NCBI RefSeq assembly: GCF_000234095.1
Contig: NZ_JH376800.1
Location: 139,502-203,501, forward strand
Direction of reading: 5' to 3'
From: Centipeda infelix ATCC 43532
GTDB taxonomy: Bacteria > Bacillota > Negativicutes > Selenomonadales > Selenomonadaceae
DNA length: 64,000 bases
The notes beneath the pieces were generated by a model. That model ran no database searches and was not told where the DNA came from. It saw only the letters and a list, made by a program, of their open reading frames with translations. Numbering within the stretch: position 1 is the first letter of the stretch; each line of letters begins with the position of its first letter. The position numbers were made by a program, and so were the translations under genes. Shown piece after piece: positions 1-64,000 of this stretch.

Positions 1-10
1 TTTTTTGCTG

Positions 11-466
11 TTATTTCTTTTTCTCTTTTTCCTTTGCGCGTGCCTTTGCCGCCTTTTCCTTTGCCTTCGTCCTGTCACCGACCTTCTTTTCCTGCTGGTA
101 CTTGGCGTAGTCAACGCCCATGCTCGCCAGCTTGTGCTTGATCGTCATGATCGGGTGGCGCAGGAACATACCGCGCTGCGTGCTGTTCATGATCGTAAGG
201 AAGTCTTGCGTCGCCTTTGCACCGAAGCACGGGCGCTCGCAGCGATCGCAGATCGGCTTGGTGATGCCGTAGGGACAGCGGTCGATCTTCGTAAAGACGG
301 TGGCGAGGAGTGCCGTGCAGGAGGGGCAGAGCTTGCCTTCTTTTGGGCTGTGGTGCTTTTTGCAGTATACGCCGAAGGTTTTACGGATGTTCTCCTTTTC
401 CTTCGGAATGTTGTTCTTCAGTTCGGGCGGTTTGCGCTTCGGAAGGAAGCGGGAAAAGATGCTCAT
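11..466 (-). CDS. Nitrous oxide-stimulated promoter family protein
   Basis: A small soluble protein (151 residues from the ATG at 466) with a cysteine-rich N-terminal half. Cysteine pairs occur in CPSC, DRCPYG and ICDRCERPC, the spacing of a metal-binding domain. The C-terminus is a lysine/alanine/glutamate-rich tail (KAKEKAAKARAKEKEKKK). The layout matches the family named nitrous oxide-stimulated promoter protein; its biochemical role is not known to me. The ATG at 466 is preferred over the GTG at 475 because AGGTGA lies at a good distance upstream of the ATG. It is transcribed away from the degS-like gene. Confidence 0.75.
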   Translation of the reverse strand: MSIFSRFLPKRKPPELKNNIPKEKENIRKTFGVYCKKHHSPKEGKLCPSCTALLATVFTKIDRCPYGITKPICDRCERPCFGAKATQDFLTIMNSTQRGMFLRHPIMTIKHKLASMGVDYAKYQQEKKVGDRTKAKEKAAKARAKEKEKKK

Positions 467-562
467 TGCGTTCACCTGTGCTTTCGTCTATTTCTTGCGC
501 GGATGCGCTTTTTCTCTCCATTTCGTCATTTTACCGATTTTTTTGGGAAAATGCAAGTCTGC

Positions 563-591
563 GTGACTTTTGCCCTGAAATGGGGTACAAT
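563..591 (+). promoter_or_regulatory. Predicted sigma-70 type promoter of the degS-like gene
   Basis: GTGACT (563-568) and TACAAT (586-591) are separated by 17 bases, about 30 bases upstream of the start codon at 621. A good ribosome binding site (TAGGAGG, 610-616) follows. The -10 box is close to consensus and the -35 box is moderate. Confidence 0.5.
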
Positions 592-620
592 GAACGCGTA
601 TAACAGTTTAGGAGGATGCG

Positions 621-1871
621 ATGCGTACGAGTGAAAGACGACGGAGAGGCGAGCAGCGGATGGATGAGCAGCCCGTGGAAGGGATTGAAGAGGGGCAGCT
701 GCGCAGACTGCTGACCAGTACGATCGATGCGATCGAGGACAATAAGACCCAGATCTTTGATATCTACCAAAATACGCGCAGCGAGGTGGATAGGGCGCGG
801 GAGCGCCTAGCGGAGCTGAAGAAGCGCGTTGCGGAGTCGATTGCGCGCGTGGACTCCCTTTCCGTCGAGGAGCAGAAGGCGAAGCAGCGGCTCGCAGAGG
901 TGAGCCGGAACTTTGCCGAGCACACGGAGGATGAGATCCGAACGACCTATGAATCGGTATCGATCATCCAGATCAATCTTGCGCTCGAGCGCGAGAAGGA
1001 GCAGACCATGCGCATGGAGCGCGACAAGCTTGAGATCCGTCTGCGCTATCTTTACAATGTTGTGGCACGCGCAGAGCATATGGCACTCTCCATCGGCTCG
1101 GTGCTCAGTTACCTCAGCACACAAGTGAGCGGTGTCCTCTGGAAGATCGAGGCGGTGCAGAAGGACAAGTTTGTCGGCGCACGTATCATCAAGGCGACGG
1201 AGGAGGAACGCTACCGCATCTCGCGCGAGATGCACGACGGTCCGGCGCAGGATCTGGCGAATGTGCTCTTTATGACGACCATCACAGAGCGGCTTATGGA
1301 CCAGGACATGGATGAGGCGAAAAAAACCCTTGTGGATCTGCGCGGGGAAATCCGTAAGTGCCTCACAGGCGTGCGTCAAATCATTTTTGATATGCGGCCG
1401 ATGGCACTCGACGATTTGGGGCTTCCACAGGCGGTGGAGCAGCTCATCCGCCTCTTTGGCGAGCGCGGGAAGCTGCGTGGGACGTTCAGCCTTGAGGGGA
1501 CGCATTATACTCTGCCAAAGCATGTGGAAATTGCGATTTTCCGCATTGTGCAAGAGGCGCTGAACAATGTCGTCCACCATGCCAAGACGGACAAGGTGCG
1601 CGTGCGTATGCACTATACCGCACAGGCTCTTACGGTGCTGATTGCGGATGATGGAGTCGGCTTCGATATGAACCGTGTGCCGGAGGAAAAGGAGGAGCCG
1701 GATGCACTCGACATGGAGACGCAGCGCCGGCTGCGCGGTCGTCATTTCGGTGTGATCGGCATGGAGGAGCGTGCAAAGATCATCGGTGCGGCGATTCAGA
1801 TTCTCTCCGAGCCGGGAAAGGGGACGAAGGTGCATCTGCGCGTGCAGAACCGCATGATGGAGGACCGTTGA
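621..1871 (+). CDS. DegS-type sensor histidine kinase (orphan)
   Basis: Cytoplasmic two-component histidine kinase of the HisKA_3/NarL-partner class, 416 residues. Residues 20-140 are strongly heptad-like and charged, a DegS-like coiled-coil sensor region with no transmembrane segment. The phospho-acceptor motif REMHDGPAQDL gives His205. The HATPase_c domain follows, with an N box (IVQEALNNVVHHA, about residue 310), a G1 box (DDGVGFD, about 345) and GVIGMEERA near the end. B. subtilis DegS phosphorylates DegU; no response regulator is encoded next to this gene, so its partner must lie elsewhere. ATG 621 follows TAGGAGG; an in-frame ATG at 660 is less likely. The stop overlaps the TTG start of the next gene, so the two are probably co-translated. 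Confidence 0.85.
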   Translation: MRTSERRRRGEQRMDEQPVEGIEEGQLRRLLTSTIDAIEDNKTQIFDIYQNTRSEVDRARERLAELKKRVAESIARVDSLSVEEQKAKQRLAEVSRNFAEHTEDEIRTTYESVSIIQINLALEREKEQTMRMERDKLEIRLRYLYNVVARAEHMALSIGSVLSYLSTQVSGVLWKIEAVQKDKFVGARIIKATEEERYRISREMHDGPAQDLANVLFMTTITERLMDQDMDEAKKTLVDLRGEIRKCLTGVRQIIFDMRPMALDDLGLPQAVEQLIRLFGERGKLRGTFSLEGTHYTLPKHVEIAIFRIVQEALNNVVHHAKTDKVRVRMHYTAQALTVLIADDGVGFDMNRVPEEKEEPDALDMETQRRLRGRHFGVIGMEERAKIIGAAIQILSEPGKGTKVHLRVQNRMMEDR

Positions 1872-3319
1872 ACGCGCCGCTTGCAGAGGCGGTGCTCCGC
1901 TATGCGGGGCTGGGCGTACTGCCCTGTCACACGCCGGGACACAAGGGCGGGCGCGGGGCACATCCCATGCTGCGCCGCTTCTTTACGGAGGAGGGGCTGC
2001 GTGCGGATGTCTCGCTCTCGGCGGAGCTCGACGACCTCCATGCGCCGACGGGCTGCATCCGCGCGGCGGAGGAGCTGGCGGCGGAGGCGTACGGCGCGGA
2101 TGCGGCGTTCTTCATGGTGAATGGGACGACGGGTGCGATCCACACAATGCTGCTTGCTGCGCTTGCGCCGGGGGATGTTCTCCTCGTACCGCGCAATGTG
2201 CACCGCTCGGTTGTGGGGGCGATGATTCTTACGGGGGTGCGCCCCGTTTATATGCAGCCGGAGATTGACACACGGCTCGGCATTGCGATGGGGGTGTCAC
2301 TGCGTGCTGTGGAACGTGCCGTGTGCGAGCACCCCGAGGCACGCGCCGCGCTCCTCGTCTATCCGACGTACTACGGTGTGGCGACGGAGCTGGCGGCAAT
2401 CGCGGACTTTCTGCACGCGCGGGGCAAGCGCCTCCTCGTGGATGCAGCCCACGGGGCGCACTTTGCGTTCTCCGATGAACTGCCGCTGTCGGCAATGGCG
2501 GCAGGGGCGGATCTCTCGGCAGAGAGCACACACAAGCTGCTCGGCTCGCTGACGCAGACCTCGATGCTCCTCACACGCGGCGGACGCGTGTCGACAGCGC
2601 GGATTCGTGCGGCATCGGGCATCGTGCAGTCGACCAGTCCGAATGAAATCCTGCTCGCTTCGCTCGATCTCGCACGCGCACAGATGGCAGGAGAGGGGCG
2701 GGAACGTCTCGCCGTTGCGATTCGTGCGGCAGAGGAGCTGCGCCGCCGCATCAACGAAATCGAAGGGCTCTGGGCATTTGGTACAGAGTACATGGATGCG
2801 GACGGGATGGCGGCACTCGATCCGCTGAAGATCACGGTGCAGGTTACGGGGCTTGGACTTTCGGGCTTTGCGGCGGAGGAGGATCTGCGGCAGCGCAATG
2901 TCGCGTGCGAGCTTGCCGATGCGCGGAACGTGCTCCTGCTCCTCTCGTACGCGGATGGGGAACGGGAGACGGAGCGGGTCTTGGCGGCACTGCGGGGGAT
3001 GGCAGAGGAGAATGCGCCGATGTGTACGTCGCGCGGAGCGGCATCCTTTTTGGCACTGCCGCCGATTCCGGAGATGGCACTCGCGCCGCGCGATGCGTAT
3101 TTTGCACGCAGTGAGCATGTCGATGTCGGGCTGGCTGAGGGGCGGGTCGCGGCGGAGACGATCGTGTTCTATCCGCCGGGGATTCCCGTGCTCGCACCGG
3201 GCGATGTGATTGACGGCGCGACACTCGCGTATCTGCGTGCGATGAAGGCGGTCGGTGCGCGTGTCGTCGGAGCGGCAGATGCGTCACTCGGAACACTCAT
3301 GGTGATTGCGAAAGGCTGA
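1868..3319 (+). CDS. Orn/Lys/Arg decarboxylase family PLP enzyme (YaaO-like)
   Basis: PLP-dependent fold-type I enzyme of 483 residues, the size of the short Firmicute YaaO/SpeA-like group rather than the ~750-residue E. coli enzymes. The PLP lysine is Lys223 in STHKLLG; the upstream VDAAHGAHF (191-199) carries the Asp and His that contact the cofactor. The C-terminal decarboxylase domain contains the family sequence YPPGIPVLAPGD. The substrate (arginine, lysine or ornithine) cannot be read from sequence. The start is TTG at 1868, overlapping the stop of the kinase gene by four bases. Its place just before a thymidylate kinase gene matches the yaaO-tmk order of Bacillus. Confidence 0.85.
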   Translation: MNAPLAEAVLRYAGLGVLPCHTPGHKGGRGAHPMLRRFFTEEGLRADVSLSAELDDLHAPTGCIRAAEELAAEAYGADAAFFMVNGTTGAIHTMLLAALAPGDVLLVPRNVHRSVVGAMILTGVRPVYMQPEIDTRLGIAMGVSLRAVERAVCEHPEARAALLVYPTYYGVATELAAIADFLHARGKRLLVDAAHGAHFAFSDELPLSAMAAGADLSAESTHKLLGSLTQTSMLLTRGGRVSTARIRAASGIVQSTSPNEILLASLDLARAQMAGEGRERLAVAIRAAEELRRRINEIEGLWAFGTEYMDADGMAALDPLKITVQVTGLGLSGFAAEEDLRQRNVACELADARNVLLLLSYADGERETERVLAALRGMAEENAPMCTSRGAASFLALPPIPEMALAPRDAYFARSEHVDVGLAEGRVAAETIVFYPPGIPVLAPGDVIDGATLAYLRAMKAVGARVVGAADASLGTLMVIAKG

Positions 3320-3320
3320 T

Positions 3321-3992
3321 ATGGCAAACGGAAAACTCTTTATCATCGAGGCGGGGGACGGCTCGGGCAAGGAGACGCAGACACGGCTTCTCACGGAGCG
3401 GCTTGTGCACGAGGGATATCGCGTTGTACCTGTCACATTTCCCGACTATGCGGCGGACTCCTCCATGCTCGTGCGGATGTATCTGCGCGGCGACTTCGGC
3501 GCACATGCGGACGATGTGAATGCCTATGCGGCGTCGACGTTCTTTGCCGTTGACCGCTACGCTTCCTACCGCATGAAGTGGGGGCGGGACTATGAGGCGG
3601 GGGCAGTCATCCTCGCTGACCGCTACACCACGTCGAACATGGTACATCAAGCGGTGAAGATCACAGATGCAGCAGAGCGCGACGCCTATCTCGACTGGCT
3701 CTATGATCTGGAGTTCCGCAAGATGGGGCTGCCCGTGCCCGATGCCGTGTTCTTCCTCGACATGGAGCCGCGTGCGGCGGAGCGGCTGATTGTGGCGCGT
3801 GCGAGAGAAAAGGGCGGTACGCCCGATATCCACGAGCGCGATGCTGCCTACCTCGCACGTGCCCACGATGCCTACGTCCTCCTCGCCGCACGCTACGGTT
3901 GGGTGCGGATTCCGTCGAGCACGAATGGGGAGCCGCTGCCGATTGCGGAGATTCATGAGAACTTGTATGGGGAAGTTGTGAAACGGCTGTGA
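3321..3992 (+). CDS. tmk: Thymidylate kinase family protein
   Basis: P-loop kinase of 223 residues that should convert dTMP to dTDP. The P-loop is AGDGSGKETQ (residues 11-20) and the family DRY motif is at 100-102 (ILADRYTTSN). The ATG at 3321 is chosen over a TTG at 3306 because AAAGG lies just upstream and the P-loop then falls at its usual distance from the N-terminus. The usual E-G-x-D-G-S-G-K-T/S is altered here (A-G-D-G-S-G-K-E-T), and the middle contains insertions, so it is a divergent member. It sits between the YaaO-like gene and rnmV, as in Bacillus-type chromosomes. Confidence 0.8.
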   Translation: MANGKLFIIEAGDGSGKETQTRLLTERLVHEGYRVVPVTFPDYAADSSMLVRMYLRGDFGAHADDVNAYAASTFFAVDRYASYRMKWGRDYEAGAVILADRYTTSNMVHQAVKITDAAERDAYLDWLYDLEFRKMGLPVPDAVFFLDMEPRAAERLIVARAREKGGTPDIHERDAAYLARAHDAYVLLAARYGWVRIPSSTNGEPLPIAEIHENLYGEVVKRL

Positions 3993-4525
3993 TTAAAGAA
4001 GTCATCATTGTCGAGGGGAAGATGGATGTGCGGGCGGTGCGGCGTGCAGTCGAGGCAGACTGCATCATCACGGATGGGTTTCGTCTGCGGAGCGCGGCAA
4101 TTAAGAACATCCGCGCCGCATACGAGAAGCGCGGCATCATTATCCTCACCGATCCCGATACCGTGGGGGAGCGCATTCGCGCACGGTTGACCGAGATGTT
4201 CCCGCGTGCCCGTCATGCCTTCATTCCCGTCGAGGATGCGACGAATCTGAGCGACGGCGATATCGGCATCGAGCAGGCAAATCCTGCCGCGATTCGTGCC
4301 GCGCTTGAAAAGGTGCGGACACCGATGGCCGCGCCCACAGAGATTTTCTCGATGGCGGATATGATGGCGCACGGACTGACAGGCACGGAGGATGCTGCCG
4401 CACGGCGTGCACGTCTCGGACACTGTCTCGGACTCGGCTTTGCAAATGCCAAGACCTTTCTCCGTCGTCTGAACACCTACGGGATTACCCGCGAGGAATT
4501 TACATCCGCAACAGAGGAGCTATAA
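3989..4525 (+). CDS. rnmV: Ribonuclease M5
   Basis: RNase M5 trims the 5S rRNA precursor. The 178-residue protein is a Toprim domain plus the family's C-terminal extension. Catalytic residues are visible: Glu9 in IIVEGKMD and the DxD pair Asp55/Asp57 in ILTDPDTVG. The C-terminal part (LGLGFANAKTFLRRLNTYGIT) is the rnmV signature. The start is GTG 3989, overlapping the tmk stop by four bases. The stop overlaps the rsmA start by one base, the classic rnmV-rsmA pairing of Firmicutes. Confidence 0.93.
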   Translation: MIKEVIIVEGKMDVRAVRRAVEADCIITDGFRLRSAAIKNIRAAYEKRGIIILTDPDTVGERIRARLTEMFPRARHAFIPVEDATNLSDGDIGIEQANPAAIRAALEKVRTPMAAPTEIFSMADMMAHGLTGTEDAAARRARLGHCLGLGFANAKTFLRRLNTYGITREEFTSATEEL

Positions 4526-5394
4526 TGAACGCAAGTATTCCCGTCATCGCCGACCCAAAGGTCACGCGCCACATCCTGAATGCCTTTCACCTGCGTGCAA
4601 GCAAGCGTCTTGGGCAGAACTTTCTTGTGGACAGGGGTGTGGTGCAGGGGATTGTCGATGCGGCGGAGCTCTCGCCCGCCGATACCGTGCTTGAGATTGG
4701 ACCCGGGATCGGGACGCTGACACAAGGGCTTGCTGAGACGGGGGCACGCGTTGTCGCCGTCGAGCTGGACAAGAAACTGCCCGCCGTCCTCGCCGAGACG
4801 CTGAAGGGATATGATAATGTAACGATTGTGCCTGGTGACATCCTGAAGCTGAATATCATGGAAACGCTCAGACTTCGTGCGGGTGAACGATGCAAGGTCG
4901 TTGCAAATCTGCCCTACTACATCACAACGCCGATTATCATGACACTGCTTGAGCAGAGACTGCCGATTGAGCGGCTCGTTACGATGGTGCAAAAGGAAGT
5001 CGCCGTTCGCATGACGGCACGCCCGGGCTCGAAGGACTACGGCGCGCTCTCCATCGCCGTGCAGTACTTCACCGTGCCGCGCATGGTGATGGACGTGTCA
5101 CCGGGCTCCTTCCTGCCCGCGCCCGAGGTGACGAGTGCCGTCATCGCCTGTCATGTGCAGGATGTGCCAACGGTTCAGCCTACTGATGAAAAACTCTTTT
5201 TCCGTCTCGTTCGTGCCGCATTTATGCAGCGGCGCAAGACCCTCCTCAATGCGCTCACAGGCGCAGGTATCTCCAAGGAGATGAGCCGTGCGGGGCTTCT
5301 GGCGGCGGGCATCGCGGAGAATATGCGCGGCGAGCAGCTCTCACTTGCGGACTTTGCGCGGCTGTCCGATGTGGTCGGGCGTTTGGAGGAATGA
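4525..5394 (+). CDS. rsmA: 16S rRNA dimethyladenosine transferase
   Basis: RsmA/KsgA dimethylates A1518 and A1519 of 16S rRNA using SAM during 30S maturation. The 289-residue protein shows GQNFLVD (30-36), SAM motif I VLEIGPGIGTLT (55-66) and the catalytic NLPYYITTP (127-135). The C-terminal AAFMQRRKTLLNAL is typical. The ATG overlaps the TAA of rnmV. The stop overlaps the start of the following PHP gene, so translation is coupled along the whole run. Confidence 0.96.
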   Translation: MNASIPVIADPKVTRHILNAFHLRASKRLGQNFLVDRGVVQGIVDAAELSPADTVLEIGPGIGTLTQGLAETGARVVAVELDKKLPAVLAETLKGYDNVTIVPGDILKLNIMETLRLRAGERCKVVANLPYYITTPIIMTLLEQRLPIERLVTMVQKEVAVRMTARPGSKDYGALSIAVQYFTVPRMVMDVSPGSFLPAPEVTSAVIACHVQDVPTVQPTDEKLFFRLVRAAFMQRRKTLLNALTGAGISKEMSRAGLLAAGIAENMRGEQLSLADFARLSDVVGRLEE

Positions 5395-6176
5395 TGATGT
5401 TTTTCGACAGCCATATTCATACGGAGTTCTCCGCTGATTCTGAGATGAAAGCGGCGGATGCGCTGCATGAGGCGGAGCGGCAGGGACTTGGTCTGGTCTT
5501 TACCGAGCACCTCGACTATGACTATCCCTCGGCGGGCACCGAGGAATTTATCTTCGATCCTGAGGCGTATTGGGCGGCGTATGAGCCGCTCCGTGCCAAG
5601 GGAAATCTCTCGCTCGGGGTTGAGATGGGGATGATGGCGAGCGCACGCGAAAAAAATGCCGCATTCCTGCGGCGTGTTCCATTTGATTTCGTACTCGGTT
5701 CGATTCATTTTTTGGATGTGAAGGATCTCTACTATCCCGAGACGTTCGAGGGGCGCGAGAAACGGGAGATGTATCACGAATACCTTACCGTGATGCGCGA
5801 CGAGATCTATGCGCACCCCTTTATCAACGTTCTCGCACACATCGACTACATCGCACGCAACGCACCTTTCGATAATCCAGAGCTTTCCTATGGGGATTTC
5901 ACCGACGACATCGACGCTGTCCTGCGCGCCCTCGTCGCGATGGACACCGTCATCGAGATCAACACGCGTCGCCTTGGCACACCGCGCGGCATCAAGGAAC
6001 TTGCGCCCATCTACCGCCGCTATCATGAACTCGGCGGACGCTATGTCACCATCGGCTCGGATGCCCACGTCCCCGATGGTGTCGGTCGGAACTATGACCG
6101 TGCGCGTGAACTCGCCCATGCTTTTGATCTTACTATCGTCACATTTCGTGAGCTGCAGATGCGGCTCTGTGAGTAA
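5391..6176 (+). CDS. PHP-domain phosphatase, histidinol-phosphatase (HisJ) family
   Basis: A 261-residue PHP-fold metallohydrolase. Metal-binding motifs are DSHIHTEFSADS at the N-terminus, TEHLDYDYP, and LGSIHFLD in the middle, with GSDAHVP near the C-terminus. These fit the histidinol-phosphatase HisJ/HisK branch, which hydrolyses L-histidinol phosphate. No his genes are nearby, so another phosphoester is possible. Three consecutive ATG codons occur at 5391-5399; the first overlaps the rsmA stop. Confidence 0.8.
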   Translation: MMMFFDSHIHTEFSADSEMKAADALHEAERQGLGLVFTEHLDYDYPSAGTEEFIFDPEAYWAAYEPLRAKGNLSLGVEMGMMASAREKNAAFLRRVPFDFVLGSIHFLDVKDLYYPETFEGREKREMYHEYLTVMRDEIYAHPFINVLAHIDYIARNAPFDNPELSYGDFTDDIDAVLRALVAMDTVIEINTRRLGTPRGIKELAPIYRRYHELGGRYVTIGSDAHVPDGVGRNYDRARELAHAFDLTIVTFRELQMRLCE

Positions 6177-6219
6177 AACACGACGAATTTGTCGACTTTT
6201 GTGCAAGCGCTTTTATACA

Positions 6220-6248
6220 TTGCCTCTCCACCTCTTTCCTGTTATAAT
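6220..6248 (+). promoter_or_regulatory. Predicted promoter of the AEC transporter gene
   Basis: TTGCCT (6220-6225) and a perfect TATAAT (6243-6248) are separated by 17 bases. The element lies about 30 bases upstream of the GTG start at 6277, with GGGGAGG (6263-6269) as ribosome binding site. Confidence 0.6.
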
Positions 6249-6276
6249 ACAGTCGAATGGGTGGGGAGGCTTTTTT

Positions 6277-7218
6277 GTGCTTAGCAATTTTTTTGTCGCA
6301 CTCGGCGGCGTCGTTCCCCTCTTCTGTCTGATGGCGGTCGGTGTCTTTGTGAAGCGTTCGCGCCTTCTCGCAGAGGACGAACTTCGGCATGTGAACCGCA
6401 TGGTGTTCCGTGTGTTCTTCTTCTTTATGATGTTCTACAACATCTACATCTCCGATCCGGGGACGGCGTTCCAGCCGCTGCTCATGCTCTTCGGTGTGGG
6501 CGGTGTGCTGCTCACGGCACTCGTCTTTACGGGGATTGTCTGCCGTATTGAGCCGGACAATGCGCGGCGCGGTCCGATGATCCAGGCGGCCTTTCGCGGC
6601 AATTACGTTCTCATGGGCATCCCTCTCGTCAGCAACATCTTCGGTGATGGGGCAATTGCGATTCCGACCATGATGATTGCTGCCATCGTTCCCCTCTATA
6701 ATGTACTCGGCGTGCTCGTGCTCGAGACCTTTCGCGGCGGACGATTTGACCTCCTGCCGATTTTGCGCAGCGTACTCATGAACCCTATGATCCTGGGGGC
6801 GATTGCGGGGGCGTTGTGCCGTCTCGTAGAGCTGCCGATTCCTGCGCCTGTGCTGAAGCCTGTCGCGCAGATCGCGGCGGCGACCACGCCCATCGCGCTC
6901 ATCATCCTCGGTGCATCTTTTCATGGTGGGAGCTATCACGCACATTTGCGCCAACTCATCTTTTCGGTTGCCTCACGGCTCATCATTGTGCCTGCCATCG
7001 TGCTTTCGCTTGCAATCGTACTTGGCTTTCGCGGTGTCGAGCTCGTGACGCTCATCGCCGTGTTTGCCACACCTTGCGCCGTCGCCGGCTTCGCTATGGC
7101 ACAGCAGATGCAGGCGGATGCGGAGCTTGCAGGCAACAGTGTCGTCTACAGCAGTGCGCTGTCCTGCTTTACGATTTTCGGATGGGTGTTTCTGCTCAAG
7201 ACGTTAGAACTTTTTTGA
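6277..7218 (+). CDS. AEC family permease (auxin efflux carrier type)
   Basis: An inner-membrane protein of 313 residues with about ten hydrophobic segments, in the 5+5 layout of the AEC family (malate, other carboxylates or auxin-like efflux in other organisms). Family features are the early PLFCLMAVGVFVKR and a C-terminal half with TPCAVAGFAMAQQM, where polar residues interrupt a membrane helix. The reading frame is open far upstream into the preceding gene, but GTG 6277 is chosen: it follows GGGGAGG and a TATAAT promoter and begins the first membrane helix. The substrate is unknown. It is the last gene before the polysaccharide locus. Confidence 0.8.
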   Translation: MLSNFFVALGGVVPLFCLMAVGVFVKRSRLLAEDELRHVNRMVFRVFFFFMMFYNIYISDPGTAFQPLLMLFGVGGVLLTALVFTGIVCRIEPDNARRGPMIQAAFRGNYVLMGIPLVSNIFGDGAIAIPTMMIAAIVPLYNVLGVLVLETFRGGRFDLLPILRSVLMNPMILGAIAGALCRLVELPIPAPVLKPVAQIAAATTPIALIILGASFHGGSYHAHLRQLIFSVASRLIIVPAIVLSLAIVLGFRGVELVTLIAVFATPCAVAGFAMAQQMQADAELAGNSVVYSSALSCFTIFGWVFLLKTLELF

Positions 7219-7231
7219 AAACGTAAGTACC

Positions 7232-7259
7232 TTGACAGTTGGTTTGAATTTTGTATAAT
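7232..7259 (+). promoter_or_regulatory. Main promoter of the surface polysaccharide locus
   Basis: A consensus TTGACA (7232-7237) and consensus TATAAT (7254-7259) are separated by 16 bases, about 35 bases upstream of the export gene start at 7295. This is among the strongest promoter matches in the window, and genes run on the plus strand behind it for over 27 kb with short gaps or overlaps. No JUMPStart/ops-like element or clear attenuator was seen in the short leader. Confidence 0.7.
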
Positions 7260-7294
7260 TAAGATTAGATTGCAATGTGAAGGGGATAGCCACA

Positions 7295-8077
7295 ATGACA
7301 TGGAAGAAACATCTCGCAGCTCTCGGTGCGTTTGCACTGCTTGGCAGCGTTGGCACCATCCAGCCGTCTGTGCAGGCGGCTGGGAATACCTCTGCCGGTC
7401 CAACAGTTGTGAGTGATATGCCGCACCACGTCGTTGAGGGCGGCGACTTTAAGGTCGCCACACTTAAGGGAGATCGTCTGCTTGAAACCTATCGTCTGAC
7501 GAAGTATGATGTACTCGATATTCAGATTGTTGGATTCTCTACCTTCGAATCGAGCGAATCTGCGAAGAGCGGTGGGCTGAACAACGTTGTAATCGGACCC
7601 GATGGCTATGTTCAGCTGCCCTATGCCGGCTCAATCAAACTTGCGGGACTCACGCTTGATGAAGCAAAAAACTTGATTTCCGACCGCTTGCGCACCTATC
7701 TGCGCTTTCCCGATATATCGCTCATCGTCAAGACCTATGGACCGCGCAAGATTTACGTTATGGGGGAGGTCAAGACCCCCGGGATTCACGAACTTGGAGC
7801 CGACAGCTTGAATGCCTACGCAGCAATCTCATCAGCCGGCGGTGTCACTCGTCGCGGACGCAGCACACAGGTACAAGTGCTCCGTGTCATAGGTGATACC
7901 ATGTACTATAAGCAGCTGAATATCAAGAATTACATTAAGAAGCATGACCTCACACAGAACGTCGTGTTGCAGGATGGCGATATCGTCTACGTGCCGCGCT
8001 CGAACGGCATCAAGTTTGATGAAGATGTTTTGCCGTATATCAATGTTTGGACAATGTATAAGGCTGTGGCAAACTAA
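7295..8077 (+). CDS. Polysaccharide export protein (Wza family, SLBB domain)
   Basis: Exported component of a Wza/Wzz-type envelope export machine, 260 residues. The N-terminus is a signal peptide (KKH, then LAALGAFALLGSVG) with an Ala-x-Ala-like cleavage site near residue 28 and no lipobox cysteine. The poly-export domain covers about 65-150 (YRLTKYDVLDIQIVGF, GPDGYVQLPYAG) and an SLBB domain about 155-240 (KIYVMGEVKTPG, LQDGDIVYVPRS). E. coli Wza is a ~380-residue lipoprotein, so this is a short, non-lipidated version. ATG 7295 is preferred over GTG 7277 because GAAGGGG lies at a suitable distance. An outer-membrane-type exporter supports a diderm envelope. Confidence 0.88.
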   Translation: MTWKKHLAALGAFALLGSVGTIQPSVQAAGNTSAGPTVVSDMPHHVVEGGDFKVATLKGDRLLETYRLTKYDVLDIQIVGFSTFESSESAKSGGLNNVVIGPDGYVQLPYAGSIKLAGLTLDEAKNLISDRLRTYLRFPDISLIVKTYGPRKIYVMGEVKTPGIHELGADSLNAYAAISSAGGVTRRGRSTQVQVLRVIGDTMYYKQLNIKNYIKKHDLTQNVVLQDGDIVYVPRSNGIKFDEDVLPYINVWTMYKAVAN

Positions 8078-8094
8078 GTGGGAGAGTGAAGAAC

Positions 8095-9426
8095 ATGGAA
8101 CGAAATGACGACTCGATTGATCTCTCCCGTCTCTTTCAGATCATGGGGAATCATAAATCTGTCATCGTTGGCATCATCAGTATTTGCACTATTGTTGCTG
8201 TCGTGATCTCTTTTGCTTTGCCGAAACAGTATGCATCTACCACTTTGGTTCAGGTACGCAGCGATGGGAGTGTAGGAGCTACTACGGCACTTGCTGCTCT
8301 TGGAGCAGGACGGCTCAATGCTCCCACGATGAGTTATATCGAATTAATGAAAACGAGAACTGTTATTGAACCTGTTATTGATTTGCTCGAGTTCGAAGAA
8401 GATGAGAGACCAACTGCGGAAAAGTTTGCAAAGACATATCTTGAGATAACAAACCCAAAAGAATCCAATTTGATAGAAGTTAAGGCAATTTGGGAGAATC
8501 CGGAGACTGCACAGCAAATATCCAAAGCTGTTGTCGATAATTTTCTCCAGATGCAGACTGATATGAACCAGCAAACACAGTCCTTGCTCTTGAAGTTTCT
8601 TGAAAAGCGCATTGTTGAAAGCAAAGAAGCCTCAGAAGTTGCCGAGGAGAAACTTTTGATATTCAGCAAGGAGCACAAAATTTATAGTCCTGATGATCAA
8701 GTAAAAAATGTTGTAACTCAGATGGCTTCATATGATAAAGCTATGGCAGATTTTGAAGTGTCTATTCAATCAGAACAAGCTTCGTTGGATGCCGCTAATG
8801 CTGCTCTGGAAGATCAGAAGATGAATAGTCGTATTTATAATATTTCAGACAATGAGATCGTTCAAAGTCTTCGTTCTCAGATTGTTGCGAAACAGCTTGA
8901 ACTTGTGGGGCTTCGACAGAGTTATACAGAAAAACATCCGAGTCTGCAAAAAGCATTGGGGGAACTGCAACAACTTGAGAACAGCCTTCACTCGGAGGTT
9001 GTCGCTACTGTGGATTCTAACGTCGTAACGTTAAATCCTGCACAAGCGGAAATTCTAAAAAAACAAGTGCTTGCAGCGGTGGACCTTTCTGTTACAAAAG
9101 CCAGTAAGAAAGCCGTTGAAGCGGAGTGGAGCAAGAAAGAAAAAGAACTTGGAAAACTTCCTGATGAAGTCCTTGAATATGCCCGCCTACAGCGTAACGT
9201 GTCCATCCAAAACGAGGTTTACTTGAATCTTGTTAAGCAAAGTGAACAAAGCAAGATAAAAGCTGCGATGGAGAGCATGGATGTTCAAATCGTAGATCCT
9301 GCAAATCTTCCTCGTTATGATAAGCCCATAGCTCCTCATAAGAAACTGATTACACTGCTGGGTTTTCTAATTGGATGTGCGATTGCGCTTGGGTATGGTA
9401 CTGTTCTTTATAACAGAAGGAAGTAA
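8095..9426 (+). CDS. Chain-length determinant protein (Wzz/GumC family)
   Basis: Inner-membrane polysaccharide co-polymerase, 443 residues. There is one transmembrane segment near residues 24-45 (VIVGIISICTIVAVVISF) and one near the C-terminus (LITLLGFLIGCAIALGYG). Between them lie a Wzz domain and a long coiled-coil periplasmic region, followed by the GNVR-like stretch VYLNLVKQSEQSKI. No Walker A motif or tyrosine-rich tail is present, so it is not a fused BY-kinase, and no separate BY-kinase gene is seen in the window. ATG 8095 follows GGGAG; GTG 8086 is an alternative. It should set polymer length together with the exporter upstream and the polymerase at 17152. Confidence 0.88.
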   Translation: MERNDDSIDLSRLFQIMGNHKSVIVGIISICTIVAVVISFALPKQYASTTLVQVRSDGSVGATTALAALGAGRLNAPTMSYIELMKTRTVIEPVIDLLEFEEDERPTAEKFAKTYLEITNPKESNLIEVKAIWENPETAQQISKAVVDNFLQMQTDMNQQTQSLLLKFLEKRIVESKEASEVAEEKLLIFSKEHKIYSPDDQVKNVVTQMASYDKAMADFEVSIQSEQASLDAANAALEDQKMNSRIYNISDNEIVQSLRSQIVAKQLELVGLRQSYTEKHPSLQKALGELQQLENSLHSEVVATVDSNVVTLNPAQAEILKKQVLAAVDLSVTKASKKAVEAEWSKKEKELGKLPDEVLEYARLQRNVSIQNEVYLNLVKQSEQSKIKAAMESMDVQIVDPANLPRYDKPIAPHKKLITLLGFLIGCAIALGYGTVLYNRRK

Positions 9427-9442
9427 TAAAAGGAGGGGGAAT

Positions 9443-10831
9443 GTGCGCCTACAACAGTTCTCAAAATCACGCAAATTGATTATGCTCATTGGAGATATTC
9501 TGTTGGTGGGCATATCCTATCTTATCTCGGCTTCTATTATCCTAAACAGTGCAATGCTGCTTGCCAATCTTTATTCTTATGGGAGTCTATTCCCCATACT
9601 TATTGTCTTAACGGGATTGCTCCTAAATATCAACGGATTGTATTCCATTGCTACGAAAAGGTTTGCAGAGATTCTGCTTAGCATAGCAGTGACGAACCTT
9701 TGCACACTGATTCTTATTTTTGCACTTAGCTTCTTCATCCAAGATCTATCGTATTCTCGTTCGGTGCTATTCCTGACGATTCTTTTGCAGTGTTCTCTTC
9801 TGTCGATTTGGCGCTATCTTGCATGGCGGGTTGAGCGGCATATCTATGCCGTAAGAGATGTGCTCTTGATTGGTCCTGAGGAAGAATGTACCCATGTTTA
9901 TCAACGGCTCTCTCGACAGTGTCATCTTATGAAGCTGAAGTACGTTTGTACTGATATGCAAAACTCTCTATGGAAAGAGTCTGCTGCATCAGTGGATGTC
10001 ATCATCATGTGTCCCAGCATGCGGCACCGCCATAAGGTTCAGGTGATTAACTTTTGTTATCAGCACGGAAAGCGCCCCATGCTGATACCGAATGCATTTG
10101 AGATTTTTTGTAGTGGTGCAGAGCTTGACAAAATTGATGATATTCCCGTATTTCGACCACCTAGATTGCACCCGACACTTGAAGTGCGTACACTTAAGCG
10201 TGCGCTGGATCTTAGTGTTGCAGCGATAGGCTTGGTCTGTATCTTTCCGTTTATGCTGGTTACGGCTCTTGCGATTAAGATTGGCGATCACGGTCCAATT
10301 CTCTACAGCCAAGTGCGAACAGGAAGAGATGGAAAAGAATTCCACGTCTATAAATTCCGTACTATGCACGTGGACGCAGAGAAGTATAGCGGACCGATAC
10401 TTGCACAGAAAAATGACCCACGCATTACAGCATTGGGGCGTTTCTTGCGTGCCGTTCGTTTAGATGAACTTCCACAGATTTGGAATGTCCTTGTCGGAGA
10501 TATGAGTATCGTTGGTCCACGACCAGAACGTCCCTTCTTTGTCGAACAGTACGTTGAGGAAATGCCAGAATATGCCTATCGCCATAATGTCAAGCCCGGC
10601 ATTACGGGGCTTGCGCAGGTCTATGGAAAATATAATACAACACCGTTTGACAAACTCGTTTATGACCTTATGTATATCCAACGTTGTAATATCTTAACGG
10701 ATCTAACAATCATCATACAAACGGTCAGGGTCCTCTTTACGAAAAGCGCTACCGATGGGGTAGCTCAATTTCAAGAGGAGATTGATTTGACCAAATATGA
10801 TATTCGGAAAGGTATATATGGTGACTTTTAG
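9443..10831 (+). CDS. Initiating polyprenyl-phosphate sugar-1-phosphate transferase (WbaP/WcaJ type), part A
   Basis: Transfers the first sugar phosphate onto undecaprenyl phosphate at the inner membrane. The protein has 462 residues, with four N-terminal membrane helices, a degenerate CoA-binding-like middle domain and a bacterial sugar transferase domain from about residue 265. Family motifs are KRALDLSVAAIGL, the conserved KFRTM, LRAVRLDELPQIWNVL, DMSIVGPRPERP and PGITGLAQV. GTG 9443 is chosen because AGGAGGGGG (9431-9439) precedes it and an in-frame start further up would overlap the Wzz gene. An ATG two bases earlier is out of frame. A second enzyme of this class is encoded at 34847. The sugar (Glc, Gal or other) cannot be told. 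Confidence 0.88.
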   Translation: MRLQQFSKSRKLIMLIGDILLVGISYLISASIILNSAMLLANLYSYGSLFPILIVLTGLLLNINGLYSIATKRFAEILLSIAVTNLCTLILIFALSFFIQDLSYSRSVLFLTILLQCSLLSIWRYLAWRVERHIYAVRDVLLIGPEEECTHVYQRLSRQCHLMKLKYVCTDMQNSLWKESAASVDVIIMCPSMRHRHKVQVINFCYQHGKRPMLIPNAFEIFCSGAELDKIDDIPVFRPPRLHPTLEVRTLKRALDLSVAAIGLVCIFPFMLVTALAIKIGDHGPILYSQVRTGRDGKEFHVYKFRTMHVDAEKYSGPILAQKNDPRITALGRFLRAVRLDELPQIWNVLVGDMSIVGPRPERPFFVEQYVEEMPEYAYRHNVKPGITGLAQVYGKYNTTPFDKLVYDLMYIQRCNILTDLTIIIQTVRVLFTKSATDGVAQFQEEIDLTKYDIRKGIYGDF

Positions 10832-11592
10832 TGCAGGATAAACTTATCTCTGTAGTTATGCCTGCATACAATAGTGCTGAGTTCATTGATGCCTCTATCG
10901 CTTCTGTTCGAGATCAAACATACGAGCAATGGGAACTTATAGTTGTGGATGATGCGTCAACGGATATGACTGCCGATGCTGTTCAGGTGCATATGAGCAT
11001 GGATCCACGCATACGGTATTTTCGTCAAGAGCATAACATGGGGGTTGCAGAAGCGCGTAACAGAGCCATTGGAGTTGCAGAAGGTCGTTATCTGGCTTTT
11101 CTCGACAGTGATGATCTCTGGTTGCCCCATAAACTTGAACGACAACTTCTTTTCATGCAATCCAATGGAAGTGCATTTACGTACACGGAATATCGTCAGT
11201 TTTATGAAGATCCTGCAATGCCGGGAGAGCTAATTCGCACATGTAATAGTGTCGATTATCACGAACTCCTAAAAGGAAATGATATTGGCTGTTTGACAGT
11301 CATGATTGATCGCAAGAAGTTTCCGCATATTGAAATGCCTCGCGTTCGTCATGAAGATTATGTAACATGGCTGAATCTCTTGCATCAAGGGGCAGGCCGC
11401 GCCTATGCTCTGCATGAGGATCTTGCACGTTATCGTAAGACTATAGATTCGCTCACTGCGAGTAAACGACGAAGTCTTATATGGACATGGCGGGTGTATC
11501 GCGAGACTCAGGGACTCTCGTGGATGAAGTCCCTTTATTATTTCCTGCATTATGCTGTACGGGGTATATGTAAACATTATGGGAGGAGGTAA
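10831..11592 (+). CDS. Glycosyltransferase family 2
   Basis: GT-A fold inverting glycosyltransferase of 253 residues. It opens with ISVVMPAYNSAEFI; the nucleotide-sugar binding Asp lies in VVDDASTD (about 35-42) and the metal-binding DxD-like motif in FLDSDDLW (about 91-98). The downstream RHEDYVTW gives the conserved ED. GTG 10831 overlaps the TAG of the initiating transferase by one base, so the two are coupled. The enzyme probably adds the second sugar, but donor and acceptor are unknown. Confidence 0.85.
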   Translation: MQDKLISVVMPAYNSAEFIDASIASVRDQTYEQWELIVVDDASTDMTADAVQVHMSMDPRIRYFRQEHNMGVAEARNRAIGVAEGRYLAFLDSDDLWLPHKLERQLLFMQSNGSAFTYTEYRQFYEDPAMPGELIRTCNSVDYHELLKGNDIGCLTVMIDRKKFPHIEMPRVRHEDYVTWLNLLHQGAGRAYALHEDLARYRKTIDSLTASKRRSLIWTWRVYRETQGLSWMKSLYYFLHYAVRGICKHYGRR

Positions 11593-11602
11593 GTCTGAGC
11601 CC

Positions 11603-13084
11603 ATGAAAATTTGTTTTATAAACCCGCCATTCAAAGCGGAATATGGAAAGTTTTCCCGCGAATCCCGCAGTCCTGCCATCGGCCACAGCGGGGTTCTCTA
11701 CTATCCGCTATGGTTGATTTATGCAGCTGCTTTGTCTGAAAAAGAAGGTTTTCAAATTTCTTTCATTGATGCTCCTGCGCATCCTTTGACGGAGCAGGAA
11801 ACACTTGATATCGTTGCGGATAATGCCGCAGACGCTCACCTATTTGTTTTAGACACAAGCACACCATCCATTTATAGTGATGTGAAATTTGCGTCTGCTC
11901 TGCGTGAGCGATATTCAGACGCTTTCATTGTGCTCGTTGGCACACATCCTACGGCAACTGTTACTGAGACGTTAGAGATAGGGCATGAGGTCAATGCCAT
12001 TGCGAGACGTGAATACGATGTGACGATATTAGAGTTGGCTCGTCTGATCGATGCTGCAGATGGCATACCGTCTGATGAGCGTCTTTCAACCGTGGAGGGG
12101 CTTTCGTTTCGTGCGGCGAATGGTACTGTTGTCGATAACAAGGATCGTGCTCCACTAGAGGATCTTGATGAGATCCCTATGGCGGCGGCGTTCATAAAAA
12201 AACACCTTGATGTTTTTGATTATGTCTTTCCTGCTGCGACATATCCGGCGATACAGATTTTTACCGGTCGTGGCTGTCCTGCACAGTGTAATTATTGTGT
12301 TTATCCTCAGGTAATGCATGGACATAAATATCGAAGACGCAGCGCAGAAAACGTTGTAGGAGAGTTTCAGTACATTGCGGATAACTTTCCGGACGTGAAG
12401 GAAATTGTTATAGAGGATGACACGTTTACGATCGATCGCAAGCGTGTTGTCCAAATCTGTGAAATGCTCATTGAACGTGGTCTTCATAAGCGGTTTCGTT
12501 GGCTGTGTAATGCTCGTGTGGATCTTGACTATGAAACCATGAAAAAAATGAAGCAGGCGGGTTGCCGTCTGCTCATACCGGGAGTAGAAAGTTTCAATCA
12601 GGAGATCTTGCGAAACGTCAAAAAGGGAACGACATTGCAGCAGATCGAAAACTATATGCAGAGTGCAAAGCATGCTGGATTATTGGTGCACGCCTGTTAT
12701 ATGGTTGGGAATCCTGGAGAAACGCGTGCGACTATGCAGGAAACACTGAACGCTGCATTGCGATTTAATACCGATACAGCACAGTTTTTCCCGCTCATTC
12801 CATATCCTGGAACTGAAGCTTACGTGTGGGCGAAGGAGAATGGATACATCAACGGTAGCTATGAGGATTATGTACATGAAGATGGTACTGTGAGCTGTGT
12901 TTTGGATCAACCGGAGCTATCTGCGAACGAGCTCGTTGAGTTTTGTCAAATGGCACGTAAGAAATACTATTTGCGTCCGCGCTACATTGCTCATCGTATT
13001 CGTATGGGGCTTACGGACAAAGAAGATTTCAAGCGTTCGTGGAAAGCGTTCAAGAAACTTCGACAGACAATCTTTAAGAAATAG
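11603..13084 (+). CDS. B12-binding-domain radical SAM protein
   Basis: A 493-residue protein with an N-terminal Rossmann-like B12-binding domain (about 1-150, starting ICFINPPF, with VLVGTHPTATV) and a radical SAM domain. The [4Fe-4S] motif is GRGCPAQCNYC with Cys225, Cys229 and Cys232. GNPGETRATMQETL and FFPLIPYPGTEAY are typical of the BchE/P-methylase-like group. The B12 axial-ligand motif DxHxxG is not evident, so cobalamin may be bound base-off without His, or not at all. In a polysaccharide locus it could methylate or rearrange a sugar, lipid or polyol, but the reaction is unknown. ATG 11603 follows GGGAGGAGGT. Confidence 0.8.
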   Translation: MKICFINPPFKAEYGKFSRESRSPAIGHSGVLYYPLWLIYAAALSEKEGFQISFIDAPAHPLTEQETLDIVADNAADAHLFVLDTSTPSIYSDVKFASALRERYSDAFIVLVGTHPTATVTETLEIGHEVNAIARREYDVTILELARLIDAADGIPSDERLSTVEGLSFRAANGTVVDNKDRAPLEDLDEIPMAAAFIKKHLDVFDYVFPAATYPAIQIFTGRGCPAQCNYCVYPQVMHGHKYRRRSAENVVGEFQYIADNFPDVKEIVIEDDTFTIDRKRVVQICEMLIERGLHKRFRWLCNARVDLDYETMKKMKQAGCRLLIPGVESFNQEILRNVKKGTTLQQIENYMQSAKHAGLLVHACYMVGNPGETRATMQETLNAALRFNTDTAQFFPLIPYPGTEAYVWAKENGYINGSYEDYVHEDGTVSCVLDQPELSANELVEFCQMARKKYYLRPRYIAHRIRMGLTDKEDFKRSWKAFKKLRQTIFKK

Positions 13085-13107
13085 TGGATAGCAGAAGGAG
13101 GCTTAAA

Positions 13108-14265
13108 ATGGCATTGACGACACGGGGAAAAATTGTCATTGCCTCCTGTTTGCGTTACATGCTCTTTTGGACAAAAGCTGTATCGATACAGAAAAAGACA
13201 ATTCTCTTTTTTAGCTTTCAGGGAAAATCATACGCTTGTAATCCAAAGTATATTACAGAGTATATCATGGATGAAAAAAAGAGGCGGGATTCTCCTTTTC
13301 AAGATGTCCGGATCATCTGGGCATTTCATAATCCAGCCCCATATGCGTATTTAAAGGAACGTGGGATACAAGTTGTCGAATACGGTTCTATCGCCTTTTA
13401 TTTAGCCTTTTTTAAGGCACACGCAATTGTCACGAATGCCTCCAACCTTCCCTATCTTCCTGTTAAGCGAAAGCAAATGCTCATGAATACCTGGCATGGT
13501 GGGGGAGCCTATAAGTCGGAGTCATTTGACTCGTCTTTGACCAACTTTCGAAATCGAAACGTAAAGACTTTTTTATCGAGTTCGGAGGTCTTTCAAACGA
13601 TTATGGAAAAAAGCACAAAGCTTCCGAGTTCCTGTTTCCTACCTTGTGGTATGCCGCGCAACGATGTGTTTTTTCATCTGAGCAAAGAGGATATACAAAA
13701 GAAAAAAAGAATATTAGGACTTTCGCTGGATAAGTGTTATCTTCTCTATGCCCCGACCTACCGAGATGATGATGCAATCTATGAGCAACCTGACTTTACG
13801 CGCATTCTGTTAGCACTTGAGGAACGATTTGGGGGACAGTGGGAACTTCTTCTCCGAGGGCATTATAATGCGAAAGATCTTTTTGAAAATGCATCTGAAT
13901 CAAATGTGATTGACCTTTCCTCTTATGATGATATGCAGGATGTGCTTTGTGTTGCTGATGCTGTCATCACGGATTATTCGTCGCTTATTTGGGATTATTC
14001 GATTTTGCATCGCCCTTGCTTTCTTTTTGTTCCGGATGAGGAGCACTATCAGAAGATACGTGGTCTATATCAACCTGTTGAACGGTGGAACTTTCCGTTT
14101 GCTCGTACGAATGAAGAGCTTGTAGAGTGTATTTTGAAATTTGATGAACAAACGAACAGAGAGAATCTTAGGCAGCATCAGAAGGATTTGGGGACGTTTG
14201 AGACAGGGGGGGCATCGGAGACTGCCGCACATCATATTCTGCATTGGCTGAGGAACGAGGTATAG
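13108..14265 (+). CDS. CDP-glycerol/ribitol phosphotransferase (TagB/TagF family), first copy
   Basis: A 385-residue member of the CDP-glycerol glycerophosphotransferase family (GT-B fold, membrane-associated), which moves polyol phosphate from a CDP-polyol onto a growing glycan or teichoic acid. Motifs: NTWHGGGAYK (catalytic-region His), LPCGMPRNDVFF, LLYAPTYRDD and ADAVITDYSSLIWDYSILHRP. ATG 13108 follows AGAAGGAGG and is preferred over GTG 13084. It is immediately followed by a TarI-like cytidylyltransferase, so ribitol or glycerol phosphate is the likely cargo. A run of seven G lies at 14206-14212 near the 3' end. Confidence 0.85.
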   Translation: MALTTRGKIVIASCLRYMLFWTKAVSIQKKTILFFSFQGKSYACNPKYITEYIMDEKKRRDSPFQDVRIIWAFHNPAPYAYLKERGIQVVEYGSIAFYLAFFKAHAIVTNASNLPYLPVKRKQMLMNTWHGGGAYKSESFDSSLTNFRNRNVKTFLSSSEVFQTIMEKSTKLPSSCFLPCGMPRNDVFFHLSKEDIQKKKRILGLSLDKCYLLYAPTYRDDDAIYEQPDFTRILLALEERFGGQWELLLRGHYNAKDLFENASESNVIDLSSYDDMQDVLCVADAVITDYSSLIWDYSILHRPCFLFVPDEEHYQKIRGLYQPVERWNFPFARTNEELVECILKFDEQTNRENLRQHQKDLGTFETGGASETAAHHILHWLRNEV

Positions 14266-14268
14266 TGT

Positions 14269-14991
14269 ATGAATATTGCAGTCATATTTGCCGGTGGCGC
14301 GGGCAAACGCATGAACACGAGGGCAATGCCCAAGCAATTCTTGGAAATGCACGGGAAGCCTGTCCTCATCTATACGTTGGAACAATTTGAAAACCATCCA
14401 CAGATTCATGAGATTGTACTCGTATGTATTGCGTCGTGGATTGATCATGCGAGAAAGCTGCTTCGTGACTATCGTATCCAAAAAGTAATTGATATAGTTC
14501 CCGGTGGGGAGACAGGTCAGGCATCGATATTCGCGGGTCTTTCAAGTGCACGTCGGCGTTCTAAAAGCGATAAAGATGTTGTCTTGGTACATGATGGTGT
14601 ACGACCTCTGATTGATGCGGAGACCCTTACAGCGTGTTTGGATTCCGTCAAGATTCATGGAAACGCAGTGACAACAACGCCTGCCATTGAGACGATCTTT
14701 GTTCAAGCAGAAACAGGTGAGGTTGGTCAGATTTTCAACCGCTCCTGCTGTGCTATGGCACGTGCGCCGCAGTGTTTTTATCTCATGGATCTCTATGAGA
14801 CGCATTTGCGTGCGCAGGCGGAGGGGCGGGATGACTTCATTGACTCGGCGATGATGATGCAGCACTATGGCGTAGAGCTGCATACTGTTACAGGACCAGT
14901 CGAGAATATTAAGATTACAACGCCGACGGATTTTTACCTCTTTCGTGCCTTGTTGGATGCGAAAGAAAATATGCAGATTGTCGGACTTTGA
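14269..14991 (+). CDS. IspD/TarI family cytidylyltransferase, probably CDP-ribitol synthesis
   Basis: A 240-residue CTP-dependent cytidylyltransferase. The N-terminal FAGGAGKRM and MPKQFLEMHGKPVL, then VLVHDGVRPLID, are the IspD/TarI signature; the C-terminal part (VENIKITTPTDFYLFRALL) is shared by TarI. TarI makes CDP-ribitol from D-ribitol 5-phosphate; IspD acts in isoprenoid synthesis. Its position three bases after a CDP-polyol phosphotransferase gene argues for the TarI role. A TarJ-type ribulose 5-phosphate reductase is not adjacent; the following gene is an extended SDR instead. Confidence 0.78.
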   Translation: MNIAVIFAGGAGKRMNTRAMPKQFLEMHGKPVLIYTLEQFENHPQIHEIVLVCIASWIDHARKLLRDYRIQKVIDIVPGGETGQASIFAGLSSARRRSKSDKDVVLVHDGVRPLIDAETLTACLDSVKIHGNAVTTTPAIETIFVQAETGEVGQIFNRSCCAMARAPQCFYLMDLYETHLRAQAEGRDDFIDSAMMMQHYGVELHTVTGPVENIKITTPTDFYLFRALLDAKENMQIVGL

Positions 14992-15037
14992 GGCATTGCC
15001 GTTATAGTCGAAACGATTACTTAGAGGAGAGTTCCTA

Positions 15038-16105
15038 ATGTGGATTGAAAATGCTGTGTTTCATGAGGATATGGAGCATATTGCGAATGCTTCTTTTCTC
15101 CCATGGGAGGAGCTTCAAGGAAAGACGATTCTTATTACAGGCGGAACAGGATTGCTCGGGTTTAACCTGATCTCTGCGCTCTCCTATGTGGCTCTGAAGC
15201 GTGGTATATCCATGCGGATTCTTGCCCTCGTGCGTGATGAAGAAAAGGCAACGGCACGCTTTCAAGAACTCTGGAAGGTGGGAGCTCCGCTTTCTTTTCT
15301 TCTCGGCGATCTTATGAACATCCCTCCGATTGGAGAACCTGTTGACTACATCGTTCATGGTGCAAGTCCGACGGCAAGCCGCTATTTTGCCGAGTGTCCC
15401 GTGGAGACCATACGTGAGAACTTGACGGGAGCTATGACCCTTCTGGAGCTTGCGTGTGAGAAGAAATGCCAATCCTTTCTTTTCCTCTCTAGTATGGAGG
15501 TCTATGGTGCACTTCATCGGAGAGAAAAAGTGGACGAAGGGCATGAGAGCTTTGTCAATACCATGAGTCCTCGTAATTCCTACCCCGAGGCAAAACGCAT
15601 GATCGAGGCACTTTGCTGTGCTTATGCTTCAGAATATGCTGTCCCAGCTAAGGTCATTCGTCTGACGCAGACGTTTGGTGCAGGAGTGTATCGTGATGAT
15701 AATCGCGTATTTGCACAGTTCATGCGAGCGGCACTCCGGGGCGAAAATATTGTTCTAAAAACACTAGGGGGGACAGAACGCTCGTATCTTTATACGGCGG
15801 ATGCAGTCACTGCAATACTCTCTGTTCTCTTTTGTGGCAGTAATGGTGAAGCATACAATGCTGCAAATGAGGAGGCCTATTGCTCAATTCGTGAATTGGC
15901 AGAGTGTGTCGCAAATCTTCCTTGTATTCGAGAGAAGTATGGAGATGCGGTTCGTGTTGTCGTTCGCGAAGATACGTCCGATGCATCTGTCTATCCGCCA
16001 GAACTTTATATGAACCTTGATACAAAAAAGATTCAAACGCTTGGCTGGCAGCCTCATTGGGGGGTGAGGGAGATGTTTGAGAGAATGATAGCGACACAGG
16101 AGTGA
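15038..16105 (+). CDS. NAD-dependent epimerase/dehydratase (extended SDR)
   Basis: A 355-residue extended short-chain dehydrogenase. The nucleotide-binding motif is ITGGTGLLGFN near residue 33; the catalytic serine is in LSSMEVYG and the Tyr-x3-Lys pair in SYPEAKRM. It belongs to the sugar nucleotide epimerase/dehydratase superfamily, but the substrate is not evident. Placement directly after the TarI-like gene raises the possibility that it supplies or modifies the polyol or its nucleotide form (inference only). ATG 15038 follows GAGGAG. Confidence 0.75.
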   Translation: MWIENAVFHEDMEHIANASFLPWEELQGKTILITGGTGLLGFNLISALSYVALKRGISMRILALVRDEEKATARFQELWKVGAPLSFLLGDLMNIPPIGEPVDYIVHGASPTASRYFAECPVETIRENLTGAMTLLELACEKKCQSFLFLSSMEVYGALHRREKVDEGHESFVNTMSPRNSYPEAKRMIEALCCAYASEYAVPAKVIRLTQTFGAGVYRDDNRVFAQFMRAALRGENIVLKTLGGTERSYLYTADAVTAILSVLFCGSNGEAYNAANEEAYCSIRELAECVANLPCIREKYGDAVRVVVREDTSDASVYPPELYMNLDTKKIQTLGWQPHWGVREMFERMIATQE

Positions 16106-16111
16106 AAAGCG

Positions 16112-17140
16112 ATGCTTTCGAGAAACGATGCCTTCGAGCAACGGGGAGAGTTCCCTTTAATTAGTATTATTGTCGCAGTCTATAATACGGCAGAATATCT
16201 TCCACAGTGTGTGGATTCCATCTGTGAACAGACCTATCGAAATATCGAGATTATCCTTGTTGATGATGGTTCTACGGACAAATCCGGGGATATCTGTGAC
16301 AGCTATGCGGAAAAGGATGAGCGTATATGCGTTATCCATAAGCCGAACGGCGGTCAGGGGGAGGCGCGCAATCTCGGACTTGACGTGTGTCGCGGAGAAT
16401 ATATCGGATTCGTAGACAGTGACGACTACATCGTCCCGCATATGATGGAACGACTCTATCGTGCATCCGTGGAGTATGATGCAACTGTTGTCTGTTGCCA
16501 GAGCATACGGCTTGTTGATGATGTCACCCATCGAGATTCAATGACTGAGACGCATGTTTATCATACGAAGGAAGACATGATTCGCGCTCTCCTTGGACGA
16601 AGTAAACGGGTCTCGCCAACAACAGCGCCGTGGAATAAGATCTATAAAAAGGAAATCTTTGCACATCTCCGCTTTCCGGTGGGGATGATGATGGAGGATA
16701 CCTATATCATCCCTGACATCATAGACGGGGCACAACGTATGGTAGAACTGCCCGATGCATTGTATTATTATCGTGCGCGTGCAGGGAGCACAACCCTGCC
16801 CAAGCACTGGGACTCCCACATGGGAGATCTCCTTACATCCTATATACGCGTTCATGCTGTTATTGCACAGAAGTATCCTGCAACGTTGGATGTTGCCGAA
16901 AAGCGATTGATCTGGGCATATTGTGGATCGATTTTTCGTGGAGCAGGAACTGCGGAATATCGTGCTCACATGCATGAACTGCGTGCGTGGCAAAAGGATT
17001 TACGCGCACAGATTTTTTCGAGTTTCCGCAATCCGTACAATGGTCTGCGTCAGATGATCAATATTCTGATGGCGGCATATCTGCCGCCACGACTCTACAG
17101 CCGAATTCGATCACAGTTGGTTGACAAGCACTGCCTATGA
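16112..17140 (+). CDS. Glycosyltransferase family 2
   Basis: A 342-residue GT-A glycosyltransferase. The N-terminal catalytic domain contains ISIIVAVYNTAEYL, LVDDGSTDKSGDICD and the metal site FVDSDDYI; MMMEDTYIIPD provides the conserved ED. The ~100-residue C-terminal helical tail is typical of capsule GT2 enzymes of the CpsI/EpsJ kind. AGGAG lies about nine bases before ATG 16112. The donor sugar is unknown. Confidence 0.85.
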   Translation: MLSRNDAFEQRGEFPLISIIVAVYNTAEYLPQCVDSICEQTYRNIEIILVDDGSTDKSGDICDSYAEKDERICVIHKPNGGQGEARNLGLDVCRGEYIGFVDSDDYIVPHMMERLYRASVEYDATVVCCQSIRLVDDVTHRDSMTETHVYHTKEDMIRALLGRSKRVSPTTAPWNKIYKKEIFAHLRFPVGMMMEDTYIIPDIIDGAQRMVELPDALYYYRARAGSTTLPKHWDSHMGDLLTSYIRVHAVIAQKYPATLDVAEKRLIWAYCGSIFRGAGTAEYRAHMHELRAWQKDLRAQIFSSFRNPYNGLRQMINILMAAYLPPRLYSRIRSQLVDKHCL

Positions 17141-17151
17141 GAGTGATCTGC

Positions 17152-18441
17152 ATGAAAAAAATAGATGTGAGTCTATGGCTATTTGGAACCGTTTTTCTCT
17201 ACCCGATTCTTGGAATCGCCTTTTCTCTTGCCTATCTCATTTATAAAACACTGACATCATGGCGCGAGCCGTTTTACCCGTCTCCACTTAAGGACGCTCT
17301 TCTGTGTGGTCTGATTGCTGGTGCTCTTGGATATAATATGCTGGGAGCAGGAACATCGGATATAACAGTCTATTTTATTCAGATCACGGATTATTTTGTC
17401 AACGAGATTCCCTATGTACTTGCCAGAGATGCAGACTTCCTCTATACACGCGACTTCCTTTTTGCATGGGCGGCGTATGCGCGTGATATACATCTCGTCC
17501 CCTTTGTTGTGGGATTCTCCGTCTATGCGATTGCCTTCTATGTTCTCCTTGATCAGATTCGACGCATTGATCGGCCAATTGCGTACTGGAAGGTCGTCCT
17601 TCTGGGCGTTGTTATGGTCTATGTGGTTGGGATCTTTCTTGTAATCAACAACACGCGAAATGTTTTTGCCTTTGTGCTCATCTCTTTTGCTGTATATCGG
17701 GAAATCGTACAGAAGAAGCTAAATTTTATCACAATCCTGTTTTATATCTTGCCGTTGGGGCTTCATACCGCTGCTCTTGTGCTCCTGTTTGTACGATTCA
17801 TTGCGGTTCCGGTACAGCGTATGCGCTGGATCTTCTTGAGCTTTGCTTTCCTGATGCCTCTTTTCGTTGAGTTTGCCTATGAGTACGTCAGCGTTCTAGG
17901 TGCATTAGGAATACTTGGTGAGTTTATTGGACGTACCATTCTGAAGGCATATTTCTTCCTGAATTGGACAGAGGGCGGATTTGCCAGTCAAGTGGTTCAA
18001 TACACTTCATACTATGTTCAGCGCTATTATGGTGGGTTTATCCTCTGCGTATTCCTGCTGCTGATGTTTGTGAATCGAAAATCCGAGTGTTTTGCACGGG
18101 TCAAGAACAATCTCATGACAGTATATTTATACATTGTGATTGTTATGGCTCTTGCATCGCTCAGCATTGTCACAGGTGCTTTTTGGCGCTTCGAGGCTCT
18201 TGTGCTTCTGTTTTGCCCTATTTTCTTGTTGCCCTGCATTGCTGAGATCAATCGTCCAACGCGCTATCTCTTGGCACTTTGGATTCCGACTCTCTTGCCA
18301 CTCGTTCTTTATACGATAAAATACGAGTATAATGCTGTTGCCGTGATTGAGAGCTTGGATGCGATGGCGGGTATGAATTACTTCACAATCCTCTGGCATG
18401 GATTAGTGGGGGGATACGCTGTAATTACGTCGTTCTTCTGA
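17152..18441 (+). CDS. EpsG family polysaccharide polymerase (Wzy-like)
   Basis: An integral membrane protein of about 429 residues with roughly ten to twelve hydrophobic segments, matching the EpsG family of repeat-unit polymerases. It is the only recognisable polymerase candidate in the whole polysaccharide region. The periplasmic-side loops with GTSDITVYF and VINNTRNVFAF fit the EpsG pattern. ATG 17152 with GAGAG eight bases upstream is chosen; ATG 17137, which overlaps the previous stop, is possible. It probably joins lipid-linked repeat units after flipping by the Wzx encoded at 19521. Confidence 0.78.
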   Translation: MKKIDVSLWLFGTVFLYPILGIAFSLAYLIYKTLTSWREPFYPSPLKDALLCGLIAGALGYNMLGAGTSDITVYFIQITDYFVNEIPYVLARDADFLYTRDFLFAWAAYARDIHLVPFVVGFSVYAIAFYVLLDQIRRIDRPIAYWKVVLLGVVMVYVVGIFLVINNTRNVFAFVLISFAVYREIVQKKLNFITILFYILPLGLHTAALVLLFVRFIAVPVQRMRWIFLSFAFLMPLFVEFAYEYVSVLGALGILGEFIGRTILKAYFFLNWTEGGFASQVVQYTSYYVQRYYGGFILCVFLLLMFVNRKSECFARVKNNLMTVYLYIVIVMALASLSIVTGAFWRFEALVLLFCPIFLLPCIAEINRPTRYLLALWIPTLLPLVLYTIKYEYNAVAVIESLDAMAGMNYFTILWHGLVGGYAVITSFF

Positions 18442-18471
18442 AGAAAAATTAGTGTTGTGACAGGTGATTGT

Positions 18472-19485
18472 ATGAATCAAGATCTTATCAGCATTGTCGT
18501 TCCGATCTACAATGTGGAATCCTATGTGGAGCAATGCATTGCCTCGCTGACAGCGCAGACATATGAGCGTCTGGAGATCATTCTGGTGGATGACGGCTCT
18601 ACGGATGGCAGTCCTGCGATCTGTGATGCGTGGGCAGAGAAAGATCCGCGCATCATGGTGATTCACAAGCAGAATGGGGGGCTTTCCGATGCGCGGAACA
18701 CAGGCATTGAGGCTGCGCATGGAGAATACTTGATGTTGATCGACGGGGATGACTATATTCTTCCGATGACGTGTGAGCGACTGCGCCAGATTGCCCATAA
18801 ATTTGATGCGGATATTGTCATCTCAAATCTTATCTATGTTTATCCTGACGGAACACATAAATATTATCGGCCGGAGGAGCCGCATCAATGTATGTGCTGT
18901 ACAGGAGAGGAGGCGTTTGCTGAGTATTTTAAGACCTTTCGATTTGATTTCATGATTGCACCGACCAAGTTCTATCGCAGAGAATTGTTCTTTTCGAGTG
19001 AACGAATCCGTTTCCCTTTTGGTCGTCTTGGGGAGGATGTCTACACGAACTATCGTCTTCTTTATGAGGCAAATAAGGTTGGTGTCACCTCGGAGGCATT
19101 TTACTGCTACGTCCAGCGGAGTGGAAGTATCACGTCCAACTATACTCCTCGATTTATACGGGACTTGATTGATTGTACAAAGGGGTATTTAGAGTGGGGC
19201 GCAGATAAACCCTTACATATTCAGAAGCTGTTAGAACGGGGATCATTTCGTGATTTCTTCTATCTTCAGTGGAAAATTGATGATATAGGGATGAACAAAG
19301 AACTTCGTCATGATATGGATGAGTTCTATCTGTTTATACAGAGCAGAACCTATGGAGTTCTGAATAACGAATATATGGGAAAATCCTTACGAATGAAATA
19401 CTTGATATATTGCCTGCGGTTATATCCTGTGTTCCTATTCCTGAGAAAAGTATTCGTGGGTATCCATAAGGCTTTGCGTCACTAA
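18472..19485 (+). CDS. Glycosyltransferase family 2
   Basis: A 337-residue GT-A glycosyltransferase closely resembling the one at 16112. Motifs are ISIVVPIYNVESYV, LVDDGSTDGSPAICD, LIDGDDYI and LGEDVYTNYRL. The last ~60 residues contain a hydrophobic helix (YCLRLYPVFLFLRKVF) suggesting membrane association. ATG 18472 with AGGTGAT just upstream is preferred over GTG 18457. Donor and acceptor are unknown. Confidence 0.85.
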   Translation: MNQDLISIVVPIYNVESYVEQCIASLTAQTYERLEIILVDDGSTDGSPAICDAWAEKDPRIMVIHKQNGGLSDARNTGIEAAHGEYLMLIDGDDYILPMTCERLRQIAHKFDADIVISNLIYVYPDGTHKYYRPEEPHQCMCCTGEEAFAEYFKTFRFDFMIAPTKFYRRELFFSSERIRFPFGRLGEDVYTNYRLLYEANKVGVTSEAFYCYVQRSGSITSNYTPRFIRDLIDCTKGYLEWGADKPLHIQKLLERGSFRDFFYLQWKIDDIGMNKELRHDMDEFYLFIQSRTYGVLNNEYMGKSLRMKYLIYCLRLYPVFLFLRKVFVGIHKALRH

Positions 19486-19520
19486 ATCAGTCTGCATGAT
19501 CATATTCATAGGAGCTTATA

Positions 19521-20990
19521 TTGGATAAAGAAAAGATACAGCGTGCGACAGTTGCAGGAGTCGTGTGGAAATTCTTGGAGCGAGGCTCTTCACAGGTGGT
19601 GACGCTCCTCGTATCGATTGTATTGGCACGACTCCTCAGTCCTGATGAATATGGTATTATCGCGATGACGATGATCTTCATCGCACTCACAGAGGTTTTT
19701 CTAAAAAATGGGATCGGGGATGCCCTGATTCAGCAGGCACAGTATGACGCACGTTCCTTCTCAACGATGTTCTATGTGAGTCTGGGGATCTCAGGCCTGC
19801 TCTATGTGATTCTCTATGCGGCAGCTCCATATTTTGGCAGTCTAATGAACAGCGATGAGCTTCCCCTTGTTTTGCGGGTGCTGGGGCTGCGCCTCCCCTT
19901 CTCCGCGATGTATTCCATTCAGCAGGCGTATGTATCACAGCAAATGGTGTTTCGAAAATTGTTCCCATCGACACTGTCGAGTACCGTTGTTTCCGGCTTT
20001 GTCGGACTGGGGCTTGCCTATATGGGGTACGGCGTTTGGGCACTCGTTGGGCAAAATCTTACAGCAGTTGCTATTCGCACAGCATCGTTGCAGCTGCTCA
20101 TTCCGTGGAGACCGTCTCTGGTTTTTGACGGGGCTGCCTTTCATCGACTCTTTTCCTTTGGTTGGCGTGTGCTGGTGACGAATGTGATCAGCACGGTGTT
20201 TAGTGAGATGAGGGGGTTCTTCATCGGGCGTTTTTACAGTCCTGCCGATCTTGCCTTTGCAAATCAGGGCGCACGGTTTCCACAACTGATTGCGGGAAAT
20301 ATATCAACGGCGTTTTCGGATACCCTGTTCCCTGCGTTCTCTCATTTAAGAGAGGATCGAAAACAACTGCGTGGAGCCGCCTCGGCGGCGATGACAACGG
20401 GTGGGTTTCTCGTTGCGGGGCTTATGGGCGTTCTGGCGGGGACGGCGGATTCACTCATTCATGTTGTTTTGACGGATAAATGGATGGCCTGTGTGCCTTA
20501 TCTCCAATGCGTATGCATCTTGGAGTTGTTCGCATTTCTCAGTGTAGTCAACCTTCAGACCCTTCTTGGTCTTGGTCGTGCAGATATCGTTCTAAAGCTG
20601 GAGCTCATCAAAAAACCGGTTTATTTTCTGTTGATTTCGATTGGTGTTATGTTTAGTCCCTTAGCAATTGTGGCGTTACATGCACTCTATAGTATCATTG
20701 GGTTTTGTATGAATGCTGTACCCAACCGTAAGCTTATTGACTATCATTTAAGTGATCAATTGCGTGATGTCTTGCCATCAATTTTCCTTGCTTTAATCTT
20801 GTCAGGGTTACTGCAATATACACAATATATTCTCCCACATGAGTTCTTTTATCTATGTATGGAGGGGCTTGTCGGCATCACCCTGTATATTGCTCTTGGA
20901 AAGTTGTTTTGTTTGCGTGGTGCTGAAACGCTGTGTCAGGGAGCATATACACGCATTAAGAATGTTCGACATCGTGGGGATGATAATTGA
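19521..20990 (+). CDS. Wzx-type lipopolysaccharide/polysaccharide flippase (MOP superfamily), part A
   Basis: A 489-residue integral membrane protein with about 12-14 helices. The N-terminal ATVAGVVWKFLERGSSQVV and LLSPDEYGIIAMTMIF are characteristic of the WzxC/PST (polysaccharide_synt, MviN-like) family. It should flip lipid-linked repeat units across the inner membrane. The start is TTG 19521 behind TAGGAG (19509-19514). A second, unrelated-looking flippase is encoded at 45816. Confidence 0.87.
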   Translation: MDKEKIQRATVAGVVWKFLERGSSQVVTLLVSIVLARLLSPDEYGIIAMTMIFIALTEVFLKNGIGDALIQQAQYDARSFSTMFYVSLGISGLLYVILYAAAPYFGSLMNSDELPLVLRVLGLRLPFSAMYSIQQAYVSQQMVFRKLFPSTLSSTVVSGFVGLGLAYMGYGVWALVGQNLTAVAIRTASLQLLIPWRPSLVFDGAAFHRLFSFGWRVLVTNVISTVFSEMRGFFIGRFYSPADLAFANQGARFPQLIAGNISTAFSDTLFPAFSHLREDRKQLRGAASAAMTTGGFLVAGLMGVLAGTADSLIHVVLTDKWMACVPYLQCVCILELFAFLSVVNLQTLLGLGRADIVLKLELIKKPVYFLLISIGVMFSPLAIVALHALYSIIGFCMNAVPNRKLIDYHLSDQLRDVLPSIFLALILSGLLQYTQYILPHEFFYLCMEGLVGITLYIALGKLFCLRGAETLCQGAYTRIKNVRHRGDDN

Positions 20991-21012
20991 TCATGTCATA
21001 TTGGAGGAAAAC

Positions 21013-22185
21013 ATGCTAAAGAGAATTGCGAAGATGATTTTGCCCGCAGGTCTCCGCAGAACTTTACGTAGAGGAGCGGAAATGACGGTGGCTTATATTC
21101 TGTCTCCATTATCCGTGAAAAAAAATAAAGTTGTCTTTATCAACGTTGCCGGGCGGGGGTTTGGCTGTAATCCGAAATACATTGCCTTGGAAATGCTACG
21201 ACAACAACTTCCCGTCGATCTCGTATGGCTTGTATCAAAGGATGATCCTGCAATACCGCACGAAGTTCGTCAAGTACGCTGGGGCAGTCTTAGCATGCTT
21301 TATGAACTTGCGACGGCCGGTGTCATCATCACAAATGTCAAGTCAAGGATTCCCTTCATCAAGAAAAAGGAGCAGCTTCTCATACAGACATGGCATGGTT
21401 CGAATGCCTATAAATGTGTCGAGGCAGAGATTATAGAAGAACAGGAATGTGACTATATTAAAGACAGTAAGGTAAACTCCGCAATCACGGATGTATTTAT
21501 CTCAGATAGTCCATATACATCACAGTGGTATCGGGACGCGTTTTGGTGTCATTGCGATATATGGGAAACCGGGATGCCGCGCAACGATGTCTACTGTAAT
21601 ATGTCAGCTGAGGCAATGGAAGCCCTCAGAAAGAGCCTTGGCATTGCACAAGGAAAAAAGATTTGGATGTATGCGCCAACGTTCCGTGACTTTGTGGAGC
21701 AGGATACCTACAAGTTGAATTTTGAAGCTGTACAAACTGCTTTGCAGCAGCATTTTGGCGGAGAGTGGGTAGGACTTCTTCGCCTGCATCCCATCGTAAA
21801 TCCGGATCTTTTTCCTCCTTCGGATGCAGAGATGATCAATGTATCCTCTTTCGGCGATCCTCAGGAACTCTTTGCTCTGACGGATGCACTGATCTCTGAT
21901 TATTCTTCTTTAATCAATGATTTCATTATGATGAAAAAACCTGTTTTTCTCTACACGCCCGATTATGATAGTTACATTGCGCGGGAGCGTCAGCTGAAGC
22001 AGATCTACTTTGATCTTCCACTCCGACGGAATCGCACAGATGACGAACTTTGTGCGGACATTTTGGCGTTTCATAGCGAGAAATATCAGGAAGATATGAC
22101 ATCCTACTGGAAGAACTATGGTTGTATATTGGATGGTAAGGCAAGTGAGCGCGTTGTTGAACGCTTAAAAAAGTTTATCTTGTAG
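21013..22185 (+). CDS. CDP-glycerol phosphotransferase (TagB/TagF family), second copy
   Basis: A 390-residue CDP-polyol phosphotransferase. Motifs: IQTWHGSNAYKCVE, WETGMPRNDVY, WMYAPTFRDF, LLRLHPIVNPD and TDALISDYSSLINDF. It is homologous to the enzyme at 13108 but clearly diverged. Three genes resembling the CDP-2-glycerol pathway follow at once, so it is the best candidate to transfer glycerol 2-phosphate to a repeat-unit sugar (inference). ATG 21013 follows TTGGAGG; the frame is open upstream into the flippase gene but that extension is not needed. Confidence 0.85.
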   Translation: MLKRIAKMILPAGLRRTLRRGAEMTVAYILSPLSVKKNKVVFINVAGRGFGCNPKYIALEMLRQQLPVDLVWLVSKDDPAIPHEVRQVRWGSLSMLYELATAGVIITNVKSRIPFIKKKEQLLIQTWHGSNAYKCVEAEIIEEQECDYIKDSKVNSAITDVFISDSPYTSQWYRDAFWCHCDIWETGMPRNDVYCNMSAEAMEALRKSLGIAQGKKIWMYAPTFRDFVEQDTYKLNFEAVQTALQQHFGGEWVGLLRLHPIVNPDLFPPSDAEMINVSSFGDPQELFALTDALISDYSSLINDFIMMKKPVFLYTPDYDSYIARERQLKQIYFDLPLRRNRTDDELCADILAFHSEKYQEDMTSYWKNYGCILDGKASERVVERLKKFIL

Positions 22186-22204
22186 TCATGCGAGGTGGTC
22201 AGGG

Positions 22205-23239
22205 GTGGAGTTTTCAGATAATCTGTTGATTTCGGATCGTGCAATCTTCCGAGTAAGAGAGCTTCTGCAACGGGAAGGCTCCTACAGTAAAATTCTTTTA
22301 CTTACGGGACCTCATGTAGATCGACTCTATGGAGCTGTTGTCTTGCGGCAGCTCGCAGAACTAGGAGATGTTCTGAAAGTCCATGTCGAAAAAAATGAGA
22401 TTTCATTCGCTATGCAGCTTGCTGAGGATGTGATCACGCAGGAGATTGATCTTATTGTAGGGCTCGGCGGAGGCAAGGCTCTTGATGTCAGCAAATATGC
22501 GGCATATATTGCAAAGAGACCGTTGCTTTCGATACCTACTACAATATCAAACGATGGGATTGCTTCACCAATTGCGGTTCTTAAGCGTGTCGATGGAAAG
22601 CCTATGAGTCTTGGGTGTCGGATGCCGAGCATGATGGTGCTCGATACGGAGATCCTTCTGCACAGTCCGCGCGCCTTGATTCAGGCAGGGATTGGAGATA
22701 CAATATCGAATTATATGGCACTGCGCGATTGGAAGCTCGCATGTCGCCGTGGAAAAGATACGATGAATGGTTATGCCTATCTGATGTCACAGACGTCCCT
22801 TGATGTTCTGATGCGTACGGAGTTCGATGATATTTCTCCGGGCTTCATTGAGGTTCTGGCACGTTCACTTGTTCTCTCCGGTATTGCTATGTCGCTTGCC
22901 GGAAGCAGTCGCCCGGTAAGCGGGTCGGAGCATCTCTTTAGTCATGCTCTGGACTATTTTTTGCAGCTCAATAATCTTCATGGGCTGCAGACCGCATTGG
23001 GAACCGTTGTCGTGTTGAAACTCATCGGTGAAGATGCCTCCGCAGTTGAACGGTATTTACGTCGCTTCCATGTGGACATTAATCCTGCGCATATGAAGAT
23101 TTCTGAAGAGAATTTTGTTTACTGCCTGCAGCATGCTACTGATATGCGTAAACATCGCTATACATATTTGCATGAAGTGGATCTCGATACGGAGCAGTTA
23201 AAGCGTCTGTATGCACAACTACTGGAGGAATGGAAATGA
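22205..23239 (+). CDS. Iron-containing dehydrogenase of the glycerol-1-phosphate dehydrogenase group (Gtp1-like)
   Basis: A 344-residue protein of the AraM/EgsA-type sn-glycerol-1-phosphate dehydrogenase family. NAD-binding GLGGGKALDVSKYAA and PTTISNDGIASP sit in the N-terminal half; metal-ligand regions are AGIGDTISNYMALRDW and SGSEHLFSHALDYF, with a later LHGLQTALGTVVVL. In pneumococcal 23F-type capsule loci a reductase called Gtp1 makes glycerol from dihydroxyacetone for CDP-2-glycerol synthesis (recalled from the literature). A true G1P dehydrogenase is the alternative. It starts with GTG 22205 after GAGGTGG and overlaps the next gene by four bases. Confidence 0.75.
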   Translation: MEFSDNLLISDRAIFRVRELLQREGSYSKILLLTGPHVDRLYGAVVLRQLAELGDVLKVHVEKNEISFAMQLAEDVITQEIDLIVGLGGGKALDVSKYAAYIAKRPLLSIPTTISNDGIASPIAVLKRVDGKPMSLGCRMPSMMVLDTEILLHSPRALIQAGIGDTISNYMALRDWKLACRRGKDTMNGYAYLMSQTSLDVLMRTEFDDISPGFIEVLARSLVLSGIAMSLAGSSRPVSGSEHLFSHALDYFLQLNNLHGLQTALGTVVVLKLIGEDASAVERYLRRFHVDINPAHMKISEENFVYCLQHATDMRKHRYTYLHEVDLDTEQLKRLYAQLLEEWK

Positions 23240-23943
23240 AAGCATTAATTTTAGCAGCGGGCATCGGATCAAGACTCGCTCCCCTGACGGATGACTTGCC
23301 GAAGTCTCTTGTTCCGGTGAATGGAATGCCGATTCTCTTCAAGCAGATTGAGAACCTTCATCAAAATGGGATCATAGATATATCTATTGTTACGGGCTAT
23401 CGAGCAGACCTTTTGAAGAATGCGGTCAAAGAGAAGTATTCAGATGTCCAGTTTATCGATAATGCGGACTACCTAGATACCAATAATATGTATTCGGCAT
23501 ATTTGGCACGAGACTTGTTTTCCGACACGCCTTTTCTCATGATGAATGCAGATGTGTTTTATGATGCTTCTGTTATCCATTCGTTGTTACAGTATCCTGC
23601 AGAAAGTGCCATTGTTACGGATATTGGAAACTATCTTGACGAGTCGATGAAGGTGATCGAGAAGGACGGAAGACTGGTTAAGATCTCAAAGGCGATCACG
23701 AAAGAAGAGGCTCTTGGTGCTTCAATTGATGTCTATAAGTTTTCGGCAAATGCGGGATCATTATTTTTTAACGCATGTAAAACTTATATTGAGGAAAAAA
23801 AAGAATTGAAGCTATGGAGCGAAGTCGCTCTTGATGATATTCTTAAGAAGAGCATATTTAAGGCATGTCCATTGAATGGTCGATGGATGGAGATAGACAA
23901 TCACGACGACTTAAAAGTGGCAGAAGCCATGTTCAAGGAGTGA
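23236..23943 (+). CDS. Nucleotidyltransferase, LicC/Gtp2-like cytidylyltransferase
   Basis: A 235-residue nucleotidyltransferase. MKALILAAGIGSRLAPLT with PKSLVPVNGMPIL is the NTP-transferase signature; the NMYSAYLAR segment and a C-terminal EIDNHDDLKVAEAMF resemble phosphocholine/glycerol-2-phosphate cytidylyltransferases of pneumococcus. The expected reaction is CTP plus a small phospho-alcohol giving the CDP-alcohol. ATG 23236 is chosen because GGAGG is seven bases upstream; ATG 23230 is too close. Neighbours point to glycerol 2-phosphate as substrate, but phosphocholine cannot be excluded. Confidence 0.72.
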   Translation: MKALILAAGIGSRLAPLTDDLPKSLVPVNGMPILFKQIENLHQNGIIDISIVTGYRADLLKNAVKEKYSDVQFIDNADYLDTNNMYSAYLARDLFSDTPFLMMNADVFYDASVIHSLLQYPAESAIVTDIGNYLDESMKVIEKDGRLVKISKAITKEEALGASIDVYKFSANAGSLFFNACKTYIEEKKELKLWSEVALDDILKKSIFKACPLNGRWMEIDNHDDLKVAEAMFKE

Positions 23944-23946
23944 GCG

Positions 23947-24771
23947 ATGGGATATTTGGACTGTTTTCACGTTGATGCCGCTCTCTTAAAATCAAAGAAG
24001 CTTTTCCTTTTCGATATGGATGGAACGATCAATCAGGAAGATGTTTTGATTCCAGGAGCGAAGGAACTTCTGGAGGAGATTCAGAGCGTAGGCAGTCGAT
24101 TTGTCTTTATTACAAACAATTCGTCGAAGTCTGTGCGTGATTATATTGAAAAAATGAGACGTCTTGGGATTTCGACCAATACAGATCATTTCTTTACAGC
24201 CGGACAGGCAACGGCTCTTTATTTGCGGGAATACCATGTGGACGCTCTGATCTATTGTATGGGGACACACTCATTTCGAGAAGAACTCCGTTCCTACGGG
24301 TTAAGAATCACAGAAGTTCCAAATGCAGGAGCTAAGGTTGTGGTTGTGGGATTTGACACAGAATTAACCAGTGAGAAAATAAGAAATACATGCGAAATGC
24401 TCACAGAAGATGTTGCATACATTGCGACGAATCCGGATTTAGCGTGTCCTGTGTCCTTTGGTTTTATCCCCGATTGTGGTGCAATATGCCGGATGATTGC
24501 CTGTGCTGTTGGAAAAGAGCCGATTTTCATAGGAAAGCCCTCCCGCATTATGGTCGATGCGGTTGCAGAGAAATTTCAGATTCCATTAGCAGATATTGTT
24601 GTCGTTGGTGATCGTCTGTATACGGATATTGCAACCGGTTTGAATGCGGGGGTTGATACAGTCTGTGTATTGACAGGGGAGGCAACGTTGGATGACATTC
24701 GGGATGGAGACATCCGTCCGACGTTCACATTAAACAGCGTAAATGATCTCTATCGTGCCTTAACTGTATAA
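23947..24771 (+). CDS. HAD-IIA family phosphatase/phosphotransferase (NagD-like; Gtp3-like)
   Basis: A 274-residue HAD-superfamily protein. Motif I is LFDMDGTIN (nucleophile Asp at about 19), motif II VFITNNSSKS, and motif III/IV IGKPSRIMVD and VVGDRLYTDIATGLNAG, with the C2a cap of NagD and p-nitrophenyl phosphatases between. In pneumococcus 23F a HAD protein (Gtp3) was reported to form glycerol 2-phosphate; gene order here (dehydrogenase, nucleotidyltransferase, HAD) matches that trio. AAGGAGTGAG precedes ATG 23947. A plain phosphatase is the conservative reading. Confidence 0.75.
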   Translation: MGYLDCFHVDAALLKSKKLFLFDMDGTINQEDVLIPGAKELLEEIQSVGSRFVFITNNSSKSVRDYIEKMRRLGISTNTDHFFTAGQATALYLREYHVDALIYCMGTHSFREELRSYGLRITEVPNAGAKVVVVGFDTELTSEKIRNTCEMLTEDVAYIATNPDLACPVSFGFIPDCGAICRMIACAVGKEPIFIGKPSRIMVDAVAEKFQIPLADIVVVGDRLYTDIATGLNAGVDTVCVLTGEATLDDIRDGDIRPTFTLNSVNDLYRALTV

Positions 24772-24804
24772 ACTGGTGTAAAAGAAAGTAGTGGAACTCT
24801 GCCT

Positions 24805-25755
24805 ATGTTAATGCGTGCACTCAGAAAAATGAAGCGATGGGGACGTGTGGCGTTTGATTACACGAATACTACGAAGGATGGAGCTGTTTGCTATCATAAT
24901 TGGTGGCCGTGTAATTATGAGGAAGAGTGGTTTCATCGTTTTGTTGTACAAAATATTGGAACAGAACGTTGCTATCATTTCTTTTCTGTATTTGGTCCAC
25001 GTATTGCGTTGACGCTGCCAACACCGAATAAAGTTTTTTTCTGTGGTGAAAATGTGCATAACGCAGAGTGGCCCTATAAAAGCTATCAAGATCATGCACT
25101 TGGAGATGTCAAGCTGGCTCTCGGATATGATGATATACAGGATGAACGATATATTCGATTTCCTCTGTGGTTGCTCTATATGTTCGATCCTGTTGTTGAC
25201 CGATATGCCATCCGTGAGCGAATTGAAGAAATCAATCATGCAGAGAATACAAGAAAATATGAATGTGTATTGATTTCCAGACACGATAAGTGGAATATGC
25301 GTGGTCCAATTTATGATGCATTGAAAGATCATTTGGCTATTTCCTGTGCTGGGAAATGGAAGCAAAACACTGATGAACTGTGGACGGTTTACAATGATGA
25401 TAAACCACGCTATCTAAAAGAGTTTAAGTTTAATATCTGCCCGGAGAATTTTGACACGCCGTATTATGTTACAGAGAAGCTGTTTGAAGCCTTTCGGAGT
25501 GGAACAATTCCTATTTATGCAGGCGGAGGCGATCATCCGGAGCCGGAAATTGTGAATCGAAGCGCACTACTCCTTTGGGAGCGAGGACAAAGTGATCATA
25601 GTGCCTTGGTACAGGAAGTTATACGGCTCGCACGCGATGAGATATACTATGATAAATTTGTACATCAGGTTCGTTTGCTTCCGTATACGGAAGAGTTTGT
25701 TTATGAACAGTTTTCATCGCTGAAAGAGCGGTTGTTGCAGATAAGACGAGGGTGA
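24805..25755 (+). CDS. Glycosyltransferase family 10 (alpha-1,3/4-fucosyltransferase type)
   Basis: A 316-residue protein with the GT10 C-terminal signature: FNICPENFDTPYYVTEKLFEAF then RSGTIPIYAGGG, the GDP-fucose binding segment shared with Helicobacter FucT and animal enzymes. Upstream are KVFFCGENVH and LISRHDKWNMRGPIYDAL, typical of the N-terminal GT-B half. The expected reaction is transfer of L-fucose from GDP-fucose. GDP-fucose synthesis genes (gmd, fcl, manC) follow within the locus. ATG 24805 is used; ATG 24811 is possible. Only a weak AGTGGA lies upstream. Confidence 0.83.
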   Translation: MLMRALRKMKRWGRVAFDYTNTTKDGAVCYHNWWPCNYEEEWFHRFVVQNIGTERCYHFFSVFGPRIALTLPTPNKVFFCGENVHNAEWPYKSYQDHALGDVKLALGYDDIQDERYIRFPLWLLYMFDPVVDRYAIRERIEEINHAENTRKYECVLISRHDKWNMRGPIYDALKDHLAISCAGKWKQNTDELWTVYNDDKPRYLKEFKFNICPENFDTPYYVTEKLFEAFRSGTIPIYAGGGDHPEPEIVNRSALLLWERGQSDHSALVQEVIRLARDEIYYDKFVHQVRLLPYTEEFVYEQFSSLKERLLQIRRG

Positions 25756-25805
25756 ACGCACTCACATCAGGAAATCCACACTGATTGCTCTTGGAGGTAT
25801 ACGTT

Positions 25806-28427
25806 ATGCAGAAAAGTTTGGAGATGCTACATGATCGTTTGACTAGCCCCATCGGGCATCCTGCTCTTTTACTTGGTGCGGGCTTTTCGCTTGGAGCATT
25901 CAATATTGATCAACAACCTTTGGTTTTAGGAAAACGTTTGACTCAAGAACTATATGAAAATATACTGATTCCTAGAATTAAAGAAATTCCAGATTATGAG
26001 CGAGATTGTGAAAATGTGGATTTAACTGTTCGACAAGGAGATTTGAAAAAGTTTTGTACATGGTTAAGGGAGTTCGGATTAGAAAACGAACGAGATGAAT
26101 ACATAACCCGTCGTTTGAAAGTGCATGGATGGAGAGAGGATGTTTCCTTTGAGACTTTGGCAGCGTACCCATGGCGATATATTTTTACGCTCAACATGGA
26201 TGATTTGGTTGAAAAAATCTATGAAAAAATTGGCAAGAAGCTAGAAGTCTGGAATCGTGATTGTCAAAATTATGTGGAAAATCCAAAAGAGACAATCTTG
26301 GTAAAACTACATGGGGATGTTAACTGTACCGTTCCATCAGGTTCGTATCGATATATATTGGACGAAAAAGAATATCGCAACTTTACAGCAAGTGATGATC
26401 GAATGTTACAGAAATTTGGTGAGGTGTACGTTTCTAACGATTTGATTATTTTAGGGACGCAATTTCAAGAAAATGATTTGGAGATCGCTTTAATATCATT
26501 GTTACAAAATAAGTGTAATAATGAAAAGATACAATATTTCTTCGTGTCGCCAGAGATATCAAGCAGATCCCTTATAAGAGAGATAGATAAAAACAATAAC
26601 TTCCATCACATAAAAATGACAAATATCGAATTTCTAGCATATATGAATCAATTAAAGATAAAAGCACAATCAACGAAAAAGCTCTTGCTAAGCAATTCGT
26701 TTTCAGACTGGAATTCTGAGCTGCAAGATGCTGCTGACAGTGAAAAAACATACGAATTATACAACGGTGCTGATCCTTGTGCGGGGGATTTCTTTCATGA
26801 GATTGATATACCAAGAAGTATGCCGCAAGACGAAAGGAAGAAGAGTTTTGTATCTATTCAAGAGAATTTTGAAAAAAATCTTGTAGAGAAAAAAACAGTA
26901 TTAGTAACGATTCACGGTGAATCGTTTGTTGGAAAAAGCTGTTTGGCAATGAGGCTGTTGACACTCTCTGCTGCGAACGGATATCAGAGTTTTTATACGA
27001 AAAATATTGACCTTCATATTATTGATAAGGTCAAAGAGTTCTTGCGCAGTCAAACAGATAATTCTAAGATTGCGTTCTGTATGGAGAATGCGGCCTTATT
27101 CTATAGTATATTTGATGAGTTGTTTGATGAAGCTTTAGGAAAATCTGTTGTTTTTATTACCACAGCATTGGATTCTGACCACAATACAAAACAATATACA
27201 TTACAAAATATTTATGATAAGAGACTTGATTATTATATTAATGAAAGAATCAGTGATAAAGAGGCGTGGGATACCTACACAAAACTTGCTTCTCACAATA
27301 GACTAGGACGTTTACAGTCTGCGACAAATAAACCGAGTAGTATTAGAAAAAACATACGAGATATTGGAGATCTTATTGATGTTCTTTGGTATGCACACGA
27401 AGGAAGACGGTTTTCCAGTTATTTCGAGGGGTGGTACAAGCATAAGCGTCAAGAAGAACAAATTGAAGTGTTTGAAATTTTGACGTATTATGCATCACTT
27501 GGATGTGAGTTTTCCATATCAGATTTACCGATGATTGCACTAGCTGTTAACAGAAAAAATTTTGATTATAAGAAGTTTGAAATTTCATTTTCTGATTTTT
27601 GGACGTCCAAATCCAAGAGACCTCGTTTACGTTATGTACGATTGTTTCGCGATATTGTTGTAAAGACAATACCTGTAAGCCAGAGAATTGAATGGTTACG
27701 GTTTTTAATAGTATTCTTGGCCAAACGAATAAAAGAGAGGGAGCAGTCGCGGAACAGCCTGATGTTTGAATCTGTTACAAAAATAAAAAATATATCGATG
27801 CAAAAGAAGATAACCAATGAAGATATCCTTCAGTTGTTTTCCAACGTGGAGTCAGAATGTCAACATCTAAGCTATTATTGGATACAACGTTGTATTATAT
27901 ATAGCAAATGTGAAAAATTTGAAGATGCTGCAAATTCTATTGCCAACGCAGCGTCTGCACGTAAATACCGTACCTATCAAATTATTCACGCGGAGGCAAA
28001 GAATGATATGGCAAGAGGTATATGGTGTATAAAACATGATCCAAACCATGCGGATGAGTTTTTCTTTCGTGGGCGGGATCAAGTGGTTTCTCTTATTGAA
28101 GAAAGAAACAAATATCGTAGTGCTTTAACATTTTCGGTACACACATATGTAAATATGGCAATGAAATATTATAATGAGAAAAAGATAGAACCCGATATCA
28201 ACGAATGGAATCAACTTTTGGAGGCGGTTTCCCTCTCTGTATATCATCTATCTGCTAAAGACAAAATCTTTTTGAAGCTGATAGAGGACTTTGTAAAATT
28301 TGCGGAACAAAACGGTAAGAGGGATCTTGCTGCGCCCTTCCTCCGTGAGTTGGGAAAAAAACCAAGGATACCTATGGATGAGTCTGATTATGATATAGAC
28401 TCATTACCCGATGTCGAGATCAAATAA
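25806..28427 (+). CDS. SIR2-like domain plus P-loop NTPase protein, candidate single-gene defence system
   Basis: An 873-residue multidomain protein. The N-terminal SIR2_2-like domain (about 15-240) carries LLLGAGFS (21-28), FTLNMDD with Asn130, KLHGD with His169 and ILGTQFQENDLE (215-226), so the NAD-hydrolysis residues appear intact. A P-loop follows (GESFVGKS, 371-378, in VLVTIHGESFVGKSCLAM), as in STAND-type ATPases. The C-terminal ~400 residues are helical and TPR-like (around 690-860). SIR2 effectors joined to STAND NTPases (Avs5-like) and DSR proteins deplete NAD during phage infection in other bacteria. Codon use is distinctly AT-rich against its neighbours, indicating transfer. ATG 25806 follows TTGGAGG. 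Confidence 0.78.
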   Translation: MQKSLEMLHDRLTSPIGHPALLLGAGFSLGAFNIDQQPLVLGKRLTQELYENILIPRIKEIPDYERDCENVDLTVRQGDLKKFCTWLREFGLENERDEYITRRLKVHGWREDVSFETLAAYPWRYIFTLNMDDLVEKIYEKIGKKLEVWNRDCQNYVENPKETILVKLHGDVNCTVPSGSYRYILDEKEYRNFTASDDRMLQKFGEVYVSNDLIILGTQFQENDLEIALISLLQNKCNNEKIQYFFVSPEISSRSLIREIDKNNNFHHIKMTNIEFLAYMNQLKIKAQSTKKLLLSNSFSDWNSELQDAADSEKTYELYNGADPCAGDFFHEIDIPRSMPQDERKKSFVSIQENFEKNLVEKKTVLVTIHGESFVGKSCLAMRLLTLSAANGYQSFYTKNIDLHIIDKVKEFLRSQTDNSKIAFCMENAALFYSIFDELFDEALGKSVVFITTALDSDHNTKQYTLQNIYDKRLDYYINERISDKEAWDTYTKLASHNRLGRLQSATNKPSSIRKNIRDIGDLIDVLWYAHEGRRFSSYFEGWYKHKRQEEQIEVFEILTYYASLGCEFSISDLPMIALAVNRKNFDYKKFEISFSDFWTSKSKRPRLRYVRLFRDIVVKTIPVSQRIEWLRFLIVFLAKRIKEREQSRNSLMFESVTKIKNISMQKKITNEDILQLFSNVESECQHLSYYWIQRCIIYSKCEKFEDAANSIANAASARKYRTYQIIHAEAKNDMARGIWCIKHDPNHADEFFFRGRDQVVSLIEERNKYRSALTFSVHTYVNMAMKYYNEKKIEPDINEWNQLLEAVSLSVYHLSAKDKIFLKLIEDFVKFAEQNGKRDLAAPFLRELGKKPRIPMDESDYDIDSLPDVEIK

Positions 28428-28514
28428 AATTGTTTGATCTGTCTTGCAGTTACTATATCTGGGGTTGCACATATTTGCTACGATACAACTTTTTTTGAAA
28501 GGATTGAACTTTCT

Positions 28515-29543
28515 ATGAAAAAAGCATTTATTACAGGACTTACTGGACAGGATGGCTCGTATCTTGCGGAACTTTTACTTGAAAAAGGGTATGAGGTGTA
28601 TGGGATTATCCGCCGTGCAAGTGTTGCGAATACGTCTCGTATTGATCATTTGATGAAGGATGTTCATGTCTACTACGGGGATATGATTGACTCGTCGAAC
28701 CTCAGTCGTTTGATGGAGAAAATTCAGCCGGATGAGATTTACAATTTGGCTGCACAGTCTCATGTGCAGGTTTCCTTTGATGTGCCCGAGTTTACGGCTG
28801 ATGTGGATGGCCTTGGCACGCTTCGCTTGTTGGACGCAATTCGTGAAATGCGGAGCGGCACGCGTTTCTATCAGGCATCGACGAGTGAACTTTTTGGAGG
28901 GCTTCCTGAGACTGCGCCGCAGAGTGAGAAGACCCCGTTCTATCCGAAAAGCCCGTATGGCGCAGCGAAACTCTATGCCTACTGGATCACGGTCAACTTC
29001 AGAGAGGCCTATCATCTGTATGCGTGTAATGGTATCTTGTTCAACCATGAATCACCGCGCCGTGGTGAGAACTTTGTGACGAAGAAGATTACGCGCTCAG
29101 TTGCACGTATCGCGCAGGGGCGACAGGATAAATTGTCTTTGGGCAATCTGGACGCAAAGCGTGACTGGGGATATGCAAAGGATTATGTCGAGGCGATGTG
29201 GCTGATGCTGCAGCAGGACGAGCCGGATGATTTCGTGATTGCAACGGGCGAGACGCATACGGTGCGTGAGTTCACGGAACTTGCCTTCCGTCACATAGGT
29301 GTGGAGCTTGCATGGGAAGGCGAGGGCGTTGAAGAGAAGGCATATGATCGTAGGACGAACCGCCTTCTTGTCGATGTCGATCCGAGATTCTTCCGTCCCG
29401 CCGAGGTGGAGTTCCTGTGGGGAGATCCGACCAAGGCAAAGGAAAAACTGGGGTGGAGGAATAAGACAAGCCTTGCACAACTGGTCGAGATTATGATGGA
29501 TTATGATATGAAGTTTGATAATTATGGCGGTGATCACAAATGA
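28515..29543 (+). CDS. gmd: GDP-mannose 4,6-dehydratase
   Basis: Converts GDP-D-mannose to GDP-4-keto-6-deoxy-D-mannose. The 342-residue extended SDR has [13 protein letters not shown] at the N-terminus, the active-site STSELFG, the Tyr-x3-Lys motif [11 protein letters not shown], and [17 protein letters not shown], which is diagnostic for Gmd. ATG 28515 starts the Rossmann fold; GAAAGGATT lies about 12 bases upstream. The gene overlaps fcl by four bases (ATGA), and the two enzymes act in succession. Confidence 0.93.
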
Positions 29544-30451
29544 TTTTATTAACAGGCGCTACAGGGTTTCTTGGAAAGCGCGTTGCAAAAAAACTGGAAG
29601 AACGCGGCTTGGAGTTTCATAAAACTTCTCAATCGTTGGGGACGGATTTGCGGGACGCATCTGCTGTTCATCAGCTGTTTGCGGAAGTGAAGCCGGATAA
29701 GGTTATCAACTGCGCTGCATATGTGGGCGGTATTCAGTTTGGTTATAAGCACCCTGCCGAGCTGTTTCGTAATAATCTGCTGATGACAATCAATCTCCTC
29801 GATGCCTGTAGGGATTTTTCTGTACAGCGTCTTGTCAATCCAATTTCTAACTGTGCCTATCCGGCACGTGCGACCTTCTTCAAGGAGGATGAGTTTTGGG
29901 AAGGGGAACTCCATGAGTCGGTAATGGTCTACGGACATGCGCGTAAAACCTCATGGGTCGGTGCGTGGGCGTACGAAAAGCAGTACGGTCTGGACACGCT
30001 GAATTTGATTCTTTCCAATATGTATGGGCCGGAGGATCATTTCGAGGAAGAACGTTCTCATGCACTCGGGGCACTGATTATGAAGATTGTAAAGGCAAAG
30101 CGTGAAAATCTTCCCGAGGTCATTGTATGGGGCTCCGGCAAGCCCGTGCGCGAATGGCTCTATGTTGATGATGGTGCGGAGGCGATGGTGCGTGGCTTAG
30201 ATGCACCGCATTCAGAGCAGCCGGTGAATATTGGTGTTGGCAAGGGAATTTCCATCATCGATATGGCAAAGATCATCCAGGAGGATGTTGGTTATGAGGG
30301 AGAACTGAAACTCGATCCTACGAAGCCGGATGGTGCACCGTATAAGACAGTCGATGGAACGAAGGGCGGCGAGCTCCTTGGATGGCGACCGGAGAAAGAT
30401 TTTCGCCTCGGGATTCGGGAGACCGTTCAGTGGTATCTGGAGCATTGTTAA
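29540..30451 (+). CDS. fcl: GDP-L-fucose synthase
   Basis: Bifunctional epimerase/reductase making GDP-L-fucose from the Gmd product. The 303-residue SDR has [13 protein letters not shown], the [10 protein letters not shown] region, NPISNCAYP and the catalytic Tyr-x3-Lys in YGHARKTSW. Typical Fcl sequence [16 protein letters not shown] follows. It is coupled to gmd by ATGA. With manC at 33052 and gmd it completes mannose-1-phosphate to GDP-fucose, presumably for the GT10 enzyme at 24805. Confidence 0.9.
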
Positions 30452-30494
30452 CGATGAGGCTTGTTAGATACATTGCTTGAAGCGAGGTATATTG

Positions 30495-30902
30495 ATGAAA
30501 GTTGTAAAGTCCCCGAGTGGAAAAATTTTGGCGAAGCATATTGTGCAGGAAGACATCCGGGATGGTCTCGGGTTCTTTTCTGATGACAGTGACTTCATTC
30601 AGGTGGGCACGTGGCGGTATGAGGAAGGGAAGGATTTACTTGCACATCAGCACAACCTTGTAGAGCGTACAGTGGAACGCACGCAGGAGGTACTCGTGAT
30701 TCAAAAAGGTGCAATTCAGGCGAGCATTTTCGATGAGAATGAGGAGCACACGCTGCTGGAGCGTTTTGATGTAAAGCAGGGAGAAGTTTTGATTCTGCTC
30801 CATGGAGCGCACGGCTATAAAATCTTGGAAGATGGTACGCAGGTCGTGGAGATAAAAAACGGTCCCTATCTTGGTGCCGAGATTGATCGGGTACGTATCT
30901 GA
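30495..30902 (+). CDS. Small cupin-like protein
   Basis: A 135-residue protein rich in short beta strands, with AHQHN (His-x-His) and an acidic residue downstream, then a second motif LLHGAHGYKIL and VVEIKNGPYLG. This is a single-domain cupin fold, such as WxcM/FdtA-type sugar isomerases or metal-dependent enzymes use. Between fcl and a sugar aminotransferase gene it may act on a nucleotide sugar, but no function can be assigned. ATG 30495 follows GCGAGGTAT. Confidence 0.6.
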   Translation: MKVVKSPSGKILAKHIVQEDIRDGLGFFSDDSDFIQVGTWRYEEGKDLLAHQHNLVERTVERTQEVLVIQKGAIQASIFDENEEHTLLERFDVKQGEVLILLHGAHGYKILEDGTQVVEIKNGPYLGAEIDRVRI

Positions 30903-30926
30903 ATATTTCATTGGGAGGTATTTTCG

Positions 30927-32012
30927 ATGAGTCAGTTTATCAATCAGATGGAGCCGTGGTTCGACGAGGCTGAGGCGAACGCTGTTCATGAGTATATGAA
31001 GTCCGGTGGTTGGGTAACGGAGTTCCGTAAGACACGTGAATTTGAAGACCGTATCGCTGAATATACGGGCGCGAAGTTCTGCTCAGTTGTTGCAAATGGT
31101 ACGGTCAGCCTATCGATTGCCTTGATGGCGTGTGGTGTCAAGAAGGACGATGAGGTTATCGTCCCGGACTACACTATGGTAGCAACGCCGAACTCCGTAG
31201 AGCTGATTGGCGCGAAGGCTGTGTTCGTAGACATTAATCGTCAGAACCTTTGTATGGACTTCGAAAAAATGAAAGCTGCGATTACGCCAAAGACAAAAGC
31301 TGTCATGCTTGTTACAATCAATGGTCGTTATCCGGATGAGATCGAGCAGTTTGCATCCTACTGCAAGGAAAAAGGGATCTGGCTGATTGAGGATGCAGCG
31401 CAGTCTCTCGGCTCGCGCGTCAATGGAAAGCATCTTGGTTTATTTGGTGCCATTGGAAGTTTTTCGTTTAGTGCACCAAAGGTGATTACAACTGGTCAGG
31501 GCGGTGCACTCATTACCGATAATGCTGAGCTTTTCGATCGCATAAAGAAGATTCGTGATTTCGGACGTTCGCAGGGCGGTATCGATCACTATCTTATCAA
31601 GGGTTGGAATTTCAAGTTCACGGATTTGCAGGCTGTTGTCGGTCTGGAACAGATGAAGAAGCTTTCTTATCGCGTTGAGCGTAAGAAAGAAATTGGGAAG
31701 CTGTATGAAAAATTGCTCGCCGATGTCAAGCAGGTCGAATTCATTCCGACGAACTATGAGAATACTACTCCGTGGTTTATTGATATCCTTGTAGAGGGGC
31801 GTGAGGGGCTCAAGTCATACCTCAAAGATCATGGCGTCGGATCACGTGATTTCTATCCACCGCTCCACGCAGAACCTGCCTATGGCTACGAGGGAAGTTA
31901 TCCCGTGACGGAAGAAATCTCGCGCAAGGGACTCTGGCTTCCATCTGCAGCACAGCTGACGGATGAAGAAATTAGCGTTGTATGTGAGTATATACGGGCT
32001 TATTTTGCTTGA
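30927..32012 (+). CDS. DegT/DnrJ/EryC1/StrS family sugar aminotransferase
   Basis: A 361-residue PLP enzyme that aminates keto sugars bound to nucleotides. PLP-contact sequences are VANGTVSLSIALMA, IVPDYTMVATPNSV, LIEDAAQSLGS and SFSAPKVITTGQGGAL, with the Schiff-base Lys retained, so it is an aminotransferase rather than a ColD-type dehydratase. Overall length and the GWNFKFTDLQAVVG segment are close to GDP-perosamine synthases. With Gmd nearby, GDP-4-keto-6-deoxymannose is a possible substrate, giving GDP-perosamine; this is inference. TTGGGAGG precedes ATG 30927. Confidence 0.8.
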   Translation: MSQFINQMEPWFDEAEANAVHEYMKSGGWVTEFRKTREFEDRIAEYTGAKFCSVVANGTVSLSIALMACGVKKDDEVIVPDYTMVATPNSVELIGAKAVFVDINRQNLCMDFEKMKAAITPKTKAVMLVTINGRYPDEIEQFASYCKEKGIWLIEDAAQSLGSRVNGKHLGLFGAIGSFSFSAPKVITTGQGGALITDNAELFDRIKKIRDFGRSQGGIDHYLIKGWNFKFTDLQAVVGLEQMKKLSYRVERKKEIGKLYEKLLADVKQVEFIPTNYENTTPWFIDILVEGREGLKSYLKDHGVGSRDFYPPLHAEPAYGYEGSYPVTEEISRKGLWLPSAAQLTDEEISVVCEYIRAYFA

Positions 32013-32114
32013 GATAAATCGAGAAGCCACTAATCCATTTTGGTGATTTGTTGGTAAAGAGGCAAGACAATAATTGTTAGTTGGCTTCTCTTGATTTTTC
32101 CATCACTTTTGAAA

Positions 32115-32618
32115 ATGTGTGGTGAAAAATTGTTGAAGAAGCTAAAAACATATGAGAGTATATGTTCTGCGTCTATCGGACTTTTTGTGAGCGTGTTTCT
32201 ATGGATGTTTTCCCCAGATACTGCTGTTTCGGTTTCCTGGGTGGTTATTCCAGTCGTATTAATGATGTTATCGTGGTGGATTGTTTTGGTATGGCGTAAC
32301 AATTTGAGAAAAGAGGTGGAATTTGTCGCTAAAATCATCAATTATGATCCCGATAAAGGAAGACTGCTGTTTTCTGTCAACATCAACTCTGTTATTGCAA
32401 TAGATTCATATATAACTCTTTTTTACAAAGATAATAGGGGCTATGAAAATTTATATGCAGTTGCGGTTGTTATTAACATTCAAAAAACAGGGGTAGTGCA
32501 GGCAAAGATAATTGGAGCTGAAAGCAGTATACTTGAAAATCCTCGTGAAATGATTATCATTAAACCAACGATTACTACCAGACTTATAAATGGAATATTG
32601 GAGAACAATCATGAATAA
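32115..32618 (+). CDS. Hypothetical membrane protein
   Basis: A 167-residue protein I do not recognise. Two hydrophobic segments lie near the N-terminus (SASIGLFVSVFLWMF and SWVVIPVVLMMLSWWIVLVW), then a ~100-residue soluble domain dominated by alternating hydrophobic strands (KIINYDPDKGRLLFSVN, YITLFYKDN, AVAVVINIQ). It overlaps the next gene by eight bases, so the two are translated as a pair. Base composition is AT-rich compared with manC. The ATG at 32115 is used; an upstream TTG at 32091 is possible. Confidence 0.6.
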   Translation: MCGEKLLKKLKTYESICSASIGLFVSVFLWMFSPDTAVSVSWVVIPVVLMMLSWWIVLVWRNNLRKEVEFVAKIINYDPDKGRLLFSVNINSVIAIDSYITLFYKDNRGYENLYAVAVVINIQKTGVVQAKIIGAESSILENPREMIIIKPTITTRLINGILENNHE

Positions 32619-33012
32619 GGTTATAAAAGTGGCGAAGGTAACAAATGCAGAAGAACTCGTTTTGAATGCAGGACAAGCAGATAAAATTCAGGAGGGTGAT
32701 AGGTATTTGGTTTATGGAATCGGCGAAGAGATTTTTGACCCTGATACAAAAAAGTCCCTTGGGTGCTTGGAAGTTGTTAGAGGAACAGGAAAAGTCGTGC
32801 ATGTTCAAGAACGAATGTGCACAATTCGAACTGATATGAAAGAACCCATAAAAATAGAAAAAAAACGGAAAAGAATGTTGCCAACGACCTCCATTATGTC
32901 AACACTTACGGGATTTCATGATCGCGTCGAGGAGATAGAATATACGGAGATGCCAGAAGCCAAGCCTTTCGATAACCCAGAAGTTGGAGATCATGCTAAA
33001 CCTATTAGCTAA
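32611..33012 (+). CDS. Hypothetical protein, FlgT-C-like beta domain
   Basis: A 133-residue soluble protein. Residues 15-75 (LVLNAGQADKIQEGDRY, then DPDTKKSLGCLEVVRG and GKVVHVQERMCTIRT) follow the pattern of small beta barrels such as the C-terminal domain of FlgT: a GxxxGIxxGD-like turn, a DP-T-x-LG turn, then V-x-V. The rest is charged and probably disordered. Function is unknown; it probably interacts with the membrane protein it overlaps by eight bases. Confidence 0.6.
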   Translation: MNKVIKVAKVTNAEELVLNAGQADKIQEGDRYLVYGIGEEIFDPDTKKSLGCLEVVRGTGKVVHVQERMCTIRTDMKEPIKIEKKRKRMLPTTSIMSTLTGFHDRVEEIEYTEMPEAKPFDNPEVGDHAKPIS

Positions 33013-33051
33013 ATGAACATTTTATCATTAAAATTGGAATGGAGCTATAAA

Positions 33052-34365
33052 ATGCAGATTGTACTACTTTCCGGGGGGGCGGGGAAACGTTTGTGGCCTC
33101 TCTCCAATGAGCTCTATTCCAAACAGTTTCTTCGTTTGCTCAAACGTGAGGATGGATCTCGTGAGTCGATGATTCAGCGCGTAGTGCGGCAGGTGCAGAA
33201 TGCCGTTCCTGATGTATCCATTACGATTGCAACGGCTCGTGAGCAGATGTCCTTGATTCGTCGTCAACTGGGAAATCAAGTAAATATTTCTATTGAACCA
33301 TGTCGCCGCGATACATTTCCTGCGATTGCGTTAGTTTCTTCCTATTTGCACGATAAATGTGACGTGTCATACGATGAGCCTATTGCTATTTGTCCTGCCG
33401 ACCCATATGTCGATGAAGATTACTTTCTAGCTATCAAGCGGCTGCTTACGTCTATAGAATGTGGAGCTTCTGCCAACCTTCTGTTAATGGGGATTGAACC
33501 CACCTATCCGAGTGAGAAATATGGCTATATTCTTCCAACTGGGAGAACAGAGCAGAGCCCTGTACATGCGTTTAAAGAAAAGCCGAACGAGGAGCTTGCT
33601 GCCAGATATATCGAAAATGGGGCTTTATGGAACAGCGGCGTGTTTGTCTTTCGACTTGGGTATGCACTCAATAAATCTCGTCAGTTGCTTGGGAGTGCGA
33701 GTTATGAGGAGCTTTTGCATGGCTATGCGGATTTACCTAAAATCAGCTTTGACTATGCTGTAGTTGAAAAGGAAGAGAGTATTGTTGTTCAGCGATATTC
33801 TGGTACATGGCTTGATGTCGGAACGTGGAATACACTTTCAGAGGTAATGTCAGAGTACTCTATCGGACGTGTTACAATGGATGCGGCCTGCAGTAATATC
33901 CATGTTGTGAACACTCTTTCTGCTCCTGTTCTTTGTATGGGCGTGAAAGATGCGATAGTTGCTGCAAGCCCTGAGGGAATCCTCATTGCGGACAAAGATC
34001 GTTCGAGTGCAATGAAACCCTATGTGGAGAACCTGCATACACCGGTGATGTATACAGAAAAATCATGGGGAGAATTTCGGATCATTGATACAGAACCCCA
34101 AAGTCTAACTATTAAAATAACACTTACTCAAGGCGAGTCTCTTACTTATCACAAACACGAGCGACGTGATGAGACTTGGACAGTGATCAAGGGGCGCGGC
34201 TGGGTGAAGCTCGATGGCAACGAGTTCGCTGTTGCTGAGGGACAGACGGTGCGTATTCCGCGCGGGTCATTTCATACAATACGAGCGGAGACTCTGCTGA
34301 AGGTAATGGAGATCCAGACGGGTGAGGATATTGATGTGGATGACAAAATTGTGTGGGGGCTGTAG
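33052..34365 (+). CDS. manC: Mannose-1-phosphate guanylyltransferase with cupin C-terminus
   Basis: Makes GDP-mannose from mannose 1-phosphate. The 437-residue protein has the nucleotidyltransferase domain (LLSGGAGKRLWPLSN, KQFLRLL, the FKEKPNEE motif, NSGVFVFR) and a C-terminal mannose-6-phosphate isomerase type II cupin (SLTYHKHERRDETW, PRGSFHTI). ATG 33052 is used because GGAG lies eight bases upstream; ATG 33013 lies in the gap after the previous gene and has no such site. It carries a run of seven G at the P-loop-like motif (about 33067). GDP-mannose feeds Gmd. Confidence 0.9.
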   Translation: MQIVLLSGGAGKRLWPLSNELYSKQFLRLLKREDGSRESMIQRVVRQVQNAVPDVSITIATAREQMSLIRRQLGNQVNISIEPCRRDTFPAIALVSSYLHDKCDVSYDEPIAICPADPYVDEDYFLAIKRLLTSIECGASANLLLMGIEPTYPSEKYGYILPTGRTEQSPVHAFKEKPNEELAARYIENGALWNSGVFVFRLGYALNKSRQLLGSASYEELLHGYADLPKISFDYAVVEKEESIVVQRYSGTWLDVGTWNTLSEVMSEYSIGRVTMDAACSNIHVVNTLSAPVLCMGVKDAIVAASPEGILIADKDRSSAMKPYVENLHTPVMYTEKSWGEFRIIDTEPQSLTIKITLTQGESLTYHKHERRDETWTVIKGRGWVKLDGNEFAVAEGQTVRIPRGSFHTIRAETLLKVMEIQTGEDIDVDDKIVWGL

Positions 34366-34416
34366 TTTTTACTGTAAGCATTGATATTGTAAAAACAGGC
34401 AATCCACAATAGAAAA

Positions 34417-34436
34417 GCCGCCTCATCTGAGGTGGC
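34417..34436 (+). terminator. Hairpin after manC, weak terminator candidate
   Basis: GCCGCCTC and GAGGTGGC pair around a 4-base loop with one wobble. On the plus strand the downstream sequence is only moderately T-rich (TCTAATAT), so termination may be partial. It marks the end of part A of the polysaccharide locus. Confidence 0.4.
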
Positions 34437-34520
34437 TCTAATATAACAATGAAAGTTCTGTGGAACCAATAACTGACATAAACATGGCGTGAAAAGCGAA
34501 TAGACAATCATTGAACTGAT

Positions 34521-34640
34521 CCCCAAAAGTTAGACTTAGGAAAACTTTTGGGGATATTGTTATGGAAAAATACAATATAGAATACAAACTGGAGGCCGTA
34601 AGGGAATAACTTGCCGGGCAAGAGGATAACAATTTCCCTA
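34521..34640 (+). mobile_element. Decayed IS3-type insertion sequence remnant
   Basis: CTGATCCCCAAAAGTTAGAC is a typical IS3/IS150-group terminal sequence. An orfA-like start follows at 34562 (MEKYNIEYKLEAVRE), which runs into a stop codon at residue 16; the frame then continues as LAGQEDNNF and degrades. CCCCAAAAGTT (34521-34531) and AACTTTTGGGG (34543-34553) also form an inverted repeat. No orfB or opposite end is recognisable, so only the 5' fragment is left. Confidence 0.55.
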
Positions 34641-34745
34641 TGTGTCCATTAGGGAGAATCTCCCCGTGAGGCTCTTTCTCTTTTTCTCTCTTGTGTAACA
34701 TATGATTGACAAACCTACACGTTTGGAAGAGCGGTAAGAAAGGCT

Positions 34746-34773
34746 TTGAATATGACGGTGTTTATGGTAAAAT
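34746..34773 (+). promoter_or_regulatory. Possible promoter of part B of the polysaccharide locus
   Basis: TTGAAT (34746-34751) and TAAAAT (34768-34773) are 16 bases apart, about 75 bases before the second sugar transferase gene. A TTGACA also occurs near 34705 but without a clear -10 box. Part B follows a hairpin and an IS remnant, so its own promoter is expected. Confidence 0.4.
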
Positions 34774-34846
34774 TTATCTATCTGAATGTGTTGTTTTGAG
34801 GAATTATCTATTTTCAACATGAAATGCGACAGGTAGGGGATGAAAT

Positions 34847-36289
34847 TTGTACGTGCATAGGGAAGGCTGGATTTCGTCACACGCGTCCATTATATGTGCG
34901 GCGTTTCTTTTTGTTTTTTTTGATTACATTGCAATTCTTTTTGCAGAATATTTTGCGTTTGGACTGCGCGATGTGTATGGGAATTTGAACGGGACAACCT
35001 ACCTTCTTCCTGATGAGTTCGTTTTTCTTTGGATCCCGATTGTCTTTATCGCATTTCTTGCCATCATGCAGACATATACAAAGATGCAGCCGATTTTAGA
35101 AACGGTGCGGCAGATTTTTTATGCGATTCTCTATGCGCTCATTGCGTGTATTCTGGCACTTTATTTTGTGAAGGAGAGTTTGCTGGTTTCGCGCCTTTTT
35201 GTCGTCTTATTTGGATGTTTTGCGTTGTTCAATATTTACCTCGGGCGTTATATCCTCATGAAGTTCCTTAAAATAAACAATGCACTATCAAAGCCCGTTA
35301 TCCTGATCGGTGCCGGGAAGACGGCAGAACTTGTCCTTGAATTCTTTGACGGAGACCTCGGATACCGCTACAAGGTCGTTGGTATTCTGGATGATAAGCC
35401 AGTCTCGGAGCTCCTTCCGAAGAGATTTTTGCTTCTGGGGAGTGTGAGTGATGCCGAGACAATTGTTCGGGATTCCGGGATCAAAACGGTTATTATAACG
35501 GCACCGGGGATGGATAGCAAACGTTTGGAGAAGCTTGTCTCTGCGATCCAGCCGCTCGTTCGTGATATTCTCTTTGTACCTGATCTTATGATGCTGCCGC
35601 TCGCGCATGTTGGCGTTGAGCCGTTTTATACAGAGAGAGTCTTTATGCTCAGCATACGAAACAATCTCGCACGGCGCAGAAACCGTCTGGCAAAGCGTAT
35701 TTTTGATCTCGTTGCAACGATTGTCGGTGGCCTTTTGATTTTTCCGATCCTTTTCGTGTTGGCCGTGCTTGTGGGGATTGATAATAAAGGGCGCGTTATT
35801 TTCGCACATCAGCGTGTTGGGCGCAACGGAAAGATGTTCCCCTGCTATAAGTTTCAGTCGATGATACCGAATGCACAGGAACTCCTTGAGGAATACCTTG
35901 CAAAGAATCCAGAAGCAAGAAAAGAATGGGAAGAGTCCTTTAAACTTACGAATGACCCTCGTGTTACCAAGCTGGGAGCATTCCTGCGTAAAACGAGTCT
36001 TGATGAACTGCCGCAGCTATGGAATGTCCTGATGGGCGATATGAGTCTTGTCGGTCCGCGTCCGATTATTACGAAAGAGATCGAACGCTATGGGGACAAT
36101 ATCCGTGAGTACTATATGGTTCCTCCTGGCATTACGGGTATGTGGCAGGTGAACGGACGCAGCGATACGACCTATGAGGAGCGCGTTGCTATGGATACGT
36201 GGTATGTGCGCAACTGGTCGGTTTGGATTGATCTGGTATACTTGTTTAAGACGGTAAAGACTGTATTTACGGGAAAAGGTGCGTATTGA
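34847..36289 (+). CDS. Initiating polyprenyl-phosphate sugar-1-phosphate transferase, part B
   Basis: A second WbaP-type enzyme, 480 residues. It has N-terminal membrane helices, a full Rossmann CoA-binding-like domain ([24 protein letters not shown]), and a C-terminal sugar transferase domain from about 283: [53 protein letters not shown] and [14 protein letters not shown]. The last motifs are close to galactose-1-phosphate transferases of the WbaP group. TTG 34847 follows AGGGGAT. It is only distantly similar to the enzyme at 9443, so each may start a different glycan. Confidence 0.88.
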
Positions 36290-36329
36290 GTGAGCTGTAT
36301 CGATATGATATTCTGGGAGATTAGTGCGA

Positions 36330-37547
36330 ATGAATGTGATCCTACTGAACGACTATGCCTATGAAAATGGGGGAGCAAGTTCTGTCGCTTTTTGGATTGC
36401 AAAAAAACTTGCTGCTGTCTCAAATGTCAACGTGATTTTTTTTGCGGGAACAGGGGAGTTTGATCAAGAAATATGCAGAATGCATCGAATGAGAACCTAC
36501 TCGCTGAAACAATTTGATCTATTGACAGATCCTAACCGACTTCGAGCAATGATAAAAGGTCTCTGGAATCATGACGCGGCAACTAAACTAGATCATATTT
36601 TACACGAATGTGATCCGCACAATACCATTATACATGTACATTCTTATCAAAAAGTGTTGACATCTTCCTGTATCCATATAGCAAAAAAACGAGGCTTCCC
36701 TGTGATTATGCATCTGCATGATTATGGGATGATATGTCCTAATCTAGCGTTTTATGATTTTCAACAAAATGAAGTTTGTCATAGAAAACCACTTGCTTTG
36801 CGATGCCTTTTTACAAATTGCGATGCAAGAATGTATATGCATAAAATATGGCGCGTTATTCGTAGTTATGTGGAAAAAATATGTGCGGGATTACCTGATA
36901 GTGCTGATGCGTATATTGCTGTATCACAGTTGAGTGGAAAGCTGTTTAGACCTTATATTTCTGCGAACAGGTTATGTTATATCTTACCTACGCCTAGTTC
37001 CTTTGAAAAAAAAGGTTTTTCCCCAGCAAAAAACAAGTATTTTGTATTTATAGGACGACTGTCTCCTGAAAAAAATCCTTTACTGCTTGCCACATGTGCA
37101 TATGAATTGCACATACCAGTTATGTTTATCGGTGAAGGTCCTTGTAAAGAGGATATTCTGAAAGCGAATCCAGATGCTGTTATGACTGGATGGGTGAACA
37201 AAGAACAAGTGCTTAAATATTTTGAGGAAGCGCGGTGTGCTGTTTTTCCAACGCTCCTGTATGAAACACAGGGGCTTGCCGTTGAGGAGTCGCTAAGCTG
37301 TGGAGTTCCTGTTATTGTTTCGGATATCTGCGCTGCAACAGAGGTCGTTCGACATGGCGAAAATGGGCTGCTGTTTCCTTCTGGTAATAAAGAGTCTTTA
37401 ATGAGGTGTCTGCTAAGTATGTTGGATGATCATACAGTTGAAAAAATGAGTGCATCAGCAATAGAGATGTACCAGAAAAAAAAGGAAATTTCGGAACGAT
37501 ATATAGATGATATATTGCGTATATATGCTAATACACTTAGGACGTGA
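36330..37547 (+). CDS. Glycosyltransferase family 4
   Basis: A 405-residue GT-B retaining glycosyltransferase. The N-terminal part begins VILLNDYAYENGGASSV; the C-terminal domain has FIGRLSPEKNPLLLA, VMTGWVNKEQVLKYF and the conserved E-x7-E region in YETQGLAVEESLSCGVPVIVS. ATG 36330 is at a better distance from GGGAGA than GTG 36324. Codon use is AT-rich, unlike the preceding transferase gene. Two A8 runs (about 37003 and 37475) make it frameshift-prone. Donor and acceptor are unknown. Confidence 0.83.
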   Translation: MNVILLNDYAYENGGASSVAFWIAKKLAAVSNVNVIFFAGTGEFDQEICRMHRMRTYSLKQFDLLTDPNRLRAMIKGLWNHDAATKLDHILHECDPHNTIIHVHSYQKVLTSSCIHIAKKRGFPVIMHLHDYGMICPNLAFYDFQQNEVCHRKPLALRCLFTNCDARMYMHKIWRVIRSYVEKICAGLPDSADAYIAVSQLSGKLFRPYISANRLCYILPTPSSFEKKGFSPAKNKYFVFIGRLSPEKNPLLLATCAYELHIPVMFIGEGPCKEDILKANPDAVMTGWVNKEQVLKYFEEARCAVFPTLLYETQGLAVEESLSCGVPVIVSDICAATEVVRHGENGLLFPSGNKESLMRCLLSMLDDHTVEKMSASAIEMYQKKKEISERYIDDILRIYANTLRT

Positions 37548-37624
37548 TTATTTTCATTTTGTGGGCTTATTGAATTTTTAGGATTCGCATGTAATTGAAA
37601 AAGAAAATCAAAGGTTTTGGTATC

Positions 37625-38704
37625 ATGATAAAAGTTTTGCATATTGGTGAATATGTACAAGGTGGCGTTGCTACTTATATTAAGACGCTTATTACAAGGG
37701 ATCTGGAATTTGGCATTGATAATTATCTGCTCATGGCAGAGGAAAAATCAGAACATGTATGGAATTTTCCTAAAAATAAAATAACGTATTATCCGTATCA
37801 TCGCTCATTGTATTCGCTTATTCCTGCTATGTGTGCAATTCAAGAACATGTCAAATATATTAAACCGGATATCATTTTTTTGCATAGTTCTTGGGCAGGA
37901 ATGCTGACAAGAATCCCACTCCTTTTTGGCAAAAAAAAATTCCGAATTATTTATAATCCACATGGTTGGTCTTTTTTGATGAATGTATCTATATGGTGTA
38001 AACGACTATATGCTCTGATTGAGCGTACACTTGCATGGAAAACTGATTTGATTATCAATGTATCTCGTTATGAATATAACTGTGGTATACAATATGGAAT
38101 GCCGCAAAGGAAAATGAAAGTGATATATACTGGTATTCCGGATGTTATGCTGCCGGTGTCGCAAAACATTCGATTTGATGCAGATAGAATAAATATTTTA
38201 TTTGTTGGGCGCTTTGACCAGCAGAAAGGTCTGGATGTTTTGTTGAAAATTTTTCGTAAGAATTTTTTTTCACATCTACATCTTTATGTTATCGGAGCGC
38301 CAGTTATTTCGGCTTCAACGGATGATTATCATGATGATGAAAATATTACGTTTCTTGGTTGGATCAAAAATGATCAAATTGGCGAATATTATCTCGCTGC
38401 AGATGCCATTATCATGCCCTCTCGTTGGGAAGGCTTTAGTATAGTTGCCCTTGAGGCTATGCGGTATGGGAAGGCTGTTTTGGCAAGTGATTGTACATCA
38501 TTGCCAGAGCAAGTGCAAAATGGTGTAAATGGTTATTTATTTTCTCTCAATGATGAGCACCAATTAAGTGCTATATTGCAAAATTTATCTTCTGAGGAAT
38601 TGGCTGCTATGGGGGAACGAGCAAGAAAAATTTATTGTGAGAAATTCGTGGCAGATCGAATGCTTGACGAATTTTCGGTTCTGTATCGTTACTTATCCGA
38701 TTGA
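37625..38704 (+). CDS. Glycosyltransferase family 4
   Basis: A 359-residue GT-B enzyme. It starts IKVLHIGEYVQGGVATYI; the C-terminal domain has LFVGRFDQQKGLDVLL, FLGWIKNDQIGEYYLAAD and SRWEGFSIVALEAMRYGKAVLAS, the standard GT4 phosphate and nucleotide-binding glutamates. ATG 37625 is used, AAAGG lies about eleven bases upstream; TTG 37595 is possible. An A9 run at 37931-37939 encodes three lysine codons in frame. AT-rich like its neighbours. Confidence 0.83.
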   Translation: MIKVLHIGEYVQGGVATYIKTLITRDLEFGIDNYLLMAEEKSEHVWNFPKNKITYYPYHRSLYSLIPAMCAIQEHVKYIKPDIIFLHSSWAGMLTRIPLLFGKKKFRIIYNPHGWSFLMNVSIWCKRLYALIERTLAWKTDLIINVSRYEYNCGIQYGMPQRKMKVIYTGIPDVMLPVSQNIRFDADRINILFVGRFDQQKGLDVLLKIFRKNFFSHLHLYVIGAPVISASTDDYHDDENITFLGWIKNDQIGEYYLAADAIIMPSRWEGFSIVALEAMRYGKAVLASDCTSLPEQVQNGVNGYLFSLNDEHQLSAILQNLSSEELAAMGERARKIYCEKFVADRMLDEFSVLYRYLSD

Positions 38705-38754
38705 GTAAATAATATCTATATTTATGATGTGTGAGCTGTGGCTTAATCTGTTTT

Positions 38755-38866
38755 AGGAAGCACTGATAAATTTAGCATCGCCATCTGAGAAGCGCGTTTT
38801 TTGCCGACACAGTTCGGATAAAAAATTTACGCCAATCTGAAGGACTTCATTTTATCAGCGATTCCT
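38755..38866. repeat. MITE-like element, copy A (terminal inverted repeats)
   Basis: A 112-base element in the gap between two glycosyltransferase genes. AGGAAGCACTGATAAA at the left end and TTTATCAGCGATTCCT at the right end are inverted repeats with 14 of 16 matches. The interior contains GTTCGGATAAAAAATTTACG and TTCATTTTATC, which recur at 45.6-45.75 kb. It has no coding capacity. A lone end of similar sequence is found at 58173. Confidence 0.6.
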
Positions 38867-38905
38867 TTATATTGATTATCGGGGATATAAGGAGAACTGA
38901 AAGAC

Positions 38906-40059
38906 GTGAAAATACTTTTGTTGTCGCGTTGGTTCTTTCCGGCAAAGAGTCCTAGGGCTTTTCGTACAACAGAACTCCTCCGTGAGTTGACGAAACGAGG
39001 GTATGAGGTTGACTTTTTCTGTCCGGAGGAGGCTGTATTTGATTGTGATTTTGCTACCGATAAACTGCATGTCTGTCGTATTCCTATGTCACAGCTGCTT
39101 AAACAAAAAACGATGCCATTAAATGCTAGGAAAAATCAAACTTGGCAGACAGTTTGTGTGAATATCGTAAGGAGAGTTTCGTATTATTTTTTAGGGGGCG
39201 GACCAAGAGATGTAATTTATGCTGTGCGTTTATATAGGGAACTGGAAAAAAGAGTTAGCGCCCAAACATATGATCTTCTTTTTGCGATTAGTTACCCATT
39301 TTGCCTATTAGTTGCATCTGCATTGTATTCGTTGCACAATAAACAGATTCGCTGTAAAATAGCTGACTGTGGAGATCCTCTCTACTATAATCCCGGCATC
39401 ATAAAAGCACCGTACCTTAAATATATAGAAAAAATCATCTTGCAGAAGTTTGACTGGATTACGATTCCTATGCGGGAGGCAATGATCGGATATCGGCATT
39501 GTGATTTAGGTGAGCGCTTGAGGATTGTGCCGCAGGGATTTAAGCTGATGAATATAGAGGATGACATATATTGTCCCAATACGATTCCTCATTTTTGTTA
39601 TGCGGGGGTCTTTTATGAAAAGATACGGGATCCTGGCTTCTTTTTTGATTTTTTATGTATGTTACAAGAGCCTTTTTACTTTATTGTATATGCATTGGAT
39701 GACTCCTTTACAAATCGGGTCTTGCTGTCGTACAAAAAAAATTAGGGGGAAAACTTCTTATTAGAGCACCTGTTGAGCGAGAGCATCTCATTTATGAAAT
39801 GGCAACGATGGACTTTGTTATTAACTTTGATAACGAGAATTCAAATCAGCGGCCGAGTAAATTGATTGACTATGCAATGAGTCGAAGACCAATTTTAAGT
39901 TTTAATCATCAGACGTTTCGATCAGAAGATTTTCAAGCATTTCTGAAAGGGGACTATAGTGCACAATATCGTGTTGATTTAGAGCAATATGATATTCGTC
40001 GTGTGGTGGATCAGTTTGAGGCACTATTTGAGAAGAAGGCAGGGGAAGAGGTACAATAA
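38906..40059 (+). pseudogene. Glycosyltransferase broken by a frameshift in a poly-A run
   Basis: The first 279 codons (from GTG 38906, behind GGAGA) encode the N-terminal GT-B half (LLLSRWFFPAKSPRAFRTTEL) up to VLLSYKK, then hit TAG. The remaining part, KLGGKLLIRAPVEREHLIYE through NSNQRPSKLIDYAMSRRP, continues in another frame to 40059. The shift lies in an A8 run at 39734-39741; one extra A (nine in all) restores a ~384-residue protein. The second half holds the C-terminal donor-binding helices, so the first half alone should be inactive. Possibilities are a true mutation, slipped-strand phase variation, transcriptional slippage on the A run, or a sequencing error. Confidence 0.75.
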
Positions 40060-41283
40060 ATGAAAAATGTATGTGTTGTAGGACTCGGCTACATTGGTCT
40101 TCCAACGGCGATGCTGATTGCGAATAGTGGCTTTAAGGTTTACGGGATGGATCCCGTGGGGCGCGTCGTGGAGACGGTCAATCGCGGTGAGATTCATATT
40201 GTCGAGCCGGGACTTGCTGCGTATGTGAAGAAAGCTGTTTCTTCTGGAAATCTTCATGCGGATGTAAAGCCGCATGAAGCGGATGTATTTATTCTTGCGG
40301 TTCCAACTCCGTTTAAGGGGGATAAGGAACCAGATTTGTCTTTTGTAGAATTGGCGACACGGGAGATTGCCTCATATGTCAAAGAGGGAAATCTGATTAT
40401 CCTTGAGTCGACCAGTCCGGTTGGAACAACGGAGAAGGTGCGGGACTGGCTCTATGATGAGCGAATGGATCTTATAGAGAAATCTGTTTACTTTGCCCAT
40501 TGTCCGGAACGCGTTCTGCCTGGCAAGATCGTCGAGGAACTGCCACATAACGATCGCATCATCGGTGGCATTGATGAGGAATCGACGAAGAAAACCATCG
40601 AATTTTACAGCCGTTTTGTCACAGGGGCGCTTCTCCCCACGGATGCGAGAACCGCAGAGATGGCGAAACTCACGGAGAACTCCTTCCGTGATGTGAATAT
40701 TGCATTTGCAAATGAACTCTCGATTATCTGCGACAAGCTGGGCATTGATGTCTGGGAGTTGATTCGCCTTGCAAATCGTCACCCACGCGTCAATATTTTG
40801 CAGCCGGGACCCGGGGTCGGTGGTCATTGTATTGCTGTGGATCCGTGGTTTATCGTGGACTCTGCGCCGCGTGATGCACGACTGATTCGTGTTGCACGGG
40901 AGGTTAATGACAGCAAGCCGCATGTTGTGATGGAAAAGGTATACGAGGCAGTCCGGACGACGGAGAATCCGAAGGTTGCGTGCCTCGGCCTTGCGTTCAA
41001 ACCGGACATTGATGATCTGCGCGAGAGTCCGTCATTGCGGATTGCGGAGGAGCTTGCAGCAGGGACTCTCGATGAGCTGCTCGTTGTAGAGCCAAATATC
41101 CGTACACTTCCTGCATCTCTTGCGGGGAAGGGGAGTGTACGTCTTGTCTCTGTAGAGGAGGCTATGCGTGACGCGAATATCATTCTGCTGCTTGTCGATC
41201 ACAAGGAGTTTAAGGCGATGGATCAGGGGCTTTTGAATGGGAAAAATATCATTGATACAAGAGGAATTTTTCATTTTCAATAG
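40060..41283 (+). CDS. wecC: UDP-N-acetyl-D-mannosamine dehydrogenase
   Basis: NAD-dependent four-electron oxidase that makes UDP-ManNAcA from UDP-ManNAc. The 407-residue protein has the Rossmann motif VVGLGYIGLPTA, ESTSPVGTTEKV, TDARTAEMAKLTENSFRDV and the catalytic cysteine in GPGVGGHCIAVDPWF. GHCIAVDPWF separates WecC from UDP-glucose dehydrogenases. GGGGAAGAGG precedes ATG 40060, immediately after the stop of the pseudogene. The 2-epimerase WecB that would supply UDP-ManNAc is not in the window. Confidence 0.88.
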   Translation: MKNVCVVGLGYIGLPTAMLIANSGFKVYGMDPVGRVVETVNRGEIHIVEPGLAAYVKKAVSSGNLHADVKPHEADVFILAVPTPFKGDKEPDLSFVELATREIASYVKEGNLIILESTSPVGTTEKVRDWLYDERMDLIEKSVYFAHCPERVLPGKIVEELPHNDRIIGGIDEESTKKTIEFYSRFVTGALLPTDARTAEMAKLTENSFRDVNIAFANELSIICDKLGIDVWELIRLANRHPRVNILQPGPGVGGHCIAVDPWFIVDSAPRDARLIRVAREVNDSKPHVVMEKVYEAVRTTENPKVACLGLAFKPDIDDLRESPSLRIAEELAAGTLDELLVVEPNIRTLPASLAGKGSVRLVSVEEAMRDANIILLLVDHKEFKAMDQGLLNGKNIIDTRGIFHFQ

Positions 41284-41297
41284 AGGAGTTTTGCATC

Positions 41298-41978
41298 ATG
41301 CCATATGCCGACCATGTGATATATCGAAAAGAAGAGATTATGCGTCTTTGTGCAGGCAAGAGAGTTCTGCATCTTGGGTTTATACAACATCATGATTTGT
41401 ATGAAAAAAAAATAGCTGAAAACGATTGGTTGCATGAAAAGATTGCGGGCATTGCCAAATCGGTGGTTGGATTGGACTATCTCAAAGAAGATGTTGATAT
41501 TATACGCAAAAAATACGGCTATGAATGCTATTATGCAGATGTTACAGATACATCACTGATGGAGCGTTTGGGAGATAAGATTGGGCAATTTGATGTTGTT
41601 GTATGTGGAGAGTTGATAGAGCATGTTGCAAATCCAGGACTTATGCTAAAAAACATACGGCCATTCCTGAATTCGAGGGGACGGCTCATTGTAACAACAC
41701 CAAATCCTTGGTGTTATCGGCGTATTCGGCTGATGATGGCAGGCTGTCTAGAAAAGAGTTGGCTGAATAAAGAACACGTTGCCTGGTATAGCTATCAGAC
41801 CTTGTGCCAAATATTGGAAAGATATGGCTATCAAGAAGTATGCTATGATTTTTATAGAGCAGAAAATCCTTATGACGAGGGCATAAAAACTAAGATAAAA
41901 AAAATACTGCTTGGAATTATTATTCGTGACCAACGATATTTAGAGGATGGTCTTTTCTTTGTTGCTCAGAAAGTTTGA
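41298..41978 (+). CDS. Class I SAM-dependent methyltransferase
   Basis: A 226-residue methyltransferase (Methyltransf_11/23-like). Motif I is degenerate (RVLHLGFIQHH), motif II is VVGLDYLKEDV, and VVVCGELIEHVANPGLMLKNI followed by GRLIVTTPNPW are the post-I and motif III segments. In this context it probably methylates a sugar or uronic acid of the repeat unit, but the target is unknown. GAGGAG precedes ATG 41298. It is followed within 25 bases by the bi-domain oxidoreductase gene. Confidence 0.75.
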   Translation: MPYADHVIYRKEEIMRLCAGKRVLHLGFIQHHDLYEKKIAENDWLHEKIAGIAKSVVGLDYLKEDVDIIRKKYGYECYYADVTDTSLMERLGDKIGQFDVVVCGELIEHVANPGLMLKNIRPFLNSRGRLIVTTPNPWCYRRIRLMMAGCLEKSWLNKEHVAWYSYQTLCQILERYGYQEVCYDFYRAENPYDEGIKTKIKKILLGIIIRDQRYLEDGLFFVAQKV

Positions 41979-42001
41979 CACCGTGGAGGAGTGAGAACGA
42001 T

Positions 42002-44125
42002 ATGAAACAGGTGCTGATTAAGAAAGGGCAGGCTGTTACCGAGAATGTGCCTGCACCCCAGATTGAAGCCGATAAAGTGCTCGTACGTGTCGTCAACTCG
42101 TGTATCTCCATCGGTACGGAGATGAGCGGTGTGCGTGCAAGTTCTGTACCCCTCTGGAAGCGTGCCCTCAAGGAACGTGACAAGGTCAAGAAAGTCCTTG
42201 ATATGGTCGCCGAAAAAGGTGTCGCACAGACACGTGAACTTGTCAAAGGAAAACTCGAAACGGGGGCACTTGTCGGATACTCGGCGGCAGGTGTTGTTAT
42301 TGGTGTCGGTGCAAATGTGCGTGACGTGAAGGTCGTTGAGCGTGTTGCCTGTGCCGGCGCACAATGCGCACATCATGCAGAAATCATCAATGTACCTCGT
42401 AACTTGCTCGTGAAGGTTCCAGAATCCGTTTCTTTTGAAGAGGCAAGTACGGTTACACTCGGCTCGATTGCTATGCAAGGCGTACGCCGTGCCCATACAA
42501 CACTCGGCGAGTGTTTCGTTGTGATCGGTCTTGGTGTTATCGGACAGTTTGTTGTGCAAATGCTCAAAGCAAGTGGCTGCAAGGTGATTGTCAGCGACTT
42601 GGATGCCGGTCGTATCGAGATGGCACTGAAGCACGGAGCGGATTATGCCATTCAGCCGGATGGCACGACGGATGTCGAACAGGTGGCGCGTTTGACGGAT
42701 GGGATTGGTGCAGACGGCGTTATCATTACAGCAGCGGCAAAGTCCGATGCCATTGTTTCAACCGCATTTAAGATGTGTCGCCGTAAGGGGCGCGTTGTTC
42801 TTGTCGGTGATGTTGGTCTCCATCTGAACCGTGCGGACTTCTATGAGAAGGAGATTGATTTCCTCATCTCCACTTCCTATGGACCGGGGCGCTATGATAG
42901 TATTTATGAGGAAAAGGGACTGGAATACCCCGTCAGCTATGTACGCTGGACAGAGAACCGCAATCTGCAGGAAGTGCTGAATCTTATGGCGTCGAAGAAA
43001 CTTCACGTGATGGATATGGTTTCCAAAATCTATCCTGTGGAGGAAGCGGACACCGCATACGAATCGCTGAAAACGGCATCACCGAAGCCGCTCATGGTGC
43101 TTCTCTCCTACCCTCAGGAGGAACGGGAAGAAGCGGATGTTGTAACCGTTGCTGCACATCCCACGCAGAAGGAAAAGATACAAATTGCACTGATCGGTGC
43201 GGGCGGCTTTGCCAAAGGAATGCACCTGCCGAATATCAAACAGCTCGGCGATCTCTACCAATTGCGTGCTGTGATGAGCCGAACGGGAACGAATGCAGAA
43301 GCTGTCGCAAAGCAGTTTGGAGCCGACTATGCGACGACGAATTATGAAAAAACGCTTGTGGATGATGCCGTTGACATGGTGCTGATCGCAACACGCCACA
43401 ACCTTCATGCCGATATGATCTTGGCAGCACTCAAAGCGGGCAAACATGTTCTTGTTGAAAAACCTCTTGCAATCAATGCCGAGGAACTGGCAAGGATTGA
43501 GCAGTTTTATCAGGAGCATCGAGATGCTCCTCTTCTTTTGACCGGCTTTAATCGCCGCCATTCACGATATCTGCAGGAGATCGCGAAGCACACGACTGCA
43601 CGCCAGAATCCCATGATCATTCACTATATGATGAATGCAGGCTACATTCCGCTTGATCACTGGGTGCATACTGAGGAGGGGGCAGGCCGTAACATCGGAG
43701 AGGCGTGCCATATCTATGATGTATTCAACTTCCTCACGGGAGCAAAGGCTGTTTCTGTCAGTGCATCCTCCATTCAGCCGAATGGAGCATATTATAGTGC
43801 CAAAGATAATTTTATTGCCACAGTTACCTACGACGATGGTTCTGTAGCCAATCTCATCTATACAGCTGTGGGCAGCAAAGAATTTCCCAAGGAAACGATG
43901 GAAGTGTTCTTTGACGGGAAGATGATTACGCTCAATGACTACAAGTCGATGAAGGGATACGGTGTAAAGCTTGCCTCGATTGAGACGAAGGGCAGCGAAA
44001 AGGGGCAGCTCGAAGAACTTGAGACATTTGGTAAGGCAATCAAAGAGGGGCGAGAAGCTCCAATTCCTCTTTGGCAGCAGTTGCAGACAATGCAGATTGC
44101 TTTTGCCGTGGAAGAGCAGATTTGA
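42002..44125 (+). CDS. Bi-domain oxidoreductase (zinc-type MDR plus Gfo/Idh/MocA)
   Basis: A 707-residue fusion. Residues 1-355 are a medium-chain dehydrogenase/reductase (VGYSAAGVVIGVG, VVIGLGVIGQFVVQMLKASG). Residues about 395-707 are a Gfo/Idh/MocA oxidoreductase (IALIGAGGFAKGMHLPNI, HVLVEKPLAI and a conserved HIYDVFNFL His). Such fusions recur in exopolysaccharide loci next to heparinase-like genes, as here; the sugar nucleotide or lipid-linked sugar they oxidise has not been settled to my knowledge. ATG 42002 follows GGAGGAGTGAG. Confidence 0.83.
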   Translation: MKQVLIKKGQAVTENVPAPQIEADKVLVRVVNSCISIGTEMSGVRASSVPLWKRALKERDKVKKVLDMVAEKGVAQTRELVKGKLETGALVGYSAAGVVIGVGANVRDVKVVERVACAGAQCAHHAEIINVPRNLLVKVPESVSFEEASTVTLGSIAMQGVRRAHTTLGECFVVIGLGVIGQFVVQMLKASGCKVIVSDLDAGRIEMALKHGADYAIQPDGTTDVEQVARLTDGIGADGVIITAAAKSDAIVSTAFKMCRRKGRVVLVGDVGLHLNRADFYEKEIDFLISTSYGPGRYDSIYEEKGLEYPVSYVRWTENRNLQEVLNLMASKKLHVMDMVSKIYPVEEADTAYESLKTASPKPLMVLLSYPQEEREEADVVTVAAHPTQKEKIQIALIGAGGFAKGMHLPNIKQLGDLYQLRAVMSRTGTNAEAVAKQFGADYATTNYEKTLVDDAVDMVLIATRHNLHADMILAALKAGKHVLVEKPLAINAEELARIEQFYQEHRDAPLLLTGFNRRHSRYLQEIAKHTTARQNPMIIHYMMNAGYIPLDHWVHTEEGAGRNIGEACHIYDVFNFLTGAKAVSVSASSIQPNGAYYSAKDNFIATVTYDDGSVANLIYTAVGSKEFPKETMEVFFDGKMITLNDYKSMKGYGVKLASIETKGSEKGQLEELETFGKAIKEGREAPIPLWQQLQTMQIAFAVEEQI

Positions 44126-44134
44126 GGTGTAGAC

Positions 44135-45514
44135 GTGCTCCGAGAAATATATGATAACTTGCCGTCCTCTTTTCAGCGTGGGATCGATGAGTTGTGGAGT
44201 GCGATCCCGCCTAACATCAAACTAGGTACGGCATATGGCGATATGCGTAAACTTTTGTCTGTGTCAGATTCATGGACACAGGATCAAATTCATGCTTGGC
44301 AAAATGCTGCGATAAAGAAACTGCTTCTGCATGCTTATGGTACTACCGTGTTCTATCGGCGCATATTTGACGATGCCGGCTTTAATCCCGAGTCATTTCA
44401 AGATGTTTTTGATCTTCAGCGTATTCCATCCATCACGAAACAAACCGTTCAGGAAAATATGCAGGATATGCTGTCGAATGCGTTTTCATACAAACATCGA
44501 ATTCGAATGACTACCGGTGGTACTACGGGACGCCAGCTTGTTTTTTATGCACAAAAACGATTCACGATGGCGAGAGAAAAGGCTTTTTTTGATCATCTTT
44601 GGTCGAAGGTCGGCTACGCTGCCGGGACATCAGAAAAAGTGGTATTGCGAAACAATGTATTACCAAAAGGTGTATTGTGGCAATACAATCATCGAGATAA
44701 AAGTCTGATATTAGATCCCTATCATCTGACTGATGATAACTGTTCCAGAGTTATGGAAAAGCTAAATGAGGTGCAAATTCCTTTTTTCCATGTATACCCA
44801 TCATCTGCGTTGATGCTTGCCGACTATATCAACAGGACAGATCATCGGTTAAGGTATACTCCGAAAGCCGTATTTGCAAGTTCGGAGAATCTTTATAAAG
44901 GACAGCGTGAAATTGTAGAGGCCGCATTCGGCTGTCCTATGTTGCTGCACTATGGACATTCTGAGATGTGTTGCGTAGCGTCATGGTGCATTGAAGAAAA
45001 TCACTACCATCTGGAAGAGATTTATGGTTATACAGAACTTTTGGATGAGGAACAGAAGGTTATTATGCAGCCGGGACAAATGGGAGAAATCACGGCAACG
45101 GGATTTAACAACTATGTGCTTCCCTTGATTCGCTACCGTACTGCAGATTATGCTGCATATGCCGAACATAATCCGAAATGTCATTACTCTGGGAGAGTTT
45201 TGCAGAATGTGGAAGGTCGTTGGCTGCAGGAGATGCTTGTTACATCGAAAGGAAATAAAATCTCGATGACGGCGATTAATTTTCACTCTGATATTTTTGA
45301 TCGTGTGAAATTCTATCAGTTCTATCAGGATACTCCCGGTAAAGTTACGATGCGTATTGTTAAGAATGATGGATATACGACAATGGATGAGACTGCAATA
45401 CGTCACGCATTGGAGGAAAAACTGGGAGAGTTTCTGCATCTCGACTTTTCCTATGTGGACGCAGTTGAACCGTCGCGGAATGGGAAGTATCGGTATATTA
45501 TATCGAAGTTGTAG
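44135..45514 (+). CDS. Phenylacetate-CoA ligase-like protein (CapK family)
   Basis: A 459-residue ANL-superfamily adenylate-forming enzyme. The phosphate-binding motif is MTTGGTTGRQLVF; LHYGHSEMCCVASW and the later RYRTADYAAY follow the PaaK pattern. CapK proteins are common in capsule loci; they may activate an acyl group for attachment to sugar, but substrate evidence is lacking. GTG 44135 follows GAGGTG with a 5-base gap. It precedes a 300-base gap holding a repeat. Confidence 0.78.
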   Translation: MLREIYDNLPSSFQRGIDELWSAIPPNIKLGTAYGDMRKLLSVSDSWTQDQIHAWQNAAIKKLLLHAYGTTVFYRRIFDDAGFNPESFQDVFDLQRIPSITKQTVQENMQDMLSNAFSYKHRIRMTTGGTTGRQLVFYAQKRFTMAREKAFFDHLWSKVGYAAGTSEKVVLRNNVLPKGVLWQYNHRDKSLILDPYHLTDDNCSRVMEKLNEVQIPFFHVYPSSALMLADYINRTDHRLRYTPKAVFASSENLYKGQREIVEAAFGCPMLLHYGHSEMCCVASWCIEENHYHLEEIYGYTELLDEEQKVIMQPGQMGEITATGFNNYVLPLIRYRTADYAAYAEHNPKCHYSGRVLQNVEGRWLQEMLVTSKGNKISMTAINFHSDIFDRVKFYQFYQDTPGKVTMRIVKNDGYTTMDETAIRHALEEKLGEFLHLDFSYVDAVEPSRNGKYRYIISKL

Positions 45515-45576
45515 TGGTTTACTATTTTTAGGAGCTACACTTTTAAGGGGGCATTTTTTGTGAGCGAGAAGTGTTA

Positions 45577-45745
45577 TAGGAAAATCAATTGAGTGCTGAT
45601 AAATTCAGCACTGCTATCTTAAGCATATCTTTTTTGCTCGTATTGTGCCCTAGAATCCTCCATCATAGCCTTTGTTATGTGTTCGGTTTATCTCCTTGTT
45701 CGGACGAAAAATCTACGCCAATTGGTCGGATTTCATTTTATTAAT
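45577..45745. repeat. MITE-like element, copy B (within the 300-base gap after the CapK gene)
   Basis: GCTGATAAATTCAGCACTGC near the left end matches copy A at 38762 (ACTGATAAATTTAGCATCGC), and GTTCGGACGAAAAATCTACG with TTCATTTTATTA near the right end matches copy A's right part. About 60 bases in the middle (45648-45706) are absent from copy A. The right terminal inverted repeat has decayed. No gene is seen in the gap apart from a possible short leader ORF at 45772-45834. Confidence 0.5.
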
Positions 45746-45815
45746 AAACCATTAATTTATAAGAGGAGCGGATGCCTGAATATGACTATATTGCAAGAAT
45801 GCGAAGCAGGTTGCT

Positions 45816-47255
45816 ATGTTTGCTAGATTATTAAAAATAATCTCGGTGTATTTTGGTGCAAATCTTTTTGCAAAAGCCTTGAACTTTTTGTTTTTTGCAT
45901 GGTTGAGCCGGCTTCTTTCCATTGAGGAGATGGGGGAGTTTTCGTTGCTGAATATGGCGGTGACAATCCTATCGCTGTTGATGTTACTAGAGATGCCGAG
46001 TGGTTTCAATAGGTATTATCTCGATCAGGCGTTGGATGAACGGGAAGTTTTTGAGAACTCGATTATCAACTTCCTATTGGTTGTCAATGCCATACTTGTA
46101 GGGGGACTCATTGTTATATATGCAGTTTTCCCACAGATCTTCGTTGTTCTGCCGCAAGATGCATGGGCATTGGGCTTTGTCCTTCTTATACCATTTGGTA
46201 ATGCTGTCGTCAGCATTTACCAGACGAAGATGCGTCTCCTACAACGAGCAACAAATGTGGCTTGGGTTATGCTGGCACAGTCTCTTGGTTATATCGGCAC
46301 GTTTTTTCTGCTATGGCAATTGGGGTTCAGTAAACTGGCAGCTCTTATGGGGGCGTTTGTTGGTCAAAATGTGTTTATAGTTATACTCCGTTATAAAGAT
46401 TTCTGTACATGGAGACCAACGATTCGGTGGGAAAAAATTAGAGAGTGTGCACGGTTCTCTGTTTGGCTGATTCCATCAAGCTTAGGGGCATATTTTTCTC
46501 TTCTCTCCGGCAAATATTTTCTTGGTCGCGCGAATATGATTCGTGAGGTCGGTATTTACGAGGGAAACAACAAGGTTGCAAATACCTTTCAACTTGTGAT
46601 GGAGCCAATCTATATGGCTGTGTCGCCAATGTATTTCGCGCGCTATAAAGAGAATAGCTATCGCCATTTTTACTTACAAACTGTAGGTGGAATTGCCTTA
46701 TTAATGCTTATTGTTACTGTTGTGACAGGCTGTTTTGCTCGTGAGATTGTCTGGATTATTCTAGGCGAAAAGTACGTTGCTTATTACTACTATTTATATT
46801 TCTTCATGGGCATTGCGATATTTTCTTTTTTAGCGAGAATTGTAGCCGTCAATATACATTTAGCACAGAAAAGTCAATACGATACGATGATTGAGATGGT
46901 TAGTGGTCTTTTGAATTGCACCCTATCCTTTTTTGTGCTTATGGAATTGCATTGTGGTTTGACCGAACTTGTGCTAGTGATAACTGCATGTTACGGGGTG
47001 CGATTTATATTGTATCTTGTTGTTGCCAATCGTTGCTTTCCCAAAACTGCAGTGTCTGTTCTCTATGGGGGAGCCTTCATAGGTCTTGGTATTTTTGTAG
47101 GGATTGGCAATGAGAGACTTCAGATCTTAGATATTGGTTTTCGTGTCTTAGTCTGTATGCTTGAGTTGGCCGTCTTGCTGTTTGTTGCAAGCCGTGTTGG
47201 AAAAATTAATCTTCTAGATCTCTGGAAACGTAGATATGGTTGGAAAAAAATATGA
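45816..47255 (+). CDS. Wzx-type polysaccharide flippase (MOP superfamily), part B
   Basis: A 479-residue membrane protein with about 12-14 helices. FGANLFAKALNFLFFAWLSRLLSIEEMGEFSLL is the usual opening of the Polysacc_synt family (positions 11-44). It should translocate lipid-linked units built by the enzymes of part B. The ribosome binding site before ATG 45816 is weak. A 20-codon ORF at 45772-45834, preceded by GAGGAG, overlaps this start and ends 16 bases inside it, which could couple translation. Confidence 0.83.
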   Translation: MFARLLKIISVYFGANLFAKALNFLFFAWLSRLLSIEEMGEFSLLNMAVTILSLLMLLEMPSGFNRYYLDQALDEREVFENSIINFLLVVNAILVGGLIVIYAVFPQIFVVLPQDAWALGFVLLIPFGNAVVSIYQTKMRLLQRATNVAWVMLAQSLGYIGTFFLLWQLGFSKLAALMGAFVGQNVFIVILRYKDFCTWRPTIRWEKIRECARFSVWLIPSSLGAYFSLLSGKYFLGRANMIREVGIYEGNNKVANTFQLVMEPIYMAVSPMYFARYKENSYRHFYLQTVGGIALLMLIVTVVTGCFAREIVWIILGEKYVAYYYYLYFFMGIAIFSFLARIVAVNIHLAQKSQYDTMIEMVSGLLNCTLSFFVLMELHCGLTELVLVITACYGVRFILYLVVANRCFPKTAVSVLYGGAFIGLGIFVGIGNERLQILDIGFRVLVCMLELAVLLFVASRVGKINLLDLWKRRYGWKKI

Positions 47256-47267
47256 GGAGGAGAGGCG

Positions 47268-48398
47268 TTGTTATCCTTTGAACTTTATGATGACTTTGAC
47301 CAGTTAGAGGTACGAGAGACCTATGCTATGCTGGAACAAGAAGAATCACATCTTTTGAACACCTCCTATATTTGGGTTAAGACATGGTGGGAGACATTTC
47401 GTGAACAGGAGGGTATGGGGCGTGATAAGAAACTGCATATTATACGTGTTCTTCGTGACGATATACCTTGTGCAATGTTTTCATTGATTACATACAACAA
47501 AAATATCCCTCAAGCCATGGGGATGGTCTCGCTCACCATACTAGGTATTTGCGGCGATTCATGGGGAGCTACTTTTGAAGGTATATTAGGAAAGTTGAAC
47601 GTGGACGAAACCAGAGAACTAATGTCGTTCGTTCGCAGTACTATTTCATATGATCAGTTACAGTTTTCCCATATTCCAGTGGACTCACCATTGATGCAGG
47701 TCATATCACATCGCATACTCTTATCGGCATGTCCAATGACTTTGTTGGGAGAATATCGTGACTACGATCATTTTGTGAAGGACTGTTATTCCAAAAAACT
47801 GCGGCAAAATATTCGCACAGGAAATAACCATGCTACAAAAAATGGGCATAGACTGACATCACGAGTTGTGCCGTTATCAGAAGTCAATTTTGCAGATATA
47901 AAACGATTGTCTGTATCGAAATTAGCGAGTGGAAAACATTCCATTTATCTTGAAGATGATAAAGAGAAGTTTGTTAAACGCCTGCTGAAGGTGCACGCAG
48001 GAAACGTTGTGATGGTAGAGTGTGATGGAAAGCCTGTAGCTTATCGCTTGAATTTTTTTGTTGGGAAGAAAAAGTATTGTTTTGATGCTTCGTATGACAG
48101 AAGCTATGATCGCTATGAAATTGGAATTCAGTCACTTGCTGCAAGCATACATGAAAGCTTTGAGAATATGTGCTCGTGGCATTGTGAAGGAACAGGAATT
48201 GATAGTTATAAGTTGAAGTTTCTAAAACGAGCTGCTCCAATATATATATTGACGGAAGCGGGGGATTCCTTAAAAGGCCGCCTAATGTTTTCCTTCAAAT
48301 TGTCTCGTTTGAAAAAACTGGAAACAGTCTTCAAAAAAGAGGTTGCTGAGATGGAAAAGAAGTACTCACTACAGTTGATATCAAGCTGTAGTGAGTAG
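47268..48398 (+). CDS. GNAT/FemAB-type acetyltransferase-like protein (BcsL/CelD family)
   Basis: A 376-residue soluble protein with two GNAT-like halves, resembling FemAB-type or CelD-like proteins of exopolysaccharide loci. The second half shows FVKDCYSKKLRQNIRTGNN, KLASGKHSIYLEDDKEKF and VAYRLNFFVGKKKYCFDASYDRSYDRYEIG, the segment that binds acyl-CoA or aminoacyl substrates in the family. Likely adds an acyl group to an amino sugar, but this is inference. TTG 47268 follows GGAGGAGAGG. Confidence 0.7.
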   Translation: MLSFELYDDFDQLEVRETYAMLEQEESHLLNTSYIWVKTWWETFREQEGMGRDKKLHIIRVLRDDIPCAMFSLITYNKNIPQAMGMVSLTILGICGDSWGATFEGILGKLNVDETRELMSFVRSTISYDQLQFSHIPVDSPLMQVISHRILLSACPMTLLGEYRDYDHFVKDCYSKKLRQNIRTGNNHATKNGHRLTSRVVPLSEVNFADIKRLSVSKLASGKHSIYLEDDKEKFVKRLLKVHAGNVVMVECDGKPVAYRLNFFVGKKKYCFDASYDRSYDRYEIGIQSLAASIHESFENMCSWHCEGTGIDSYKLKFLKRAAPIYILTEAGDSLKGRLMFSFKLSRLKKLETVFKKEVAEMEKKYSLQLISSCSE

Positions 48399-48441
48399 AT
48401 TAAGAGAAGCAGAGACAAAATGAAAGAGAGCTCCGTGTTTT

Positions 48442-49392
48442 ATGAGAAAATGTCATATAGGTCCTCTTCCGCCTCCACTTGGTGGTATATCTGTGTATCT
48501 ATATCGTCTGAAACACCTAAAACCCAATGATCGATATATAAACAGTAATACATTGGGGAAAATTGGCTTTTTAAGATTATTATGCCAAAAAAAGGAAGAA
48601 CTCGTTCTTCATGGATATAACATGAAGAAACTTACTGCGTTGTATTTTGCGTCACTCTTTTTGGGGCTTAAATATACCGTTGTGCTGCATGGGGAGGGGG
48701 TATTTCAAAGAAAAAATGTAATTTCATGGTATCTCTTGCGCAAATCGTTACAAAGAGCGCAGTCAATTCAATTCGTGAATCAAAAATTAAAAGAGAGAAT
48801 GGGGGAGATGTTTCCAGAGCTCCTGTCGTGCTCTTGTGTTCAGAGCCCATTTTTACCGCCTCCTCTTGAGGATGAACCTGCTATCCTTGGCACCTATCCA
48901 AAAGAACTGCATCATTTCATAACGAATAGCTCACCACTCTTGGTTGCAAATGCTTTCAAGATTGTTTTCTGGAACGATGGAACTGAGTTATACGGTTTGG
49001 ATATGTGCGTGGAACTCGTTCACAGACTCAAATCGCAATATCCACAGATTGGGTTGGTCTTTGCCTTGGCTGATGATAGCAGTGAGCCGGACTATTTTGC
49101 CAAGATCAAAGAACGGATTTTAACAGATAAACTCAATGAACATATTTACTTTATGACGGGGCAACGGGAGCTATGGCCGCTGTTTCGGAAAGCGGATTTA
49201 ATGGTGCGTCCGACATGCACGGATGGGGATGCCCTCAGTATTCGTGAAGCTCTATATTTTCATGTGCCTGCTCTGGCCAGTGATGTTGTTCCTCGTCCAG
49301 ATGGTACGATCGTTTTCAATAACCGCGATATGGATAATTTTTATGAAAAGGCGAGCGAGATATTGAGTCGCAAGGATTTTCCACCATTGTGA
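48442..49392 (+). CDS. Glycosyltransferase, family 4-like
   Basis: A 316-residue protein, short for GT-B. It starts HIGPLPPPLGGISVYL, a loop seen in the N-terminal GT4 domain, and has LHGEGVF. The C-terminal part has YFMTGQRELWPLFRKADLMVRP and DGDALSIREALYFHVPALASD, with the two conserved glutamate-region signals. The usual GRxxxxKG segment is reduced (LVANAFKIVFWNDGTELYGLD). AT-rich codon use. GAGAG lies upstream of ATG 48442. Confidence 0.75.
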   Translation: MRKCHIGPLPPPLGGISVYLYRLKHLKPNDRYINSNTLGKIGFLRLLCQKKEELVLHGYNMKKLTALYFASLFLGLKYTVVLHGEGVFQRKNVISWYLLRKSLQRAQSIQFVNQKLKERMGEMFPELLSCSCVQSPFLPPPLEDEPAILGTYPKELHHFITNSSPLLVANAFKIVFWNDGTELYGLDMCVELVHRLKSQYPQIGLVFALADDSSEPDYFAKIKERILTDKLNEHIYFMTGQRELWPLFRKADLMVRPTCTDGDALSIREALYFHVPALASDVVPRPDGTIVFNNRDMDNFYEKASEILSRKDFPPL

Positions 49393-49417
49393 CAGAATCT
49401 GTGAGGGATTTTAAGAT

Positions 49418-50590
49418 ATGGAAAAATGTCTGTACTATAACGATCATCAAACTGCAGCAACACTGATGATTGATGATCTTTCTTTTGTATCCATCACACA
49501 GAATGGGAAAATCACCCCACAAACGGATTGGGGGGGGGGATTATCAGGAGCAGGGAGTCTCTATCAGTATATCGCGGATACTTTTCTGACATGGTTTCCG
49601 GAAACGCGAGGGACATTCTTTTTTCCAATAGCGGATCATGCGTTCATGAACCCATATGCAAATTATGATCTTGATTACAATCGTGATCTTGTTGCTCAAC
49701 GGCAGTTTATGGAAACCTGCAGCAATTTTTTTGAAATTGCCTATCATGGCACATCACATGGTCGTTATCGGTATCCCGAAAGGTGTGGACTGGTTGACAA
49801 CTGGGAGCAAGAATTTTCGTATTTGACCATGGAGGATGTTGCGTGTATTCGTACACGCATCAATCAAGCCGAAAAGTGTTACGGGATACATATGACCGGT
49901 GGTAAATACCCCGGGTATGAGAAAAATGAATTTGCGTCTGAAATCGTCGAGGCTCTTGGGTTTCGCTGGTGGGCGGCAGATTCTGATATGATTGATCGAA
50001 AGTGTGGCAAAAATCGACATACATACTATAATGGTGAAAAGGTTCTTTTGCTGCCGACGAATATTTCGGGAAGTACATTTTTACGAAATATCTCGGGTAG
50101 CAGTGTGCGTTCTTGGAAAGCCTTCGTAAAGAAAAAATTTCCTCTTTTGCGTTTCGTTTTCGGTTTGTATAAGGATTTGCGGGCAGAAGAGTATATTACA
50201 TATCTCTACGAAAATCGTCTGATTCTTTCTGTGCAGGAACATTTCATGAACTTGCGCACAGATGGAAAGCGTCAAAATCCTAATATATATGACGATGTGG
50301 CTTCAGTTGCTAGAATATATGCTTTGCTCAGAGGGATGGATGTTTGGCATACAACATGTGGAGAACTTGCCCATTACCTTGAGAGCTACGACCACTCCCG
50401 ATTGGTACAAGAAAAAGACGGCATCTGGAATTTGTCGTATTATGGATCTTGGGATGAGATGCTTTTGACCGTGTGTTCCACACATTCCTCTTTGCGGAAT
50501 CATGATAGCGGCGAAATTGTTCATGGTGTATACCGCTTGGGTAAATGGGTTTTTAATCGGATTCAGCCAGGTATGTATGAAGAGTTATAG
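49418..50590 (+). CDS. Polysaccharide deacetylase-like protein with a G10 tract
   Basis: A 390-residue protein with a NodB-like core: the Asp pair in TLMIDDLSFV (about 14-23) and the zinc His pair in AYHGTSHG (His-x3-His, about 109-116), followed by GGKYPGYEK and FRWWAADSD. It has no signal peptide, so it may act in the cytoplasm on lipid-linked or nucleotide sugars. Codons for TDWGGGLSG contain ten consecutive G; any +1/-1 change would truncate the protein within 50 residues. As sequenced the gene is ON. ATG 49418 is used without a strong ribosome binding site (GAGGGATT). Confidence 0.7.
   Translation: MEKCLYYNDHQTAATLMIDDLSFVSITQNGKITPQTDWGGGLSGAGSLYQYIADTFLTWFPETRGTFFFPIADHAFMNPYANYDLDYNRDLVAQRQFMETCSNFFEIAYHGTSHGRYRYPERCGLVDNWEQEFSYLTMEDVACIRTRINQAEKCYGIHMTGGKYPGYEKNEFASEIVEALGFRWWAADSDMIDRKCGKNRHTYYNGEKVLLLPTNISGSTFLRNISGSSVRSWKAFVKKKFPLLRFVFGLYKDLRAEEYITYLYENRLILSVQEHFMNLRTDGKRQNPNIYDDVASVARIYALLRGMDVWHTTCGELAHYLESYDHSRLVQEKDGIWNLSYYGSWDEMLLTVCSTHSSLRNHDSGEIVHGVYRLGKWVFNRIQPGMYEEL
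49530..49539. repeat. Ten-base G homopolymer, possible phase-variation site
   Basis: TTGG followed by an uninterrupted run totalling ten G (49530-49539) and then ATTATC lies inside the deacetylase-like gene, 112 bases after its start. Poly-G runs of this length are unusual in coding DNA of this composition and are a hallmark of slipped-strand switching in other bacteria. Confidence 0.6.
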
Positions 50591-50648
50591 ACTGATGCTT
50601 TTCGTATGACGATCTCAGAGATTGAAATGGTGTGAGGGAGGATTGTAG

Positions 50649-52865
50649 ATGGGGGACTATTGGAATAAGATCCGAAGGCTTCCTTTGGATGAAGTCCTGC
50701 GTCGAGGTTCTCGCATGATACAACGCAGATCTTTGAGCAAATTCAATAAATGGCGGGCTGGATTTCAATCGACCTATGCTGTACGTGAGGATTTTCGCGT
50801 TGAGATGCCGAACAATTTTTCCTGTACTCTTTTTGAGGAAAACGGGACGCAAGTATTTGCGCTGGCAAATCTTTTTCGAGTGCATAAATTTGATCTTCTT
50901 GGCAGTGGTTGGCGCAGAGTCTATTATGGCATGACCGCTCTCGGTGTCGAAGGAAATGTGTACCCGTCGAGCGAAGCTGTCATCGTTGATCGTGCCGGGG
51001 ACTGGCTTTCGGGGAAGATTCCGTCTGTCAACCTCCGTTATGCAAAAAAAGTGTGGACGCTGATCGATGCGGACTATGAGCCGATTCCTTGGCAGATGGA
51101 TTTTAAGTCCGGCTACACATGGTCGGCGAAGACTTGGTATACAGAGATTGCCTACGGATATTTGCCGGGCGTTGATGTGAAGGTACCATGGGAGCTCGCC
51201 CGTATGCACCATTTGCCGATGCTTGCACGGGCTTTTCGCATTGCGGAGGCGTCGGAACGTGATGTGTATATGCGTGAATTTCGCAATGAAATATTGGATT
51301 TTATAGCAGTGAATCCCCCGCAGTTCGGTGTAAACTGGCATTGCACGATGGATGTGGGGATCCGCGTTGCCAACTGGCTCGTTGCCTATGATCTTTTCAA
51401 GACATTCGGGGCTACATTTGATGACGATTTTGAGCGTGTTCTTGCAGCATCTGTCTATGACCACGGCAGACATATCATTCGTAATCTGGAATATAGCCCG
51501 GAGCTGCGTTCCAATCATTACCTTTCAGATATTGCAGGGCTTTTGTTTGCGGCGCTTCATCTGCCAGCCTCCGATGAGACGGATGTTTGGCTTGCTTTTG
51601 CACTCCAAGAGCTTGTCTCGGAGATGGCGCACGAATTTCATGAGGATGGCAGCAATTTTGAGGGGTCAACCAGTTATCATCGCCTCTCAACGGAGCTGAT
51701 GCTGTATAGTGCTCTCTTTGCTGTGCAGATGGATCAGGTACGACGCAATCGAGTGAAGGCTTATAAGTGTTCTCTTCATCATGTGCAACCCTCGCTAAAG
51801 CCATTAGAGAAGCAATCTTTCGATCTGGATTGTGATGAGGTTTTTCCCACATGGTTTTGGGAGCGATTGGCAAAGGCTCTGCGGTTCACCTCTGATCTCC
51901 TCTATGAGGATGGGACGATTCCGCAGGTCGGGGATAATGACAGCGGTCGGTTTTTGAAACTGAACCCTGTCTATGATGTGCTGAGTGAGCAGGAAGCAGT
52001 CACAAAATATATGAATCTCAAATGTTTTCCTGCTGGCGAAAATCGTTTATACTATGACGAGAATATCTTGAATCACGAGCATCTGAACGAGGCATATCAT
52101 GTTTTGTGTGGCCTTGGCAATAATTCGCCGATCAATTTTGAAATGGCATTCCTTCGATCTCTGGCAGAAAAAATACCCGCAGTTTGCCTTGCGGATAATA
52201 TGTTGTCATCCGATGATGCTGTGTGTGTGAAAGATTTTGTTGATACATTGCCTATGGTAGACCTTGATATGCAGGAATATCATTTTCCAAAGCCGAAGGA
52301 GGTGGTTTCGGCTTTACGTTGTTATTCATATGAGGGGATGGGGCTATATATCTTCAAATCTCCCCATCTTTATATGACCGTGCGTTGTGGTGAGATTGGT
52401 CAGAACGGAAATGGCGGGCATACGCATAACGACCAGTTCTCCATTACTCTTCGGATTGACGGGAAGGATATTATTGTCGATCCTGGTACGTATCTCTATA
52501 CACCTCTGCCCGAGCGGCGCAATGAATTTCGCTCAACGACGGCACATTTCACCGTACAGAAAGATGGTGCAGAGCAGAATCTATGGAATCCAGGACGTGC
52601 AGGACTTTTCTCTATGGCATGCGAGCAAACTCTTGCGAAAGTCCTGCTGCTGACACAAAATGCTATTGTTATGGAGCACAGCGGCTTTGGAGATAAGGTT
52701 TATCGCGTGGTAGAAATCTTGGAGGATGAGGTGTGGATACGAGATTATGGAGGAAATATTACAAGATGGATGTCGAAAGAGTTTTTTCCAATGGCTATGG
52801 AAAATTGTGCATATCTGCTTTATGAAAGGTGTAACCAACAGGGGGAATGGAATATAGATTTTTGA
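50649..52865 (+). CDS. Heparinase II/III family protein (polysaccharide lyase-like)
   Basis: A 738-residue protein with an N-terminal all-alpha toroid domain (about 60-420) and a C-terminal beta-sandwich (Hepar_II_III). The hallmark stretch is GGHTHNDQFSITL with VDPGTYLYTPLPERRNEFRST; NWHCTMDVGIRVANW and RSNHYLSDIAGL are active-site regions. Such enzymes cleave uronic-acid-containing glycans by beta-elimination. No signal peptide is evident, as in the WbpK-less EPS loci where heparinase-like proteins accompany a bi-domain oxidoreductase. It may trim or edit the uronic-acid polymer. GGGAGGATTG precedes ATG 50649. Confidence 0.83.
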   Translation: MGDYWNKIRRLPLDEVLRRGSRMIQRRSLSKFNKWRAGFQSTYAVREDFRVEMPNNFSCTLFEENGTQVFALANLFRVHKFDLLGSGWRRVYYGMTALGVEGNVYPSSEAVIVDRAGDWLSGKIPSVNLRYAKKVWTLIDADYEPIPWQMDFKSGYTWSAKTWYTEIAYGYLPGVDVKVPWELARMHHLPMLARAFRIAEASERDVYMREFRNEILDFIAVNPPQFGVNWHCTMDVGIRVANWLVAYDLFKTFGATFDDDFERVLAASVYDHGRHIIRNLEYSPELRSNHYLSDIAGLLFAALHLPASDETDVWLAFALQELVSEMAHEFHEDGSNFEGSTSYHRLSTELMLYSALFAVQMDQVRRNRVKAYKCSLHHVQPSLKPLEKQSFDLDCDEVFPTWFWERLAKALRFTSDLLYEDGTIPQVGDNDSGRFLKLNPVYDVLSEQEAVTKYMNLKCFPAGENRLYYDENILNHEHLNEAYHVLCGLGNNSPINFEMAFLRSLAEKIPAVCLADNMLSSDDAVCVKDFVDTLPMVDLDMQEYHFPKPKEVVSALRCYSYEGMGLYIFKSPHLYMTVRCGEIGQNGNGGHTHNDQFSITLRIDGKDIIVDPGTYLYTPLPERRNEFRSTTAHFTVQKDGAEQNLWNPGRAGLFSMACEQTLAKVLLLTQNAIVMEHSGFGDKVYRVVEILEDEVWIRDYGGNITRWMSKEFFPMAMENCAYLLYERCNQQGEWNIDF

Positions 52866-52908
52866 TAGGATTACAGATAGTCTTTATGATATGGGGAGTG
52901 GAGACATT

Positions 52909-53883
52909 ATGAACTACCGTACTATTATATTTCCAAATAACAGTCTTTTCCTCGTCACAGGCGGGGCGGGTTTTATCGGCTCGAATCTGACTGAGGATCT
53001 GCTCTCGATGGGGCACAGGGTCCGCGTGTTGGATAATCTGTCGACGGGATATGCGAAGAATATCGCGGGATTTCGGGATCATCCGAAGTTTGAGTTTGTC
53101 GAAGGGGATATACGTGACGCGGCACTCTGCCATCGCGTCTGTGAGGGCGTGGACTATGTGCTGCATCAGGCGGCGGCGGTGAGTGTGCCGGAGAGTATTG
53201 AGCAGCCGGTGGAGTACACGCTGACGAATATTGTTGGCACGGTCAACATGATGGAGGCGGCGGCGAAAAACGGGGTGAAGAAGTTCACCTATGCGTCGAG
53301 TGCTGCGGTCTACGGCGATGACGAGACGATGCCGAAACGGGAGGAGATTGTCGGCAATCGGCTTTCAACGTATGCGGTGACGAAGTTTGTAGATGAGGAG
53401 TATGCTTATCAGTATACGATGCACTACGGGCTGGACTGCTATGGGGTGCGGTATTTCAATGTGTACGGTCGGCGGCAGGATCCGAATGGCGCATATGCGG
53501 CGGTGATTCCAAAGTTCATTGAGTGCCTCCTGCGTGATGAGCCGCCGACAATCAACGGCGATGGGGAGCAGTCGCGTGACTTCGTCTATGTGGAGGATGT
53601 CGTGCAGGCGAATCTCCTTGCGTGCGTCGCGCCGCATGAGGTGGCAGGGCAGGCGTACAACGTCGCGGCGGGCAAGCGTTCAAGTCTCAATGAGATGTAT
53701 GCGGTGCTCAGTGCACTGCTCGAGAAGGACTTGAAGCCGATCTTTGGACCTGAGCGCAAGGGCGATATCCGCCACAGCGGGGCGGACATCTCTAAGATCC
53801 GAAAAAATCTCGGCTATGCGCCGGAGTATGATTTCGAGAAGGGGATCAAAGAGGCGATCCAGTGGTATAAAGAGAATCTGTAG
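52909..53883 (+). CDS. UDP-N-acetylglucosamine 4-epimerase-type protein (WbpP-like)
   Basis: A 324-residue extended SDR. FLVTGGAGFIGSNL binds NAD; SSAAVYGDDETMPKREE and the Tyr-x3-Lys in STYAVTKFVDE give the active site; NVYGRRQDPNGAYAAVIPKF and GDGEQSRDFVYVEDVVQANL closely follow WbpP/Gne group 3 epimerases. It likely interconverts UDP-GlcNAc and UDP-GalNAc (or the uronic forms). ATG 52909 has GGAGTGGAG upstream and is preferred over ATG 52891. GC-richer than the genes before it, and last gene of the locus. Confidence 0.82.
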   Translation: MNYRTIIFPNNSLFLVTGGAGFIGSNLTEDLLSMGHRVRVLDNLSTGYAKNIAGFRDHPKFEFVEGDIRDAALCHRVCEGVDYVLHQAAAVSVPESIEQPVEYTLTNIVGTVNMMEAAAKNGVKKFTYASSAAVYGDDETMPKREEIVGNRLSTYAVTKFVDEEYAYQYTMHYGLDCYGVRYFNVYGRRQDPNGAYAAVIPKFIECLLRDEPPTINGDGEQSRDFVYVEDVVQANLLACVAPHEVAGQAYNVAAGKRSSLNEMYAVLSALLEKDLKPIFGPERKGDIRHSGADISKIRKNLGYAPEYDFEKGIKEAIQWYKENL

Positions 53884-53890
53884 GAATAAA

Positions 53891-53940
53891 AAGGCGGTAT
53901 AGTATTCCGTGAAGATGTGGAATACGGTACTGCCTTTTTT
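53891..53940 (+). terminator. Rho-independent terminator at the end of the polysaccharide locus
   Basis: AAGGCGGTATAGTATTCC (53891-53908) pairs with GGAATACGGTACTGCCTT (53919-53936) around a 10-base loop, and a T run follows to 53940. It directly follows the epimerase stop, so it closes part B. Confidence 0.85.
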
Positions 53941-54004
53941 GATTGTTTTTGAAGGGGGGGTATTTCGTAGGGAGAATATATAAATAAAGCGTAGGGGAGA
54001 GTGG

Positions 54005-55096
54005 ATGAGTGTGTATGGTTTGACGAGCGAACACTGGAAGCAGATCTATCGTATTTTAGAGATGTATCGCGACCATATTCGTAAGATTATCCTGTTTGGT
54101 TCGCGTGCACGAGGGGATTATCACAAGACCTCTGATGTCGATCTGGCGATTGTCAGTGATTTTGATATTAGGGCTATGCTTTTGGCTGCGTTTGAGGCGA
54201 GCCGTCTTCCCTATACGTTCGATGTTGTTCTTTATGGTGAGCAGTACAATCAAAGTTTACGGGATGCGATTGATCGTGAGGGGAAACTCCTGCTTTGCGT
54301 TGAAGGGGGAAGAATTGCTGTGACAATAGAGCAAATTCGCCTAAAAAAAGAAAATTATCATCATGCCTTCATGCGACTGCAAGCCGCACTGAGAAAAGAT
54401 GCCAATGCGGATGATATGTATTTGGATGCAACGATTCAGCGGTTTGAATTTTGTTTTGAGCTTGCGTGGAAGCTGATGAAGACTATTTTGGAATATGAGG
54501 GCATCGAGGCGAACAGTCCGCGCAGCTGTATTCGTGAAGGGGGGAAACAGGGGCTGATACCGGATGCACAGGAGTGGCCAGAGATGATGGAGAAGCGAAA
54601 CCTGTCTTCGTATACCTACGATGAAAATACAGCGCGTGAGATTTATCGTGAAGTGAAGGATCGATATGTGGTGCTGTTGGAGGCAGTCGATCAGTTGATG
54701 ACCGATTGGCTGGAGAGTACAGAGGAAAAATGTGTAGACAGAAATACGAAAGAGTCTGTCCAGAATAAAGCCCGTCAGTTTCGTTTGCTGACGGGCTTTG
54801 ATATTAGAAAAAACCTATTGCTTATGCGTAAGACCATGCGCGAAGTCTGTGAGAACACCCTCCTCCGTCACAATCGCCGTAATCAGCTCGTGATCTGTGA
54901 CATCGAACGCGGGGTTATAGACTTTTACGCCGTCTGCGGTCATGCGTTCTTTGTACCATATATCGGTGACTTCGGCGGTGGGACGTTGCTCGATGTGTAT
55001 GTCGGCACCTGTTGGGGTGTTCATGTCGATGGTGGAGGTGGGGGCACAGACGTAGAAGGGGATGCCGTAGTGTTTGGCGAGGATGGCGACACCTGA
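54005..55096 (+). CDS. Fused MNT nucleotidyltransferase and HI0074-like (HEPN-type) protein, stop codon missing at the natural end
   Basis: Residues 1-100 form a minimal nucleotidyltransferase: LFGSRARG (30-37) and the DxD pair Asp44/Asp46 in SDVDLAIV. Residues ~105-240 are a helical HI0074/substrate-binding domain ([20 protein letters not shown], REAxxxGLI-type [12 protein letters not shown]). These usually are two separate genes (HI0073/HI0074 type) and form toxin-antitoxin-like pairs; here they are one. Natural homology ends near 54740, but the frame stays open through a terminator hairpin and on antisense to mtnA until 55096, adding ~120 residues unlikely to be real. Removing one A from the run near 54725 would place a TAG about ten bases on. 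GGGGAGAG precedes ATG 54005. Confidence 0.7.
54767..54799. terminator. Bidirectional terminator between converging genes
   Basis: AAAGCCCGTCAG (54767-54778) and CTGACGGGCTTT (54788-54799) form a perfect 12-base stem with a 9-base loop. T-rich sequence flanks it, most clearly on the minus strand side (after mtnA). It serves mtnA, and the nucleotidyltransferase gene on the other strand, whose frame runs straight through it. Confidence 0.75.
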
Positions 55097-55870
55097 TGTG
55101 CCGATCTTGTTGGCGACATCGCCGTTGGCGGCGACGCGGTCGCAGCCGACGAAGACGGCGTCGATCCAGCCGTTCTTCATGACGGTGGATGCCATGTTGT
55201 CGCAGATGAGTGTGACGTCCATGCCGGCGGCACTGAGTTCGTATGCGGTGAGACGTGCGCCCTGCAGGAGGGGACGAGTTTCGTCGGTGTAGATTTTGAA
55301 GTTGTAGCCTTTTTGGTGTCCGAGGTACATGACGGCGGTTGCGGTGCCGTATTTGGCGGTGGCGAGCTGTCCGGCATTGCAGTGGGTGAGGAGTCCCATA
55401 CCAGGTTTTACGAGGGTGAGCGCGTGCTCGCCTATTTTTTTGCAGATGTCGATGTCCTCTTGCTTGATGCGGAGGGCTTCGTCACGCAGGAGTGCGCGAA
55501 TTTCGGGGATGGATTTGCCCTCAGCGTTTTTGACGACGGTCTCCATACGGTTCAGTGCCCATGAGAGGTTGACGGCAGTGGGGCGGGAGGAGTTCAGGTA
55601 GTCGGCTGCTGTGTGGAAGCGGTGCGCAAATTCGGCGTAGTCGTCGGTGTCGATCTCAAGTGCAGCAAGGTAGATGCCGATGGCAGCGGCATCGCCGATG
55701 GCGGGCGCACCGCGCACTTGGAGCTCACGGATTGCCATCCAGATTTCGCCCTGTGTTTTGAGATGGAGGTATTCGGCGCGGTTCGGGAGTTTTGTCTGGT
55801 CGATGATGACGAGGGCACGCTCCTCTTCGTCGAGAGCGAGGGTTTCCATGTCGAGTATGTTGGTAGTCAT
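54815..55870 (-). CDS. mtnA: S-methyl-5-thioribose-1-phosphate isomerase
   Basis: Isomerises methylthioribose 1-phosphate (or 5-deoxyribose 1-phosphate) to the ribulose form. The 351-residue protein has [21 protein letters not shown] in THCNAGQ (catalytic Cys) and [17 protein letters not shown] (catalytic Asp), the eIF2B-like MtnA signature. ATG at 55870 with GAGGAC upstream is used instead of an upstream start at 55909. It lies about 300 bases downstream of a class II aldolase gene on the same strand, a pairing that marks the MtnA/Ald2 route for 5-deoxypentose or methylthioribose salvage. Confidence 0.92.
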
Positions 55871-55880
55871 AAAAGTCCTC

Positions 55881-56172
55881 TTTTCGTATAATAGATGTGC
55901 CCCCACCACCGCAAGCGGTCCCCCTCCCCCGTCATACGGGGGAGGCTAAAACATGGGATGGCGTGAAGGGCTGTACTCCCGCCACCGCAAGTAGTCGCCC
56001 TGCTGACCTATCCAAGAAGCAAGCCCAAGGGGGGCAGCTGATTGGGAAATAGGTCGTATGCGAAAACGACCCAAGAACACGAGCGGTAGTGAAGTGTTCT
56101 TGGGTGTCGTTGACCGCTCCCCCGCATACGGGGGAGGCTGGGAAGAACAATCACGGGAGTGTCTGAAAAGCA
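55881..56172. repeat. Hairpin-rich intergenic region with repeated GC-rich palindromes
   Basis: This ~290-base gap between the aldolase gene and mtnA has no supportable gene. It holds CCTCCCCCGTCATACGGGGG around 55923-55945 and a near-copy CTCCCCCGCATACGGGGGAG at 56117-56136, both strong palindromes. CCACCGCAAG occurs twice (about 55907 and 55981). An AAGAACAC/GTGTTCTT hairpin lies near 56070-56100. These look like copies of a genome-wide intergenic repeat rather than an mRNA-processing site, but either is possible. Confidence 0.55.
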
Positions 56173-56817
56173 CTAAACAGTCGGATACGTCCACTTTGCC
56201 AGCTCGTCCGCCGGAATGGTCGCAGGTTCGTGTCCGAGGACGGTGAGACAGCGGTAGTAGATGTCGGCGAGTTCTTCGAGGTAGCTTGCCTTGAGCAAGG
56301 CTTCTTTGAGATTTTCTGCGACGGCGACAACGCCGTGCGCCTGCATGAGTGCGACATCGGAGATGGAAAGGGGAGCAAGGACGTTCTCCGCCGCCGCGCG
56401 TGTACCGGGGCGGCCGTACGGGGCGACGGGGACATAGCCCTCCTTGCAGCCGAGAATGGAGAGCTCGTAGACGATGGCGGGGATGTTCTTGTTCATGACG
56501 GCAAATGCGGTCGCCGCACGTGAGTGTGTGTGCGCAACTGCGTGCACGTCACTGCGGCTTTGATAGATTGCCGTGTGCATCATTAGCTCACTGGTCGGTT
56601 TCCGATTATGCAGTGATTCAACCGTATGACCGTTCATATCAATGACGACGATATCATCCGCGGTCATTTCCTCGCGATCCATGCCCGTCGGCGTGATGCA
56701 GATGAAACCGCTCGCTGTGTCACGCACGCTGAAGTTCCCTGAGCGATGGCGGCACAGCCCTGCGTGATCGGCTTCGAGCGCATGGCGGCGCACATCCTCC
56801 TTGATTTGTTCGAGCAT
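56173..56817 (-). CDS. Class II aldolase/adducin family protein (likely Ald2-type, 5-deoxyribulose/methylthioribulose 1-phosphate aldolase)
   Basis: A 214-residue zinc-dependent class II aldolase of the fuculose-phosphate/rhamnulose-phosphate group. The zinc ligands are His pair HTHS (about 96-98) and the later QAHG His; HRSGNFSVR and TPTGMDREEM bind the phosphate. ATG 56817 has GGAGGACG upstream. Pairing with mtnA suggests cleavage of 5-deoxyribulose 1-phosphate (to DHAP and acetaldehyde) or the methylthio analogue. No fucose or rhamnose catabolic genes are adjacent. Confidence 0.82.
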   Translation of the reverse strand: MLEQIKEDVRRHALEADHAGLCRHRSGNFSVRDTASGFICITPTGMDREEMTADDIVVIDMNGHTVESLHNRKPTSELMMHTAIYQSRSDVHAVAHTHSRAATAFAVMNKNIPAIVYELSILGCKEGYVPVAPYGRPGTRAAAENVLAPLSISDVALMQAHGVVAVAENLKEALLKASYLEELADIYYRCLTVLGHEPATIPADELAKWTYPTV

Positions 56818-56846
56818 AATCGTCCTCCTTGCATTCAGATATCCGT

Positions 56847-56876
56847 ATTTTATCGAAGATTTGCACGTTGTGGCAA
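56847..56876 (-). promoter_or_regulatory. Possible promoter of the aldolase-mtnA unit
   Basis: Read on the minus strand, TTGCCA (56876-56871) and TAAAAT (56852-56847) are 18 bases apart, about 30 bases upstream of the aldolase start. It diverges from the gap promoter at 56936. Confidence 0.4.
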
Positions 56877-56935
56877 GTGATTTTTACAGCTGCACAAAAT
56901 ATTGTAGGAAAAGCCTCCTGTGTAAGATAAATGAT

Positions 56936-56963
56936 TTGACTTTTATTGGGAATGGTTTATAAT
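56936..56963 (+). promoter_or_regulatory. Promoter of the glycolytic cluster
   Basis: TTGACT (56936-56941) and consensus TATAAT (56958-56963) are 16 bases apart, giving a ~70-base leader to the gap start codon at 57037. No CggR-like operator could be made out by eye. Confidence 0.65.
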
Positions 56964-57036
56964 ATAAATCGTACAAAGGGTGCGGCGGAAAAGGTTCGCA
57001 GCACCGAGAATTAAGGACTTAACAGGGGGTATTTCA

Positions 57037-58050
57037 ATGGCAGTAAAAGTTGCTATCAATGGTTTTGGCCGTATCGGTCGTCTCGCATTCCGTCAGATGT
57101 TCGATGCTCCCGGCTATGAGGTCGTCGCGATCAACGATCTGACGAGCCCGACGATGCTCGCACATCTCCTGAAGTATGACTCCACACAGGGGCGTTATAA
57201 GTATGCGGATTCGGTCGAAGACGGCGATGGTTTCATCAAGGTCAACGGCAAGAAGATCAACATCTATGCACAGGCGGATGCATCCCAGATCCCCTGGGGC
57301 AAGCATGATGTCGATGTTGTACTCGAGTGCACGGGCTTCTACACGGCAAAGGCAAAGGCTGAGGCGCATCTGAAGGCGGGTGCGAAGAAGGTCGTTATCT
57401 CTGCTCCTGCGGGCAATGACCTCCCGACGATTGTCTACAACGTCAACCACAAGAATCTCACGAAGGATGACAAGGTTATCTCAGCGGCGTCCTGCACGAC
57501 GAACTGCCTTGCTCCGATGGCAAAGGCACTGAACGATCTCGCTCCGATCAAGAGCGGCATCATGTCCACGATTCATGCCTACACGGGCGATCAGATGCCG
57601 CTTGATGGTCCGCAGCGCAAGGGGGATCTCCGCCGCAGCCGTGCCGCAGCGGTCAACATTGTTCCGAACTCCACGGGCGCAGCGAAGGCCATCGGTCTCG
57701 TTATCCCTGAGCTCAACGGCAAGCTCATCGGCTCGGCACAGCGCGTTCCGACCCCGACGGGCTCCACGACGCTCCTCTACGCTGTGGTCGAGGGCAAGGT
57801 TACGGTCGATCAGGTCAACGCACAGATGAAGAAGGAAGCGACGGAGTCGTTCGCGTACAACACGGACGAGATTGTCTCAAGCGACATCATCGGCACGACG
57901 TACGGCTCGATCTTCGATGCGACCCAGACGATGGTCAGCGACACGGGCGACGGCAACACGCTCGTTCAGGTGGTCTCCTGGTACGACAACGAGAACAGCT
58001 ACACGAGCCAGATGGTTCGCACGATCAAGTACTTCGCTGAGCTCGGCTGA
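57037..58050 (+). CDS. gap: Glyceraldehyde-3-phosphate dehydrogenase, type I
   Basis: NAD-dependent GAPDH of 337 residues. The nucleotide-binding motif is INGFGRIGR (7-15), AINDL has Asp34 (NAD specificity), and the catalytic Cys153 lies in [17 protein letters not shown] and WYDNENSY are conserved. ATG 57037 has AGGGGG about 10 bases upstream; an upstream TTG at 56980 falls in the leader. It is followed by its own terminator, so it may also be expressed alone at high level. Confidence 0.96.
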
Positions 58051-58131
58051 GAAAAGTAAACAGAGATATACGGGACATGGATCGGGATTGCTAGCGTTCC
58101 GATACAGTTACCGTGTGCATACGATCTTTCA

Positions 58132-58168
58132 CGAGGTCCGGCCGACGTTTGGGCCGAACCTCGTTTTT
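58132..58168 (+). terminator. Rho-independent terminator after gap
   Basis: CGAGGTCCGGCC (58132-58143) and GGCCGAACCTCG (58152-58163) form a 12-base stem with one mismatch, and TTTTTATTTA follows. It would attenuate transcription between gap and pgk. Confidence 0.8.
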
Positions 58169-58172
58169 ATTT

Positions 58173-58193
58173 AGGAAACGCTGATACATTCAG
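58173..58193. repeat. Single end of the MITE-like repeat (copy C)
   Basis: AGGAAACGCTGATACATTCA (from 58173) matches the inverted end of copy A (AGGAATCGCTGATAAA) at 38851-38866. It lies immediately behind the gap terminator and ahead of pgk; no second end is seen nearby. Confidence 0.4.
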
Positions 58194-58217
58194 TGGTTTC
58201 ATTCTGGAGGGGACAAT

Positions 58218-59411
58218 ATGAATAAAAAGACAATGATGCACATTGATCCGCACGGGAAAAAGGTATTCGTCCGTGTGGACTTCAATGTGCCGATGGACGA
58301 GCATCAGCACATCACGAACGACACGCGCATCCGCGCGACGCTTCCGACGATCCAGCATCTGCTGAATGCGGGTGCAGCGGTCATTCTCGCCTGCCATGTC
58401 GGCCGCCCGACGGAGGCGCGGGAGCCGCAGTTCTCGACGCGCCCGATTGTGGCGCGTCTGGAGGAGTGCCTCAGTCAGCCCGTGAAGTGGGCATCAGACT
58501 GTGTGGGTCCTGAGGCGGAGAAGGCTGCTGCCGATCTGAAGCCGGGCGAGGTGCTCCTGCTTGAGAATCTGCGCTATCACAAGGCGGAGAAGAAGAACGA
58601 TCCCGAGTTCGCAAAGCAGCTCGCATCGCTTGCGGACATCGCTGTGGATGATGCGTTCGGTGTGGCGCACCGCGCACACGCCTCGAACGTCGGGATTACG
58701 AAATATCTTGAGACCGTAGCGGGCTTCCTCATGGAGAAGGAGATCAACTACATCGGCAAGACACTCGAGAATCCGAAGCGCCCGTTCGTCGCCATCATCG
58801 GCGGTGCGAAGGTCTCGGACAAGATCGGTGTCATTGAGAACATGATCGATAAGGTCGATACCATCATCATCGGCGGCGGCATGGCACATACCTTTGACGC
58901 CTCGAAGGGCTATCCCGTCGGCGACTCCCTCTGTGAGCGCGATAAGATCGACCTCGCGAAAGAGCTGCTCGAAAAGGCGGAGAAGAAGGGCGTGAAGGTC
59001 GTTCTGCCCGTGGATGTTGTCATCGCGGACAAGTTCGCGGCAGACGCGAACACGAAGACGGTCGATGTGGACAAGGTGCCCGACGGCTGGCAGGCTCTCG
59101 ACAGCGGTGCAAAGACCTCTGAGGAGTACGTCAATGCGTTGAAGGGCGCAAAGACGGTGATCTGGAACGGTCCGATGGGCGTGTTCGAGTTCGACGCGTT
59201 TGCAAAGGGCACGGAGGCTGTTGCGCGTGCAGTTGCACAGGCGACGAAGGAAGGCGCAGTCTCCATTGTCGGCGGCGGCGACTCGATTGCGGCGCTGAAG
59301 AAGACGGGGCTATCCGAGAAGATCTCGCACATCTCGACGGGCGGCGGCGCGACGCTGGAGCTGCTTGAGGGCAAGGTGCTGCCGGGCATCGCGGCACTCG
59401 CAGACGAGTAA
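58218..59411 (+). CDS. pgk: Phosphoglycerate kinase
   Basis: Converts 1,3-bisphosphoglycerate plus ADP to 3-phosphoglycerate plus ATP. The 397-residue protein opens with [13 protein letters not shown], then [25 protein letters not shown], and ends with the nucleotide-binding VSIVGGGDS and [17 protein letters not shown]. Length is standard. TGGAGGGGACA precedes ATG 58218. It follows gap in the usual order. Confidence 0.96.
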
Positions 59412-59447
59412 AGATGCAGTGCATCCCCCACGCGAACACAGAGTTAC

Positions 59448-59555
59448 GCAAGTGACCGTGTGCTTATTCGCCTAAATACCTGCGGACTTCTTAAACGCGC
59501 TTCGCTTGAACGAAAGAAATCCGCAGGGGGCGAAACGCACACTTTCCTCACTTGC
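59448..59555. other. 108-base compound hairpin between pgk and tpiA
   Basis: Nested inverted arms are seen: GCAAGTGA/TCACTTGC (outer), GTGTGC/GCACAC, TTCGCC/GGCGAA and CCTGCGGACTTCTT/AAGAAATCCGCAGG (inner). The pairing is imperfect but extends over the whole segment, giving a long cruciform or RNA stem. A run of nine G follows at 59574-59582. No gene is present. It may be an RNA-processing or stabilising element in the glycolytic mRNA, or an intergenic repeat. Confidence 0.5.
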
Positions 59556-59625
59556 TTCACTAAGGTTCGCTTAGGGGGGGGGCACTGTACCTTCCATGAT
59601 GTTTACAATAGAGGAGAACATATAT

Positions 59626-60375
59626 ATGGCAAGAACACCGATTATTGCAGGAAATTGGAAGATGAACAACACGGTCGCGGCGGGTGTCGCGCTCGTGAAG
59701 GAACTTGCTCCGCTCGTCAAGGACGCAAAGGCGACGGTCGTCGTCTGTCCGACGGCGACAGCACTCGCAGGTGTGACCGAGGCGGTCAAGGGCTCGAACA
59801 TTGCGGTCGGCGCACAGAACGTGCACTGGGAGAAGAGCGGCGCATACACGGGCGAGATCTCGACGGATATGCTGACGGAGCTCGGCGTTTCCTACTGCGT
59901 GCTCGGTCACAGCGAACGTCGCGACTACTTCGGCGAGACGAACGAGGGCGTGAACAAGCGTGCGCATGCAGCATATGCGGCCGGCATCACGCCGATCATC
60001 TGCTGCGGCGAGTCGCTTGAGATCCGCGAGGCGGGCACCTACCTCGCCTATGTTGCATACCAGATCGAGGCGGCACTTGCGGGCTTTGCGGCGGCTGATG
60101 TCGCGAAGCTCGTCATCGCCTACGAGCCGATCTGGGCGATTGGCACGGGTAAGACGGCGACGTTCGATCAGGCGGAGGAGGTCTGTGCGCACATTCGCAA
60201 GACCATCGAGGCGAAGTACGGCGCAGCGGCAGCCGAGGGCGTACGCATCCAGTACGGCGGCAGCGTGAAGCCCGAGACGATTGCAGGCCTCATGGAGAAG
60301 CCGAACGTCGACGGTGCACTCGTCGGCGGCGCAGCACTCAAGGCAAAGGATTTTGCTGCGATTGTCAATTTCTGA
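59626..60375 (+). CDS. tpiA: Triosephosphate isomerase
   Basis: Interconverts DHAP and glyceraldehyde 3-phosphate. The 249-residue protein shows AGNWKMN (Lys), VLGHSERR (His), and AYEPIWAIGTGKTAT (Glu165-type catalytic base), then QYGGSVKPET. ATG 59626 after GAGGAG is preferred over the earlier in-frame ATG at 59596. In context it would accept DHAP from the aldolase encoded at 56173. Confidence 0.96.
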   Translation: MARTPIIAGNWKMNNTVAAGVALVKELAPLVKDAKATVVVCPTATALAGVTEAVKGSNIAVGAQNVHWEKSGAYTGEISTDMLTELGVSYCVLGHSERRDYFGETNEGVNKRAHAAYAAGITPIICCGESLEIREAGTYLAYVAYQIEAALAGFAAADVAKLVIAYEPIWAIGTGKTATFDQAEEVCAHIRKTIEAKYGAAAAEGVRIQYGGSVKPETIAGLMEKPNVDGALVGGAALKAKDFAAIVNF

Positions 60376-60405
60376 TACCTAAAAATCTCAAAACACACTT
60401 AGGTT

Positions 60406-60441
60406 GGCGCGGATTCTTTGCAGAGACGAAGAATCTGCGCC
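60406..60441. other. Hairpin between tpiA and gpmI
   Basis: GGCGCGGATTCTT (60406-60418) pairs with AAGAATCTGCGCC (60429-60441), one mismatch, around a 10-base loop. No T run follows, so it is not a normal terminator. Its GCGGATTCTT arm resembles GCGGACTTCTT of the large hairpin at 59479, suggesting a shared repeat family. Flanking ACCTAA/TTAGGT also pair. Confidence 0.45.
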
Positions 60442-60483
60442 TCCTGAGTATTGGGCGAAAGCTCTTAGAAAGAATCAAATATT

Positions 60484-62040
<1,557 letters not shown>

Positions 62041-62124
62041 ATCTGATACAATGGGGACAGGTCTCCTCTGCGGGGGCGATCTGTCTCTATCAATATGTTT
62101 TCTTGTTTTGCAGGAGGAGGCAAA

Positions 62125-62538
62125 ATGAAAGCAAAGATTATTAAATCGGATGATGTCAATGTAACACTGGGCTATGATGACGGCCGTTTTGAGGAAGTGC
62201 CGCGTGCAGGATTGAACCTTGGGGAGTTTGCGCACGATGGAATGGTGTTGGAGGTCTATCAAAACGGCGATCAAAAGGTATACGCGATAGCCAAAACAGC
62301 AAATGCAGGTGTCTCCACCGATGCAAGCGGAAAGCATAAGGTCAGCAAGCTCGCCTATGTCCTCTGCGCATTGCTTGTCGGGGGGATCGGAGTTCATAAA
62401 TTCTACGCAGGACGCGTCGGACTTGGTATTGTGTATCTCTTATTCTGCTGGACCTTTATTCCGGCGCTCATCGCCCTGATTGAGGGGATTGTCGCTGCGA
62501 CGAAGACGGCGGATGCAGATGGGAATATCTGGGTATAG
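62125..62538 (+). CDS. TM2 domain-containing protein
   Basis: A 137-residue protein. The N-terminal ~70 residues are soluble (VTLGYDDGRFEEVPR); the C-terminus is a TM2 domain with two membrane helices joined by a short turn: VLCALLVGGIGVHKFYAGR, LGIVYLLFCWTFIPALIALIEGI. GIGVHKFYAG is diagnostic. Function is not known. GGAGGAGG precedes ATG 62125. Confidence 0.85.
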   Translation: MKAKIIKSDDVNVTLGYDDGRFEEVPRAGLNLGEFAHDGMVLEVYQNGDQKVYAIAKTANAGVSTDASGKHKVSKLAYVLCALLVGGIGVHKFYAGRVGLGIVYLLFCWTFIPALIALIEGIVAATKTADADGNIWV

Positions 62539-62570
62539 GGGAAGCAACGAAATAATCTTACAGGGAAGCA

Positions 62571-62607
62571 AAAAGCTGCTGCACAAATGATGTGCGGCAG
62601 CTTTTTT
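62571..62607 (+). terminator. Rho-independent terminator after the TM2 gene
   Basis: AAAAGCTGCTGCACA pairs with TGTGCGGCAGCTTTT around a short AATGA loop, followed by TTTTTT to 62607. Confidence 0.75.
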
Positions 62608-62683
62608 GCAAATCGCACAGAATATATTAGTGATTCCTATATGATGTCCGTAACATTTGACAAAGAGCCCTTTTCATTTGCAT

Positions 62684-62712
62684 TTGAAAGAGTGCGGGCA
62701 GGATGGTATACT
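62684..62712 (+). promoter_or_regulatory. Promoter of the DUF1232-topB unit
   Basis: TTGAAA (62684-62689) and TATACT (62707-62712) are 17 bases apart, about 35 bases before the DUF1232 gene start. Confidence 0.55.
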
Positions 62713-62745
62713 GTGCATAATGACGTAACATGATCGGAGGTTCTT

Positions 62746-63105
62746 ATGCTGCGATTCTTGGTGCTGCTGCGTGCGCTGCGGCGCGATATCGCCGTGCTGC
62801 TCTTTGCGATGGTGCGGCGCGATACGCCGCGTGCGGTGAAGTTCCTGTTTCCCTTGGCGCTGCTCTATCTCGTCAGTCCGATTGACCTTGTGCCCGATAC
62901 GATTCCGCTGCTCGGTGCGGTGGATGATATGGTGATCCTGCCGGCGGCGACGGAGCTGCTCGTGCGTATGCTGCCCCCCGAGGCACGCGCGGAGGGCGAG
63001 CGGCGTGTGGCGCGCTACGGGACGCTCGTGCTCATTGTGGCGTCCATCGTGCTGATTCTTTGGCTCGTGCTCCTCGTCTGGGCACTCTCGAAGGTGTTCG
63101 CATGA
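62746..63105 (+). CDS. DUF1232 (YkvA-like) membrane protein
   Basis: A 119-residue protein with the DUF1232 core FPLALLYLVSPIDLVPDTIPLLGAVDDM (around 42-70) and a C-terminal transmembrane helix (TLVLIVASIVLILWLVLLVWAL). Role unknown; family members are found at the membrane. GGAGG precedes ATG 62746. Its stop overlaps the topB start by four bases. Confidence 0.88.
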   Translation: MLRFLVLLRALRRDIAVLLFAMVRRDTPRAVKFLFPLALLYLVSPIDLVPDTIPLLGAVDDMVILPAATELLVRMLPPEARAEGERRVARYGTLVLIVASIVLILWLVLLVWALSKVFA

Positions 63106-64000
63106 GGCTCTATATCGCGGAAAAGCCGAGTGTCGGCCGTGCGCTCGCAGCGTGTCTGCCGCAGCCGCATCGCAAGGGGCAGGGGTGGATCGAGACGGGC
63201 GGCGGTGTAGTGACGTGGCTCTTCGGTCATGTTCTCAGACAGGCGGAGCCGGAGGAATACGATCCGAAGCTGAAGCGATGGCGCATGGAGGATTTGCCAA
63301 TCCTGCCCGCCGAGTGGCGGCTCGTCGTGAATGAGAGTGCGGCGCAGCAGTTTGCTGTCGTAAAGGGCTTGATCGATCGTGCAGACGAGATTGTGCACGG
63401 CGGTGACCCCGACCGCGAGGGACAGCTGCTCGTGGACGAGGTACTGGACTATCTCAAGAACGAAAAGCCCGTGCGCCGCATCCTCATCAACGCGCTCGAT
63501 GACAAGAGCATCCACGATGCGCTCGGCGACCTGCGCGATAATGCCGATTTCCTTCCGCTGAAACGCTCGGCACTGGCACGGGCGCGTGCGGACTGGCTCA
63601 TCGGGATGAATCTCTCGCGTGCCTATACGCTCGCGGCACGCCGTGCGGGACATGACCGGCTTGTGCTCCCGATCGGGCGTGTCAAGACACCGACGCTTGC
63701 CCTTGTTGTGCGGCGGGAGCGCGAGATTGAGAACTTTAAGCCTGCGACATATTATCTGCTCGATGCGGTATTTCGTCACGAGAAGTCGGGCGAATCGTTC
63801 CGTGCGCGGTGGAAGCCGTCAGAGGAGCGCACGCCGCTCGATCCCGAGGGACGGCTTGTAGACGAAAAGGCGGCGCAGGCGGCACTTGCCTCGTTTGGTA
63901 CGGAGCCGCAGGACGCGAAGGTGACGCGCTACGAACGCAAGAAGAAGGAAGAACCGCCGCCGCTCCCGTTCTCGCTGTCGGCACTTCAGGTGCTCGCGGG
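63102..64000 (+). CDS. topB: DNA topoisomerase III, 5' part (runs off the window)
   Basis: At least 299 residues of a type IA topoisomerase. The Toprim domain starts MRLYIAEKPSVGRALA (Glu7); DPDREGQLLVDE holds the Asp-x-Asp and ends the Toprim core; RADWLIGMNLSRAYTL and LPIGRVKTPTLALVV lead into the cleavage domain. The catalytic Tyr region lies beyond the window. ATG 63102 overlaps the stop of the DUF1232 gene, so the two are coupled. In this family TopB resolves single-stranded and precatenane intermediates. Confidence 0.93.
   Translation, partial: MRLYIAEKPSVGRALAACLPQPHRKGQGWIETGGGVVTWLFGHVLRQAEPEEYDPKLKRWRMEDLPILPAEWRLVVNESAAQQFAVVKGLIDRADEIVHGGDPDREGQLLVDEVLDYLKNEKPVRRILINALDDKSIHDALGDLRDNADFLPLKRSALARARADWLIGMNLSRAYTLAARRAGHDRLVLPIGRVKTPTLALVVRREREIENFKPATYYLLDAVFRHEKSGESFRARWKPSEERTPLDPEGRLVDEKAAQAALASFGTEPQDAKVTRYERKKKEEPPPLPFSLSALQVLA

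Follow-up and report, generated by a model that had tools for sequence, protein, structure and literature searches.

A five-gene block of Centipeda infelix as a candidate source of CDP-activated glycerol phosphate

Glycerol 2-phosphate is, to our knowledge, rare in known glycans. The window (the whole stretch of 64,000 nucleotides of Centipeda infelix DNA that was analysed) carries genes resembling those of the pneumococcal CDP-2-glycerol pathway, and this raises the question of whether a diderm member of the Negativicutes activates the same compound for a polysaccharide.

Layout and setting of the block

A four-gene module had been proposed at 21013-24771 by the first-pass annotation, and all four genes are indeed open frames at those positions on the + strand (Table 1). 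The block begins one gene further upstream, with a Wzx flippase gene that ends at 20990 and occupies the same place as wzx in pneumococcal serotype 23F and as the flippase gene in a locus of Selenomonas ruminantium (L062). The transferase frame is open from 20839 onwards, with the ATG at 21013 as its likely start, and the product matches PF04464 (Glyphos_transf) with an E-value of 8.6e-71. The spacing is operon-like, with 19 nt between transferase and dehydrogenase, an ATGA overlap between dehydrogenase and nucleotidyltransferase (NTase) and 3 nt between NTase and HAD genes. More specifically, the family alignment of the NTase begins at the Met at 23236, which is preceded by GGAGGA.

Table 1. 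Genes of the block, with their positions in the window
Feature	Position	Strand	Basis or remark
Wzx-type flippase, first gene of the five-gene block	19521..20990	+	PF13440
CDP-glycerol-type glycerophosphotransferase, wchX position	21013..22185	+	PF04464
Glycerol-1-phosphate dehydrogenase-like enzyme, Gtp1 position, GTG start	22205..23239	+	PF13685, NF002022 best, active-site residues
LicC/PntC-type cytidylyltransferase, Gtp2 position	23230..23943	+	likely start 23236 (ATGA overlap with preceding gene)
HAD-IIA phosphatase/phosphotransferase, Gtp3 position	23947..24771	+	TIGR01460, catalytic residues intact, Glu139

The 23F gene list, in an excerpt of PMC3493582, gives wzx, wchX ("putative glycerol phosphotransferase"), gtp1 ("putative glycerol-2-phosphate dehydrogenase"), gtp2 ("putative nucleotidyl transferase") and gtp3 ("putative phosphotransferase"). 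The likeness in type and order that had been claimed for the last three genes is borne out against this excerpt, and it extends to all five: dehydrogenase, nucleotidyltransferase and phosphotransferase follow one another as in Gtp1-Gtp2-Gtp3, with a wzx and a glycerol phosphotransferase gene directly upstream. Among 284 presumed Streptococcus genomes, none had a close relative of the dehydrogenase at E<=1e-20 (a search with no positive control in the genus), and 114 had relatives of the NTase at E<=1e-12 (best 1.8e-21, with 33 % identity over the full length), most of these matches being LicC-like over the first 100 residues and none of them close. These searches gave no sequence link to pneumococcal Gtp1-3, which counts against our best reading.

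The GC content in 2-kb bins is 42-48 % from 8 to 26 kb of the window, compared with 54-64 % between 1 and 8 kb and 56-58 % in the stretch from 56 to 64 kb. Neither a HAD-IIA match nor a close relative of the NTase was found in the 13 congeners examined. The block was probably acquired horizontally. As for its host, the earlier description as a diderm Negativicute fits, as it belongs to the same family as S. ruminantium ATCC 12561, the Selenomonadaceae, which are diderm, and a Poly_export gene (PF02563, outer-membrane type) of the same locus lies at 7277-8077 of the window.

Residues and relatives of the three core enzymes

The dehydrogenase matches PF13685 (Fe-ADH_2), and its top NCBIfam model is NF002022, glycerol-1-phosphate (G1P) dehydrogenase, with 264.9 bits, under the equivalog cut-off of 413; six related dehydrogenases score 182.7-282.4 bits with this model. 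The active-site residues of the archaeal G1P dehydrogenase structures 4rgq and 5fb3 are common to the window enzyme and 33 module rows. In particular, Arg236 is kept in 33/33 module rows and 19/19 pair rows, and Asp117, Asp165, His243 and His259 are also kept. As the archaeal signature is retained, we propose that the enzyme reduces DHAP to sn-glycerol 1-phosphate. A literature search for a paper on a G1P dehydrogenase structure, as a source for the residues that bind the phosphate of DHAP, found none. A 2010 study of the pneumococcal pathway reportedly had Gtp1 convert dihydroxyacetone to glycerol, which would be a mismatch with the step proposed here.

With a G1P dehydrogenase model as its top family match, the enzyme could instead serve archaeal-type ether lipids, its position in the block being accidental. 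We rejected this role, which we regard as highly improbable, since the genome has no match to the ether-lipid synthase PcrB (PF01884), whereas 7 of 14 control genomes match, five of them over the cut-off, and since the gene grouping recurs in distant genera. A closer similarity to sn-glycerol-1-phosphate lipid enzymes had been named beforehand as an argument against CDP-2-glycerol, and half of it applies: G1P dehydrogenase is the closest relative by family score and active-site residues, but the score is below the NF002022 cut-off and the genome lacks PcrB. A plasmid search with the dehydrogenase gave seven records, with identities of 33.7-39.1 %, in one of which (H2) the relative adjoins a CDP-alcohol phosphatidyltransferase.

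The NTase matches PF00483/PF12804. Its single sequence matches LicC (1jyk) over residues 2-100, a profile of 57 relatives matches LicC over the full length with 128 bits, followed by PntC (6pd1), and LicC and PntC are again the structural neighbours of the AlphaFold model (pLDDT 97.6), so that the earlier label "LicC-like" was a fair one. LicC and PntC, the enzymes nearest to the NTase, add CMP to phospho- or phosphono-alcohols. In a tree of 96 rows, all 43 HAD-linked NTases fall inside one clade of 66 (bootstrap 100, SH-aLRT 99), and none was found among the other 30, for most of which the flank examined was short (about 0.5 to 6 kb). A supply of CDP-3-glycerol by a TagD-type enzyme was rejected, since the genome has no glycerol-3-phosphate cytidylyltransferase over the cut-off of TIGR01518, the one model used (best 36.1 of 165.4 bits).

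The HAD-IIA protein scores 146.5 bits with TIGR01460, above the cut-off of 100.15. D23, D25, T56, K197 and D222, which we take to be the catalytic residues of HAD-IIA, are intact in the window protein and present in 72/72 HAD rows. Glu139 is found in 43/43 module HADs and in 1/29 other HAD-IIA proteins, and in a quick tree without bootstrap the module HADs lie on one side of a branch (SH-aLRT 94) and the 29 others on the opposite side. PDCG in the HAD cap and Asp176 were rejected as marks of the module, as the former is seemingly common even to five outsiders and the latter is present in 24 of the 29; Glu139 was retained. Structural neighbours of the protein include the glycerol-phosphate phosphatase Rv1692 (4i9g; Z 31.8, rmsd 2.0, 261 aligned).

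Recurrence of the cassette and rival readings

Besides the window, 66 distinct loci with a close relative of its NTase were found, and the 56 of them that had 1.3 kb or more on either side were compared. Both dehydrogenase and HAD genes flank the NTase in 28/56. The HAD gene alone adjoins in eight and the dehydrogenase gene alone in five; among the latter, the HAD gene lies 2.3 kb further on in two (L093, L107), and a third (L063) has the order glycerophosphotransferase-dehydrogenase-NTase with no HAD gene within 20 kb. This separability of the parts, together with the 15 loci in which the NTase has neither partner adjoining, counts against our best reading. In L054 and L060, a HAD-IIA gene lies near a weaker dehydrogenase relative and there is no NTase gene, so that the link between HAD and dehydrogenase is not confined to CDP chemistry.

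Six of the related NTase rows without partners form one group (L075, L095, L102, L110, L116, L128). Such loci would suit a module for activating the phosphate of some other small polyol or alcohol, in which the product of dehydrogenase and HAD is not glycerol phosphate, as would the NCBIfam equivalogs, all of those shown being under their cut-offs for both dehydrogenase and NTase (for the NTase, the best 25 of 40 families). We consider this alternative improbable, as a PF04464 transferase adjoins, the G1P dehydrogenase signature is intact and relatives of the HAD protein act on glycerol phosphate.

The main rival to CDP-2-glycerol is CDP-1-glycerol, that is, activated sn-glycerol 1-phosphate, made by a true G1P dehydrogenase and a cytidylyltransferase, with the HAD protein merely clearing glycerol 3-phosphate or wrong substrates, or regulating. 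The conserved archaeal residues, Arg236 among them, are consistent with it, and so is a second class of 19 rows, in which a more distant NTase adjoins the same kind of dehydrogenase with no HAD gene in the flank examined. It also gains from searches keyed on the dehydrogenase: an NTase gene adjoins in 8/29 loci, all eight within the subset of ten that reach E<=1e-40 (with G151 as a weak case), and at E<=1e-28 in Bacilli it adjoins in 17/22, or 16/21 without G449, the centre genome of that set, where the presence of the cassette was already known. On the other hand, an NTase gene beside the dehydrogenase is absent from all 19 weaker loci of the 29, and HAD and NTase stay together: the linked NTases all lie in the one clade, and the HADs form a separate group marked by Glu139, a cohesion more in keeping with a committed step than with housekeeping. 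CDP-1-glycerol as the product appears fairly unlikely.

Cassettes like this one are seen in many Bacillota, of which several come from the guts of animals, as well as in Selenomonadaceae and a few Bacteroidales. The window block is probably a single case of a cassette that many Bacillota and some Bacteroidota share. Within the same family, S. ruminantium ATCC 12561 has the three-gene core twice (NZ_AUJE01000002 and NZ_AUJE01000014; 57-63 % identity), once in the five-gene order. This locus, L062, reads flippase-glycerophosphotransferase-dehydrogenase-NTase-HAD as in the window, with 62.6, 62.0 and 59.3 % identity for dehydrogenase, NTase and HAD; the transferases share merely 24 % over 180 residues. 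As this cultured strain carries two copies, the question is testable.

Proposed pathway and comparison with known systems

Gene content, order, recurrence, clades and residues are the basis of our reading, and the reactions and the position of the phosphate are predicted. The block is very probably a horizontally acquired source of CDP-activated glycerol phosphate, and the activated product is most likely CDP-2-glycerol, which we favour with moderate confidence. Of the CDP-2-glycerol originally claimed, the supply of CDP-glycerol is well supported, and the 2-position is a prediction. As a whole, the block would make an activated glycerol phosphate that is then transferred to a Wzx-exported polysaccharide repeat. 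Starting from sn-glycerol 1-phosphate, the HAD enzyme may move or transfer the phosphate through an aspartyl-phosphate to give glycerol 2-phosphate, by analogy with Gtp3, which is presumably a HAD protein as well. The cytidylyltransferase would join this product with CTP to form CDP-2-glycerol, and the PF04464 transferase would place glycerol 2-phosphate on a lipid-linked repeat that the adjacent Wzx would flip.

CDP-1-glycerol is not known to occur in bacteria. Tentatively, and with more doubt than confidence, we suggest that a large group of bacterial "G1P dehydrogenases", the closer relatives of the window enzyme, may feed CDP-glycerol chemistry and not lipids: HAD-less NTase-dehydrogenase pairs would lead to CDP-1-glycerol, and the cassette HAD-IIA would be a glycerol-phosphate mutase (O1 to O2), with sn-glycerol 1-phosphate, and not dihydroxyacetone, as the starting point for CDP-2-glycerol. 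From residues and synteny, a set of bacterial G1P dehydrogenases would gain a concrete role and the HAD step a mechanism that can be checked, and a probable glycerol 2-phosphate cassette turns up across many unstudied Bacillota, several gut-derived, plus a few Bacteroidales and Selenomonadaceae. An excerpt of PMC9912281 names glycerol 2-phosphate as a glycan substituent, its source not given. Among the matches listed in our literature search, no paper on this compound in glycans of Selenomonas or other diderms was recognised, which does not prove its absence.

Compared with known enzymes, the dehydrogenase shares its active-site residues with archaeal/AraM G1P dehydrogenases (NF002022; 4rgq, 5fb3), but it stays under the family cut-off and has no PcrB partner in the genome. 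LicC and PntC are the closest solved structures to the NTase, although identity in structural alignments is 22-27 % and the substrates differ. TagD-type glycerol-3-phosphate cytidylyltransferases, for example in the CDP-glycerol supply of A. pleuropneumoniae Cps3B/7B (PMC8262930), likewise feed a TagF-like transferase, but they belong to a different nucleotidyltransferase family. The S. ruminantium ATCC 12561 loci share the core with the window, and one of them also the order of flippase and transferase; they differ in the distant transferase and in the surrounding genes. With the pneumococcal wchX-gtp1-gtp2-gtp3 genes for CDP-2-glycerol (serotypes 15A and 23F), as far as the excerpted gene list goes, the block has in common the gene types, their order and the wzx in front; the pneumococcal host belongs to a different class, and the likeness here is one of gene types and order.

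A five-gene block within a polysaccharide locus

The block runs from a Wzx flippase through a PF04464 transferase, a dehydrogenase resembling glycerol-1-phosphate dehydrogenase (G1PDH) and a nucleotidyltransferase (NTase) to a HAD-IIA protein, and all five genes lie on the same strand and almost touch. The end of the dehydrogenase gene and the start of the NTase gene probably share the ATGA at 23236-23239, downstream of GGAGGA. The surrounding polysaccharide locus, which also holds glycosyltransferases, has a GC content of 35-53% (2-kb bins, 8 to 56 kb), with higher values in the flanks (54-64% at 1 to 8 kb, 56-58% past 56 kb).

Selected features of the window
Feature	Position	Strand
Poly_export gene	7277-8077	
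Wzz-type gene	8086-9426	
Bac_transf (PF02397) priming transferase	9371-10831	
Second PF04464 transferase, IspD-like cytidylyltransferase (PF01128), SDR (PF01370)	13084-16105	
Wzx flippase	19521-20990	+
PF04464 transferase	21013-22185	+
G1PDH-like dehydrogenase	22205-23239	+
NTase	23230-23943	+
HAD-IIA protein	23947-24771	+
GT10 fucosyltransferase-like gene, directly after HAD gene	24805-25755	
SIR2-like (PF13289) protein, 880 residues	25785-28427	
GDP-mannose dehydratase and epimerase-family gene	within 28434-30451	
Bac_transf (PF02397) priming transferase	34847-36289	

Two Bac_transf genes in one window suggest either a pair of repeat units or two loci lying side by side. The SIR2-like gene, which lies within the polysaccharide locus in the 2-kb bin of lowest GC (35%), is perhaps a defence gene. 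In the second PF04464 set, where the transferase gene precedes the other two, the best PDB match of the SDR is the CDP-6-D-glucitol synthase HS5.17 (8v4g/8v4h, 144 bits). CDP-glucitol or CDP-mannitol is predicted as the product of such cytidylyltransferase-SDR pairs (PMC10918830), and since the window pair is of this type, the same locus may also add hexitol phosphate. Another stretch of the genome (C3:189863-196634) holds an NTase relative at 27%, with two weak PF04464 matches close by.

Recurrence and grouping of the cassette

When named genome contigs were scanned with an NTase profile, 125 loci were confirmed and the best 80 taken; after removal of duplicate records and addition of loci from the genome searches, 66 close relatives (above 200 bits) were obtained besides the window. 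In the 56 with 1.3 kb present on both sides, the NTase gene was accompanied by both dehydrogenase and HAD in 28, by the dehydrogenase only in five, by the HAD only in eight and by neither in 15. Four of the 28 full-core loci are from Bacteroidales, with the order NTase-HAD-dehydrogenase, and one of them (L133) has a stop inside the dehydrogenase frame in the record. Selenomonas ruminantium ATCC 12561 carries the core twice, one copy being ordered flippase-glycerophosphotransferase-dehydrogenase-NTase-HAD. Among 13 genomes of the window's own genus we found neither a HAD-IIA match at E<=1e-15 nor a close NTase relative (best 8.9e-25, 36%).

When the search was keyed on the dehydrogenase alone, an NTase gene adjoined it in 8/29 loci examined, namely 8/10 at E<=1e-40 (genome G151 being weak) and 0/19 among the weaker ones. 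A Bacilli search gave 17/22 at E<=1e-28, or 16/21 once the centre genome (G449), already known to carry the cassette, is left out. Two of the weaker loci of the first search (L054, L060) have a HAD-IIA gene 39-40% identical to that of the window close to the G1PDH relative, and no NTase turned up in either. In three Bacilli (L239-L241), HAD-less NTase-dehydrogenase pairs are flanked by a CDP-alcohol phosphatidyltransferase on one side (by likeness only in L239) and by an ABC exporter (by Pfam in L240 only) and a second such phosphatidyltransferase on the other; these loci also contain a GT2 gene, and the set reads as a putative glycerol-phosphate system. A CDP-alcohol phosphatidyltransferase also adjoins NTase-HAD in four loci (L094, L100, L101, L133), where it is possibly another user of CDP-alcohol.

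In an NTase tree of 96 rows, whose bootstrap had not settled, 66 rows join at 100/99 (bootstrap/SH-aLRT), including all 43 HAD-linked rows (L093 and L107 counted as such), and 19 HAD-less NTase-dehydrogenase rows form a separate group (91/81, L066 among others being flagged for long branches). In quick trees, one branch divides the 43 module HADs from 29 others (SH-aLRT 94), and 33 of 34 module dehydrogenases longer than 280 residues group together (99), along with a cut module row (L137). Position 139 of the HAD is Glu in 43/43 module proteins and in 1/29 others (L220). The Bacteroides dehydrogenase L130 falls outside the module group on a long branch in the quick tree, suggesting that this lineage may have acquired its own dehydrogenase; L130 and its Bacteroidales kin keep TR-x-TSG-x-EHLISH.

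Active sites and predicted product

Comparison with archaeal G1PDH (4rgq, 5fb3) revealed that Asp117, Asp165, Arg236, Ser239, Glu242, His243, His259 and Arg318 are kept in 33 module dehydrogenases, with Ser at position 235 in 30 and Thr in the rest. The window enzyme scores 264.9 bits against the G1P dehydrogenase model and 73.9 against the glycerol dehydrogenase model. On the basis of these residues and the much weaker second score, we propose that it would convert DHAP to sn-glycerol 1-phosphate. Of solved structures, LicC and PntC are nearest to the NTase. The HAD structure model (pLDDT 96.3) resembles the 4-nitrophenylphosphatase 1vjr (Z 36.2, rmsd 1.6, 259 aligned) and the glycerol-phosphate phosphatase Rv1692 (Z 31.8, rmsd 2.0, 261 aligned), as well as NagD and chronophin. 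A glycerol-phosphate substrate is thus a reasonable prediction from the model, although a shared fold by itself proves no function.

The block order and the HAD group make CDP-2-glycerol our best bet for the product. The dehydrogenase keeps CDP-1-glycerol in serious contention.

Comparison with the pneumococcal 23F locus

The first-pass annotation had likened four of these genes to the pneumococcal CDP-2-glycerol pathway, and at the level of gene type and order this likeness is borne out: the enzyme types match the wzx, wchX, gtp1, gtp2 and gtp3 listed for the 23F capsule locus (PMC3493582), so that it extends further, to wzx. Among 284 presumed Streptococcus genomes, dehydrogenase matches at E<=1e-20 were found in none, and the best NTase match was 33% identical. 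In the 2010 work of Wang et al., Gtp1 reportedly reduces dihydroxyacetone, Gtp3 leads to glycerol 2-phosphate and Gtp2 to CDP-2-glycerol. The DHAP step proposed for the window dehydrogenase does not agree with this reported role of Gtp1.
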